Origin: Tubulanus polymorphus
Lineage: Eukaryota > Nemertea > Palaeonemertea > Tubulaniformes > Tubulanidae
Assembly (NCBI RefSeq): GCF_964204645.1
Contig: NC_134035.1
Location: 1,378,001 to 1,442,000 of the forward strand
Direction: 5' to 3'
Length of the DNA stretch: 64,000 nucleotides
Below, one piece after another: positions 1 to 64,000 of the stretch (position 1 is its first letter; each line of letters opens with the position of its first letter). A program made the translations under genes and the position numbers. The notes under the pieces are model-generated. The model saw only the letters and a program-made list of their open reading frames with translations, ran no database searches and was not told the DNA's origin.

Positions 1-56
1 ATTCAGAAACGGGCCACGAGCAAACTCAATTCATCGTCGATTGAACTAAACCTCTG

Positions 57-193
57 GGGCCGGTTGCATAGTCATTGCTTAGACTTAAGACCAGTCTAAG
101 ACCAACTTAGTTCTATAGCCAATCTAACAACTTAAGACCAACCTTAAGATTTAAGACCACTTTTTGACTTAAGTCACAATTGTGCAACTGGGC
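57..193. repeat. Palindromic miniature element, GGCCGGTTGCATAGTC family, copy 1
   Basis: An imperfect inverted repeat of about 135 bp. It starts GGCCGGTTGCATAGTC and ends with the near-complement ...TTGTGCAACTGGGCC. The inside is rich in CTTAAGACC and TCTAAGACC. Related copies lie at about 24080-24187 and 31362-31460. No coding capacity, so a non-autonomous DNA element is the likeliest origin. Confidence 0.6.
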
Positions 194-195
194 CC

Positions 196-312
196 TGGAC
201 TCAGTTCCACCGTGGTGAGTCAAGATTTGACTCAGAGTTACCTCATTAAAATTGAACTGATTTCAACTCAGAGTTAACTCTAACTCACAACTGTTGGAAC
301 TGGATCCTGGTA
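196..312. repeat. Palindromic miniature element, CAGTTCCACAG family, copy 1
   Basis: A roughly 115-bp palindrome: outer CAGTTCCAC / GTTGGAACTGG, inner blocks of GAGTTA / TAACTC around a centre reading AAAATTGAACTGAT. The same design is seen near 33129-33251, 36022-36121, 36186-36301 and 39516-39608, so this is a real dispersed family. Confidence 0.6.
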
Positions 313-497
313 ACTACTTAACTGTTCAAAGGATTTTGGCAGAGTCTCTGCAGTGTTCAATTGATGTAGTGAATTTGCACTCTGCTTTATAATCTTTTAA
401 AACGAGCATTTATTATGCACTGAAGATTATTTATTACGATTTTTGATCATTGGAATAATACACTTTTGATTATTCGAGATGTAACATGATTTTGCAG

Positions 498-3400
498 ATG
501 ATTTTGTCGGAGCCGAATGAAATTGTGACGATGGGCGGACAGAAACTACCGATGAAATGTTCCGTGGATTACATTTCATTTTCGGCGCATACGGATTATC
601 AACAAACGAGTGAATTCATCAGAGTTCTTAAACCACCTCATATCGTAAGTTTATACATCAAAGACAACTAGGCGAATCTTGATATAGAACAGGGTGTCGC
701 CACTGACCTGGAGTCAGAAAAAAAATCAGAGAAAATGCAGGGAATTTGACAAATTTATAGTTATGATATACATTTAACCGCGATAAGGAAAAAAAGAAAT
801 TATACCTTGTGTCTCCTAATCTGCTGGGTCACTTCATCAGTTCATCTTTGCCGGGTCTGTAATGGTTAGCTTTTTTTGGTTAGATTTAAAAAAAGTTATG
901 TACAGGGTAGATAGATGACCAGTCGCGTCAACTTTTAAGCTCAACAGAAATGAGAAACCAGGTATCAATTTATCTACTTCTTAAGACTGGGTCTTGCACA
1001 GTCCATTAAATGTTGGGCTCGATAAACCAATTCAAAAAAGCGTTGGGCCCGATTTACTGATTCAATTCATGCGTATTTATTACAGATTTTAGTTCACGGA
1101 GAAGCGAATGAAATGGGTCGATTGAAGTCGGCGTTATTGCGCGAGTACGAAGACGACGCTGAAACAGTCAATGTCTATAATCCACGCAACTGTCAACCCG
1201 TCTGCCTGCATTTCAGAGGCGAAAAAATGGCCAAGGTACAATCCAACTGAATTTGGATTCCAAATAATTTTCGACATTCTTCGTTTCGATAACATGGACT
1301 GAGGTATTCGTCCTTATTCCTTGACTTTCACTATTTTAAGGTCGTCGGTCGGTTGGCGGCGAAAAAACCGGTGAAAGATGGCAAAGTGTCGGGTATTCTC
1401 GTGAAACGGAATTTCAATTATCACATCTTGGATCCCTCAGATTTACCGAGTACGTAATACACGCGAAGCCGCGAAGAAAAGGTGACTGATCTGATTGAAA
1501 TCTAATGATAAGATCCCCAATGATTCTTTTCAGACTATACGAATCTAGCGATGAGCACTGTAACTCAACAGCAGAGTATCGTTTATACGGGCACTGCGGC
1601 GTTGTTACAGTTCTATTTACAACAACTAGCCGGAGATGTGGAAGGAATGGAAATGCCGGAAAAAACGGTGTTCCGAGTTTTCAAATCGGTCAACTGCATC
1701 GTCGAAAAAAAGATGGTCATTTTAGAGGTAGATGTATTTTAATCATGCATTCAAATTGTGTAAAACTTATGATAAAACATTATAGCCGTGGTTGTGACAA
1801 TAATATGTGAAGAATCCCGCAGTAATCATGAAAAAATGATACCAAAGTCCAAAAATGTTTTATTGAGCTATTGGTTTAGTCAATGTTTTGACTATATTCT
1901 ATATACTATGTTTTGAAATATTTCCCATAAGTTGTTATCATTAATTAATTTATTGTGGGATTTTATTCATTCCTGAAGATACTTAAAGATTATAGTCGAA
2001 ATGTTGAATCAACGACTATCGCTAGGACAAAGAAACATTTTCGCACATTATATTATATTATTATTGTGGGATTCTCTCCATCTTTTCTAAAACTATTCAG
2101 TGTTTATTGGTTTTAATGAATGTTTGATGTTTTTACAGTGGATTGCGAACCCGGTGAACGATATGTACGCGGACGCTGTGTTGGCGTGCGTTCTTAAGGC
2201 TGAAACAGATATTCACCCGAGAAGAGGTAAATACATAGTAAAACCTCCCTATTAGTGAACGCCTCCCTTAATGAACGCTAACATCAATACCTGACTGCGA
2301 GACTGATATATCGCAGTCTCAGTTATTCGAAGTTGATAAGTGAGCCCACAAATGATGATGTTTTAATAGATTTATTTCTTTCACTAAATAGATTTATTTC
2401 TTTAAATGAATCATTTTCGTTCCTCTGATGATGAAATTAGATGAATAGATATATTGAAACGTCATCAATTGTGGGCTCAGCAATCACATCAGTACCTCCT
2501 TAAATACTCTTTACCACAGGCGTTGGCTATAGAGAAGATTTACAACTCAAACAAAAACACTTGTTCCCTTCATTTAAGAATTTTTTACATAGTTACGGCA
2601 CCTTTTGTTGTAGCAGTCATTACACAAAGATTATTGCCCTAGACAAATAGTGCAGTACTGAAATGGTTAATATTCATATTGATTAATACTATCAAAATAT
2701 TTACTTCTGTCATTAAACACCTTTTATATTGTCTTGTAGCGTTGCCAGCCGTTGTAACAGTGGATAAAATGCATTTCAAGGAATGTTTACGCGAAATGTT
2801 GAACGAGATGTTCGGTAAAGACTGCATCGGTAAACTGATTAAAGGTGATAAGATGACGGTCACCGTCGATAAGAAAATAGCTACGATTAACATCGATTCG
2901 TTGGTAAGTCAGGGAGTTAACAGTAAACATGCCTCTTATCCTTACATCACTGCTCCGGATCCGACTTGAGGGACCTAGCTAATTTTAAGGGTAGACCTGT
3001 ATAGAGTGAACCCTGGTGAAACGCCACCCCTGCCAATTGCCAGGTTTTCCTAAATCACCGATTTGGGCAGTTTATCAGCCAGACAAGCCAAGTACCCGTC
3101 CTACAAACACCTCTATTCTAACTGAACTGAATTACATTCAGCTGAGATATGTATAGAAATTGGTTTTCATTGACAAGCAACTGTCTTATCCAATTGAAGA
3201 ATAGTAACCCACGAATCAGAGAAAAACTGTTCAAGTATTTTGATGTTTTAACTAGACAACTGATGTTTTTACCTAAATTCAACAAGCCATTTTCAAGACA
3301 TTTTTTTAAATTTGCTCATAGCAATTGAGTTGAAAATCAAAGTCGTCTAATAGTTTTTCTTTCAATGGTGGGTTTCAATTGTTCAATTGAATTAGACAGT

Positions 3401-3799
3401 TGCTCATCAATCAAAATTCAGTTCAGCTATACATTCATTTCAGTCGAGTTCAGTCTGTAGAGAACAAAGAGAGCCTACATCCGTAAAAGATGTCTCATTG
3501 GTGATCACCCTTTCCCTTGAAGAAGGATGAAGAAGGATGTCCGCATCCAGACAACATCCCTCCCCTGGCCTCAATCTTGGACTTTTTCATGGACAGCCCC
3601 TAAGCTTCATCTTATGCGTAGACTTCATGGTTCAGTGTTGATGATTCTGATTGTGCGATAAACGCACGTTCACCTGACTGAATCCATCAATGTTTTCTTT
3701 TTATAGGAAGTAAAATGTGATGAAGACGACACGTTGCAGCAGATGATTCAAACAGCGGTACAGAAACTGCATACAGCGATTACACCGATCAGATCATAA
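498..3799 (+). CDS. CPSF3: CPSF73 endonuclease, C-terminal half (7 coding exons, 5' part off window)
   Basis: Cleavage and polyadenylation specificity factor subunit 3, the metallo-beta-lactamase/beta-CASP nuclease that cuts pre-mRNA (and histone pre-mRNA) 3' ends in the nucleus. Coding exons read from splice sites and frame: 498-644, 1086-1235, 1341-1449, 1534-1727, 2139-2226, 2740-2903, 3707-3799 (TAA). They join in frame to 314 residues, matching the second half of the ~684-residue family. Exon 1 here encodes [15 protein letters not shown] and exon 2 [10 protein letters not shown]; the two histidines (beta-CASP motifs B and C) are 22 residues apart, as human His396 and His418. Then come [14 protein letters not shown] and the C-terminal dimerisation region used to bind CPSF2/CPSF100. 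All introns are GT-AG, 91-803 bp. The N-terminal HxHxDH metal site must lie left of position 1. Identification is secure; exon ends rest on consensus sites, not transcripts. Confidence 0.96.
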
Positions 3800-5030
3800 T
3801 CAACCTCTCTCCCTCGCCACTCTCTCCCCTCTCTACACGAAGCAATCTTCTTGGAGAGCGTTTTGTAGATAAATGTGTAATGTTTTATTTGAGGAGGTAG
3901 TAGATTATGATGATCATGATTCTGTCTGATATTTTGTATGTGTAAATATTATATTTTGTACATAAATGAAAAATATTGAAAGTGAATAAAAAGATCTTCA
4001 CTGCATTTACATTTATGGGTTTTGCGTTGATTAGATTTTGCGTTACTGGCTACGGTTCTGCTGTTATCTTTGGAACAAGGAATTATCCGATACTAAATAC
4101 ATAAAATATCTTGGTGAAGATCTTTATATTCGCGTAATTTAGATATTTAAATGACGCTGACAATGTCGACGGTGGATGCGGTTGCTGCGGCAACGTTAAG
4201 ATGGTAACGATGATGATGATTATTTAACCGAGGAGGAAGAACATGAATTTATTAAAGCGCTTTTTCTAATGATTTTAATGAGGTTTAATATTGAATTTAG
4301 ACAACCGAGTTTCTTAGGTCATTATTTCTCCCTGCCCTAGTAGAGTTTATATACAAATTTCCGAAAGGGTTTATTTATGAGGATTTGGTGGATGTTAGGC
4401 TCCCCCTTCCTTCTCCATTCAGATTAGATATTTTTGAAATTTACATTTTTCTTATTGACACTTACGTTTTGTAAAATTTGGTGACTCTTTATTTCACGTA
4501 TGTTTAGATATTTCAGTCACGGATTTATTTGGAATCTCAACCTGAATTGAGACAATGAATTCTGAGATATTGGTTTCCCCAATGACTCAAATAGACCGCT
4601 TTCCCCGTGCATGATGTGAGTTAGTATCTCGGGGTGCATGAACTGTCCTTACGTAGTTGTGACTAATAAACTAATTTCATTAGTAAATGTTTACGCGGTT
4701 TCCATGATATGAAGACCTGTGTTGGTATGAATCTTTAACTGAAGTGCTATCGGTCGGTATAATTTATAAATTATTCTAGAATTTAAGAAAAAAAAACAGG
4801 CGGTGGCTGATAAATTCGGAAGTAGCTGTTGGGAATCAAGTAATTTATTTCATGGCCTTATTAAAGTTCCTCCACTATATTGTTCAGCTGACTACTGGCG
4901 TGTATTCAACCTGGCGGCGGTGGAACCTTTCATAATGTAAACCCATTCAACCATAGAGATACACAATTGCGGGCTTTTCAGAGCTGTTGATATCATTCTG
5001 ACACGCGCTATTGAATACGTTACTGGCTGA
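3800..5030. other. CPSF3 3' UTR and intergenic sequence
   Basis: After the CPSF3 poly(A) signal the sequence is AT-rich. I see no coding exon, RNA gene or clear repeat in 4000-5030, apart from short A and T runs. Confidence 0.5.
3985..3990 (+). promoter_or_regulatory. Poly(A) signal of CPSF3
   Basis: AATAAA 186 bases after the CPSF3 stop codon, in an AT-rich 3' UTR and followed by a T/G-rich stretch. It gives a compact 3' UTR of about 200 bases. Confidence 0.75.
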
Positions 5031-5083
5031 CCACGGTGTACACAAGCATAGACCATTCACCTCTGCACACTCACACTGTGAAC

Positions 5084-5473
5084 ATGCTACCGTGGATTCT
5101 CCTCCTGGCGATCTTCGCTGCGCTCCCGCTCCTGCTCCTGTTCCTGCTTCCTGAGGAACGACGTCTTTATGTTTTATGTGTTACTGTTCGTCTCTGTACT
5201 GTCCTGTACTGTTCCGTGTTAATTAATCCGTTCTATTTTTCAGCCATTAACCCGTTTTATTTTTCAGGGCCGATTTCTCTGTCGAATTTCGACGTTTGCT
5301 GGAACAAAACTAATGTCCGAAAGCGTCAGCTCTCCTTCGCCGGTCACGTGTCGAGGATGTCAGACAAAGAGTCGGTCAGGAAATTCTGCCCTCTACACGC
5401 CCTCATACGGAACACGAAAACCAGGATGACGAGGCCTCACTGCCCCCACCTATCTACAAAGTGTGCTGAGTGA
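5084..5473 (+). other. Chimeric ORF: hydrophobic leader joined to a LINE-like tail
   Basis: An ATG at 5084 opens a strongly hydrophobic segment (MLPWILLLAIFAALPLLLL) resembling a signal peptide or membrane anchor. The frame stays open to 5473 through a short internal repeat (INPFYFSAINPFYFSG) and then RKRQLSFAGHVSRM, the R-x-L-x-F-x-G-H-x-x-R pattern found near the C terminus of many LINE ORF2 proteins. The two halves probably have different origins: either a small membrane-protein exon reading into a LINE fragment, or chance. No clear donor site follows the hydrophobic part. The calnexin-like flavour of the leader is too weak to name it. Confidence 0.25.
5300..5450 (+). mobile_element. LINE ORF2 tail fragment (degenerate), + copy
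   Basis: The translation RKRQLSFAGHVSRMSDKES followed by a Thr/Arg-rich stretch matches the conserved tail of RTE/CR1-like LINE ORF2 proteins, where an arginine-rich stretch leads into L-x-F-x-G-H-x-x-R. An inverted, diverged copy lies at about 5925-6075. No reverse-transcriptase domain is present. Confidence 0.5.
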
Positions 5474-5569
5474 TGTCATTGACGGGCATATCTGTGGGAT
5501 TGCGCGGGATACAAATGGAGCGGTTATACTGGATTGTCACGCTACTAGCATTCATTGTGTCCTTGTGAC

Positions 5570-5815
5570 CACCCGGATGAGGGATGATTCTACTGTCACG
5601 CTCTTTGTTTCTGGTATTCTGAGTCGGCTGAGGGATGATTCTACTGTCACGCTCTTTGATTTCTAGTTTGAGTGCTAGTTTTCATTGTGTCCTTGTGATA
5701 ACCTCGGTCAGTGGATGAAGTCTCTCGTCGGCTTGTGAGTGCTAGTTTCATTGTGTCCTTGTGACAACCTCGGTCAGTGGATGAAGTCTCTTGTCACGCT
5801 TTTGGGTGCTAGTTG
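5570..5815 (+). repeat. Short tandem blocks between the LINE fragments
   Basis: Two local duplications are visible. The block GAGGGATGATTCTACTGTCA is present twice (about 5578 and 5629). A ~65-bp block with TTTCATTGTGTCCTTGTGAC and CTCGGTCAGTGGATGAAGTC is repeated at about 5685 and 5745, with a related start at about 5550. Confidence 0.6.
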
Positions 5816-6075
5816 AGATCCTGAATCTCAACCCGGTCAAGCTGGTTGTACTGCGCTATTTGTGTTTCGTGCAATTTTACAGGTGTGTCAGTTACTGACG
5901 TCGCCCAGTACATCCTGCAGTTAGATGGGGAATGTGAGGCGTCGTCATCCTGGTTTTCGCGTTCTGTGTGAGGGCGTGTAGAGGGCAGTATATTCCTGGC
6001 TGGCTCATTGTCTGGTGTTCTGGGCATGTGACCGGCAATGGAGAGCTGTAAAGCTTTCGAACATTAGTTTTGTTC
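5809..6075 (-). mobile_element. LINE ORF2 tail fragment (degenerate), inverted copy
   Basis: Read on the minus strand this gives PDNEPARNILPSTRPHTERE and further sequence, plus upstream bases complementary to 5300-5340 (both contain GGAACAAAACTAATGT). It is the same LINE-tail segment as the + copy but diverged, so the two form an imperfect inverted pair about 350 bp apart. It has stops upstream and is a relic. Confidence 0.45.
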
Positions 6076-6117
6076 CGTACCAGGTTTTCATCGCTCTTCT
6101 CTTTTTTTTCATTTCAG

Positions 6118-6204
6118 GACTCCCAAGATGAAGAAGAAGATGCTGAAGGCGACTACAGAAGATGGCGAAAAAAGAACACTGAACTCAGCAATATTGAAAG
6201 TTAA
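6118..6204 (+). CDS. Possible terminal coding exon of an unidentified small protein
   Basis: A pyrimidine-rich tract ending TTTCAG at 6117 is followed by 28 open codons and TAA at 6202-6204. They encode an acidic then basic tail, DSQDEEEDAEGDYRRWRKKN followed by TELSNIES. One other frame is also open, so the phase is not proven. No convincing upstream partner exon is found; the hydrophobic ORF at 5084 is the nearest candidate. I cannot name a homologue. Confidence 0.3.
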   Translation, partial: DSQDEEEDAEGDYRRWRKKNTELSNIES

Positions 6205-6499
6205 GTTGATACACATGTAAATTACGATGTATGATACAGAAAGGATTGTGTAACTACATAATATCGTTCTTTTACTCATTTCCGGTTAATCCAGAAAGGC
6301 CCATTTAAAATCTGCCCACCAGAAGTGCCCACAAAAGACTCCACGTTGAATGAACCAAACACCGAAAGTCCTGCCGCAACCGAACCTGGCAGTCTCATCC
6401 TGCATGGCAAAAGGAATGCATACATACATAAAGCTAAGTTGATTTTTCATATCTGGGGTAGAATGCATAGGCACTGGTGAGGAGAGACACGCTGGTCGA

Positions 6500-9180
6500 G
6501 CTCACCATCTCCGCACTACTTTATTGAAGCTCTATGGCCGGTATATTGTTAAAAGTAAATTGAAATATAGCTAGGGCAATGATTGCTTGAATATTTACAA
6601 GGCGAAATGATTGAGTGAGGTCCCTTGAATATTCTTTGGTCTGATAATTAAAATGTAGATTGGTCAGTTATTGATTAAAAGATTTTTTAAGTATGTACAA
6701 TTAAGGTAAATTCAATATCTTATGAAATTTTCTGAATCTACCGTAGATATTTCAGGCCTCATATGACTATTGTTTAACTGACAATCAAGATATAGATAGG
6801 ACAATTTACTAATTAACCAATCGCTTAGATATTAGCAATTATTCAATATCTTATAATGTTTGATGAGAAATTCTTCAGGTGTAGATATTTTAGGGCCCCG
6901 TATACATTTAGGCTGGCTTTACTTGTAAAGATCTAAATCAATCAAATTCATCGTCAGTTAATAGTTTTTTTTACAAATAGTTTATTGATACATTTATAAA
7001 CATTCAGGCACTTTACAGTATATATTATGTGCTGCTTTACCCATTGCATTAATGAATTTCTGGGGGAAAGATGTATAAAATAGTGTCTAGGGCTCTATCG
7101 AGATCTGGTGTAATATATATATGGGGAAATCTATGGACTGCGGGTTTTTCAGAAACCTTGATTAGGTCTCACCACTTTGATAAATCTAGAATAAAACAAA
7201 GCTTTAATTGGTTCAAAACATTCCACAGAGCCATACTTTTGCCTTGTTTTGCGCTATGATTATTATTTAACTGAAAATTATCATGTATATATAGCTAGGA
7301 CAAGTTGCTCATTAACCAATGGCTTAGATATCCACAATTAAGTTGAATTTAGTATTTCATGTAAGATCAAAAACTATTAATATGTAATACAGGTCCATAA
7401 TATAAATGTTGTTAAACTGAAAATTTAAATATAGCTGATATATGTATGAGCACATCTGAATCAGTCTCATCGACTGATCAGTATTTACATCTCCAACTGC
7501 CGTGCTTACGGCCACTGGTCTTGGTCTTCAATATTGCCAAAATTTACCAAAACTTTACTGATTCATCAAAAAGCCATACTGTGTGCCAAGTTACGCATAA
7601 TAGATATTGTTTAACTGACAATTAGAATCAAAGGTGAATAACACATTAATGTATTACTATAAGATATATATGATTAAGGTAAATTCAATATGTTATTTGA
7701 AATTGTTTTTAATTCAGGTCCATGTACATTTAAAATGTAGCTGATACATGTGTATCTGAGCACATTTATTTATCTGTATCTAAGTATTGTGTCTTCATAC
7801 AGCTGTATTAGTTTTGATACATATTGCCAAAATCATTTCACGCAGATTTACTTGCGATCGAAGGGAGATGAAACAAATCTGTACGTGCACAAATACATTC
7901 CTGAATTTGGAAGGGAGAATATTTCAATTTCGCTGTGTATGTCGGATTGAAAGCCTTATTCTGACAGGATATCCTAAACTTAGGTCTTATTCCTCTTGCT
8001 AATAGCTCTCTTTTATTAACCCCTCTCCTTCAAACTATTTTCTAGCATCATGTCTTGCACCGCACCAGGGAGGTCCGGTCATAACAAGGTCTTTCGGTCC
8101 TTATACACAGTGTGCTACTATAAAAGGGAAATAAAGATTATATAGCAATTCGGCTTTAAGGGAATTTCTAATTAACCACTTAAATGTGCTTTTATCTTAA
8201 TTTCTGATGAATTCATAATAGTGATGAATTCCCCACATCTGAAATCCAACTCATGAAGATTTTCAGGCTCCGTGTTCAACTGACTATTAAAATGTAGCTA
8301 GTATGATTACTAATTAACGGATCGCTTAGATATCTAAAAGATTAATTAGAATTAATTCAATGTAATGAATATAAGTGAAAAGTATTTAAAAAATAGTGCA
8401 GTGGATGAGACGACTGTATCGTGCAATGTCACCTGCGTCATGACTGGGCGACATGTGTGTGGGATCTGTTGAATCAGGTTTTGGGGAATACTGTATTCGT
8501 CAAACTATATATCAAAAGCTCTGATGCAAAATCAGCATTTCGAAATAGTGATCAATCGAAATCAGATCTGAAATTCTTGTCGTGTAGAAATATCAAGCCC
8601 CGTATAAAACATTGTCAGAGACAATTTTAATTATAGCTAGGAAATTAATTGAGTGATTAGGTATCTAAGATGAAGATTAATTCAGCATCTTCATATAAGG
8701 TAAAAGTGCTCAAATCTAAACCGTAGGGGTTGATAAGAAAACTGTAAGTATAAGAAGCTGTAAATATGCAGCTGTAAACTGTAAATATAAGAAGCAATAT
8801 TTAGAATTACTGGAATGGATTAGAATAACATTCACTGGGCACAGATGTCACCACCTATGGGTAGAAAACATATCTCTTCAAGTTTATTAACTGAAGTTAG
8901 TTTGATAATACGAACATGGTTTAGCTGACAATCGAAATGTATATAGGGAAACAGTACAAAAACAATTTGATAAGATTGATTATGCATTACTAAATTTGTT
9001 GTAACTCTGGTATTCCTAGAGATGACTATAGATGCTTTAGTCGAATTTTTTTTAAACTATAATAATCAACCGTTGCATAGATATCTAGAATATAGATGAA
9101 TTACGATATGAGTTGAATTTCATACAGATATTGTTTAATAATTGACTATTATCAAAATCTACTTACCGGTCCACATCGCT
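6500..9180. repeat. Degenerate AT-rich repeat field
   Basis: Variants of one set of phrases recur in the same order at irregular spacing (100-500 bp): TATAGCTAGGACAA, then ATTAACCAATCGCTTAGATA, then AATTCAATATCTTAT, then CTTCAGGTGTAGATATTT, then GTTTAACTGACAATC. Examples lie near 6560, 6790, 7290, 7430, 7610, 8295, 8630 and 8935. No ORF looks coding. It is probably an old, decayed tandem array. Confidence 0.55.
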
Positions 9181-9184
9181 GATC

Positions 9185-9190
<6 letters not shown>

Positions 9191-9280
<90 letters not shown>
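9191..9280. repeat. (TA)n microsatellite, about 45 units
   Basis: An uninterrupted run of alternating T and A of about 90 bases. A second, shorter TA run lies at about 61268-61307. Confidence 0.98.
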
Positions 9281-9282
<2 letters not shown>

Positions 9283-9609
9283 TTGACACGTTAATTATGA
9301 TCAGTGATATTCGAAAGGATTTTCTGCTCACAAGATTCTGCTCTTTTTTTCAGCTATACTACTAATCGACTAGTCATAAAATGTACAAAATGATCTTCAA
9401 CCTTGTAATATAGATATTCCAAATCTCGATGTATTAAAATAGGCAGTCAACTTAATTGACCCCAATCAGTCACTTGCCGGTTCAGACTGGTTGGAAGATT
9501 AATTGAATGAACCAGAACCGAATTTCCCAATTATCTGCTCGGATTTAAAGAAAAAGAAAGTTATGTGAAATCGACCGCCGATCACACAACTATATCTGTA
9601 CTTCGATTT

Positions 9610-9805
9610 CCGATTTTGAAAAAACTTAAAACTACAAAAAAAATTTAAAATTAGACAAAATTACGACCTTGTAAACTTTCGGACTATTTACATGAAAAAA
9701 AAGACCAAAGAAATCTAGAAATTAGACTAAGTGATCTTAAACCTTGTAAACTTTCGGACTATTTACACGAAAAAAAGAGCAAAGAAATGTAAAATTAGAC
9801 AACCA
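9610..9805 (+). repeat. Two-copy ~100-bp tandem duplication
   Basis: The phrase CCTTGTAAACTTTCGGACTA, followed by TTTACA(T/C)GAAAAAAA and AAATTAGAC, occurs twice in tandem (about 9667 and 9750) with few differences. Confidence 0.75.
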
Positions 9806-9814
9806 AATTAGGAG

Positions 9815-10760
9815 ACCTCACCGATAATGAACCCGGCAATCACAAAAGGTAACTTAATATATTTGGAATTATTGCAATAAATTCTGAATGAACTTGATAT
9901 TCATGGAATTATTACGATTAATTCTTATTGAAATATTTTGTCATTAAAGGATATCTTCTTTTGATCATTGCAGCTAAATTTAAACTATGCGAAAAAACCA
10001 AGTTTGAGAATAACTACTCGCCCAAAATCGACCAACTTGAACGGTGCACAGCCAACTAGGATCGAACTCATTAACCAATCAACTAATAAGATAATCGCCG
10101 ATAATGAAACCAGCAATCATAAAAGGTAACTTGATATACATGGAATTATTACGATTAATTCTTATTGAAATATTTTGTTATTAAAGGATATCTTCTTTTG
10201 ATCATTGCAGCTAAATTTCAACTATGAGAAAAAACCCAGCTTGAGAACAACTACTCGCCCAAAATCGACCAACTTGAACAGCGCACAGATGGAGCCAACA
10301 GAATCGAACTCATTAACGCACAAACTTTAGATGATCCACGCCGATAACGAACCAAGCAATGATAAAAGGTAACTTGATATACATGGAATTATTACGATTA
10401 ATTCTTATTGAAATATTTTGTTATTAAAGGATATCTTCTTTTGATCATTGCAGCTAAATTTCAACTATGAGAAAAAACCCAGCTTGAGAACAACTACTCG
10501 CCCAAAATCGACCAACTTGAACAGCGCACAGATGGAGCCAACAGAATCGAACTCATTAACGCACAAACTTTAGATGATCCACGCCGATAACGAACCAAGC
10601 AATGATAAAAGGTAACTTGATATACATCAAATTATTACGATTAATTCTTATTGAAATATTTTGTCATTACGGAATATCTTCTTTTAATCATTGCAGCTAA
10701 ATTTCAACTATGAGAAAAAACCCAGCTTGAGATCAACTACTCATCAGAAATGAATACTGA
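9815..10760 (+). repeat. Four ~240-bp tandem units, each exon-like with splice-site consensus
   Basis: Four head-to-tail units with period about 237-243 bp; ATTACGATTAATTC recurs near 9911, 10148, 10391 and 10632. Each carries TTTTGATCATTGCAG (acceptor-like; the last copy reads TTTTAATC) before a ~146-bp block starting CTAAATTT. The first three such blocks end in AAAAGGTAACTT (donor-like). Units 2 and 3 are almost identical. The exon-like blocks contain stops in most frames, although the first can be read KFKLCEKTKFENNYSPKIDQ. This could be a tandemly duplicated non-coding or decayed coding exon, or a satellite that happens to carry splice-like motifs. Confidence 0.65.
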
Positions 10761-10799
10761 TTGACCCATTTGCTGATGAAAACTGCAGAAGCCCAGATG

Positions 10800-12450
10800 A
10801 GAAGTTGATGAGCCAGCAACGGATTAATCACTCAACGATGGATTCTTCTACAATGGTAGTTGATCTCTATGAAATATTTTATCAGGAGCAGCAGAGACTA
10901 AAGTGAATCTTATAAACACTTATTCGAGCGACAAAGCTAATGGATTATCTCATAAACACTGATTCAGGATAAGCACTGTTTTAAAGGCAGCAAAGACAAT
11001 AGCGGATTTCTGTAGTAAAGTATTGATTTTTTTACTTATCACCCTTTTTCAAACCAGTCTGATATAGTGTTTTAAAGGAAAATATTTTATAATGTTTAAT
11101 GCAATGTGAGAGTCTAATAAAAGCTCCATTAATTCACGATATTGGTATTCGATCCTTGGTCGATAGAGAAGTCAAGTTAGGTTAGTCACTAGGGGTAAAT
11201 GGTTGCGTCGAGCGCCTAGTTTGGGCTCGCAGGTCTGTTGAGTTAACTCCTAAACTGAGATATAGTTTCAACATGATATTGTGAGTTTAATCTTTAAACT
11301 TTACCATAGTTAAACATAGTCAACTATGGCTATTTGTCCGTGTAGGTATCACATAGTTAGGAAACATAGAACATAACGTTAGGCCAGTGTTGATGTACAA
11401 ATATTAAGTATTTGCTGAATTGTAGGTGTATCAATTTGATGGATATATATTTTCGAAGGCCCGTGTAACTGATTTCACAATTGAATCGTATATGTCGATT
11501 TTCACATCGAGTTTTAACTTTGAGCCTCCATCAATCTGTTTGATGATCATAGCTACGTATTTGAAATCAAAAGCTTTATTTGAAAGGAGACCATTATTTA
11601 CATTTGAGAGGTAAAGCTAGGAATAACAAGGCATAAAGTTATAGCTAGGACTAATTTTGAGCGTTTTAACATTGTTTATAGCTGTTTGAACTTCTATTAT
11701 TGTAATGGGTGAATCCATCACAAGATGGCTCGCGTGAATTATCACTTAGCTTCAAATCGGGTGTATAATGATTATTAAGGAGTGGCAGTGAATCGGTAGT
11801 GCTTTTCTAAAATGGGCCCAGAAACTTTACAGTGAAAAAATGCCTGCAGTTGTAAATAGAGAAGTATAAATAATACATAATACAAACGACAAGTACATAA
11901 ATTAATATGAAAATAAATTTAAAAAAAACCAATAAATAATAAGTAGTAAATAATACAAAATACAAGTACATAGATAAATAGATAATATTAAAAAACATAT
12001 AAAAATAATAAACAACAATAGAAACAAACAACAAATTAATATTCTATTTACATGAAAAGGCATTTTTTCAAATATTTATCAACAAGGTTATTCATTTATC
12101 GAAAAACCTTCCCTAAGTATAGATCTTTTCACCCTAGATCTTTTCTGTTGTTATTCAAAGCATTCTATCGGACTCAGTTATTGTAATGAACAAAACAAAT
12201 GACCATAAACCTTAACTAAAGCGAACACACTTAAAAAAATAACTTATATGATAGAATGCTTTGAATAACTGTGATGAAAGATCGACCGTCCTATGAACTA
12301 GCCGCGCTCAATCACTGCTGTGACCGTTGATTGTTATACGGGGGTAGACTTACTATCTAAAATCTGGTACATACATTTTACTTTTTAGAAAGAAAGTAAA
12401 ACAGCTATAAACTTAAGTTATTGATTAGTTACCGATTGTATGATTATGTT
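10800..12450. other. AT-rich intergenic sequence with a small foldback
   Basis: No supported gene. Positions 11830-12060 are extremely A-rich (on the minus strand a run of TAT/TTT codons without meaning). An inverted pair, TTATTCAAAGCATTCTATC at about 12153 and its complement GATAGAATGCTTTGAATAA at about 12250, forms a ~120-bp foldback. Confidence 0.5.
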
Positions 12451-12479
12451 GTTGTTTTCGAAGCTGCCAGAAAAAACAT

Positions 12480-15420
12480 CAGAATACTTAGTATTTAATG
12501 CCAAGGTGCTTGGACATCTTTAAGTCAGGGCAAAGTTGGCAAAATTCTAGTTTTTTAGTGAAAGTAATGATTAGATGATACTTAGATTCCAGAGTGAATC
12601 TGTATGTTCCATCTCTAGTTTTCTCTATGTCGGAGACTGTTATTGTAACACATAACGCATGTTTGGTAATTAGGAACTTGCATGATGATTCCTCGTTTAA
12701 GATATTATTGTCGTGTGAATAAAACGATGTACATTTCCGTCATTCATGTTGAAACTTTTAAGTTGTTAATTTCTAAAGCAACAATTCCACTGTGGTGCTT
12801 TTCAGTGGTTCATAAAATACTGATTTAATTAGCAGGAGCATAGAATAGAAGGAGTTCAGTTACTTGATAGGCCAACTCGAGGATACAGTGCTAATTGGTC
12901 AATTGTCCTAGCTTTGTTTTGATTATCAGGTTAACCGCATCTGTGTGGGGCCTGTAATATCTGGACAAGAAGAATTTCTGATCTTTATATAAGAGTTGTA
13001 TTTATATCTACTATCAAGTTGAATAATACAAATTAAGAAGTTGCCGTAGCTTCGTCAGTCAAACCATATTTATATGAAAATACTCGATTAATCTTAAATC
13101 ATCTCGAAGAAAAACCTTTATAATAGTTTGCAGGGTTTGATCTAAGGAATAAATGCCACTTGACCTTGGGGCAAGCATATGTATTATCACTTGCCCCCCC
13201 ACAGAAATCAACTTGCCCTACATGAGCAGTCCGATTGAGACACAATCATCCCTTGCATCGAGTGGGATAAAAGCTTTGAGATATATAGAATTACACAAGC
13301 TCGGTGGACGAGTGATTGTGATAACCTACATGCCCTAATGAAAATATACTTGTCCCGGGCAATTGGACTAGTGCTTAAATCAGACCCTGCTTTGTTTCAA
13401 ATGTAACATTTGTGAAATAAGCTATAGTTGATAATTAAAGAAATCTCTCAGACAAGGAAAATTTTGTCACTGTTTTTAGTTTTTTTGTAATAACTAAGAT
13501 TAATTAGTTTACGTTACGCTTTCCAGAGTGAGTGAATTTTTAGGTTTTGTGTTGAACTGTTTTTTGATAACTCATTTAGCGGGGTATAATTGTTGTGTAA
13601 GAATAAAATGATATACATGTTTCGTCATTCATACTGTGGTGCTCATCAATGGTTCATAAAATACTATTTTGAATAAGGCCCTTATGGAAAATAGAGTAGC
13701 AAAATAGAGTAGTAGTCTCTTGATAAATGAGGATGAACAGTATTAATCAGTAGATTATGCTAGCTATGGACTCTAAAACCATGGTTTAACAATATCTTTA
13801 TGGGTTCTGAAATATCTGCACAAGAAGCACCTCAAAAAGTTAGTTATTGAATCTTAACTTAATTGTAGCAAAGCCATAAGTTATTAGTAATTGCCCTAGC
13901 TCTATTCAAATTGACAGTTGAACAATATTTATGTACTCGATTTATATACTCTTGAGACTTTTTTTGAAATACAGGTCACGTTTTTGTAAATGACTGAGGC
14001 ACTTCCTCCAGTACATGAATACCTGTCATTTAGGTATAATTGTTGTTGTGGAGATAAAACGACATGTTCATGTCAATTGTTCATAAAACATTGATTTATT
14101 AAGGTCCTATCTATGTCTATATGGGTTCTGAAATATCTGCACAAGAAGCACCTCAAAAAGTTAGTTATTGAATCTTAACTTAATTGTAGCAAAGCCATAA
14201 GTTATTAGTAATTGCCCTAGCTCTATTCAAATTGACAGTTGAACAATATTTATATACTCGATTTATATACTCTTGTTGAATGCATAGAAGATTATACCTC
14301 ATAAATACTTTGCATTAAATGTAACATTTGAGAAAATAACCAATTTGATAATGTCTTGAAACCTCTTAAAGACAAGGCAAAGGTGGCAAAACCACCGGGT
14401 CATTATCTTGTAATATAATGTTAATGAAAATTAAATCAAAGACTTTATTTAATCTAATCTTAAGCTTTCCAGATTGAATTTGTGGTTTTATCTCCGGTTA
14501 TAATGTTTTTATGTTGGAGACTTTTTTTGAAATACAGGTCACGTTTTTGTAAATGACTGAGGCACTTCCTCCAGTACATGAATACCTGTCATTTAGGTAT
14601 AATTGTTGTTGTGGAGATAAAACGACATGTTCATGTCAATTGTTCATAAAACATTGATTTATTAAGGTCCTATCGAATAAAGTTGAGCTTTTTCTTGATA
14701 AATGAGATGTCCTCTATCGATGTCATTTGAAAAGTTAACATGATAGATTCATATTTCATGAAATATAACAAAGTGTCGGTTATATTGACCTCATGAATTG
14801 TCAAATTCATAATCTTAGACTTTTAGACTAGTCCAATTTTCGTTTTTTTATGGATCAAAGTTTATAATTCTGTGTGTATTTTTGTTATTTTCCTATTGAT
14901 GCAAATTGTATAAATCAGCTGTAGTGGAAATGTATCGTAGATAATGACTTCTAAATACCTTACATGTAACTTTGTTTTAAATTAGTCAATTTCATACATA
15001 GTAATAGAAATATAATTACTATTAGAATTTGAGAAAATAAGCTAAAAGTTAATAATATTATATGTGAAAATAAAATGATGTAAGAGTGTAAATCAGATTG
15101 ATTACTTAATCCTACGCTTTCCAGAGTATTTGGCCAGGTTTATCTCTGGTTTTAGTGCGGGGAGCCATGGACTCGCGGTTTAAGAGTCCATGGTTGTGGG
15201 CCATAGACGTTTCTGTTTTGGAGTCTATGTTTGTACCATGCGCATTTAAACACTCGTTTATAGTTTATACGCACATGGTGAATTGACTAGTTGTTTTTGA
15301 AAGTCCGTGTTTGAGGAGCTTACGTTATAATTCCTCGAGCACAAACCTGGCATTTTGTATAATTGTTGTATGAGAATAAATATGATTGATTTTGGAATTT
15401 GTCATTCGTTGGGTTTAGCA
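12480..15420 (+). repeat. Degenerate ~0.9-kb tandem repeat field
   Basis: Landmarks recur in order: CTTTCCAGAGTGAAT followed by TTATCTCTGGTTT (near 12590, 13522, 14464, 15118), then GTATAATTGTTGT(G)TGAGAATAAAA and TTCGTCATTCAT, then GGTTCATAAAATACTGATT. Spacing is about 930, 940 and 650 bp. No convincing protein. Two younger duplications are embedded in it (separate entry). Confidence 0.6.
13799..14675 (+). repeat. Interleaved near-perfect duplications A-B-A'-x-B'
   Basis: Block A (about 13799-13952, starting TGGGTTCTGAAATATCTGCA) recurs at about 14128-14276. Block B (about 13953-14112, starting GACTTTTTTTGAAATACAGG) recurs at about 14518-14675. Copies are almost base-identical, unlike the surrounding decayed repeat, so they are recent. 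The order A-B-A'-x-B' fits one tandem duplication of A plus B with new sequence between A' and B'. Confidence 0.8.
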
Positions 15421-15654
15421 ACAAGTGTTACTAAAACGAAGCACTACTAAAAACGAAGACTATATGCACCCGAGAAAACCGACCAATTTATAACGTTTCC
15501 GGCAGAGGTGGTACACAGAGCGCCCCAAGTGATGATTTCGAGTATCTTCGGACTTCTTTTTAGTCATGCATAGTTCTAATACCCCAAAGTGCAGGCCTTC
15601 GTTTAGTAGCGCATAGTTTTTAGTAACACCCCCATTTCACTGCCCTGCTATAGA

Positions 15655-15865
15655 ATAACTGCTTTTCACGGCCGGCCCGTGAATCATTTTCACGAACCCA
15701 GGGCCGCCTTCGGTTATTTGAGTTAGTCGACTATAGTCGAACTAACGAAACCAAATGTCCGTTAGTCGGAACTATATTCCGGAAATAGTTCGAAAATCAA
15801 GCGCATTGGCTATCCTTTCGATCCGACCACTAGTCGACTAGATACGAAAACCGAAGGCGGTCTTG
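15655..15865. repeat. Palindrome-rich element, copy 1
   Basis: Contains the near-perfect palindrome AGTTAGTCGACTATAGTCGA followed by ACTAAC, then CCGTTAGTCGGAACTATATT, AAATCAAGCGCATT and CCGACCACTAGTCGACTAGA. The same ordered blocks occur at 19078-19210, and the end block is inverted at about 19280-19305, so this is a dispersed element with strong hairpins. Confidence 0.65.
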
Positions 15866-16115
15866 GCAGTTGAATCGGTTGCTGTTCCCAGGAAACGAAG
15901 AGGCGCTTTTACGACACGCGCAGATCGCAACGAGTCTTGTGGTGCACACGTGTGTGTGTGTGTAGCACGGCCGAGAACGTGCGTGAAAGCGCATGAACAA
16001 AATGTATTTCGAACGACAAATAAATAACTAAACTGATAAACAAGCGACGCATTCTGATGAAATTCAATAGTGTTAGAGATTTTATTACTGCATTGAATGA
16101 TTTGAAAGTTCCCAA

Positions 16116-16190
16116 GAAGATAGAGACCGGTAACCAGTCTAAACGAACCCGTACGTCATAAGACTGGTTGCCGGTCTCTAACTATCCTGA
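16116..16190. repeat. Short foldback
   Basis: AGAGACCGGTAACCAGTCTA and, after a ~24-base loop, AGACTGGTTGCCGGTCTCTA form an imperfect hairpin. A related pair of phrases (GACCAGTCTATAACTGAAGG ... CACCGGAAACCAGTCTAACA) lies at 19528-19575. Confidence 0.65.
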
Positions 16191-16199
16191 CTGCGAATG

Positions 16200-17985
16200 C
16201 AGGCGAGAATTTTTTTTTTCACACCAGCGGCCTTTTGTTTCTACATGTGACATGCTATCACGTGATCTCAACATGTAATCTACCGGTATACATAAAACAC
16301 GTAATCCTTATAAAACAGGAATAAGTTGAATAACGACACCCACTAAGTAACAAAACGAGAATTGGAGTCTAGAATAGAATCCTTAATTATAATGTTGATA
16401 AAATTTTGAAAATTAGGAGCAATTTAAAGCGTTTTCCCGCCACCTTGAGTGATTACCTTGAGGAAAAAACACGAGTTTCAGTAAAAAATGAAGAAACCTA
16501 GCCGAAAAAGGGGGTTCTTTCGTGCAGCAGTTTAGTAACTAAAACTAACAGATTTGTGATAATTTGTCTGAATTTGGCGTGCATATTTTTAACCGATCAT
16601 CCGCTCCGATAGCCATGAGGCTTGCGTGAGGGTAAAGATACTTAATATTCTGACACTCAATACACTTTTTTCCTTACACTTTCTAAACTTCCTTCCGCGA
16701 AGCGACGTCTAAGGCTGGCTTCATGTCGACGCCTAGACCAACGCAACCGGCCGGATAATCCCCGATCAGCGCCACATAACCTCAGCGTTTTCAAACTTCC
16801 AAACATTTTCAAACTTCAAAAGAAAAGATGCCATTGACTGCAATTCAAGAATGGCCAGTGACCTACCTACGATACCTTTTGAAATCATTCCCGAAGCTTT
16901 TGTTATTGGTGATGCAACCAATCACCGGCTACGAATTTTAAAGGGGTCAGTTAAAAACTGGTGGGCGCTCCTACAAGTTGTCATTACACTTGGAAATTCT
17001 ACACGGCGAAGAAGTCTCTGTCGCTGGTTATTGCTCAGATAGGACACGTTTTAGAAAAAGAGAATTTTCATTAGATTGTAACAAACGCAGCTGAGCTGAT
17101 AAACTATTTATTATTAATACAACTGGATTTTGGCAACAGGACACGGAATTTAAAAATGACTTTAAGATTGACTCTTAAATAAAAGGATTACATTTTCAAA
17201 TTGCTGCTTCATCCGCGTTACAAGGTTGCTGTAAGGTAGGTGGAACATTTATTTAACATTAGCGGTCGAAATTATGTTTTATAGGTTTAGATTTAGGAAA
17301 AATAGTTGCACTTTAGGTTAGGGTTAGGTTTAATTAACAGGTACCGGTACCCAGTGTTACAGCTTCATGGAAGATACAACAGATTCGCCTACCGATGAAA
17401 AGAAAAGAGCGATCCGAATTGAATAAGGTAGGACATATTTCAGCGTGGACTTATCAACTAGAGTTGATACGTCCATGATTTCAGTGAGAAGAAAAAGACC
17501 CCCGAGCCACAGAAGATCGAACGCGAAGTTGAATGATGATGACAGAGTGGCTTGAAAAAATTCAGGTGCGACTTGTATGACATGTCTAATAGTCTTGTAG
17601 ATAAATAGAATTGATAGAATTTATGTTAGTTCTAACTAGTTATTTGACCCCCCAATTAAAACATAATTTCAACCGTTAATATTTAGGTATTTTGAATATA
17701 TTTCACAATTATCCAACGCCCCTCCCCCCACCCTCACCCCTCCCCTTAAAACGAAGCTTCCACGATTTTGTGGGTTAAGCGTGTCTTAGGTAGGATGAGG
17801 AATTGACGATTTGGACTTGACAACTTTTTTCTACATAATAGAAACTACATAAACGTTAACACATGTAGAGCTAGGGGGTTGGACTATTAACCCCCCCAAA
17901 AATACGTACAGAAAACAGTGATACAAATATAAAACAATAGACAAATATACACTTACACAATATTACACATTTAAATGATAGAATT
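16200..17985. other. Intergenic sequence, no gene seen
   Basis: Unique-looking AT-rich DNA. The longest open stretch (about 63 codons from 16851) has no splice or family support. Several C-runs occur near 17700-17760 and 17890. Confidence 0.45.
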
Positions 17986-17989
17986 AAAT

Positions 17990-18245
17990 TTTTCACACGC
18001 CATTTTATTTTGAGTAATCTCGCGCCATTTTTTCGAAGTCTCATCTCGCGCCATTTTATTTTGAAGTCTCATCTCGCGCCATTTTATTTTGAAGTCTCAT
18101 CTCACGCCATTTTATTTTGAAGTCTCATCTCACGCCATTTTATTTTTCATCTCCCGCCATTTTATTTGGAGGTAATCTCGCGCCATTTTATTTGGAGGTA
18201 ATCCCGCACCATTTTATTTTGAAGTAATCTCGCGCCATTTTATTT
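17990..18245 (+). repeat. Minisatellite, ~29-bp unit
   Basis: About nine tandem copies of a unit like TCTCGCGCCATTTTATTTTG followed by AAG(T), with small length changes. Confidence 0.9.
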
Positions 18246-18295
18246 GTCTTTTTGCGCATCGTTGTTCTGTAATTAATCATATATCAACTCACTCA

Positions 18296-18435
18296 GTTAT
18301 GTATTGTAATATGTATTGTATCATGTATTATATTATGTATTGTATTATGTATTTTATCATATATTGTAATATGATATGTATTGTACCATGTATTGTATTA
18401 TATATTGTAATATGTATTGTATTATGTATTTGTAA
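18296..18435 (+). repeat. TATGTATTGTA-type low-complexity tandem repeat
   Basis: About ten variants of TATGTATTGTA(A/T)(T/C) in a row. Confidence 0.85.
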
Positions 18436-18439
18436 TTAC

Positions 18440-19740
18440 TCTTCTAACTCGGTTCTCTCTAATTAGTGTCAGTCTGCCTATAAATACTGATAAGTAGCGA
18501 AAGCTTGTGCGTCAAATAAACCTATATTGTATACTTATACTTGTCTCGTTATAATTATTCTAAACCCGGTTTATACCCCAGGCTCTTCTACGGAATAAGG
18601 GAACATCTTGTTTTAATTCGTGATTCGGACCCACTGTCGCAGCCTTCGTCAGTGGACACAGGACAACTCGGGCTGGATTCGAACCCTTGAAAGCTGCAGG
18701 CCCATTTCTCTTGGACATTGAGGAAAACTTCTAAGACTAAGATTCGATTTTCAACCTTTTTCGACGAAGAGAAATTCAGTGGGACAATACTCAGAATTCG
18801 AACTTGTGGAATGAACCTGTTTAGGAATTTTCTGCGTAAGCTTCACTTTTCTAGAGGAAATATATCAACTTCATATCGGTAACTATTACGGCGAGTAATA
18901 GGAAAAATTGTGCCGAAATTGAGAGTATTGAAACAAACACAGCTAACCTACACGGCTGTCTGGAATCAGTTGTTTCGGGATGAAAAATTTGCAGAAAATT
19001 CCGAAACATTTTCATTCCATCACGAGGAGACTGAAATTGACTGGTGGCCCACGTACGCTGGTCGAACTTTGGTTATCGGAGTTAGTCGCGACTATAGTCG
19101 AACTAAGTGAAACCGAATGTCAGTTAGTCGGAATTATATTCCGGAAATAGTTTGGAAATTAAGCGCATTCGGGTATTAGTTCCGACCACTAGTCGACTAG
19201 ATACGAGAACTGAATTTGGCCCTTACTGAGGAACTAGGATTCGGCGGACACGACCATCAGCCAGGGCCAAATTCGGATTTCGTATCTAGTCGACCAGTGG
19301 TCGGAACTAATAACCGAGAACTCAGAAAACCGAAGGTGGCCCATCCCGACCAGTCTGACCAGTGTGTGGTCGGCGGATGCGAGATTAATGTACAAGGCTA
19401 GCAACATCGAAGCCTCGCTTGGAAGGTCTCCACTGAAGGCGCTGCGATGCACTTATCTCGGTAAGTGGACTTTATTAGAATAACAGACACTAACCCGGAA
19501 TGCGCGAGGCGCAGAATTGGACAGGCGACCAGTCTATAACTGAAGGTAGACACCGGAAACCAGTCTAACAATTTGTGGTGATAATTAGTTCGGCCTAGGC
19601 TGACGTGTATTCCGACCGTTCACGGCGGTATTCAGCGTGACTCACTGTTGTTGTTGACTTGTTTTCACATGACACATAAACAGATTAAAACCTGAGTATA
19701 CTCTGTGGTTTATCAGATAAGTCGTCGATCGTATTTTTAC
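18440..19740. other. Sequence upstream of the choline kinase first coding exon
   Basis: Holds palindrome-rich element copy 2 (about 19078-19320, including an inverted end block) and the CCGG-containing phrases at 19528-19575. Around 18520 there is AATAAA, and near 18672 GGATTCGAACCC, the complement of a tRNA B-box; an LTR or SINE relic is possible but not supported further. A 5' UTR or upstream non-coding exon of the kinase may lie here; no promoter can be identified. Confidence 0.4.
19078..19320. repeat. Palindrome-rich element, copy 2
   Basis: Shares ordered blocks with 15720-15850: AGTTAGTCGCGACTATAGTC, CAGTTAGTCGGAATTATATT, TTAAGCGCATT, CCGACCACTAGTCGACTAGA. It then continues into an inverted repeat of the last block (CGTATCTAGTCGACCAGTGG at about 19280). 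Confidence 0.65.
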
Positions 19741-19743
19741 AAT

Positions 19744-22700
19744 ATGCGTACTAACGGCAGCGGAGTCACTAATCAGCAAATCAATCCCGGTCATATCGGA
19801 ATTCATGGACAAAGTGCACGTCAAAACAACGTGTCGAAGTCCACCAGCAGCAGTCATAGTCCTCAAACTTGCTGCGGTTATTCTCAATCCCATCAGACGC
19901 AGTTATTAGAATCGGTCGCCGCCGCTAAAAACACTAACATCATTACAAATATCATGGATCAAAGCGATTGTGCTGTTCGCACGAACGACGCGGTTCCCGA
20001 GGAAATTCGACAGAAAGGATATCAATTTTGTCGCGAGTTTCTCGGAGGTGTTTGGTGTCAAATCGATCCGAGTGCTATTGATATTCGACCGGTTTGGTAA
20101 GTCAAAAGTGCGAGTTAGTCAGTTAGAAACTTTGATTTATCTCCAATAGGCCTCCTTGTCCGTGTCATCGCAAATTGGCAAATTAAGTCGCGAAGTTTAG
20201 CACCCAAATAATCACAGGGAGTCAAAAGTTATTGATTTTGAATCCCTACTAGACCTCCTGATATTTAATTTTTTGAAATAAACATTTCTGTGTAGGGGGA
20301 ATGAAAGTGCAAGAGTGTTGTTAGGTTATTATAGGCTAACAATTACTGTCTGCGTTTTAGAGTGGTAAAACTAAGCAGGCAAGTGGCAACAACTTTAAAA
20401 GAAATGTTTAATTTTTCAAGCATTTACGATGTTATAGAAGTCCTCAGAATATTCAATTGAGGATAAGGGTCTAAAGGGTATAGATAGGGTCTAAAGAGTG
20501 AGGGTAAGAGTAAGGTTTAAGTGGAGTGCTATAAGTGAAACATTAGGTGGAAAATCACAGCGAAAATCAAGAAATTCTGAACCATTTCTTTAAAATCAGG
20601 GGATAAAGAAGAAGTCGAGCAAATTTCAAATTTCTGATGTCTTCTTGTAACGAGTGGCATTATAAGGGACTTAGTGATAAGAAACAGCCTCCACTGAGGA
20701 TGATTTCCTGATGAACCCTGTAATGACTCAGGTTAAGGTTGTAATGAATCTCGCAGGTTTAACCTCTCCACTGAAAACACATTTATATAGGCCTATGCAG
20801 AGCTAGTTTTAGATCTCTCAGGTCTTAAGTTATTATTGAGTTGTTTGTATCATATACATATCATTCAACATAGAATGCAGATTGTGAGATAGGTCTATAT
20901 TGCTCTCATATTTGTCTAGACCTGTTAGTTAGGGATTTAGTCTTGGGCCTATCGTGGCCCTGTGGGTCGAGGTGGGGGTCAGTGGCAGTCCAGAAGGCAA
21001 TTTGGGGGTTCGAACCCTCCTTTTCTGAACAAGTGCCCTTTTGAAATCCACTCGATCTAAACGTTTTATCTCCTGTAAAGATCTTGATCTAAAATATGCA
21101 CTAAAATCGTATGAAAATGAACGTAAATCTGGCGTAGGATCCACTGCAAGCATTTCCCCCTGTGGCGCTCCTCGGGCCCCGGCCCTGACTAGATGCCCTT
21201 TTCATGTGAAATGAATTTCATCTCAAATGATCCGAATAAAGCGGGTTTTACCCACTATACTTATCAAGACATGTTTCTATCACTCGAGGCTCGATATAGG
21301 GCGTAAAAAAACTGGCATTTTTTACCATATAACTGTGTAATGTTTTTCATATATCGCCTTCTGGCAACTATTAATGAGCTTATTGTAAATATCTGGCCTG
21401 TGATATTCTCGATCACCAGCTGGCAAAGGAAAGATCAATATCTTCGAGTTCATTGTCCGTATTTCTATCGACAAAGATGTAGTGAATAGAATAGTAACGT
21501 CTTAATGCATTGATTTCTAATCAATCTTGTCCTCGCGAGTCTCTCCCCCCTCCTCACGAGGACGACTAGACCATTCGCCTTTTGTATTAATTACGTCTGA
21601 TGCAGTTCGAGGTCAACCTATTGTTTTTCGGACATGTGTCGTCCGTGAATCTCTTTGTCGAGGGGGTCTGGGATGATTAATCTGGTTGTCTATACCACCA
21701 GGGGCTGATGAAGGCTGGAAGGAAGGAAATTAATCTAATTATCATATTTTACATATATATTTACTTATGTATTGTGTGGATAGTAAGTAATATCTGAATT
21801 AGATCAAAATCCGGGTTAAACTGATTTGCAGCATTTTCAAGCTGAAGATACGTGCGCTAAACACAAACTGTTATTGTATTTTCTGATCCCCTTGATCCCC
21901 GCAGTGGTCGGTTTAAGTTTGACTCAATTATTGATGGTGTCTGATATTTTGACCATTGAGTCGAATCTTAACCAACAACTCATGGATTGCGTCTAGAAGT
22001 TCACAGTATAATAGCTTCACTGTACAGTACGTACAGTATGTACAGTATGTACAGTATGTACATACTGTTGTATACTGTTTTATTCGATTTTTATGGATAT
22101 TAAAAGACCACAATGTATATATTCCTATTCATTTACATGTATAATCAAAAAAATTTTCAATGAGGGTTCGTAAAAGGGTCAGAGTAAGAGTTCAGCGTTA
22201 GAGTATAAGGTTCAGGTTGAGGGCTATGTATGAATTCCGGTGGTTGTAGAAAGCTGCACTAAGCACGCAGTATGTGATGGGTTCAAATCCTGATTTTTAC
22301 CATTAAATGATGTGTTGTTATCGAAGGGGCTCTGTTTGAGTCAATATAAACGGTTTAATAATGAAATGATTACGATGTTGTTTGATAATTTCAGCGGTGG
22401 TTTGAGTAATCTACTCTACCTGTGTTCGTTGCCCGATGACGTCAGCCCGAGGAACGGTGAACCGCGTCGCGCTCTGCTGCGTATTTACGGTCAGTTGTTG
22501 CAGGAATGCATGGACACGGTGGTCGTCGATTCTGTGATATTCGCGCTGTTGTCCGAAAAGCGTCTCGGACCGAAACTGTACGGCGTATTTCCGGGCGGTC
22601 GCGTCGAAGAGTACATTCCAGTGAGTATCAACTCGTTCGACGCGTAGCAAAACATTGATATTTTTTTGCCTGTGACGAGAGAAATCCCACAATAACGAAG

Positions 22701-25700
22701 CCAAGATTGAAAAAATTCTATATCAGAATGATTGTATTTGAGGAGCGACGTTTCGGCTAACAACTGTTAGCCATCATCAGGCGTACTCAAATTCTAATCA
22801 TTCTGATATAGAATTTTTCAATCTTGGCTTCGTTATTGTGGGATTTCTCTCGTCATCATCGTACACGGATATTGTGTATCTTCTCGTCTAATTTTTTGCC
22901 TGTGTTTTTGTGGCTTTTTCTGCGCTGCAAAAAGCATATTCTGATAGTCGAAATGCTGCCCAATTGTACCTGCATGGCGGCAGGAACGTTACAGAGTCTC
23001 ATGATGCCATCAGTTTCAGTTCCCGCGAGGGAGGAATGTGCCAGAGTATCACGGTGCATCGAAGTTGGTTCTGTTCTGTGAGGGAGTAATTTAACGGGGT
23101 CTCATCGGGTTCAAATCCCTGTGAACAGGATCATTGTGGAGTCACGTGATGCATACCATCAAATCCCCCTGCGCAATGGATGATAATGATATTTTTATTT
23201 ACAGTCGAGAAGTTTAACTACGAAAGAGTTACAAGATCCGGACATATCGGGATACATCGCGAGAATCATGCGAAATTTCCACTCATTAGACATGCCGTTA
23301 TCGAAGGAACCGCGATGGATTTTCGATTTGACCGATAAGTGAGTGTTTGAGAAAAAAAATTACGTCACGTATGTGACGACCAATGTCTATTGCGGTTTCT
23401 CTCGAAATCTGAAGTGAATGAAGTTTTTCGAAAATGAACCTTAGATTTGACAATACATTTCTCTATTTCATGGCCTAATCATAAGAAAATGATGGGAACA
23501 TATCTTTATACTCTGGAAAAAATGTTGACATTGGTTGTTAAGAACCCTTAACCCGTTCAGTGCTGACTAATCAATGCCTTTAAGTGCTGGAGATAATTTT
23601 AAAGAATTCGGCCCCGGTGTGTTGAACACTACTGGCGCACCACTGTAGCGGGTCAACACAGGTGCTGCCATCTTTCATTAGATAATAACATCAATACATG
23701 GCAGTGCGGTGTACCAGTACGTTGTGTATCACTGATTTATACGCTGCACTGTGGTGTAGACGCGCTGAAAGGGTTCAAAGTGCAAAATTTCACCTGAGTT
23801 TTGATGCTTGATGACGTTTTTTTTTTTTTAATGGCGACGATATTTTTCCAGGTGGATCAAAGAATGTCGCGAGTTCACGCCGGAAAATCGCGCGAAGAAT
23901 CTTCAGCAGACGAGTTCGAATCGGGTCCAGCGACCGACCACCGAACAATACGTGAAACTGATGTCTTATAATTACGAAGAGGAATTCGAATGGCTCAGGT
24001 ATGTCAGGTATCAGTCACTGGTCTCGCTCATCGGTCCGCGGTTCTAATCAGTGCAGGGTAGCCACTCAACTTGAAATCAGGGGCCAGTTGCGCAGTCGTG
24101 ACTTAATTCCAAAAGTTGTTAGATTGTCTATAGAACTAAGTTGGTCTTAGACTGGTCTTAGGTCTAAGCCATGACTATGCAACCGGCCGCTGGGATACAA
24201 TCAGCTTTTCTTTTAAGTCTGGGAATAGACAAAGAATTTTTTTTAAAAAAGCTAAAAGTCAAGAGGAAAACGCAAGAATATTAAGGCTTTTGAATGATGT
24301 GAATGAAATATGTCAATTTTGCCTTGCAAAAATGCTTAGAAAGTGCTCAATTTTCCCTAAGCCTTATTGCTATGAACCCTGCTGTTATACGAGCTTACCC
24401 CCCAAAAAAATGAATTACGATCATAGTTAATGAATAAGCGTCCCAATTTCTGGGACAGTTATAAGAGATTGGTCAGTTGGTGACTGAGAGTTTCGAAAAT
24501 CCCAGACAGACTTCGTAGGTTGGTTCTAAATACGGAACAAGAGAAGGAGTTCATTCAATATTCATATCACGTTTCGTCTTGTCTCGCTGAATAGACGTTG
24601 ATGTTCTCGCAGCTGTCTCCTCTTGCTCTGCGTATATTTTTTTTAAAAAGCCACATATTGTTGTAATTGTTTGAACGGTCTTTCTTTCCAACCTAGTCAT
24701 CGAGTATTTCAGACCATTAATTTACATAATAGGAAATGAATAGAACAATAACAACAACTTAGTCAATATCTGGAATAAATGAATTACGGCGTTTAAAACT
24801 TTTGAACAGAGTTTCGGCTGAGTAAAATTGAAATTGATAGAATTAGTAGGCGGGCCTTGTTGCGACCTGCCCTTTGACATTGTTCAACGGTCATATTTAT
24901 TACGTTAAGTTATTACGTAATATTTATGCCAAATCAGGAAAACTCGTCCAAACAACAAGAATCAGATCCCTCAGATGAGACTTGAAAAGAATGATATAAA
25001 GTCGACTTTATTCTAATACTGTCTATACTTTAATCATAAGGCTGAAATAAAACGATACCTTGTTTCTCCTAATCGGCTAGGTCATTTTGTAAACCGCAGT
25101 AAAATTTGTAATCAGCTCATTTCTAGGCCGCCGGCTGTGTCAACTTTTAAACATAGCAGAAATGAGAAACAAAGTATACATTTTTTCTAGCCTAAAATGG
25201 AATATCATTCTATTATTATCACGTAGACAGATTGCACTAAATCTATATCAATATTTCAATCATTCTTTACTGATGATAAAATGATAAGTGAAGACATTAT
25301 ACATGTGCATTATGATGACGATATCAATCTCAATAAATTGTTTTTTAGTATGTGGAAAATCACGAACAACCTAGAGGCCTATATTAAATCGCGATCACCT
25401 CACATGTTAATCGTGAAAGGTTTTGGTCACAGCTGAACTAAACACATGTCACTCAATCCGAATTTATTGATTTAGGTAGTGATATTAGTATCCTCTCAAC
25501 CGGTATTTCAGTAGCCGTGACCATCTGTCCTTCCCGACTGATTCTAGGCATACCGTACGCGATTTCTGATGTAACATTCGACATTTCTGAACTCGAAATA
25601 AACCTTTGTATTCATTATTGGTTTTTGTAGGCAAACTTTGTTGCTGGTGAAATCTCCTGTGGTTTTCTGTCATAATGATTTCCAAGAAGGTACGTATAAA

Positions 25701-28700
25701 TGTATATATTGAGATAACATTGCGTCATGTGTTACCGTCTCGTTAAAACGGCGTTCATACGTGATCCAACCCCTGGATGCTTACCGGGTTTCTCCCTAAA
25801 TTTGCATCTTTCATGGCTTATTTCTTCAAAGATATCTTACACTTAGGATGGGACCTTTGACATGGTTGCATTATTTTAAAAATACCTTTCCGTTCTTATC
25901 AGTATTAAAATGGTTTTTGTTATATGTTGAATCGAGGACATTATCTATGAAATAAAGTGCAAGCCATCGGAATTTTAAATAGTCATAGAAAGCCATTATG
26001 ACAGATATCAGGGCACCGAATTTCTAAATCTGCTGGTGTATGTGTATATGTTAATTATGAACCTTGTCAACAATGATGTCACAGCATGTCGTTATGTCTG
26101 TCTGTCTGTCAATCGCGAGCTGCCTGAATTAAGATGATGTTGGTAGTGAACAGTATGGTGAATATTGTCTTCTAGTCAAATCATCAACTGATTTGTTTCT
26201 GAGTATCATCTCATTACAGCTTTCAACTGCCGGCCTTAGATTGTTCACTGAAGAGATTAACTCTTAAAGGTTTCGTTGTTTCTGGAGTCCATTTTCCCAA
26301 TTGCACATCCATGATTTCTACTGGTGAAAGAATTCCGCCTAACCGCGCGGAGCCCTGGCCTAGTTCAACTGCCCCCCTTCCCCGACTGGACTGAAAAACT
26401 GATTCTGCTGTCACTAAAACATATAAAACGCATAACATTTTTTTTCTCGAATTTCAATAACAGCTTTTATTTGAATTAAAAAAATTGGTCGATTATTGTA
26501 AAGAATAGATGTCGACGTAAAGAGAGAGCTTACACAGCTGTTTTGTACCCGTTGAATGACGTTGATATATTTATTCATCAGTTCGAAAATCAATTTTACA
26601 AAACGATATAAAATGTCATGAAATTGTTTTAACGTCACGCGCGTGTTCTACTAATATTGACGCGAAAAACCGTTTTCATTGTTCGACATTTTGATAAACT
26701 AGATTTATCATTTATTATGATTCGTAATTTTTAGCTGAGAAATACTGATTTGTGAAAATATACAATAGTGTGACTGAAGAGAGTCTTAAGCCAAACGCAT
26801 ACGACAGGCGGATCTAGAAAGGAAAGGATCTATGAAAATTGGATAGCCCCGGTCCAGAAGAAAAGAAAAAGGCATTTTTCAGATAAAATGCTAGCCATGT
26901 CGAAGGCCACTGGCAGGGTCCCATCCTCGATATTAGATATCTTTTGAAGAAATTAACCCGAAAATATGCAATATCCAAGAGAATGACAATATGCCGGTTT
27001 TATCAGTTTTTGACGTGATGAAAAGGCCAACCCCAACGAGAAGGCAATGGCCGGATACCCGGGAACAACCCCTGAAATATTAGATGCTATAGAACATCCC
27101 CTAGAATATTAGATGCTAAAATATTGGACGCTATCGAACACCCCCTGAAATATTAGATGCTATGGATGCCTCTAAATTTGTTTCTAATTGCAGAAACCTA
27201 GATTTCAGTTGCAGACCTGGGTTGGGTATGACTACTACTATCTGAGAGTAGTTTCTACTCATTTTAAGAGCTCAATTACTTCCAAAAATGTCACTCAGAA
27301 TCAGAATAATTTGTAGTTCACTATTTGGTACGCAGGTCTGCAGTTGGTCTCACACCATTGTTTTCAAAACCATGCTGCTATTCATCTAATATAATTTTCT
27401 AAACCATATGTTTATGTATAAATGTTATATCGCACGTTATGTAGACATGTCGCATATTTCTATCGATAGTTACACTGTCGAGATTTCAGGCGACATTTCC
27501 TATGAAACTCGTATCCTGAGAGCGTGTTTTGAACTTTGCTTTCCGGCGAAATAAAAGGCGCTTTACGCGATAACAATTGTCATTCAATCGTTCGTTTTTT
27601 CTATTCGTAGGTAATATCCTATACTTGCCCGGCACCGATGGCAACAGTGATTTCGAATTGATGCCGATTGATTTCGAATATTGCGGTTATAACTACAGGT
27701 AAATATTTAGTTTCGTAGTTACAACTCGTATGAATGTGTAACGGCTTCAGTTATCTGTCGTATTATATCGTATTATTACAGGGTTTGTATTACTCCATTT
27801 AAAAATTCTAGATTCCGCGAAAACTCTTCTCAATTGACGGCCGCACATCTCCTCTAAATATTTGAGAAATTAAACGCTGAACCTGGTCGATTTTCGTTAG
27901 AATCAATTTTTTTAAATGCAAATCTCCCTATGAGATATGAGATCAAATCACACTTAGTAGCACGGAAATGCCTCTTAGATTAATTACTGCTGCAGATTTT
28001 TGTGATATCAGAAAACTCAAAAATTACTATGTAAACATTCTCAAATTTTCACTCAAGAGGTGTTTGGAAGCAACAATAATACAGTGATACTCGTGTCACT
28101 GAATCCGTCTTTTGAAATCATGAAATCTTCGCTAATCTCACTTAAATTGATCGTTGTTCCAGTAAAACTTGTTCTAAGTCGGAATGAATTTCTAGGCCTC
28201 GAATTTCCCAGTTCGTTTTCCGACTTACGCAAGTTTTACTGTCGTACACGTGAAATTCTCGTGATAATCTCGTTTGATTACGCCTTAACCGAATCTGTAC
28301 TGGACATCAGCGCTTAACACTAAGATCTAAGACAATTTTTGGTTCTTTCCTCAAAAGGACTGGATGTGTGTTTTTAACCACTTGAGTACCACCGGGTGAA
28401 ATGTGGGTCGCTACACCGGGTTATTGTTAAACTGCCTGGTATTGATGGGTGTTCATTGATCGTTTACTGCGTGCGGTTGCCACTCTCCTCAAGATTTTGA
28501 TACAGAGGGCACCACTATCGTTGAACTATAAGTACAGTAAAAGTCGTTTATAACGCCGCTGTTGGAACTGACACTATAACACATTTGACATTATAACGAA
28601 TATGTGTTAAAGACAATGGTGTTTTCATTAAATTTGAGTTAGATTTGACAAATCTGTTCTCTGAGAAATGTTTACGTTATCAAATGGGTTTAGATTCGAA

Positions 28701-31700
28701 TTTTCAAAGCAATATGAGCGGGAAAGCTTTCGATAGAACATGCAAAATGTTAGAAACTTGAGGACTATAGTGATTTAACTAATTGATTTCCTAGAGTCGA
28801 AATTCACGAAAAAAGCTGCGGGGATTCCTGTGTTAAACGTGACCTGGTACTCAAGAGGTTAAATCCATCATACGATTAACATCGAAATGATAAGAACCCG
28901 AGCAGACGGACGGACGGATCGGGACCGTCCGGCGGGGACCCCCTCTCCTGTCTAATCTATGTGTCGATGTATGTTAACGTTTTTGTAGAGGATTTGATAT
29001 CGGCAATCATTTCTGCGAGTGGGCGATCGACTACAAGGTCGACGTGCCACCGTTTTACGAGTTTGACGCCGATGGTTACCCGTCGAAGGATCAACAGGTA
29101 ACGAATACAACAGACAATAACAAAAAACAAACGTGTAAAACCACTTCACCGCTCTCCTCTCTCCTCTCTCTTTCTCGATATTATTTCGATATCGAGTTGA
29201 ACCCGGTTGCGAGAGAATATGATTTCGTGTTCGAATATTTGCCGAAGAAACATGGCCGAAATAATCGAGTCTCGAAAAATGCCAATCAAAATATACGCTG
29301 AGGGCCTGATTTGAACATTGACCCTGCAGAGGGGGTTGGTTTTATTGATCAACTGAGGGGGGGGGGGTGGTTTCGTTCGCCAGTTTCAACTCAAACTCGG
29401 GGTTTATTCGTTCACTTTGTGGCTTCATATTCTACATTGTCTATCATGGAATTATCGATTGTATTGTTGATTTAATAGATAGTTCAGCTTTTTCTAATAA
29501 CACTGTAATTGGTTGCGGCATGATGCGTTCAGTTGTACCCCACTTGTAACATCGTTTTTAATGCAGTGTCCACAACTGAAACTGAATTCGGTTATTTTCG
29601 ATGATTTAGTTCATTGCTGATGAAACGTGACTATACGCATGAAGTCTACGCTGCAGATGACGCACGTTGCTCGGATATCCGCGAAGCCATCAAGCTAGAA
29701 ACAGTTAAAGCAGAAGCCCTCTCTGTTTTAAATCCAAAGCCCACCACACACTAGCGACAACCAGCGTACTGAGTTCATCGGCGACATTGACGCCAAAAAC
29801 AATTCACCTGGGCTGGGTTTCATAGATGTGGAAGAAAAATAGTCCCCGGGAACATTTTGAAATTTGTCAGTTATTACCATGGTTTCTCATTGTAACCATG
29901 GTGGTTGTTACCTAGATTGAGGATTTACCCCTAGGGATAACTTTGATACTCAGTCTATGAAACCAGGCCCTGCGCTCTAACTTAGCGTACTGCGTCTGTC
30001 GCTATTGTCAATCATGTGATCAGTCAATCCAATGATATACTCGACTCACGGGTATCTGACTAAATCTGACGGCGAGTAGCTGAATAACACACAGATTCGG
30101 CATATTTGTTACGTCTCAAAAAATTGAAGTGAAAATAACAGTTGAAAATGTGACTAGGTGAATTCTATGCCAGTGAATTTGTTGTGAGGTACTTGGTTAC
30201 AATGCCACATATCGAAGTGGAACCGCGCGCTAGGCGTATTTGTCATGGCGTACTTGTTGCTAGTGTGCGACCACCGGCTTAAGTCGCTCCCATTAACTAT
30301 CCACTAGGTCCGTCTGGTTGGTTATAGCTGCAACTGCACGCATTGTTGCGAACAGTTTCAGTGTAAGACTCGATACTGGGTACTGGACCCTTTTCTCGGT
30401 TTTGGAAAAGGTCTCTCGTGAAATACGGATATGTTGTTTAATAGAAAATCACTTCACCGTCAACTGATTTGGACTCTGCTGTATCCTTTAGACTAGTCGA
30501 CTGTACTATACTATATCTCGTAGTGTTAGTGATGCGGCGCATTTGAAATGAATTTTTTTGGTTGCCGTGGTGCGGTGTACTAGTAAATCCCTCACCAATC
30601 TATACACCGTACTGCAGTATAGATGCACTGAAAGGGTAAAGGAGGGGAAAGGTTACTCTCTGCATGAAAATAAGTCGCAAACATGCGCTGGTTCATTTCG
30701 GCATAGTGGCTGAATATGCGTCGCGATGTGGCGGTGAAGGTGATAAAACGCGACCTATTGAAATAAAAAACCCTACATATCCGTATAAAACCTGTTTCTA
30801 TCGACGAAAATTCATAAAAAACGTGTGCGTTATCGGATGAATTACGGTCATCAACTATCCGGGATAGCGTGTTTACGGCAGCAGCAGCAGCAGCAGCAGC
30901 GTGGTAGAAGTGTGATTACGTTGTCTATTCTAATGTTGTCGGTGGTTTTTTTTCGTTTCAGGGGCTGCGAAATCGGTAATCACTTTTGCGAGTGGTTGTT
31001 CGACTACAACACGACCGGCGCGAATAATAAATCATTTCTCTTCAATCCCAATTGGTTTCCGTCGAGACAACAGCAGGTATTCATTTCCCCGCCGGCCCTC
31101 GAGCCCGAGGCAGGCTTGGCTCTTTTTTGGGGTGATTTTAGTTGCTGATCACAACTGAGTCTTTCAGCGGCACTCATTTATCAATTCCGAACATTTGAAA
31201 TGTATATTCTGATGTAGAATCCCACGCTAATGATCAAATATCATATATTTGTCAACTCAGTTTTCTTGAAGGTGACATTTAGGCTAAGAAAACAACGTGC
31301 TTCGTGAAATAAACATCTTGCTAACGCAAGAGATTAACTGACAGAAAGAGCCAAATCCTCTGGGGCCGGTTCCATAGTCAAGACTTAAGACCAAAAGTGG
31401 TCTTAAATCTTATAGATTGGCTCTAGAACTAAGTTGGTTTTAGACTGGTCTTAACCTGCCAAATCCTCTCATCAATTAACTTGTGAATTTCTATTTTTGA
31501 AATTACAACTTTGGCATCGATTATATTTTTCACCAATTTCTTGTGTTTCAATAGATGCAATGATAATGATCGTGATACTGTGAATTATATACGCTGAGCC
31601 TGTAACCTGACGGCCGTAAACGGCAACTAAAATCACCCGCAAGTCGCCGCCAGCCTCAGCTTTACGCTTGCACGTCACAGCTCACAACTCTTCTTCTACT

Positions 31701-34700
31701 CACGTGTGTATATATCTGTTGAGATGTGTCGCAAAAATCGTCGATTTCAATAATAATGTGATTTCTCGTTATTATACCAGGTAGTAATAACAATACGGTC
31801 CCTATGACTCCTTGATTCCTTGAAAACTCATTCGAAATGGAGAATGCTTTTCAAGCTGCTCGAAACTCCTTTAATTCGAACAAAATGCCAAATATTCCTT
31901 TAAAACTTATTCGATTTCGAGAAATAGGCAATGAGAAGTTGTACTGTAGACTACACCTAAATCGATACAGTTGGAAACAGGATCTTTTTCTTACAATATT
32001 AAGTGGTTTACAAATAAGAAACTGAGTTTTAGACGTGTCAAGGATGTAAATTTGCTCACAAAACCACCGAATTAATGGTTTTATTGAGATAAGCAAGTAC
32101 CGATTTAGGAATCTACAGTTATTTGGATATGAAAGTGATGCACACGCTTCCTCGAAATTTGAAATTTTTCCTTTAAAACTCTTTATATCAAGGAATGATT
32201 GATTTGTAGGGACTCTGTATATCGTGCTATACTAGGGGAATCGTTCTTCTAGTGTTCTGTACACAGTGGATCTGCCTACCAGTGCTGGCCTACTTTCAGA
32301 ATGATACCGATTATCGTTTCAAACCAGCCAAAAACTACTCAAACAAATTGGCAAATCCCTTGTGAGGCAGATCTGCTGGTTTGTGATATGTTTGTTTCAT
32401 CGATGTCCACTTCATCAAGTTTTAAAAGCGTTGAAAAACCGCGTTCGACCAATAATTCATTAGAATTCCAGTTACTGCTATCAGCATTCTTGTGTCTTTG
32501 ACGTTTTCTGTAAATTGGCGAAAGTAATTTGTATTTGGTGTTAGGCTCGTTCATCTGATGTAATTAGTTCAAGTCCCAGGAGCCGTGCGAGTGTTATACT
32601 GTGGAACTGGGCTCATTAGGTCAGGGTCATTCTGTGTCAGTCGGTTTTTCCTTGATTAATGCGGATGAATCTTTTAGGGGGAATTAATTCGACATGTTGC
32701 TTATTGTCAATGACTGATATATTTGCTGTAGGGACAATAGTTGGAAGAGAGTTTGAACGTAGAACATGATGTAAGAAACTACCAGGGGACCTCATCGCTG
32801 CGACGAATTCCAGGGAACCAGAAAATCTGTTTGTTATACGTTCATTATAACCTGTAGTTCTGGAACAGTGCAACCTCATTAAAATGAACTTCAAGTTTCC
32901 AGAAATCAGTTTGTTATAACTGTAGCCACGCCCAGCATTTTAGGCAAAGGCCAATCTGGGCCAAATCATCTCCGTGTGATCACGGCTCATACGCAGTGGT
33001 CGAAAACTTCAAGATACCCAAAAAGGCACTTGATAGCAAGACTTAATGAGCAGGAGCAGGAGCAGATGATCGGATAGACCTTGCTCTGTATGCAGATGTT
33101 TGTGAACAATACGATTTGTTCCCTGTGAACATTAACTGCTGGACCCAGTTCCACAGTTGTGAGTTAGAGTTAACTGAGTTAAAGTTAGTTCATTTTCAAT
33201 GATTTAACTCAGAGTTAGATCTTAACTCGGAATTATCGAACTGGGCCCCGGTGATCACTCCCAGCGGTCACTCCCAATCCGCAGCTCCATAAGAATGTCC
33301 ACGTATTTGTGATACAGATGTCATATTCTAACAGATGTCATATTCTAACGTAGACACGTGTCATTGATTTGTGATTGATATAGGAGATGCAGCTTGGAGT
33401 AGTTACTCAAGTGTATTACTTGCACTAGGTAACACGTGTTCCTAATTGCTGACGACGTAACCGTAACCGTGGTGAACATTTAACAACCGCAAAATTGAGA
33501 CCCAAATCGGGAGCCAGTTCCGCAGCTGTTCGTTATGGTTGACAACTAGATTAAATCAATTTTCATGGCATGGTTTTATAACTTAACCGTTTCACTGCAA
33601 ACAAGTTGAATTGGGTCCTGTATTTCTATGGGATGAATTGGGTCCTGTATTTCTATGGGATGAATTGGGTCCTGTATTTCTATGGGATGAATTGGGTCCT
33701 GTATTTCTATGGGATGAATTGGGTCCTGTATTTCTATGGGATGATTTGGGTCCTGTATTTCTATGGGATGATTTGGGTCCTGTATTTCTATGGGATGATT
33801 TGGGTCCTGTATTTCTATGGGATGAATTGGGTCCTGTATTTCTATGGGATGAATTGGGTCCTGTATTTCTATGGGATGATTTCACAAATCGATGAAGCAA
33901 ATAGCGTGTGTATTATGTTTAAGCGTCGTCTATGCTGTATTCTGCACAAATCTTCGTAACAAATTAACATTGATTTCTTTCTTCCTTTTTACAGGATGAT
34001 TCTGATTCGTAATAATGTCGCAAATATTACTAATCAATTATCGATAAACGATACTATAAACATTTCAGGAACATGTATTACTGATATTATATACAGCTGC
34101 GTTCTGCATGTTCCTTTTCCCAATCATGGTCAATCAACAGCGAACTGATTTTCAATCAGTCTCCACTCGGTTTACGCGGTTCTCGAATACATTTTACTCT
34201 TGATTTAGAATTATTTTCAATTCCAATGTTTTAACCCTGGGCAGATCTGATTACGACTACTATTCGAGAGTAGTTTCTCCTTTTTGGGAGATAGGAAAAT
34301 ATTCTTAAAAATCTGAATAATTACAAATTCATTTTCAATGAAACTGCATGTACTATCATTGAGAGAAACCCAAAATTTCATTTTTAACAACTGGTTTTTT
34401 TTCTTATGTTTCCAATGGAATCCTTGAATCCATCTTCGGAGATAATCTGAAAAAAATTCAAATTTCATTGTATATTCTCTCAATGGTATTATCAAGACTG
34501 GAAATAGTCTCAACTATTAAAAATACATGTAATATTTTCAGTGTTAATTTACTCTGATTTTTGTTGATGACTTTATATTGATTAGCGACTTGTAGTCTGG
34601 TCTGCTTAGGTTAAAATCTCAACTGGGAACCGTGAAACTGGGTTCTGATTGTTTGGGTTTGAAGCTTCGTTCATTATTGTTTTTAAATGATTTTTGCTTG

Positions 34701-36486
34701 TTGTAAGTTTTAGTTGCTTGTATACAATTAATGTGCGTAGAATTATTCAGTTCATGTAGGCTTCGTAGTTAATTCTGCACCGAGGTCAAAATGTTATTCC
34801 TGGGTCTATTCATCCTCCCTCTGCAGGGATTTGAACCTGATGGCATCGCTACACTCAGCCACGGCACAAAACCTTGCCACACTAGACCGGGTGCGCGGCT
34901 ATATGCGCAGGTTTACCGCATGAAAACTAGCTGCACCAATCAGATTGCCTGTTTTATTATAATTGCTGAGGCAATTTCATGGATAAACTATAAACGGCAA
35001 AAAAACCTGAGCGATAATAAAACGGGATTTCTGATTGGCTAATAATGACATTATCTACGCTGCACATGTAGCTGTGCACACGGTCTAGTGTGGCAGGGTT
35101 TCATACTGTGGCGATATCGATGCCATCAGGTTCAATCAGGACGGGGTCAACTTTGCCCTTGGTCCGAAAAAAATCCCGTGAAGTTGATTACATGTGAATT
35201 TGGTTTATATTTTCATAATTCTTGAAATAATTTTCGTCGATTTCGAATTCGTCGATGATAAAAACGTTTTATTTTCTGACGATTTTTCGATTAGGTACAT
35301 TTCGTGAAGGAATACTTGAAGGCGAATCGCGGCTCGAATTGCGCCGATCCCGGAGATGAAGAGATCGAGAATATTCTCGTTGAAGCGAACACGTTCGGTT
35401 TAGCCTCTCACTTTATGTGGGTTCTCTGGTCACTGATACAATACAACATATCATCAATAGAATTCGATTATTTGGTACGTAGAATATTATTTGTTAACCC
35501 TTTCAGTGCGTCTACACCGCAGTGCGGTGTACGAATCAGTGATGGATTTTGCTAGTACACCGCACTGTGGTGTATTGATTTAATTAGTAATTACTAATTA
35601 TCTCTCTTGAAAGATGGCAGCACCTGTCAAACATAGTGAAATATTAGTAACTAACGATATACCGCGCCAGGGTGTAGACGCACTATAGTGGTATTCCCGT
35701 TAAAATTTTCAAATTATCTCCAGCACTATAAGGTATTTATTAGTCAGCACTGAAAGGGTTAAACTACCATATGTTGCTCTCTAGACCCTGCACCGCCTTT
35801 CAGATATTCGATATTAACTTCATCCCCGTCCTTCAGATTTCCGATCATCCACACTTCACTTCTGTGTTAAGAGCTTCATCCGATACATGTCTAATTGAAA
35901 ATGAACTGTCAACACACAACTTGACATTTTACGGGCACACTTTCAAAAACTGATCCTCCACACATGTGTTCAACACTTCAACTGAGATATTTTTGATTGA
36001 AAATGAACTACGATACTGATCACCAGGATCCAGTTCCACTCATGAGTTGAGATTAGTCCCTTTCAATGTTTTAACTCAAACTGGAACTTAACTTAACTTG
36101 GAACTGTGGAACTGGATCCAAGACTTCAAAAGTTATTGTCTGAAGGGATGCAGGTCAAAAAATTCAAATACATTCTTAGGGTTCTGAGCCAGATTCCACA
36201 GTTGTGACTGAGTTAGAGTTAACTTTTGAGTTAGAATCAGTTCATTTTCAATGTTTTAACTCTAGAATCAAATTTAACTCAGAACTGTGGAACTGGATCC
36301 TGAATTTGGCCAACTAGTCTTTATCTCACAAACAACCACGAGTCTACTGACATGTTTTTTGTTTTCTAATTTCAGGAATACGCGGAAGTTCGACTGGACT
36401 GCTATTACCAGTTGAAGAATAATCTGCCGATATTGCGAAATCAAGAAGGTGCTTACGGTAAAAATGGCGGCGAGACCGACGACTGA
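19744..36486 (+). CDS. CHKA/CHKB-like: Choline/ethanolamine kinase with duplicated exon 7
   Basis: Phosphorylates choline (probably also ethanolamine) with ATP, the first step of the cytosolic Kennedy pathway to phosphatidylcholine. Coding exons: 19744-20096, 22395-22620, 23205-23338, 23852-23998, 25631-25689, 27611-27698, then either 28989-29097 or 30962-31076, then 35295-35474 and 36376-36486 (TGA). The sums are 1407 or 1413 nt, giving 468 or 470 residues. Residues 1-75 are polar and low-complexity. Then come GGLSNLLYLCSLPDD, LGPKLYGVFPGGRVEEYIP, the Brenner motif VVFCHNDFQEG (Asp303), the metal-binding MPIDFEY (Asp327), IGNHFCEW (Glu346) with DY (Tyr351), and SHFMWVLW (Trp414, Trp417). All sit exactly 3, or for the Trp pair 6, below the human CHKA numbers I remember (306, 330, 349, 354, 420, 423). 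ATG 19744 is the first in-frame ATG. All introns are GT-AG. Confidence 0.96.
20097..22394 (+). other. Choline kinase intron 1
   Basis: 2.3 kb. Mostly unique AT-rich sequence. A short tandem of GTACAGTAT units lies at 22021-22065. GGGGGTTCGAACCCTCC at about 21003 resembles a tRNA B-box but has no matching A-box. Confidence 0.6.
22672..22855. mobile_element. Foldback element with hammerhead-like core (intron 2)
   Basis: Two ~66-bp arms are near-perfect inverted repeats; the left arm starts TGACGAGAGAAATCCCACAA and the right arm ends with its complement. They enclose a ~50-base centre. On the minus strand the centre reads CTGATGA, a 7-bp stem GGCTAAC/GTTAGCC with loop AGTT, then GAAAC. The element begins 51 bases after exon 2. 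Confidence 0.85.
22750..22780 (-). ncRNA. Hammerhead-ribozyme-like core
   Basis: CUGAUGA, perfect 7-bp stem II, and GAAAC fit the conserved catalytic core of hammerhead ribozymes such as those carried by Penelope-like elements and related non-autonomous retroelements. Stems I and III with a cleavage triplet cannot be assigned confidently here, so activity is not claimed. Confidence 0.5.
23552..23773. mobile_element. TTAA-flanked miniature element, copy 1 (intron 3)
   Basis: TTAA then CCCGTTCAGTGCTGACTAAT at the left; GCGCTGAAAGGG then TTCA (a decayed TTAA) at the right. The inside shares GGTGCTGCCATCTTTCATTA and GCACTGTGGTGTAGACGCG with the better-preserved copy at 35498-35758. A piggyBac-derived MITE is the likely origin. 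Confidence 0.7.
23999..25630 (+). other. Choline kinase intron 4
   Basis: Besides the palindromic element at its start, a block near 25052-25190 (ACCTTGTTTCTCCTAATCGG ... GTCAACTTTTAAACATAGCA) is shared with CPSF3 intron sequence at about 806-960 and with 58020-58190. This indicates another dispersed miniature family with CGGCCGGGTC-like ends. Confidence 0.5.
24080..24187. repeat. Palindromic miniature element, GGCCGGTTGCATAGTC family, copy 2
   Basis: Begins GGGGCCAGTTGCGCAGTCGT and ends CATGACTATGCAACCGGCC, with CTAAGACC-type repeats inside; lies just downstream of exon 4. Confidence 0.65.
25690..27610 (+). other. Choline kinase intron 5
   Basis: 1.9 kb. A small tandem of GAATATTAGATGCTA(T)(A/G) phrases lies at 27068-27170. 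Otherwise no supported feature. Confidence 0.5.
28130..28250. repeat. Foldback in intron 6
   Basis: AGTAAAACTTGTTCTAAGTC at about 28160 is answered by GACTTACGCAAGTTTTACTG at about 28222. The 85-codon ORF across this region is a by-product of the palindrome. Confidence 0.55.
28378..28858. mobile_element. TTAA-flanked miniature element upstream of exon 7a
   Basis: TTAA at 28374-28377 and at 28859-28862 flank termini CCACTTGAGTACCA and TGGTACTCAAGAGG (imperfect inverted repeats). The TTAA target duplication is the piggyBac signature. It holds no ORF and includes AAAGTCGTTTATAACGCCGC, a phrase also found near 36820. Confidence 0.65.
28989..29097 (+). CDS. Choline kinase alternative exon 7a
   Basis: Acceptor TTTTTGTAG, donor CAG|GTAACG, 109 nt, entering after two bases of a codon (AG|A, Arg336) and leaving at a codon boundary. 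It encodes 36 further residues, beginning GFDIGNHFCEWAIDY and ending GYPSKDQQ. The GFDIGNHFCEW start and the Y-P-x-K-x-Q-Q end agree with vertebrate choline kinase, so this copy is the more ancestral-looking. A TTAA-flanked miniature element ends 126 bp upstream. Confidence 0.93.
29809..29972. repeat. Palindromic element between exons 7a and 7b
   Basis: Ends GGGCTGGGTTTCATAGA and GTCTATGAAACCAGGCCC are complementary; the inside contains the small palindrome ACCATGGTTTCTCATTGTAA / CCATGGT. It belongs with the 40911-41117 pair. It could bring the two alternative exons into a different RNA context, but that is speculation. Confidence 0.65.
30880..30901 (+). repeat. (CAG)7 tract upstream of exon 7b
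   Basis: Seven CAG units about 60 bases before the exon 7b acceptor. The reading frame through it (polyGln) is open from an ATG at 30837 into exon 7b, so an intron-retaining or alternative-first-exon product would be in frame; nothing else supports one. Confidence 0.85.
30962..31076 (+). CDS. Choline kinase alternative exon 7b
   Basis: Acceptor TTTTTTTTCGTTTCAG, donor CAG|GTATTC, 115 nt, with exactly the same entry and exit phase as 7a. It encodes 38 further residues, beginning GCEIGNHFCEWLFDY and ending NWFPSRQQQ. It shares IGNHFCEW, DY, P-S and QQ with 7a but differs at most other places and is two residues longer. No stop, intact splice sites and conserved core residues argue that it is functional, not a relic. 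Confidence 0.92.
31362..31460. repeat. Palindromic miniature element, GGCCGGTTGCATAGTC family, copy 3
   Basis: Begins CTCTGGGGCCGGTTCCATAG, closely matching positions 53-72, with ACTTAAGACC and GACTGGTCTTAA inside; the right end is partly lost. Confidence 0.6.
33129..33251. repeat. Palindromic miniature element, CAGTTCCACAG family, copy 2
   Basis: GGACCCAGTTCCACAGTTGT ... TTATCGAACTGGGCCCC, with GAGTTAGAGTTAACT and AACTCAGAGTTAGAT arms and the family centre TTCATTTTCAATGATT. Confidence 0.7.
33603..33880 (+). repeat. 27-bp minisatellite, 10 copies
   Basis: Ten near-identical units of TGA(A/T)TTGGGTCCTGTATT plus TCTATGGGA in kinase intron 7. Because 27 is a multiple of three and the unit lacks stops in several frames, it creates long artificial ORFs on both strands (for example repeated MNWVLYFYG). 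The only variation is A/T at one site: units 6-8 carry T and the rest A. Confidence 0.97.
34811..35140. mobile_element. Long-TIR miniature element, copy 1
   Basis: About 330 bp with ends CATCCTCCCTCTGCAGGGAT ... and TGCCATCAGGTTCAATCAGG (right end damaged). The inner blocks CCAATCAGATTGCC and TTTCTGATTGGCTAATAATG are shared with 58502-58785. Confidence 0.75.
35498..35758. mobile_element. TTAA-flanked piggyBac-like MITE, copy 2 (intron 8)
   Basis: TTAA (35494-35497) then CCCTTTCAGTGCGTCTACAC at the left; AGTCAGCACTGAAAGGG then TTAA (35759-35762) at the right. The terminal inverted repeat CCCTTTCAGTGC and the exact TTAA duplication are typical of piggyBac. It starts 24 bases after kinase exon 8. 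Confidence 0.85.
36022..36301. repeat. Palindromic miniature elements, CAGTTCCACAG family, copies 3 and 4
   Basis: Two adjacent copies, about 36022-36121 and 36186-36301, each ending GAACTGTGGAACTGGATCC and sharing the centre TTCAATGTTTTAACTC. They lie just before the last kinase exon. Confidence 0.75.
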
Positions 36487-38470
36487 ACGGCTGACACGGT
36501 CGCGTGCGCGGGTGTTTCATACTGCTGCGTTTAAAACATCCTCGCGTCATTTTACTGCGGTTTCGACGCAACTGTTCAGATCGTTTATAAACTCGGGACA
36601 TATCGGTATACGCATGAAACGAAAACAAAAACGACTGCCTCCCGCGACCACCAACATCATCACTTTTAGTGCTAATAGTATATAACAGAGTAGTTTATAC
36701 TTTTTTTAAAGCCGTTTAGAATATCAGAATTTTGCCTTTAAAATCGCAGATATGAGTAGGGACTCGGTTACACAGGTGTCGGTTAAGACTTCAAGTTCAA
36801 ATAACAGCCAAAGTCCGTTATAACGCGGCCATCCTTTTAAATGCCACTGCTCACTAAACATGGAGATTTTCTGAGAAAAAATTTGCCCAATCGATGTCAC
36901 ATTTCTGTGATCACGTGGAGATGATTTGGATTCGAATACCATTCTTTATAATGTCAAATTAATGTGATAACATGTTTTATTTGTCCTAACGGTGGCGTTA
37001 TAAAGGACTTTAACTATTGATCATTTCCATCAAATTTCTAAGAGTCAAACTGAGATCTATGAACTGAGTCCTGTTCCGTAGTTTGACTATAATAGAGTTC
37101 CACTGGGCTACCGGCGAGGTTACAGTGGCAAGCGATCATTCGCACTTTTATACTCGATGATCGCACTTCTTCGAAGAAATGGAAAAAGTGCGATCATACG
37201 CGGTAGCCTAAAAATCTCTCGTTCAAATTTCATCGAATATAAACTGATTTCAGCTAACACGGACTGTTAGTTGCGCCATCTGGTGGTCGGATAGCTGGCG
37301 TATCGGTACCTCCGTTGTTAGACGGTCAGAGTCAAATATTACCTCGGGAACTGTGTAACTAACCGGTTTGAATTCATCAACCCTGCCTCAAGGCGAGTCT
37401 ACGTGAAGTAACGATTGATCGGTTGTTATGCTGTATACGTGTATATCATCTACTTAATTTATTGAGCAATTTTTCGAATATTTCGAAGTGAAATGATTTC
37501 TGAGAATTTTCCTGAGTCAACTCGACTGGTGCATTTAATTTCAATATTATATTCTTGCGCGGACTGCCGCAATCTTGCTTATTATTAGACTTTGTAAATC
37601 AGTGGAAATGACGATATTTTCTCAAATCTTTGATGTTAAATGTATTCAACGTTGAATGTTTTTTTTTTTTCCGGTGTACAATGATAAATAACATCGTACA
37701 CCGTGGTCGATTCTACTGAATAGACTTCGAATTGATTCTTATACAGAAATTAAAATGATTAATGTAGAATTGGGACACAGTTTATAATTCATCATTAGCG
37801 AGGTATCAGTCTGCTGCAACCAGGACCCTGTAACTCATCTTACTTGTATTCAAAACTTAACGCGAAATGTTTTTGATTGAAAATAAATTTGAAAAATTGA
37901 ACTTTAGACATTTAATAAGCACACTTTGAAAAACTGCTCGCCCACACTTCACTCTGGGGGGTGTAGGTTCCAGGCTGCAGATTGGTGTGAAGGGGCGCAG
38001 GTTCCAGGCTGTTGCAGATTGATACCTACACTAGGTTCACACAATTGCACACTTAGTGGAAAATGGGAACATTATCTCACAATTATTCATATTTTCGAGC
38101 GTTGAGAGGTGACTCAAAAAATCGTTATATATATAAATTCGACTTCTTCTATTGTTTTGAAAATTGTGAGGGTGATAAATATGGGAACAACAATGGTACC
38201 GTTATTGTATCGATACATTCTAAGAAATACATGTACTTATGGGTCTGGGTGTTTCGGCTGTGACCTTTCTAATCTAATGGCTTCTTAAGTGTTTTATTTT
38301 GTATGAATACTGCTTGATATTTTCTAGTAAAGCACGGAACATTACGAATGACGCGACAAGTTGAACATGTGTAGATATGTACAGTAAAGAAGGATTGTCT
38401 GTAACTGTTTAGTATTTATGGTGAAATTGATTTTTTATGTGCAATAAATATGAACTTGTATAGATTCTTT
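36487..38470 (+). other. Choline kinase 3' UTR (putative)
   Basis: From the TGA to the poly(A) signal at 38443, about 2 kb. It contains a miniature element at about 36818-37014 with ends AAAGTCCGTTATAACGC and GCGTTATAAAGGACTTTAA. ORFs here are not conserved in type and are taken as UTR noise. UTR length is inferred from the signal only. Confidence 0.55.
38443..38448 (+). promoter_or_regulatory. Poly(A) signal, likely of choline kinase
   Basis: AATAAA in an AT-rich stretch, the best-placed signal downstream of the kinase stop and just before a tandem array. Confidence 0.55.
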
Positions 38471-38494
38471 GAGCACGAATTTGACCAGTTGCCT

Positions 38495-39100
38495 GTGACA
38501 GACTAGGTGATCACTGCCTGGGGAAAACAGTGTGATCACTTCCTGGGACAGACTAGGTGATCACTGCTTGGGACAGACTAGGTGATCACTGCCTGGGGCA
38601 AACAGTGTGATCACTGCCTGGGACAGACTAGGTGATCACTGCCTGGGGCAAACAGTGTGATCACTGCCTGGGACAGACTAGGTGATCACTGCCTGGGGCA
38701 AACAGTGTGATCACTGCCTGGGACAGACTAGGTGATCACTGCCTGGTGCAGACTAGGTGATCACTGCCTGGGGCAAACAGTGTGATCACTTCCTGGGACA
38801 GACTAGGCGATCACTGCCTGGGACAGACTAGGTTATCACTGCCTGGGGCAAACAGTGTGATCACTTCCTGGGACAGACTAGGCGATCACTGCCTCGGACA
38901 GACTAGGTTATCACTGCCTGGGGCAAACAGTGTGATCACTTCCTGGGACAGACTAGGCGATCACTGCCTGGGACAGACTAGGTTATCACTGCCTGGTGCA
39001 GACTAGGTGATCACTGCCTGGGGCAAACAGTGTGATCACTTCCTGGGACAGACTAGGCGATCACTACCTGGGGCAAACAGTGTGATCACTCACTACCTTG
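38495..39100 (+). repeat. TGATCA-rich tandem array, ~26-bp units in alternating types
   Basis: About 23 units. Type A reads GGACAGACTAGGTGATCACT plus GCCTGG; type B reads GGCAAACAGTGTGATCACT plus G/TCCTGG. They mostly alternate A-B as a ~52-bp higher-order unit, with later variants (GGCGATCACT, GGTTATCACT) arranged in a three-part pattern. The 5' edge lies about 50 bases after the poly(A) signal. Confidence 0.95.
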
Positions 39101-39515
39101 GAAAGACAAAATGATCAGTCTGAAAATATTGTGAATTTTATTTCTGTTCTTAAGATGAACTTGTATAATGATGTATGCAGTATTTTGAAGGGTTTGATTT
39201 TATCCGGTTAAGCTCTAAGAACATGTTCCACTAGGACTCGATTTCGTTGTTACAAATTTTGAGGGTGTATTTATTTTTTCGGGGACGAAGTGTCTTTCAT
39301 ATTGTGTTTACTGTGATGACGCAATCATGTCAATAATTAAGGGTTGGGTTTATACTAATATATATCGGTGATAGGTCGAGATTTTTGTTCATCGGAAATA
39401 ATCTTTGCTATATATTTTTTTCGAAACTGTATTTGTGAACACGGTGATATTGAATTCATTCAATTGCATCAAAAATCAACTCATTGATTCAAGTTTAAGG
39501 GTTTCTTCTAATCGT

Positions 39516-39608
39516 CAGGGCTCAGCTCCACAGTTACGAGTTTGAGTTAAAATCGATTCATTTTCAATGAGTTAACTCTGAGTCAGATCTTCAACTCAGC
39601 TCTGGACT
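39516..39608. repeat. Palindromic miniature element, CAGTTCCACAG family, copy 5
   Basis: GCTCAGCTCCACAGTTACGA, GAGTTAAAATCGATTCATTT and TCAACTCAGCTCTGG match the family plan. Confidence 0.6.
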
Positions 39609-39789
39609 GATTTCTGCATGGTGTATTGATGGTGTATTCGACCACTTTTCGGTTATTGTGGGACCCAAGTTCAGGGCCGAATTGTAGTTTGTAGTTTGAA
39701 ACTTCGATTGTGCATTTAATTGATGTATTATTCTAAGATGATGTGGGTATAATATTCCCATTGTAGGTCGAGGACAAACACAATTTACG

Positions 39790-40045
39790 TGTAATATGGG
39801 AGAAATCCTGCAGTAATTCGGCCCAAAATGTAAAGTTCTTGAGTAAAATATTAGTATTGGTTTATATATTTGAGCAACATTTCTTCAGCTAAAGACTATT
39901 GGCCATCATCGGGCGTACTGCAAGTATGTTCCAGTATGCCTGATGATGGCTAATAGTCTTAAGCCGAAACATAGCTCTGAACATATAAACTCTTCTTTTC
40001 AAGACATTTTCATCTTTGGCTGATCTATTGCAGGATTTCTCCGAT
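39790..40045. mobile_element. Foldback element with hammerhead-like core, copy 2
   Basis: GGGAGAAATCCTGCAGTAAT at the left and TTGCAGGATTTCTCC at the right are outer inverted ends. The centre has opposed halves around 39920: GCCATCATCGGGCGTACTGC and CAGTATGCCTGATGATGGC. It is related to the intron 2 foldback, but diverged and larger. Confidence 0.7.
39940..39970 (+). ncRNA. Hammerhead-ribozyme-like core, copy 2
   Basis: CTGATGA (39940-39946), a weaker stem GGCT..AGCC, and GAAAC (39966-39970). The opposite half, read on the minus strand, has CCGATGA and lacks GAAA, so it looks dead. Activity is unproven. Confidence 0.4.
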
Positions 40046-40417
40046 AGATTTGATTTTGTAGCAGGGCTAAAAACGTCTGAATTCTAATTCTTCCGCACGG
40101 GCTTATTCTAATTCTAATTCTCAGGCCTAATTGGATTTAAGTTTTAAATGGAATTTTGACGACACGATCAATTTGTAAATTATGTAATTTGCTCAAAATG
40201 TCAAATATATAGATACTCTAAGTACCGTTTGTATTCAACTAATTGTAGTTTATAGTGTAGAAAGTCAAACATTGCGACGAGGCGCTCACATTTAATTTAT
40301 CGTACGTAATTACTTATTTAATCAAATTCTGATTGTAAAATTCTTAGGACCTGGTTCGGCAGTTGTCATTCGATGTTTGAGAACTGCCAAATAGGGTACT
40401 GTTCACTGATACTGATG

Positions 40418-40742
40418 CATCCTCGCTTGCCAGTCTTTGTCCCATCAAAGCTCACGTCAACACCTACCCTGGCTACAGACCCTGCATTGGTCTATTTCAC
40501 CCCCCAAGATTTCTTAGGCGGACAGTTTGCCACTCGGTGTCCACCTGTCTTATGTATTAGGCCAATCAGACGTTGTTTTTCATTGGTAGGTCACCTTATC
40601 ATAGAACCCATCTGATTGGCTCGATACACTGAGTGGCAACCTGTCCGCCTAAGAAAACTTGGGCGGTGTAATAGACCAATAAAGGGTCTGCGCCAGGGTT
40701 TGTGTTGGCGTGAGCTTCGTCAAACCCTGGCAAGCGAGGATG
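40418..40742. mobile_element. ~325-bp foldback with possible 8-bp target duplication
   Basis: Left end CATCCTCGCTTGCCAG, right end CTGGCAAGCGAGGATG (exact complements). Inside, CTTAGGCGGACAGTTTGCCA faces TGGCAACCTGTCCGCCTAAG, and TAGGCCAATCAGACG faces ATCTGATTGGCTC. TCACTGAT occurs at 40403-40410 and at 40743-40750, consistent with an 8-bp hAT-like target duplication if the left end begins at 40411. Confidence 0.8.
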
Positions 40743-40910
40743 TCACTGATGTTGTCATTGTAATCGGTACATGCCAAAAAATTGTCTCTTCTTGATGGTG
40801 CAAAAATATGTATCGAGTTCTATTAGTAATTTTCTCGCTGATTTCACAGGGGCCTCATACTAAAAGTTTTTGACCCAAGTATTCTAGGTACTTGCCTATC
40901 ATACGGGGGT

Positions 40911-41117
40911 TGGTTTTATAGACTGGTATTAACTTTAACCCAGGGGTTAACTCAATTCATTTTCAATCGAGTTAGCCCTAGGGTTAGAGATAATACCAGT
41001 CTATAAAACCAACTCCTGGGCTGGGTTTTATAGACTGGTATCAACTTCAACCTGGGGGTTAACTCAATGCAATTTCAATTGCTGGGTCAAAGTTAATACC
41101 AGTCTATAAAACCGGGC
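40911..41117. repeat. Two tandem copies of a palindromic miniature element
   Basis: Two ~100-bp copies, each with TGGTTTTATAGACTGGTAT-like left and ATACCAGTCTATAAAACC right ends and AGGGGTTAACTCAAT inside. Same family as 29809-29972. Confidence 0.85.
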
Positions 41118-42302
41118 CCCGTGGGGTCTAACTTACCTAGGATACTGGGGTTTAAATACTGACCTGGGATACCAGAGTCAGAAACCTTTAGTGTCAGGGC
41201 ACTGTGGCTGATATACTTTGCATGCTCTACTGCATAAACTATATGACCATGATGCATGTAATTTCCAATTTCTAACTCACACACACATCTATGATAAATC
41301 CTGCCATCTTTTTGGTGAATGCTGTTGTATTTGGTGTAAATATACCACGTTCGATGATTAATAATAATGATTTTATGATAATAACAGCCGTGTTTGAATT
41401 TTTCGTTTATTAATAATGTCGGAGAGACATGAGATTTGCGTTAGATTCTGCTCCACGAAAAGTTAAAGCGAATTAGCTATTTCACAGGTTGCTAGCCGCC
41501 GTTTTCTTGGGATACCATGTCTTGCGTTGTTGGGTCATTGTTTTAAATTTATGATGCGGGTTTTATCATATTTCGATGGATGGTTCTTGAAAACATTCAA
41601 AGCGAGTCAATCCCCGTAACCTAATTTCCAATAGATGGCGTACTAGTCACACCTGGCTGCTCAAACTTCTTCAACATGCTTTGGCTGTAGAGATGTCAGG
41701 TGGAAAGTCATTTAAATCAACGAGCAAATATCTCAAGAGATAATTGCTTGAGATAAAACTCACGGGGAGCGCTAGCAGTGGATGATTTTATTCGAACAAA
41801 TAATCACTTAAAATGCCGAAAAAGATGCCGTGGGTAAAATTCGTTTTGCAAAAGAATGAATACCAGTAATTGAGTTTTTAAGGTTTTAGAATTGACGGTT
41901 TTCGATCAACTGCATAAAACAAACCGGTGTATTGTATTAGAAATCACATTTTTCAGTTCAGAAGTTTGCAAGTCGCATGATTAGATCAATGCCCAGCGTC
42001 GCGCACGATTAACTAAACCGTGACCGTGATCCGGACGTGCCCAGATATGCATTTAGTACAATGGTTGTCATTCGACACACGGACTGGCTTACGGTTTAGT
42101 TGTCGGGGAGCTGCAACTAAAGAATATGGAATTCTTTATTGGATTACGCGTTCATCTGATCTATCAACTCATCCTCGTTCACAGCTGAATTTACGAAGCT
42201 GCAACGATCAGTCAAAACTGTTATCGTAGAATAATCGCCGAATAAATGCTCGATTTCGTTGAAGATTGTGACGCTAAGAAATCTGAAAGGAATAAACTAG
42301 TG

Positions 42303-42985
42303 CAGTATCGGGATATATTGAATCGGACAATGCGCGTGTTCATCGGAATAATAATCAAACGCGATCGCTTTGAAGTGAAACAATGACTTATGTTACATTA
42401 ATGTTAGTGTTGATATCTTTGATTTTCAAACCGCGGTTGTAAAGTTGGATTCCTGTTTGTAGGAAATACGTTGTTCACCTTGGAAAAACTTGTACATTCA
42501 AACTCTTTGTTCATCTCGATAAAACTGCTGCTATCATTATATGGACATGTGTAATATCGGGATATAATTCTCCCAATGTTGATCGCTAATTGATAAAAAC
42601 GGCAATGATAATTGTGTATTAATTGTTTTAGGGTTGATCATGATTCATTTATCCTAAGATATTAAAACTGAGAGGTGAGTCGGATTCCTGTTCTGTTCGT
42701 AACCACTTCAAAACTAAACAAATGGATTATAATTAATATTCCATATTGGTTGTTATCATTGTGAGACTCTTGAGAAGATATTTGATCGGACAATACGTGT
42801 TCATCGGAATAATAATCAAATGCGATCGCTCTTTGAAGTGAAGCAATGACTTATGTTACGTTACTGTTAGTATGACGTGCGAGGTTGATATCTTATATTT
42901 TCAAACCGCGGTTGTAAAGTTGGATTCCTGTTTGTGGTGTGTAAACTGATTCCTGTATTCGGAAATACGTTAATCACCAAGGAAT
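42303..42985 (+). repeat. Two-copy duplication, ~460-bp offset
   Basis: ATCGGACAATGCGCGTGTTC, AATAATAATCAAACGCGATC, TTTCAAACCGCGGTTGTAAA and GGAAATACGTTGTTCACC (42310-42480) recur in order, with small changes and a ~30-bp insertion, at 42783-42980. No coding sense. Confidence 0.8.
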
Positions 42986-43039
42986 CGCTCGTACATTCAA
43001 ACTCATTAGGATGGAACCATTGAGGTGTTTGATGATGCG

Positions 43040-43335
43040 TAAACTTCATCACGAATACTGGACATAGTGGACTTCAACTGAAATTCATCACAGTTTTACT
43101 TCTTCCGTCAACTTCTTCTGGACTACTAGTGAACTAACCAGACTATATGTGAACTAACTGGACTATTTAGTCAACTAACCGGACTATAAGTGGATTGATA
43201 CTCATAAAAAACAGTCAGTGGTGGACTCCAGGAGGTGTGGAACTCTTATGTGGATTTGTGGAACTCTGTGGACTACCATTACTGCTAATATTAGATTAGA
43301 TAAGATTAATATTAGACAGCGGCTAGTGAATGTGT
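43040..43335 (-). repeat. Inverted fragment of the ~3-kb array repeat
   Basis: Read in reverse, this matches 48650-48945 (and 52010-52330, 55035-55360): complement of CACTAGCC..., AGCAGTAATGGTAGTCCACC, GAGTTCCAC, CCACCACTGACTG, then the short tandem TAGTCCGGTTAGTTCAC block, then TTCAGTTGAAGTCCAC and a GATGAAGTTTAC-type end. An outlying inverted copy about 4.3 kb from the array edge. Confidence 0.85.
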
Positions 43336-44004
43336 GAGTATAATTTCTTAAGTTTCCAAAATATCAAATTTGATTATAGTGATATTGAAAGATAATTGAT
43401 TATTCATTTACTATAAATGTAATTGATTTTTTTGGGAGTAAGGTTGGTAGACCGTTTGCTCAAGGGTGAAATATTGAGATTCAATCATAAGCTATACACT
43501 AACGTGCATTGAGTGCTAACGTGTTTTTAAATAGCCATTAAAACCCAGGTATCGAACCAATACAAAAAATTAGAAATTAGTATATGCAGCAAGTGTTAAT
43601 GACCATGGATCCAGCAGATATTTTCACCAAGAACCTAATTAGTCATAAGTGTCTGATTGATTTTACTGTTCGTTGCATAAAATTGTTGTATCCCGGATTG
43701 CTCTTTGTCTCAGCTTTAACGGTTCCTGTAAATGTCGATATTACTCAAATACGGGTTGTTTATCATTATTTGGAAGTTAGCGAAAATTATTGTATCTTAC
43801 AATCAATGATTCAGATTGAACTTGATCCACGATTATTGAAAATCAAAACGTTCTTATCTGAAAACTGTACATTCCAACAAAATACGATCATTTATAATAA
43901 AAGAGAATAGCTTTAATGCTCTGTTTAAAAGTGCTTGTTAATCATATTCAATTTTATAATCACGAAAACTGGTGGTAAATTCTGTAACAATTCCTCCTCG
44001 ATAT

Positions 44005-44248
44005 TTAAAGTTTCTTCAGTCTGTTCTTCCTCGGAGAAAGATACCTCCTCCGTATCAACATAGTGACGTCACGGGTAGAGTTAGGCCGCGTATCGAAATC
44101 TGGTAGGCAGTCTACATCGATATTGGATCCGTGGGCGTCATAATCAGTGTTTGTATCGACAGTTGGTAGACTGTCTACATCTAAATCAAACTCAGGAAAC
44201 TCAGGAAATGTTTTGTACAGGTGGTAAACTGTCGTAGCCAAAATCATC
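44005..44248 (-). CDS. Uncertain small ORF with acidic internal repeat
   Basis: ATG at 44248 opens about 80 codons: hydrophobic start MILATTVYHLY, an acidic middle with two similar phrases (LDVDSLPTVDT and IDVDCLPDFDT), and a basic end SPRKNRLKKL. A stop lies upstream in frame. The internal duplication is also visible in DNA (GTAGACTGTCTACATC / GTAGGCAGTCTACATC). Could be a small secreted or membrane peptide, an exon, or chance; I recognise no family. Confidence 0.2.
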
Positions 44249-44648
44249 GTGAATGATAGGACCACCAGCCTTATATCGTTTGGTCAGAGATAACTTTCTG
44301 TTTTGTATAGTCAGTCGCTGCTGGCGCTCCTCCGTCCCGAGCGTGGGGCGTAGGGAAATCCGGATTTCGTGTTGGTGTTTAAATTACATTTGAATTATAT
44401 TTATCGTCTAGATTTTAAGCGTCTAAAAAGTTGAATAAATGAGTATGATGTTTTTTTTTTCAAAGAAAGCATTGTATGAATTCCTAGAAATCTAGTGATG
44501 TGTACCCCAGTGGTACCGTAGCTGCGAAATTCAAATTTGGTCAGAAACGGACGATTTCAGTCAGAGTCGACATCGTCACGGCGTTGACCATTGTGGCGTC
44601 CGAATGTGAATGGCCGTGGAATATGTTCGAATGTTTTCCAGTCACAAT

Positions 44649-44885
44649 CGGGCGGACCGGATGGCGTAGTCGGTAGGCGACTTGCGTGTCACCGCTGTGG
44701 CCCAGGTTCGAGTCTCGGAGGAGGCGGGTCAGGATGTGGCAATGAGCTCCGGTAAGCGGACGGTGGCTACGCGCAGCACTGTCCTCCCTGGAATGAGGTT
44801 GCTAATGCGTGAGTCCTACAAAATAACTGGTGTGGGGTAAATTATGTTTAATTCAGTCGTTTCTGGCTGAATTATTTATTTATCC
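44649..44885 (+). mobile_element. tRNA-derived SINE
   Basis: The head has an A-box-like TGGCGTAGTCGG (44662) and a B-box GGTTCGAGTCTC (44705-44716), about 43 bases apart as in tRNA genes. It is followed by a non-tRNA body (CCGGTAAGCGGACGGTGGCT, GCAGCACTGTCCTCCCTGG). No proper tRNA acceptor stem closes, so this is a SINE and not a tRNA gene. Confidence 0.75.
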
Positions 44886-45122
44886 CACAATACCGGTCCC
44901 GGCAGCGGAGTAATTCCACCAGGGGCTTCGACTTTTTTACAATATTAGTTTGTTATTTTAAGTTGAGTGGTGAGGGTTTGGGAAACTTTTATATTTATTT
45001 AATTCCTCGAAATGAAGAAATCCAAGCGACTATTCGGTGCAAGCAGCGCGCGGTGATCAATCACAGTTCTTTCTCAACTGATGATAAAACTTTGATAATT
45101 CTTTAACGTCACCAGATTTCAG

Positions 45123-45328
45123 TTAAAGAAGATGTGTACGCGGCGATGTCTGGTGAACTTGTGTATAAATTCGGATTGAAAACGACTCTATCCAATAGAG
45201 AATCACTCTCTGGAGACCTGCCATACGCTCCACTACACAATAGTACCGCGTCACTGCACAAACCCTTAAGGCAGCTTCAATATCCTAAAGCAAAACTCGA
45301 AAATAGTAAAATTGAGCCGGTATTATAG
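45123..45328 (+). CDS. Possible terminal coding exon, unidentified
   Basis: Acceptor-like CACCAGATTTCAG ends at 45122, followed by 68 open codons (KEDVYAAMSGELVYKFGLK ... KIEPVL) to TAG at 45326-45328. Composition is protein-like, but no upstream partner exon or family is recognised. Confidence 0.25.
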
Positions 45329-45442
45329 TTCAAAACCAGACGTAAATAGAAGGGAAATCTACACTTAAGTTTGTTGGATAGTTTAGATAAAATTTCAGCA
45401 TATAATTTTAGGCTAAAATCGTAGCATTCGATATTTCTATCT

Positions 45443-45763
45443 TTAAAAATATGTGTCTCTATGAATAGTCGAATTAAACTCGATGACCTGTAGGCCCCAT
45501 TGAAAATGTTTGGCACGAATTGAATGGTTCTTGCGGATTAGCGTCACGGACTCGGGTCTGTCACAGGAATGCGCGATCGAGCCTTCTGATTGATCCATTC
45601 CGGTCGCATCGATGATGCACCGTCGCTGATTGGTTGACGTAGGTATTAGAAGCGCGGTTCGAGCCGCCCGATGCCAGTCCGAGAACTGATGTCCAGTGAT
45701 GAAGGTCAACCCATAAGAGCTCTGCAACAAGGCGTTAAGAAAGTGTGGCTTCAAGCGAACAAC
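45443..45763 (-). other. GC-richer ORF of unknown origin
   Basis: Open on the minus strand for about 105 codons (contains YGLTFITGHQFSDWHRAART). The DNA is clearly richer in CG than its surroundings. It may be a decayed transposon gene or a regulatory CpG patch; no start ATG or splice evidence decides. Confidence 0.2.
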
Positions 45764-46081
45764 CTACTAATAAGCGGCTGATGATGTTAGGAGAGACTGG
45801 AACGTGAAGGAATTTGTGGTGCTGATGATAGCGGAGGAGATCCCGATACTCCTGCTGCTGTTACTGGTGTTGCTGCTGCTGTTGATGTCGGATTTCAACT
45901 ACAAACAGATGACGGCTAATTTGCTGATGAAGACGAGTTGCTGTTGTCGCTGATTTCCGATGTTCTATTTCGCGCACATTCATACATTATGAATATTGTG
46001 TCTTTTTAGGGTTAAACCGAAACCAGTTCGCTACTACTGACAACTACATGTACACACAATTCGTTTGTCGCAACGTCCTGA

Positions 46082-46085
<4 letters not shown>

Positions 46086-46175
<90 letters not shown>
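46086..46175 (+). repeat. (CTG)30 trinucleotide tract
   Basis: Thirty uninterrupted CTG units. A looser CTG-rich stretch lies just upstream at 45850-45895. The poly-Cys, Leu and Ala readings are not evidence for a protein. Confidence 0.98.
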
Positions 46176-46176
<1 letters not shown>

Positions 46177-46339
46177 GCTGCTGCTACATTGGGAACCGCA
46201 TCAACTCACATTTTGCTGTTTCGGTATCTTTACATTAAGATAAGGTAAATTATATTATATTACACCCATCCGTACATTTTGCATCTTCATTAGCTTGACG
46301 ATTATCCGATTTGTTTTTCAGCTGGCAATATTTGAGTGA

Positions 46340-46595
46340 CGGCAACATCTTCAAACCTCGAGACGCAGACTCTACCCCGACTACAGAACCATCTTCAAAC
46401 CTCGAGACGCAGACCCTACTCCCGACTACAGTACCATCTTCAAACCTCGAGACGCAGACTCCGACTACAGTACCATCCTCAAAACTCGAGACGCAGACTC
46501 TACTCCGACTACAGAACCATCTTCAAACCTCGAGACGCAGACTCTACTCCGACTTCAGAACCATCTCCAAACCTCGAGACGCAGACTCTACTCGT
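46340..46595 (+). repeat. ~45-bp minisatellite, about six copies
   Basis: Unit ATCTTCAAACCTCGAGACGC followed by AGACTCTACTCCGACTACAGAACC, with 6-bp length changes. Lies 165 bp after the CTG tract. Confidence 0.93.
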
Positions 46596-46689
46596 CATTA
46601 TTTCGTTTTGCCGCATGTTATAAAAAGTAACGTAAATAAATAAACGTCCATATATAAAATGCTCTCTTTAATAAAATCTCTTTGTCTCT

Positions 46690-46930
46690 GGCACTTTGCC
46701 CCGGAAAGGACTCTCCCCTCTCACGACTTCCACTTGCCCCGGAAAGGACTCTCTTACTTCTCACGTTCAAGGAAAGGACAAAGTCAAAAAGGAAAGGACA
46801 AACGCAAAGTACAAATCAAAGGATTTATTCCAAATTCAAAGTAGGAATTTGTTACAGCTTGTTTGCAAAAGTAAAATTCAACATTTTATTGAAACGAACA
46901 AAATCAAAATTCAACATTTTATTTAATCAA
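46690..46930 (+). repeat. Short direct repeats
   Basis: GCCCCGGAAAGGACTCTC occurs twice about 41 bp apart, then GGAAAGGACAAA phrases repeat, then AAAATTCAACATTTTATT(G/T)AA twice. No gene. Confidence 0.6.
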
Positions 46931-46950
46931 CAACCAATAAAATATTATTA

Positions 46951-47013
46951 TGGGATTTGAACCACCAACCACTGGTCTAGCAGTCCAGCACCCTACCCAC
47001 TACGCTATAGGGA
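46951..47013 (-). mobile_element. tRNA-derived SINE head (minus strand)
   Basis: On the minus strand an A-box TAGCGTAGTGGG (47007-46996) and B-box GGTTCAAATCCC (46963-46952) sit at tRNA-like spacing. The 5' end GTCCCTA has no matching 3' acceptor strand, and an AT-rich tail follows, so a SINE or tRNA pseudogene is meant. Confidence 0.7.
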
Positions 47014-47129
47014 CGTACAGGGCAGCCTGCAGGGGAACTCATATTTATCCATTGCTTAAGCAAATTTTATCAAAAAAATAATGCCATCTACCGGGCGAGA
47101 CAGGAACTAGTTCCTATCACAACCCGGTA

Positions 47130-47400
47130 GATGGTGGAATGAGACCAGAAGAGAGATGAGAGAGTGAGATGAGACAGAATGAGAGATGAGTATGAGATGA
47201 GTGATATGAGAATGAGACTATGAGAATGAGAGATGAGTATGAGAGATGAGGATGAAAGAGTGAGATGAGAGATGAGTATGAGAGATGAGTATGAGATGAG
47301 GATGAAAGAGTGAGATGAGAGATGAGAGATGAGTATGAGAGATGAGTATGAGATGAGAATGAGAGAGTGAGAGATGAGAGATGATAGAAAGAGAGAGACA
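47130..47400 (+). repeat. GAGATGAG-type low-complexity tandem repeat
   Basis: Runs of GAGATGAGTATGAGA and GAGAATGAGA in variable order. Confidence 0.95.
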
Positions 47401-49009
47401 GAGAGGGGATTGCATATCACCTGAACTTCTATGTTCCTCGTTGTTTTCTATCCGGCAGATTCTAGATGCCGTCAGTAGTTTTAGTTTTACAGTTTTTAGT
47501 TCAAACAGATATTTATCCCATCAGCAGCAAAGTCATCACATAGTTAGTCCTCGTGGACATAAAGTTCACTATAACTGAAGTCAAGTTCTCCCAATATTTG
47601 TTCGTTTGTTCCTCCCGGTGAGTTCTAAAGCTGCCAACACATATTTATCCAGTTCATCTGATGTAGTCATGATCATCAAACACAATAAGTCAATAATTCC
47701 ATCCTAATGATGACAAACATCCTAAAAGATATAAACGAAACTTAATAGATTTGAGGCAACCAATCAGTTAGGCCTATACACAGTGTAAGAGTCTAGTTAC
47801 CGGTGTATCAGAGAAATGAGTGTCAGACATCAAATATTTTTTGTCTCAGATTTTGATAAAATTCAGTATAGACATGTATTCTTGGGTGCTGATCACAAAT
47901 CTGAAAGAATTTGTCGGATTCGAGGCCCAGAAAATGAGAAATTCGAATTTTTGGGGGGACCCCCTAAATTTTCAAAAGGCCTTGGACCCCAGAGTTTTTG
48001 AGATATTCGAAATCTGATTTCAGATTTGGAATCAGCACCCCTAAAAATATAGAGGACTAAAATTTTAAGCAAATCGAAGAGATTCGATTTTTTGGCGAAA
48101 ATTTTTTTCTCTGATTCCTTCGAAATTTGGTAGGAATATGTATTCTGAAGTGTAGATTCCGGATCCGCAATCAGATTTTGAATCGGAATTCATCTTCATG
48201 GGCAAATAAGGGTTTTAATGGCTAAAATATGCACCCCAAAAATGGGGTGTAAAGTCAAAATTTTATTTTGGCTCAATTTTAATGAAATTTTGTGCAGACA
48301 TGTTTTTTGGGGTGCTGATTACAAATATGGGGTTAGATTTTGGATCCGAAGCTCCTAAAATGAGATATTCAGGATTTCATGTTTCGGCCCCCTTCATTTC
48401 GTCACAAATTTTGATGAAATTCGTCCGTGAAATTGATTCCAAAAATGATTTTTATTCAATGATGTCAAATATTCAATTAATTTTTAAGGTAGAAATTGAT
48501 GCTCTTACTAAAACCCTGGATTATAATTCCTGCAACACAATTACAGGCTGCTTTGAATAACCACATTGACAATTCTTATGAAATGCAGTAAAGAGTGTTT
48601 ACAGATAAACTGCTTTCACATAATTTTTTTGGAAACTTATAAAAAATTCTACTCACACACTCACTAGCCCTTGTCTAGCAGTAATGGTAGTCCACCGAGT
48701 TCCACAAATCCACATACAGAGTTCCACACCTTCTGGAGTCCACCACTGACTGTTTTTTTATGCGTATCAATCCACTTATAGTCCGGTTAGTTGACTAAAT
48801 AGTCCAGTTAGTTCACATATAGTCCGGTTAGTTCACTAGTAGTCCAGTTAGTTCACTAGTAGTCCAGAAGAAGTTGACTGAAGAAGTAAAACTGTGATAA
48901 ATTTCAGTTGAAGTCCACCACGTCCAGTATTCATGATGAAGTTTACACCACAGCCCGACAGAGGAAAACCTGAAATATTAAAATTTAAATCACATTAACA
49001 GGGAGACTG

Positions 49010-49210
49010 ACTGAGAGGTGGGGGAGGATGGGGTGAGAGGTTGAGGGAGGATGGGGTGAGAGGTTGGGGGAGGATGGGGTGAGAGGTTGGGGGAAGATGG
49101 GGTGAGAGGTTGAGGGAGGATGGGGTGAGAGGTTGGGGGAGGATGAAGTGAGAGGTTGGGGTGAGGTTGAGGCAGGATGGGGTGAGAGGTTGAGGGAGGA
49201 TGGGTGAAAA
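49010..49210 (+). repeat. GAGGTTG(A/G)GGGAGGATGGGGTGA minisatellite in unit 1
   Basis: About nine 23-bp copies; units 2 and 3 keep only about four degenerate ones (52410-52510 and 55436-55535). Part of unit length variation comes from here. Confidence 0.9.
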
Positions 49211-49851
49211 GTGAAACAAAACAGCACAATTACTCTGACATAGTAAAGGCTTAAGCAAAAGTTTTCAGCAGTTTTCAGTCACACTGGATTAATAGATTCT
49301 CGTTTTACACAAGAGCCCAGCCTGTGGCAGTGGGAGACAATGTTGTAACTAACTGGTCTAGTCAGCTGGTGTTAACTTGCTGAACAAGATGTGATGCTGG
49401 AGGAAGTTGAAGAACAGTTCATCAAGATTTGTGAAACTATCACCTGCACCATGTGCAATGCAAGCGGCTAGGGTAGTGCGGCCGTGTAGGCTAGAAAGTG
49501 GTTTTTGACACCGAGTGAGGTCCCTGTTAGTCTAAAGTTCTAGTTCCCTAAACAACCCGGAACCCGTAGTAACAACGACTGACTGATTAAGACAAAATTT
49601 GACGTAGGTCCCGGCCTCACTGACTGTCGAGTGTCGTGAACTTGAAGACGTGTCTGCGAAGTCACTGGAGTGAGGTCCCCCTAAACTGTGTGTGTACCTG
49701 AGGACTGAAAATGAAATATCATGTATGAATTTTTATCTTTTTTACCAATATCAAAATTCGTACATTTAAAATCATCGTGGCTTTAAAGTCTTTATCAATT
49801 GAGGAAATAGTTCACTGTAAATAAAGAATTAGCGATTGAATTGAGCCCGCT

Positions 49852-50549
49852 CCACAGTAAAAATAGCGCGATCCATTCAATCTCGACCGTCTAGTGCTGC
49901 CCCTATGTATAACGATAGCGTGGAAACCGTGAACTAACATAATACTCGCTTACCAGAGTCTTCGAACGGCAGGAGCGGACGAACTAATTACCGATTTGCG
50001 GGCCGGATTCCGAAGAAAATTCTCAAACTCTGAAAACTGCTAAGAACGTTCGAACCAAACAATTTTTCTATAAAAGGATGAGCCTTAAAAGAGTTAATTT
50101 GAATCGGGGTATTTCTAGTATGGTCTGGGAGAGAGCGACAGGTGTTTGTATGTTTTCTGTTTATTTGCGTGAAAATAGACTATAATCGAAGAAAAAATAT
50201 GGACATTTTGTCAATTCTAATGATAAATCATCATTCAAAAATGAAAATGAATAACTTATTCTGTATATAAACACTATGTTAATTGATAAGTAAGTAAATT
50301 TTAGCTAAAAAGAATTAAATATGTTACCTAAAAAATAAGGAAATATCATACAAAATTCAGAACGTATTCATAGTGTCATATTCAATCAGAATTAGACGAC
50401 ACATTGGTCGGTATTGTACGTAATAAGAACATTTAATCCCGGCGGTAAATATGCGCTACTATTTTAGTTCACAGAAATTCCGCTATCGTTATTCATAGGG
50501 GCAGCACTGTACGATAAATATCTAACTCAGCCTCGCTATCTTACTGTGG
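49852..50549. mobile_element. ~700-bp inverted-end module in array unit 1
   Basis: Begins CCACAGTAAAAATAGCG, ends CGCTATCTTACTGTGG. A second inverted pair lies further in: GTGCTGCCCCTATGTATAAC and its near-complement GTTATTCATAGGGGCAGCAC. No transposase. Equivalent modules are at 52885-53583 and 55911-56599. It looks like a MITE captured by, and amplified with, the array; a clean target duplication is not visible. Confidence 0.65.
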
Positions 50550-52884
50550 CATGCGAGTAATACACATATTTTTCTTAGCCGAATTTCGTTGATTATCTAA
50601 TACGATTCCATTGTATATGAATAATTCTACTATCGTTTAAGGTTATTTGAAGGGGATCATCTTTTTAAAACGAATTTCAAACCATTTTCGATAGAATTCT
50701 ATTGTCTGCGGAATGTATTAGCATCCGGTAAAGCGGTAGGCTCACATGCCATAGGAAGAATTTCAAGCAAATTAAATTTTATTCTCTAACATAGTGCATT
50801 CAACTACCAGTAACACTGTAACCAGAAATAATGCTCTGAAACTATTAAAGAATAAAGCTTAAGAGTAAATTTGAAGTCAAGTTCTCCCAATATTTGTTCG
50901 TTTGTTTGTTTATCCTCCCGGTGAGTTCTAACACTGCCCACACATATTTATCTAGTTCATCTGATCCTGATCATCAAACTCAAAAACGTCAATAATTCCA
51001 TCCTAATGATGACAAACATCCTAAAAGATATAAATGAAACTAAATAGATTTGAGGCCACCAATCAGTTATACAGAGTTAGAGTAAAGTCTAGTTACTGGT
51101 GTATCATAGAAATGGCAATCTAAGGTAGGCTACTCCCCAAAATGTGTGTCGGGGTCAAATATTTTTTGTCTCAGATTTTGATGAAATTCCGGTAAGACAT
51201 GTATTCTGGGGTGCTGATCACAAATCTGAACGAATTTTTCGGATCCGAGGCCCAGAAAATGTGAAATTCGAATTTTTGGGGGGACCCCCTAAATTTTCAA
51301 AAGGCCTTGGACCCCAGATTTTTTGAGATATTCGAAATCTGATTTCAAATTTGGAATCAGCACCCCTAAAAATATAAAGGACTAAAATTTTAAGCAAATC
51401 GAAGAGATTCGATTTTTTGGCCAAAAATGGCAAAAATCTAAGGTGTTAGTCCAGGAGTTTTTTTTCGGCGAAAATTTTTTTTTCTCTGATTCCTTCGAAA
51501 TTTGATAGGAATATGTATTCTGAGGTGTAGATTCCGGATCCGCAATCAGATTTTGAATCGGAATTCATCTTCATGGGCAAATAAGGGTTTTAATGGCCAA
51601 AATATGCACCCCAAAAATGGGGTACAAAGTCAAAATTTTTTTTGGCCCAATTTTAATGAAATTTTGTGCAGACATGTTTTTTGGGGTGCTGATTACAAAT
51701 ATGAGGTTAGATTTTGGATCCGAGGCACCTGAAATGAGATATTCAGGATTTTGTGTTTTGACCCCCTAAATTTCGTCACAAATTTTGATGATATTTGCCT
51801 GGGAAACGAAATTTTTTTAATGATGTCAAATATTCAATTGATTTTTAAGGTAGAAATTGATGCTCTTACTAAAACCCTGAATTATAATTCCTGCAACACA
51901 ATTACAGGCTGCTACAAATAACCACATTGACAATTATTATGAAATGCAGTGTAAACAGTGTTTACAGATAAATTGCTTTCTCATAATTGTTTTGGAAACT
52001 TATAAGAAATTCTACTCACACATTCACTAGCCCTTATCTAGCAGTAATGGTAGTCCACCGAGTTCCACAAATCGACATACAGAGTTCCACACCTCCTTGA
52101 GTCCACCACTGACTGTTTTTTTTGAGTATCAATCCACTTATAGTCTGGTTAGTTGACTAAATAGTCCAGTTAGTTCACATATAGTCTGGTTAGTTCACTA
52201 GTATCCAGTTAGTTCACTAATAGTCCAGTTATTTCACATATAGTCTGGTTAGTTCACTAGTAGTCGGGAATAAGTTGACTGAAGAGAAGTGATAAATTTC
52301 AGTTGAAGTCCACCACGTCCAGTATTCGTGATGAAGTTTACACCACAGCCCGACAAAGGAAAACCTGAAATACTAAAATTTAAATCACATTAACAGGGAG
52401 ACTGACTGAGAGGTTGAGGGAGGATGGGATGAGAGGTTGAAGGAGGATGGGATGAAAGGTTGGGGACAATGGGGTGATGAGGTTGGGTGAGGTTGAGGGA
52501 GGATGGGGTGCAAGGGAAGAAAAACAGTACAATTACTCTGACATAGTAAAGCAAAGGCTTAAGCAAAAGTTTTCAGCAGTTTTCAGTCACACTGGATTAA
52601 CAGATTCTCGTTTTACACAAGAGCCCAGCCTGTGGCAGTGGGAGAAAGCCGTTGTAACTAACTGGTCGAGTCAGGTCCGGGCCCTCACTGTGTCGTCGGA
52701 ACGCGTGTCTGCGAAGTCAACTGGAGTGACTGCGTCCCTGAGGACATATTGAAATATCATGAATTATTGTCTTTTTACCCAATATCAAAATTCGTACATT
52801 TAAAATCGTCGTGGCTTTAAAGTCTTTATCAATTGAGGGAATAGTTCACTGTAAATAAAGAATTAGCGATTGAATTGAGCCCGC

Positions 52885-53583
52885 TCCACAGTAAAAATAC
52901 CGCGATCAATTCAATCTCGACCGTCTAGTGCTGCCCCTATGTATAAAGACAGCGTGGAAAACGTGAACTAACATAATACTCGCTGGCCAGAGTCTTCGAA
53001 CGGCCGTAGTGGACGAACTAATTACCGATTTGCGGGCCGGATTCCGAGGAAATTTCTCAAACTCTGAAAACTGCTCTGAAACGTTCGAACCAAACAATTT
53101 TTCTATAAAAGAATAAGCCTTAAAAGAGTTAATTTGAATCGGGGTATTTCTAGTATGGTCTGGGAGAGAGCGACAGGTGTTTGTAAGTTCCCTGTTTATT
53201 TGCGCGCAAATAGACTATAATCGAAGAAAAAATATGGACATTTTGTCAATTCTGATGATAAATTATCATTAAAAAATGAAAATGAATAATTTATTTTGTA
53301 TACAAATACTATATTAATTGATAAGTAAGTAAATTTTAGCTAAAAAAATTAAATATGTTACCTAAAAATAAGGAAATATCATACAAAATTTAGAACGCAT
53401 TCATAGTATCATATTTAATCAGAATTAGACGACACACTGGTCTGTATTGTACGTAATAAGGACATTTAAATTCCGGCGGTAAATTTGCGCTACTATTTTA
53501 GTTCACAGAAATTCCGCTATCGTTATTCATAGGGGCAGCACTGTACGGTAAGTATCTAACTCAGCCTCGCTATCTTACTGTGG
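52885..53583. mobile_element. ~700-bp inverted-end module in array unit 2
   Basis: Same ends as in unit 1 (CCACAGTAAAAATACCG ... CTATCTTACTGTGG) and the same inner GGGGCAGCAC pair. Confidence 0.65.
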
Positions 53584-55910
53584 CATGCGAGCAATACAGA
53601 TATTTTTCTTAGCCGAATTTCGTTGATTATCTAATACGATTCCATTGTATATGAATAATTCGACTATCGTTTAAGGTTTTTAGAAGGGGATCATCTTTCT
53701 AAAACGAATTTCAAACCGTTTGTGATAGAACTCTTTTGTCTGCGGAATGTATTAGCATCCGGTAAAGCGCTAGGCTCACATGCCAAAGGAAGAATTTCAA
53801 GCAAATTAAATTTTATTCTCTAAAATAGTGCATTCAACTACCACTAACACTGTAACCAGAAATAATGCTCGGAAACTATTAAAGAAGAGTAAATTTGAAG
53901 TCAAGTTCTCCCAATATTTGTTCGTTTGTTTGTTTATCCTCCCGGTGAGTTCTAACACTGCCCACACATATTCATCTAGTTCATCTGATCCTGATCATCA
54001 AACTCAAAAACGTCAATAATTCCATCCTAATGATGACAAACATCCTAAAAGATATAAATGAAACTAAATAGATTTGAGGCCACCAATCAGTTATACAGAG
54101 TTAGAGTAAAGTCTAGTTACTGGTGTATCATAGAAATGGCAATCTAAGGTAGGCTACTCCCCAAAATGTGTGTCGGGGTCAAATATTTTTTGTCTCAGAT
54201 TTTGATGAAATTCCGGTAAAACATGTATTCTGGGGTGCTGATCACAAATCTGAACGAATTTTTCGGATCCGAGGCCCAGAAAATGTGAAATTCGAATTTT
54301 TGGGGGGACCCCCTAAATTTTCAAAAGGCCTTGGACCCCAGATTTTTTGAGATATTCGAAATCTGATTTCAAATTTGGAATCAGCACCCCTAAAAATATA
54401 AAGGACTAAAATTTTAAGCAAATCGAAGAGATTCGATTTTTTGGCCAAAAATGGCAAAAATCTAAGGTGTTAGTCCAGGAGTTTTTTTTCGGCGAAAATT
54501 TTTTTTTCTCTGATTCCTTCGAAATTTGATAGGAATATGTATTCTGAGGTGTAGATTCCGGATCCGCAATCAGATTTTGAATCGGAATTCATCTTCATGG
54601 GCAAATAAGGGTTTTAATGGCCAAAATATGCACCCCAAAAATGGGGTACAAAGTCAAAATTTTTTTTTGGCCCAATTTTAATGAAATTTTGTGCAGACAT
54701 GTTTTTTGGGGTGCTGATTACAAATATGAGGTTAGATTTTGGATCCGAGGCACCTGAAATGAGATATTCAGGATTTTGTGTTTTGACCCCCTAAATTTCG
54801 TCACAAATTTTGATGATATTTGCCTGGGAAACGAAATTTTTTTAATGATGTCAAATATTCAATTGATTTTTAAGGTAGAAATTGATGCTCTTACTAAAAC
54901 CCTGAATTATAATTCCTGCAACACAATTACAGGCTGCTACAAATAACCACATTGACAATTATTATGAAATGCAGTGTAAACAGTGTTTACAGATAAATTG
55001 CTTTCTCATAATTGTTTTGGAAACTTATAAGAAATTCTACTCACACATTCACTAGCCCTTATCTAGCAGTAATGGTAGTCCACCGAGTTCCACAAATCGA
55101 CATACAGAGTTCCACACCTCCTTGAGTCCACCACTGACTGTTTTTTTTGAGTATCAATCCACTTATAGTCTGGTTAGTTGACTAAATAGTCCAGTTAGTT
55201 CACATATAGTCTGGTTAGTTCACTAGTATCCAGTTAGTTCACTAATAGTCCAGTTATTTCACATATAGTCTGGTTAGTTCACTAGTAGTCGGGAATAAGT
55301 TGACTGAAGAGAAGTGATAAATTTCAGTTGAAGTCCACCACGTCCAGTATTCGTGATGAAGTTTACACCACAGCCCGACAAAGGAAAACCTGAAATACTA
55401 AAATTTAAATCACATTAACAGGGAGACTGACTGAGAGGTTGAGGGAGGATGGGATGAGAGGTTGAAGGAGGATGGGATGAAAGGTTGGGGACAATGGGGT
55501 GATGAGGTTGGGTGAGGTTGAGGGAGGATGGGGTGCAAGGGAAGAAAAACAGTACAATTACTCTGACATAGTAAAGCAAAGGCTTAAGCAAAAGTTTTCA
55601 GCAGTTTTCAGTCACACTGGATTAACAGATTCTCGTTTTACACAAGAGCCCAGCCTGTGGCAGTGGGAGAAAGCCGTTGTAACTAACTGGTCGAGTCAGG
55701 TCCGGGCCCTCACTGTGTCGTCGGAACGCGTGTCTGCGAAGTCAACTGGAGTGACTGCGTCCCTGAGGACATATTGAAATATCATGAATTATTGTCTTTT
55801 TACCCAATATCAAAATTAGTACATTTAAAATCGTCGTGGCTTTAAAGTCTTTATCAATTGAGGGAATAGTTCACTGTAAATAAAGAATTAGCGATTGAAT
55901 TGAGCCCGCT

Positions 55911-56599
55911 CCACAGTAAAAATACCGCGATCAATTCAATCTCGACCGTCTAGGTCTGCCCCTATGTATAAAGATAGCGTGGAAAACGTGAACTAACATA
56001 ATACTCGCTGGCCAGAGTCTTCGAACGGCCGTAGTGGACGAACTAATTACCGATTTGCGGGCCGGATTCCGAGGAAATTTCTCAAACTCTGAAAACTGCT
56101 CTGAAATGTTTGAACCAAACAATTTTTCTATAGAAGAATAAGCCTTAAAAGAGTTAATTTGAATCGGGGTATTTCTAGTATGGTCTGGGAGAGAGCGACA
56201 GGTGTTTGTAAGTTCCCTGTTTATTTGCGCGCAAATAGACTATAATCGAAGAAAAAATATGGACATTTTGTCAATTTTATCATTCAAAAATGTAAACGAA
56301 TAAGTTATTCTGTATATAAATACTACATTTATTGATAAGTAAGTGAATTTTAGCTAAAAAGAATTAAATATGTTACCTAAAAAATTAGGAAATATCATAA
56401 AAAATTCAGAACGTTTTCATAGTATCATATTCAATCAGAATTAGGCGCCACACTGGTCCGTATTGTACGTAATAAGGAAATTTAAATTCCGGCGGTAAAT
56501 ATGCGCCACTATTTTAGTTCACAGAAATTCCGCTATCGTAATTCATAGGGGCAGCACTGTACGGTAGATATCTAACTCGGCCTCGCTATCTTACTGTGG
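55911..56599. mobile_element. ~700-bp inverted-end module in array unit 3
   Basis: Same ends. This is the part of unit 3 that differs most from unit 2; for example the inner GTGCTGCCCC reads GGTCTGCCCC. Confidence 0.65.
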
Positions 56600-57309
56600 A
56601 ATGCGAGTAATAAAGATATTTTTCTTAGCCGAATTTCGTTCAATGTTTAATACGATTCGATTGTATATGAATAATTCTATTATCGTTTAAGGTTTTTTGA
56701 AGGGGATCATCCTTTTAAAACGAATTTCAAACCATTTTTAATAGAACTCTTTTGTCAGCGGAATGTATTAGCATCCGGTAAAGCGATAGGCTCACATGCC
56801 AAAGGAAGAATTCTGAGCAAATTAAATTTTATTCTCTAAAATAGTGCATTCAACTACCACTAATTCACTGTAACCAGAAAAAAATGCTCTGAAACTATTA
56901 AAGGAATAACTTTCTAGTAGGCTTAAGGCTTAAGAGTAAATTTGAATCGGGGATATTCCTAGTTTCGTCTGGGAGAGAACAACAGGTTCTAGATGCCACG
57001 CAGTTTTTTTTCAGTTGCCCTGTTTTTAGTTCAAAAGCAAATCGGTAGTGTCACATATTTAGTCCTCGTAAAGTTCACTATAACTGAAGTCAAGTTCTCC
57101 CAATATGTGTTCGATTGTTTGTTTATCCTCTCGGTGAGTTCTAACGCTGCCAACATCCAGTTCGATGTAGTCCTGATCAACAAACAAAAATGTCAATATA
57201 TAGTTCCTAATGATGACAAACATCCTAAAAACAGACATGACAGTCATTTTGGCCAAATTTTCATCTTCAGGAAATATGTGGTAATGTATTCTGATGGTGA
57301 AGAGTAAGA

Positions 57310-58500
57310 AGTGAATGGTGATAGCCCTCAGTCGGCTGAGAAATACTGTTACGCCAAACAGGAAAAAATCCTGATCAAATAAAATCCAAGAAAGACTGGA
57401 AACATTTTTTTTCGTATATATACATATTTACTATTTATATTCATCTTAAGAATAATAATTAAGTGTGTTCTGCGTTAAACCGTTTCAAACGCGGAGAAAA
57501 AAGAACTTATCAATTACTACTCGTTAAAAATAAAGTAATATCGACGTAAAGTACGTCGAGAAATTTAGGAACGGATGACGGGTCGCCATCGTCGGGCGAA
57601 TATGAAATAAATAATGAAGCAAAATCTACAAGCCCGCAATATAAACACTGTTTGTTTAGAGATAGGAATAATATCTCAATGAATAAGATAAAAATGAAAA
57701 TTTTCAACCCTCACTTTAAGAGACATTATGATTTTTGAAAAAAAGAGTTACATCAATATTTCAAAAATTTCCACAAATTTTGAACATTTGTTCATTGCCA
57801 GGTACCAGGTACCAGGTACATGATTAGGAAATCTGTTACAGTGTGGACCCCACTTTACTAGGCACCGGTCGATTATGTGTAAATTAATAAAATCCATAAA
57901 TCTCAATTTCGGTGAAACATTTTCAGTCCAAAAAAAGTTTCCGAGTTCCCCAAATTTCAGAATGGTATCTGGACAGCTCCGGCCAGCTCTGGTCAGCAGA
58001 ATATCTAAATCATCAAAGCAATTTTGTTCAAAGTTGACCCAGCCGGCCGCCTATCTACCCTGTACATTACTTTTTAAAATGTGATTAATTTGACCATAAC
58101 AGACCCGGCCGCTATAGAAATGAACTGATTACAAATTTCATCATATTTTACAAAAACGACCCGGCCGCTGCGGAGAAACAAGGTACGATTTATGTTTAGC
58201 CATACGAACGGTGTTTCATCATATATTATTGAAGGTAATAAATTACCATTGTTATTGAATTATCAATCATTTTGACTAGATATATATATTTATCGGGCGC
58301 CGAGCAAAGACAACCGATACGATAGTTATATTGATAAATAAACACGGCAACGTTCTAAAATAGCTAGTTTATAATCGTCTTGTAAACAAGTGACAAGTTC
58401 TATTAATCGTTACAGGATATTATTATTATTATGATTTTTGTTTTATTGATATGGGTACAGATCGTTGTTATACTGATTTTCATTTCATTTCATTATCATA
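57310..58500. other. Sequence between the array and the next miniature element
   Basis: AT-rich. Contains a GGTACCAGGTACCAGGTAC triple repeat at about 57801 and, at 58030-58190, three CCGGCCGC phrases with CTATCTACCCTGTACAT, shared in inverted form with about 880-930. No gene seen. Confidence 0.5.
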
Positions 58501-58501
58501 C

Positions 58502-58785
58502 CATCCTCCATCGGCAGGGAGTCGATCCTGATGGCATTGTTAGATTCACCCACAGCATGAAACCCTACCTCGCTATGCACAGGCTTGCGCTGCCAATCAG
58601 ATTGCCCGTTGTATAAACGCTGAGGCAAATTTCACGGATAAACTATTACCGGAGAAACCAGAGCTAAAATAAAACTGGATTTCTGATTGGCTGATAATGA
58701 CATCATCTAAGCTGCACGGTCTAGTGGGGCAGGGTTTTGTACGGTGGTGATGCCGTCAGTTTCAAATCCCTGCCAGGGGAGGATG
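58502..58785. mobile_element. Long-TIR miniature element, copy 2
   Basis: Ends CATCCTCCATCGGCAGGGAG and TCCCTGCCAGGGGAGGATG are inverted repeats. The inner phrases (GGATTTCTGATTGGCTGATA, GCACGGTCTAGTGGGGCAGG) match 34811-35140. Better preserved than copy 1. Confidence 0.8.
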
Positions 58786-59759
58786 CATCATACAACAATG
58801 CTACTGCTGCTACTAGAGATATCGATACGCAACAATCGACAAAAACTGGAGTCAAAAAATTTCTCAATAGGGATCATTCATTTATTTCGTACGCATAAAA
58901 TTTGAATTTTTCAACCCCCCCTCCCCCTCTGTACGCAAAATCAGCCATTTTTTCGTATACATAAAGCATTACAGTACGCAATTGCTTTGACCCCTCCCCC
59001 TCCCCTAATGCGTACGTTATAAATGAATGAACCCATATCAAATAGATCTCAATTTGTGCTGCTAGAATTTAATTTAGATAACTTAAGCAATCATCAGAGG
59101 GCGGAGTTTCATTGTATCATCGACAGGTAAAATAATCGCAGGAAAGAGTGTGAATTCGAGCGGGCTGGCTAACGATAAAATAAACACAGAATTAAATAAA
59201 ACAGATTGAAATGAAGAGTGAACACATCTCATTTCTCTATAGACTGACTTCACTTTACAGTAACTGATGTCAAGACTAAATGGCCCCGAGGAATTTAGAG
59301 GGTCATTCTACTGTGCAGCGTGCCCCCCACCTCGCGATTGTAGTTCCATACAATTACACATTGTTATATCACAAAAACGACACCACCACAACGAGACAAA
59401 AATGAACTCTTTTCGAAAAAGAAAATATGAAAAAATATCACAGAAAACTGGACAGAAAGCTCGTTGAAATTCGTAGCAATTAACTCACCGCAAAATCTGC
59501 AGCCCGGATCCTGAAGCCGTTCAGAAATTGGGTTATTTTTATCACCAGTCTTCCGAATCATGAAATAATGTTTCAATTACTAGGCTATTGTTTAATCAAA
59601 TTGTTCACTATAAGGCGAAGCACACGCTCGAAAGAAAGACAGCACAGTATTAATCATAATTAATGTAGTATTTACTCTACTGAATACCTGAGAAACACCT
59701 CTCCATTTCATCATTCTAAAACGATTAGTTTAAGCATCACAGCGAATGCATACTCTATA

Positions 59760-60104
59760 GCCGCGATCACACGAGCATTTCTCATCCACGACAACAACTG
59801 TTCACACGGGTGCCAAATGGGACCGTGCCGCCTGCTTGACCTGACCAAAAATGTCACACTAGGCCCGAGCCAGATTTAAATAGCACGGGTCATTGCGTAT
59901 GACTCACTTCATTTTTCCCACAAAATTTTCAAAAACTTCCATGACGTAAATTTCAACTGGTTCCTGAAGTGACTCACTTCGCTTTGTTTAAGCATTGTTT
60001 AGTATCGAGTGAGTGGTTTACGTGTGAATGCGCGCTCTGATTAGGCACGGGCCAAATTTGACTCAGGTGTGATCCGAGTCAAATCATCTCCGCATGATCG
60101 CGGC
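59760..60104. mobile_element. ~345-bp miniature element, GCCGCGATCA ends
   Basis: Begins GCCGCGATCACACGAG, ends CGCATGATCGCGGC. A related end (AAATCATCTCCGTGTGATCA plus CGGC) occurs alone near 32965, so the family is dispersed. Confidence 0.7.
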
Positions 60105-61263
60105 TTCACTATATCTAACAACTCTCTCGGTCTCCGTAAGTAAAAAGCCTTTAAAAATTAGCGACGATTGAAATTTTAACCCGAACGTCGTTGACATAAA
60201 TTAAATGATTGCCTCAACCACACACACGCATATAAGCGTCAAGTTAAACTAACAGCGCCCTCTATAGGGAATCATCATCCCTGATTTGGACCAAGTTTAA
60301 GAAACGCATGTTTAACAACACTTGACCGCACAGAAAATACATATATCATCTAAAGTTACCCATGGCCAGTGTCGATTTGAACTTAGTAAAATTAGAATAA
60401 CACAATTCTACGCTGAATCAAGCAGGTTCAACGAAAGGCGATACAAACGAATTCAATTCTAAAGCAGAGTGCGATTAAATCTAGTTTTGCTTTGAAAATG
60501 ACGCTACATTTAGGCGAAATTTTTACGATGTGTTGAAAAATGCCGACCACGGAGCCTCACCGACGAACAGGTTTCATTTCTTCTCTCTTCGATTGCTCCG
60601 ATTGTTTACGCGTGACCGGACCACATCCGTAAACCGGACCACCGGACCAATACGAGTTTGTGTGTGAGTTCATTTCTGGTTCTCAAATCGATCACAGCCG
60701 TTTGCTACATACAGACATACGCATACATACATTACAGAAAAATATAATTATCATCGATAATAATAATAATATTAATAATAATAATAATAATAATAATATA
60801 TCGTATAATTACATTATGTTTTTAAACTATTTACAACTAGTTTCGTATCGTAACCAATTAATGAATTAACGAATAATATCGACGACGTTAAGATCATTGT
60901 TATTTGTTGTGCCGAACTACACGATCGGCATTTCGAAATAGATTACGGGGGATGATCGAGGGTCTGATTCAGGGAGGGGTGTACACCCAAAATATGGAAA
61001 ATAATCACAATTAAAAAGGCAACCCGAAAGAAAGAAAACTCTTCGAAAAACAATTAACTTGTCATTTTTAGTAGGTAGGCGATGATCACCCCTGGACCCT
61101 CCCCTTGATTTCACGACATACATTCGCAGACCTCGCAAGATCTCGTCGTTCAAGCTAGTTCAGCCACTGATAAATAGATGGCAGCGTGTGCGTATTTAAA
61201 CTACCGCGTCCGAACGAACGAACGAACGAACGATTCTTAAGTCACAATATAATCCTATACGTG

Positions 61264-61267
<4 letters not shown>

Positions 61268-61307
<40 letters not shown>
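61268..61307. repeat. (TA)n microsatellite
   Basis: About 20 TA units. Confidence 0.95.
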
Positions 61308-61311
<4 letters not shown>

Positions 61312-61959
61312 ATATATATGATATGTTTTTAACGTGATACATTCAAGCTCGAAGGAGGACAAATTTAAACTAACAACCAATAAAACCCAATAGACACAGT
61401 TACAGCTTAAGCGTACATCAGGTCGACACTTCCACCCTCTATCTACTTCAAATACGATTAAAATGCAACGACAAATACCGACATAAATATTATGTCCATG
61501 TTTTTTTCTTTTGTCTAAGATAAAGCACTAGAAACCGATCGATAAAACCGAAACCCCCCGGGGGAAGAAGAATTTGCGTGGCGCGTCAAGTTTTGAGCAC
61601 GTAACGTTTGTTTTTCGCGCCGAAAAAAATACGACAATGTTTTATCTAATAATTCGCGTTAACGACGACAACCATCAAATACTGGCAATTAAATTTTGTA
61701 AAGAAGAACGGTCTATAGTGTGCTTGAAAATCATATTCTTAGACGCTTTCGATCTTTTGAGGACTTGAACCGCTGAATCTTTGAACCGATTGCTCAAATG
61801 TTGGTTTAAGTTATCCATCGTACTGGAAATCTTAATTGCCACTAAGTCAACTTGGCACAATTCAAACGGAAACTCTAAGCAACTCTTTCCTGTACTATAG
61901 CATTTATCAAGGCTTGGAAAAGATATTGACACTCTATGACGATCTAATTGTACTGTAAC

Positions 61960-62400
61960 GCAATGATCTAGCCAGTGTCGCACAACTTTAAGGACAAGTT
62001 TAATCTAGTGGGCATTGGATGATTTATTGTGACACAATGATCTAGCCAGTGTCGCTATCTATAGGGTCAAGTTTAATCTAGTGGATATTGGATGATCTAT
62101 TGTGACACAATGATCTAGCTAGAGTCGCCATCTATAGGGTCAAGTTTAATCTAGTGGATATTGGATGATCTATTGTGACACAATGATCTAGCCAGAGTCG
62201 CCATCTATAGGGTCAAGTTTAATCTAGTGGATATTGGATGATCTATTGCGACACAATGATCTAGCCAGTGTCGCTATCTATAGGGTCAAGTTTAATCTAG
62301 TGGATATTGGATGATCTATTGCGACACAATGATCTAGCCAGTGTCGCTATCTATAGGGTCAATCCTATTCTAGTAGGTACTGGACCATCTAATTGTTACA
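61960..62400 (+). repeat. 73-bp tandem array, six copies
   Basis: TCTAGCCAGTGTCGC(T/C)ATCT recurs near 61967, 62041, 62112, 62187, 62260 and 62332, with TATAGGGTCAAGTTTAATCT and AGTGGATATTGGATGATC between. Edge copies are the most diverged. Confidence 0.95.
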
Positions 62401-63363
62401 ATATGTGATAAAGACAAAGTTCGGTTGTATAGGAAAGTTACAAGCAACGACTCGAGCAGTCCGCCTCACTCAAGAGATTGAACAAACCATAATCATGATG
62501 ATAATTAACATCCGTTTTTGAATACGTAACAAAATCTACACGTGTTTTAGATCGAATCGGATTTATTCCGACGAACATCGACGAGACCCGGAGAAATACT
62601 ACGGAGGAACACGACTCCAGCCGTTGTAAGATTCCGCGGGACGCGGTGAACGATGAAGTCTTCATAACGCCGCCCCTTTTAACGAGGAAGCAGAAAATCC
62701 GTCGACAACTAACGTAATAACGATGGCAACAATTCTGACCCTTAGGAAAAACATCATCACAACACACGCGCACGTCTGCTATTAAAACACGGTTAATACG
62801 TTATTAGTACACTGATAATAATTGGCCCCGAGATCCACACACAACCACGCATGCACAAATCCCTACGATAAACTACAGATGTGGAAGGAATCGCGAACCG
62901 CCAAATATGGGTATCGAATTCATTCATACGACAACGCACGTCCAGATCCAGATTTTCATCCTATCCAAATACACACTCGTCTGTTTTATAACAAATTTCC
63001 CATAAATTTCATCCAAAAAGAAATTCGCCAAAATAAATGTTAACTTACATAGAACACTTAATTTCGCGTAATTACGTTGATCGGGATTATAAGCGGGCGT
63101 CGCGGTAGAATGTAATAACCGGTAGCTAAGCGGATATCATAGTCATGTTTTTAGAAGAAGCTGTCGTCCGTCGATGATGGCACGAAATTTTTTTCGTTTT
63201 TGAAAAAAAAACCAACGTCGTATAGCGCGTAATATACACATGTATATAACCAGGTTTTAGAGAGATATGCACAATGTCGTATCTTATATCAATCAAAATG
63301 TCTACCACACAAATTCTTTCAATCACGCTCGGTATGTTATCAACAGCAGTCTGCAGGCTCGGC

Positions 63364-63365
<2 letters not shown>

Positions 63366-63394
<29 letters not shown>
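63366..63394 (-). repeat. (CTG)n in the NDR kinase 3' UTR
   Basis: About nine CAG units on the + strand, i.e. CUG in the kinase mRNA, 18 bases after its stop codon. It is outside the coding frame, so no poly-amino-acid tract is made. Confidence 0.85.
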
Positions 63395-63411
63395 GATTGT
63401 GTGCACGGTTC

Positions 63412-63702
63412 CTAGCTTTTCGACGATGGTTTTATGCCGCGTTGCGTCAGTCCCTCGAAACTTTTAAATGTATAGTTCATGAATACTAAATCCTTATATT
63501 TGGCATCGGTTTCTCCTTCTTTCGGTTCAGCTGTAAAAAAAGAAGAAAAAAAGTTTTTGTGAATCTGAAAATTTCGACTTTATCGTGAAAAGATTGTCGT
63601 AAGAAGAACTTACGCCATTTAAGGTCAACTTCGGGGAATTCGTCGAAGTTTGACGTGTCGTCTATACTTTTCACTACGATAGAAATAGCGGCTGGACGGT
63701 CG
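63412..63702 (-). CDS. STK38-like: NDR-family Ser/Thr kinase, last two coding exons
   Basis: AGC-group kinase of the NDR/LATS family (Hippo-related control of morphology and cell cycle). Exons on the minus strand: 63702-63614 and 63530-63412 (TAG), joined by an 83-bp GT-AG intron that splits a codon (C|CT, Pro). The product reads DRPAAISIVVKSIDDTSNFD, then EFPEVDLKW, an acidic linker, and DLVFMNYTFKSFEGLTQRG before a short Ser/Lys tail. DDTSNFDEFPE and the hydrophobic motif F-x-N-Y-T-F/Y-K-x-F-E-G-L are diagnostic of NDR1/NDR2 rather than LATS. The Thr in NYTF is the site phosphorylated by MST-type kinases (Thr444 in human NDR1). The kinase domain lies beyond the right edge. Confidence 0.95.
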
Positions 63703-64000
63703 CTGAAATATCAGAGACAAGAACATCAGTCATCCATCTCAAACATCTCCAGAGTTGGTCAGTAAACGGTTAATATTTGACTCTTTAGTTTTAACATCGG
63801 AAATGAACTACATTTTAAGACTATACTCATCAACAGGGTCGTTACAGATGTGTCTAGGAGTTTTCACAGAGTTTTTGGGCATTTAGCTCAAATTAAAAGA
63901 GTTTAGAGCTCTTCTAAAAGCATTTACTATCTATGAGTTTTAAGGAATCCAAGAGTCATAGGGACCCTTATCAGAATTTTAAGAACTGCATGATTAAACT
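63703..64000 (-). other. NDR kinase intron (partial)
   Basis: AT-rich sequence upstream of the acceptor at 63703-63705; no further exon found before the window edge. Confidence 0.6.

Follow-up and report, generated by a model that had tools for sequence, protein, structure and literature searches.

The window analysed here is a 64-kb stretch of DNA (C11:1378001-1442000) from a 268-Mb assembly of 77 contigs, which to judge by introns and gene content is probably that of an animal. The window carries a choline kinase gene on the + strand at 19744-36486, whose exons we placed by splice sites and translation:

19744..20096, + strand: exon 1, from the splice model and translation; opens with ATG, the probable exact start codon
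22395..22620, + strand: exon 2
23205..23338, + strand: exon 3
23852..23998, + strand: exon 4, in part aligned to CHKA
25631..25689, + strand: exon 5, with an HND motif that we take, from the role of this motif, to be catalytic
27611..27698, + strand: exon 6, its translation ending in ...IDFEYCGYNY(R)
28989..29097, + strand: exon 7a, putative choline pocket lid; 109 nt, 36 aa plus a split codon
30962..31076, + strand: exon 7b, putative alternative lid; 115 nt, 38 aa plus a split codon
35295..35474, + strand: exon 8
36376..36486, + strand: exon 9, ending in the stop TGA

The two versions of exon 7 sit between exon 6 (end 27698) and exon 8 (start 35295). Splicing through 7a gives isoform A of 468 aa and splicing through 7b gives isoform B of 470 aa, both of them open. 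The original prediction had described two non-identical copies of exon 7 lying 1.86 kb apart on one strand between the same neighbours, with good splice sites, equal phases and no stop. On re-derivation of the gene model, the coordinates and phases of 7a and 7b and the isoform lengths (468/470) matched exactly. The spacing between the copies is 1,864 bases (29098-30961), and both exons are stop-free and bounded by AG acceptors and GT donors.

The main route to phosphatidylcholine begins with choline kinase. The translated gene contains a Choline_kinase domain together with the HND, DFEY and NHFCEW motifs. The Pfam family PF01633 (Choline_kinase) scores 325 bits against isoform A and 298 bits against isoform B; of the exon peptides taken singly, 7a matches the same family at 42 bits and 7b gives no Pfam match at E 0.001. 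Structure-sequence matches, computed on isoforms from which the first 70 residues had been removed, gave 363 bits for isoform A with human CHKA (2cko), 357 with CHKB (3feg) and 261 with the C. elegans choline kinase (1nw1), and 348, 342 and 232 bits, respectively, for isoform B. The locus had been assigned to the choline/ethanolamine kinases. With human CHKA and CHKB as the closest solved structures, its product is by sequence of choline kinase type, and either isoform may be active.

A second family gene is found 3.5 Mb away on the minus strand (C11:4891311-4894902), and from its motif we take it to be an ethanolamine kinase. Its NHFCEW region is encoded in a single open frame, uninterrupted by an intron at the position of the exon 6/exon 7 junction. 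A tblastn search (E up to 1) of the surrounding 9.5 kb (C11:4887001-4896500, within which the gene occupies about 3100-7900) returned one copy of the motif.

The 7a and 7b peptides are identical at 16/38 positions (BLASTP, E = 1e-10 in a single two-sequence comparison), and their DNA is 59% identical over 36 aligned codons. Local alignment of the DNA reaches a score of 47; 500 dinucleotide shuffles averaged 14.8 and never exceeded 22. Searched against the whole genome, 7b finds 7a at E 0.003 and 7a finds 7b at E 0.004, in each case among the best candidates scored. The other matches with E up to 10, again among the best candidates scored, are the motif of the second family gene for 7a (E 0.115) and a place on C7 for 7b (E 3.5).

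WebScipio recognizes candidate mutually exclusive exons by similar length, the same splice-site phase, homology, adjacency between constitutive exons and a size of at least 15 aa (PMC3228551). We scanned the gene with our own script, which is modelled on this rule and is not WebScipio itself. Candidates were stop-free AG...GT/GC segments of the adjoining introns that share the phases of the query and differ from it in length by no more than 20 aa; each was given a BLOSUM62 score relative to that of the query against itself (the self-score), with a cut-off of 15%. For exon 7a, 7/197 candidates reached at least 15%; all seven overlap 7b, and the best is exactly 30962-31076, at 0.396. None of the 293 intron candidates pooled from exons 2, 3, 4, 5, 6 and 8 reached 15% of self-score, nor did any of 472 reverse-strand decoys for the seven exons (best decoy 0.149). 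The pair has lengths of 36 and 38 aa (within 20 aa of each other, each at least 15 aa), shared phases with AG/GT splice sites at both exons, and homology at 0.396 of self-score, where at least 15% is asked.

The tandem position of 7a and 7b would also suit a partial second copy of the kinase gene within the intron, to which 7b would belong, or an assembly error. We regard this as extremely improbable: tblastn of both isoforms against the 64-kb window (E below 1) recovered exon 7 twice but each other exon once, the copies have no more than the 59% identity given above, and their flanks align over only ~35-40 nt upstream.

The reading frame constrains how the two exons can be used. Exon 6 stops after the second base of a codon; 7a and 7b each supply the third base first and end at a codon boundary, and exon 8 begins with a whole codon. 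Because 109 nt and 115 nt each leave a remainder of 1 on division by three, exactly one exon 7 keeps the frame between exons 6 and 8. Joint inclusion of 7a and 7b shifts the frame and leads to a stop at codon 378, 277 nt upstream of the last junction, and skipping of exon 7 altogether leads to a frameshift and a stop at codon 340, 167 nt upstream of the last junction. As judged by reading frame, no full-length product comes from transcripts with both exons or neither; these are out of frame and stop early, and therefore only single-choice transcripts yield the full-length enzyme. We infer that transcripts with both or neither exon undergo decay.

That both frameshifted transcripts stop well upstream of the last junction would also fit a pair that is not strictly exclusive, in which including both exons, or skipping both, is a regulated way of breaking the frame that lowers kinase output via decay. 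Such use overlaps with the explanation that we prefer, exclusive choice between 7a and 7b. We consider it rather unlikely, and no sequence feature demands it.

The splice sites of both exons are good. By U1 pairing energy, the donor of 7a (CAG/GTAACG) ranks in the best 0.5% and that of 7b (CAG/GTATTC) in the best 1.0% of the GTs in the gene span. Of the acceptors, ranked by an ad hoc score, that of 7a is in the top 7.4% of AGs and that of 7b in the top 1.1%, inside the range of the other exons. Exons 6, 7a and 7b have donors without a G at +5, unlike the other six, in a small sample. Donors without a +5 G are often found at regulated exons. The intron ends that precede the two acceptors are as follows:

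28949..28988, + strand: intron end upstream of 7a, with TGTCTAATCT at -40 to -31; alignable with the 7b intron end
30922..30961, + strand: intron end upstream of 7b, with TGTCTATTCT at -40 to -31, then a pyrimidine-rich tract

These upstream introns can be aligned over the ~35-40 nt before the acceptors, and their similarity was matched by 1/500 shuffles when 60 nt were compared and by 7/500 when 200 nt were compared. The resemblance is suggestive only, because the tested stretch was picked after the similarity had been noticed. The downstream intron flanks of 7a and 7b are no more similar than shuffled sequence (424/500 shuffles as good). The motif TGTCTA(A/T)TCT, chosen post hoc, has two exact matches in the window, both at -40 to -31 of 7a and 7b, and 20 matches with one mismatch against 12.4 expected; it probably overlaps plausible branch points. 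Introns on either side of exclusive exons are known to tend towards weak mutual similarity (PMC6071210). A search, by a single kind of test, for a common RNA docking site that would pair the shared upstream elements with the introns gave no excess (39/60 shuffles as good), and the intron inverted repeats (the 25 longest of 26) were not counted as evidence.

A GCA triplet repeat of seven units (30878-30898) lies ~60 nt 5′ of the 7b acceptor, and given this closeness, variation in its length could influence the use of 7b. The intron between 7b and exon 8 contains a minisatellite of ~10 near-identical 27-nt units (33607-33879, 99% matches) and, ~160 nt before exon 8, nested inverted repeats with arms of 21, 53 and 25 nt (34831-35135). 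A perfect inverted repeat with 42-nt arms and an inner 23-nt pair (22673-22855) lies in the intron after exon 2. This repeat and the nested one are perhaps mobile-element hairpins.

Aligned to 2cko, exon 7 spans the NHFCEW segment and continues as far as the next QQ, and by this alignment it would encode the loop alpha7-alpha8, the lid over the choline pocket. The loop in human CK-alpha2 has ~21 residues and covers the choline pocket; its Tyr354, conserved in eukaryotic choline kinases, stacks on or contacts the quaternary amine, and a comparison of bacterial LicA with the human enzyme led to the proposal that substrate specificity and activity depend on this loop (PMC4364537). Tyr354 also touches an inhibitor within the pocket, and Phe361 touches the outer part of the inhibitor (PMC4814829). 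We place the equivalent of Tyr354 at the Tyr of DY, which is the sole Tyr there common to CHKA, CHKB, 7a and 7b. Glu349, a choline contact, is presumably the Glu of NHFCEW, and Phe361 presumably the first following Phe.

The conserved Glu and Tyr are kept in both 7a and 7b. The pocket-aligned Phe is kept in 7a; at this place 7b is longer by two residues, with its Phe residues shifted out of position. A Phe-Asp pair in CHKA, CHKB and 7a is Cys-Glu in 7b and Tyr-Asp in the second family gene. The exon 7 region of human CHKA and CHKB aligns gap-free to 7a, with 20/36 residues identical in each, whereas against the same two proteins 7b is two residues longer and has 16/38 identical in each, with Cys-Glu in place of Phe-Asp. 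The 7b lid thus looks like a working but altered one, and it is possible that it causes a loss of activity. The pair may be old, 7b being equally far from 7a and from human CHKA/CHKB (16/38) and 7a closer to the human proteins (20/36), a picture that faster change of 7b would produce identically. Dating of the duplication from these comparisons was rejected, as the sequences are too short.

We estimated selection on the pair by pairwise codon maximum likelihood (ML) on 36 aligned codons under three gap placements, with kappa set to 2 and F3x4 frequencies taken from the gene itself. Omega for 7a versus 7b is 0.03, 0.16 and 0.17 for the three placements, with omega = 1 rejected at p 0.0025, 0.0035 and 0.0011, respectively; the first 15 codons alone give omega 0.14 (p 0.015). 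An NG86 estimate (pS 0.83, pN 0.31) was set aside in favour of codon ML as unsafe and inflated, because only 6/16 codons for identical residues differ. Neutral evolution of the pair is rejected, and neutral evolution of 7b alone is only modestly disfavoured: with 7b evolving neutrally and the constraint on 7a allowed to be complete, the model lies 2.0, 1.4 and 2.1 lnL units below the best for the three placements, without counting the avoidance of stops and the absence of frame-breaking indels, which this model ignores.

That margin of only 1.4-2.1 lnL units leaves some room for a decaying, unused duplicate, so that 7b would be a pseudo-exon and the gene would make the 7a protein only. The Cys-Glu that replaces the Phe-Asp of 7a, CHKA and CHKB and the displaced pocket-aligned Phe point the same way. 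Decay is nevertheless hard to reconcile with 38 stop-free codons, intact splice sites and a sole length difference of 6 nt that is in frame. In a simulation of neutral change at 40% divergence, 16% of copies stayed stop-free and 1.2% were stop-free with at least 16 identical residues as well; this last share was 13.9% at 30% divergence and 0.04% at 47%. The observed divergence of 7a and 7b is 41%, and the simulation is a strict case in that it assigns all divergence to 7b. Third-position GC is also alike in the two exons (0.67 in 7a, 0.63 in 7b), in a surrounding 4-kb block with a GC of 0.41. Taken with these observations, an unused 7b is improbable.

In the explanation that we favour, exon 7 was tandemly duplicated, and exon 6 would be joined to either 7a or 7b and then to exon 8, with exclusivity enforced at least by the reading frame. 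Two enzymes identical in the remainder of the kinase would result, each with its own lid over the choline pocket, and the lid swap would most likely tune substrate affinity or choice. We put the probability that the locus is a choline kinase gene with a mutually exclusive exon 7 pair, both exons being used, at roughly 0.8. The reading as a mutually exclusive pair, made in the original prediction, is supported by equal phase, similar length, homology, good splice sites and the reading frame, and by the purifying selection seen for 7a and 7b together. Tentatively, and at somewhat less than even odds, the swap may yield two kinases that differ in substrate choice or strength (e.g. choline versus another amino-alcohol), or a full enzyme with a weak partner that tunes the dimer. 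If true, such a splicing switch would amount to a natural experiment in the control of substrate choice and rate by this loop, and a lipid-metabolism enzyme would be added to the genes with exclusive exons.

Screens for exclusive exons give a measure of how far a prediction of this kind can be trusted. On the Drosophila X chromosome, 90/16,180 exons not annotated as exclusive, counted per transcript, shared the features of exclusive exons (PMC3228551). In a looser screen of human genes, out of 6,541 candidates RNA-seq validated 855 when three reads were required and 1,399 when one was, with junction data missing for many (PMC5740500), and because only that many were validated, prediction alone is not proof of exclusive exons. 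Our searches of the open PMC literature turned up no exclusive exons in choline kinase. The two phrases, choline kinase and exclusive exon, co-occur in a lipin 1 splicing study and in a cancer metabolism review. The word choline is absent from the main texts of PMC3228551, PMC5740500 and PMC9741552, and the exclusive-exon phrase did not occur in lophotrochozoan literature among the matches listed. Within the literature searched, we rate 7a and 7b as a new choline kinase case of a well-known kind of splicing.

All of the WebScipio features of homologous mutually exclusive exons (PMC3228551) are common to 7a and 7b; what differs is the host gene. Another parallel is offered by the tandem exons of FYN (PMC9741552). 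FYN is a tyrosine kinase in which the exons encode another part of the fold and the splicing is known, whereas that of the choline kinase pair is predicted. In FYN, as in the gene described here, two homologous exclusive exons of a kinase reach the active site, at its ATP-binding part in FYN and, as aligned here, at the lid of the choline pocket.
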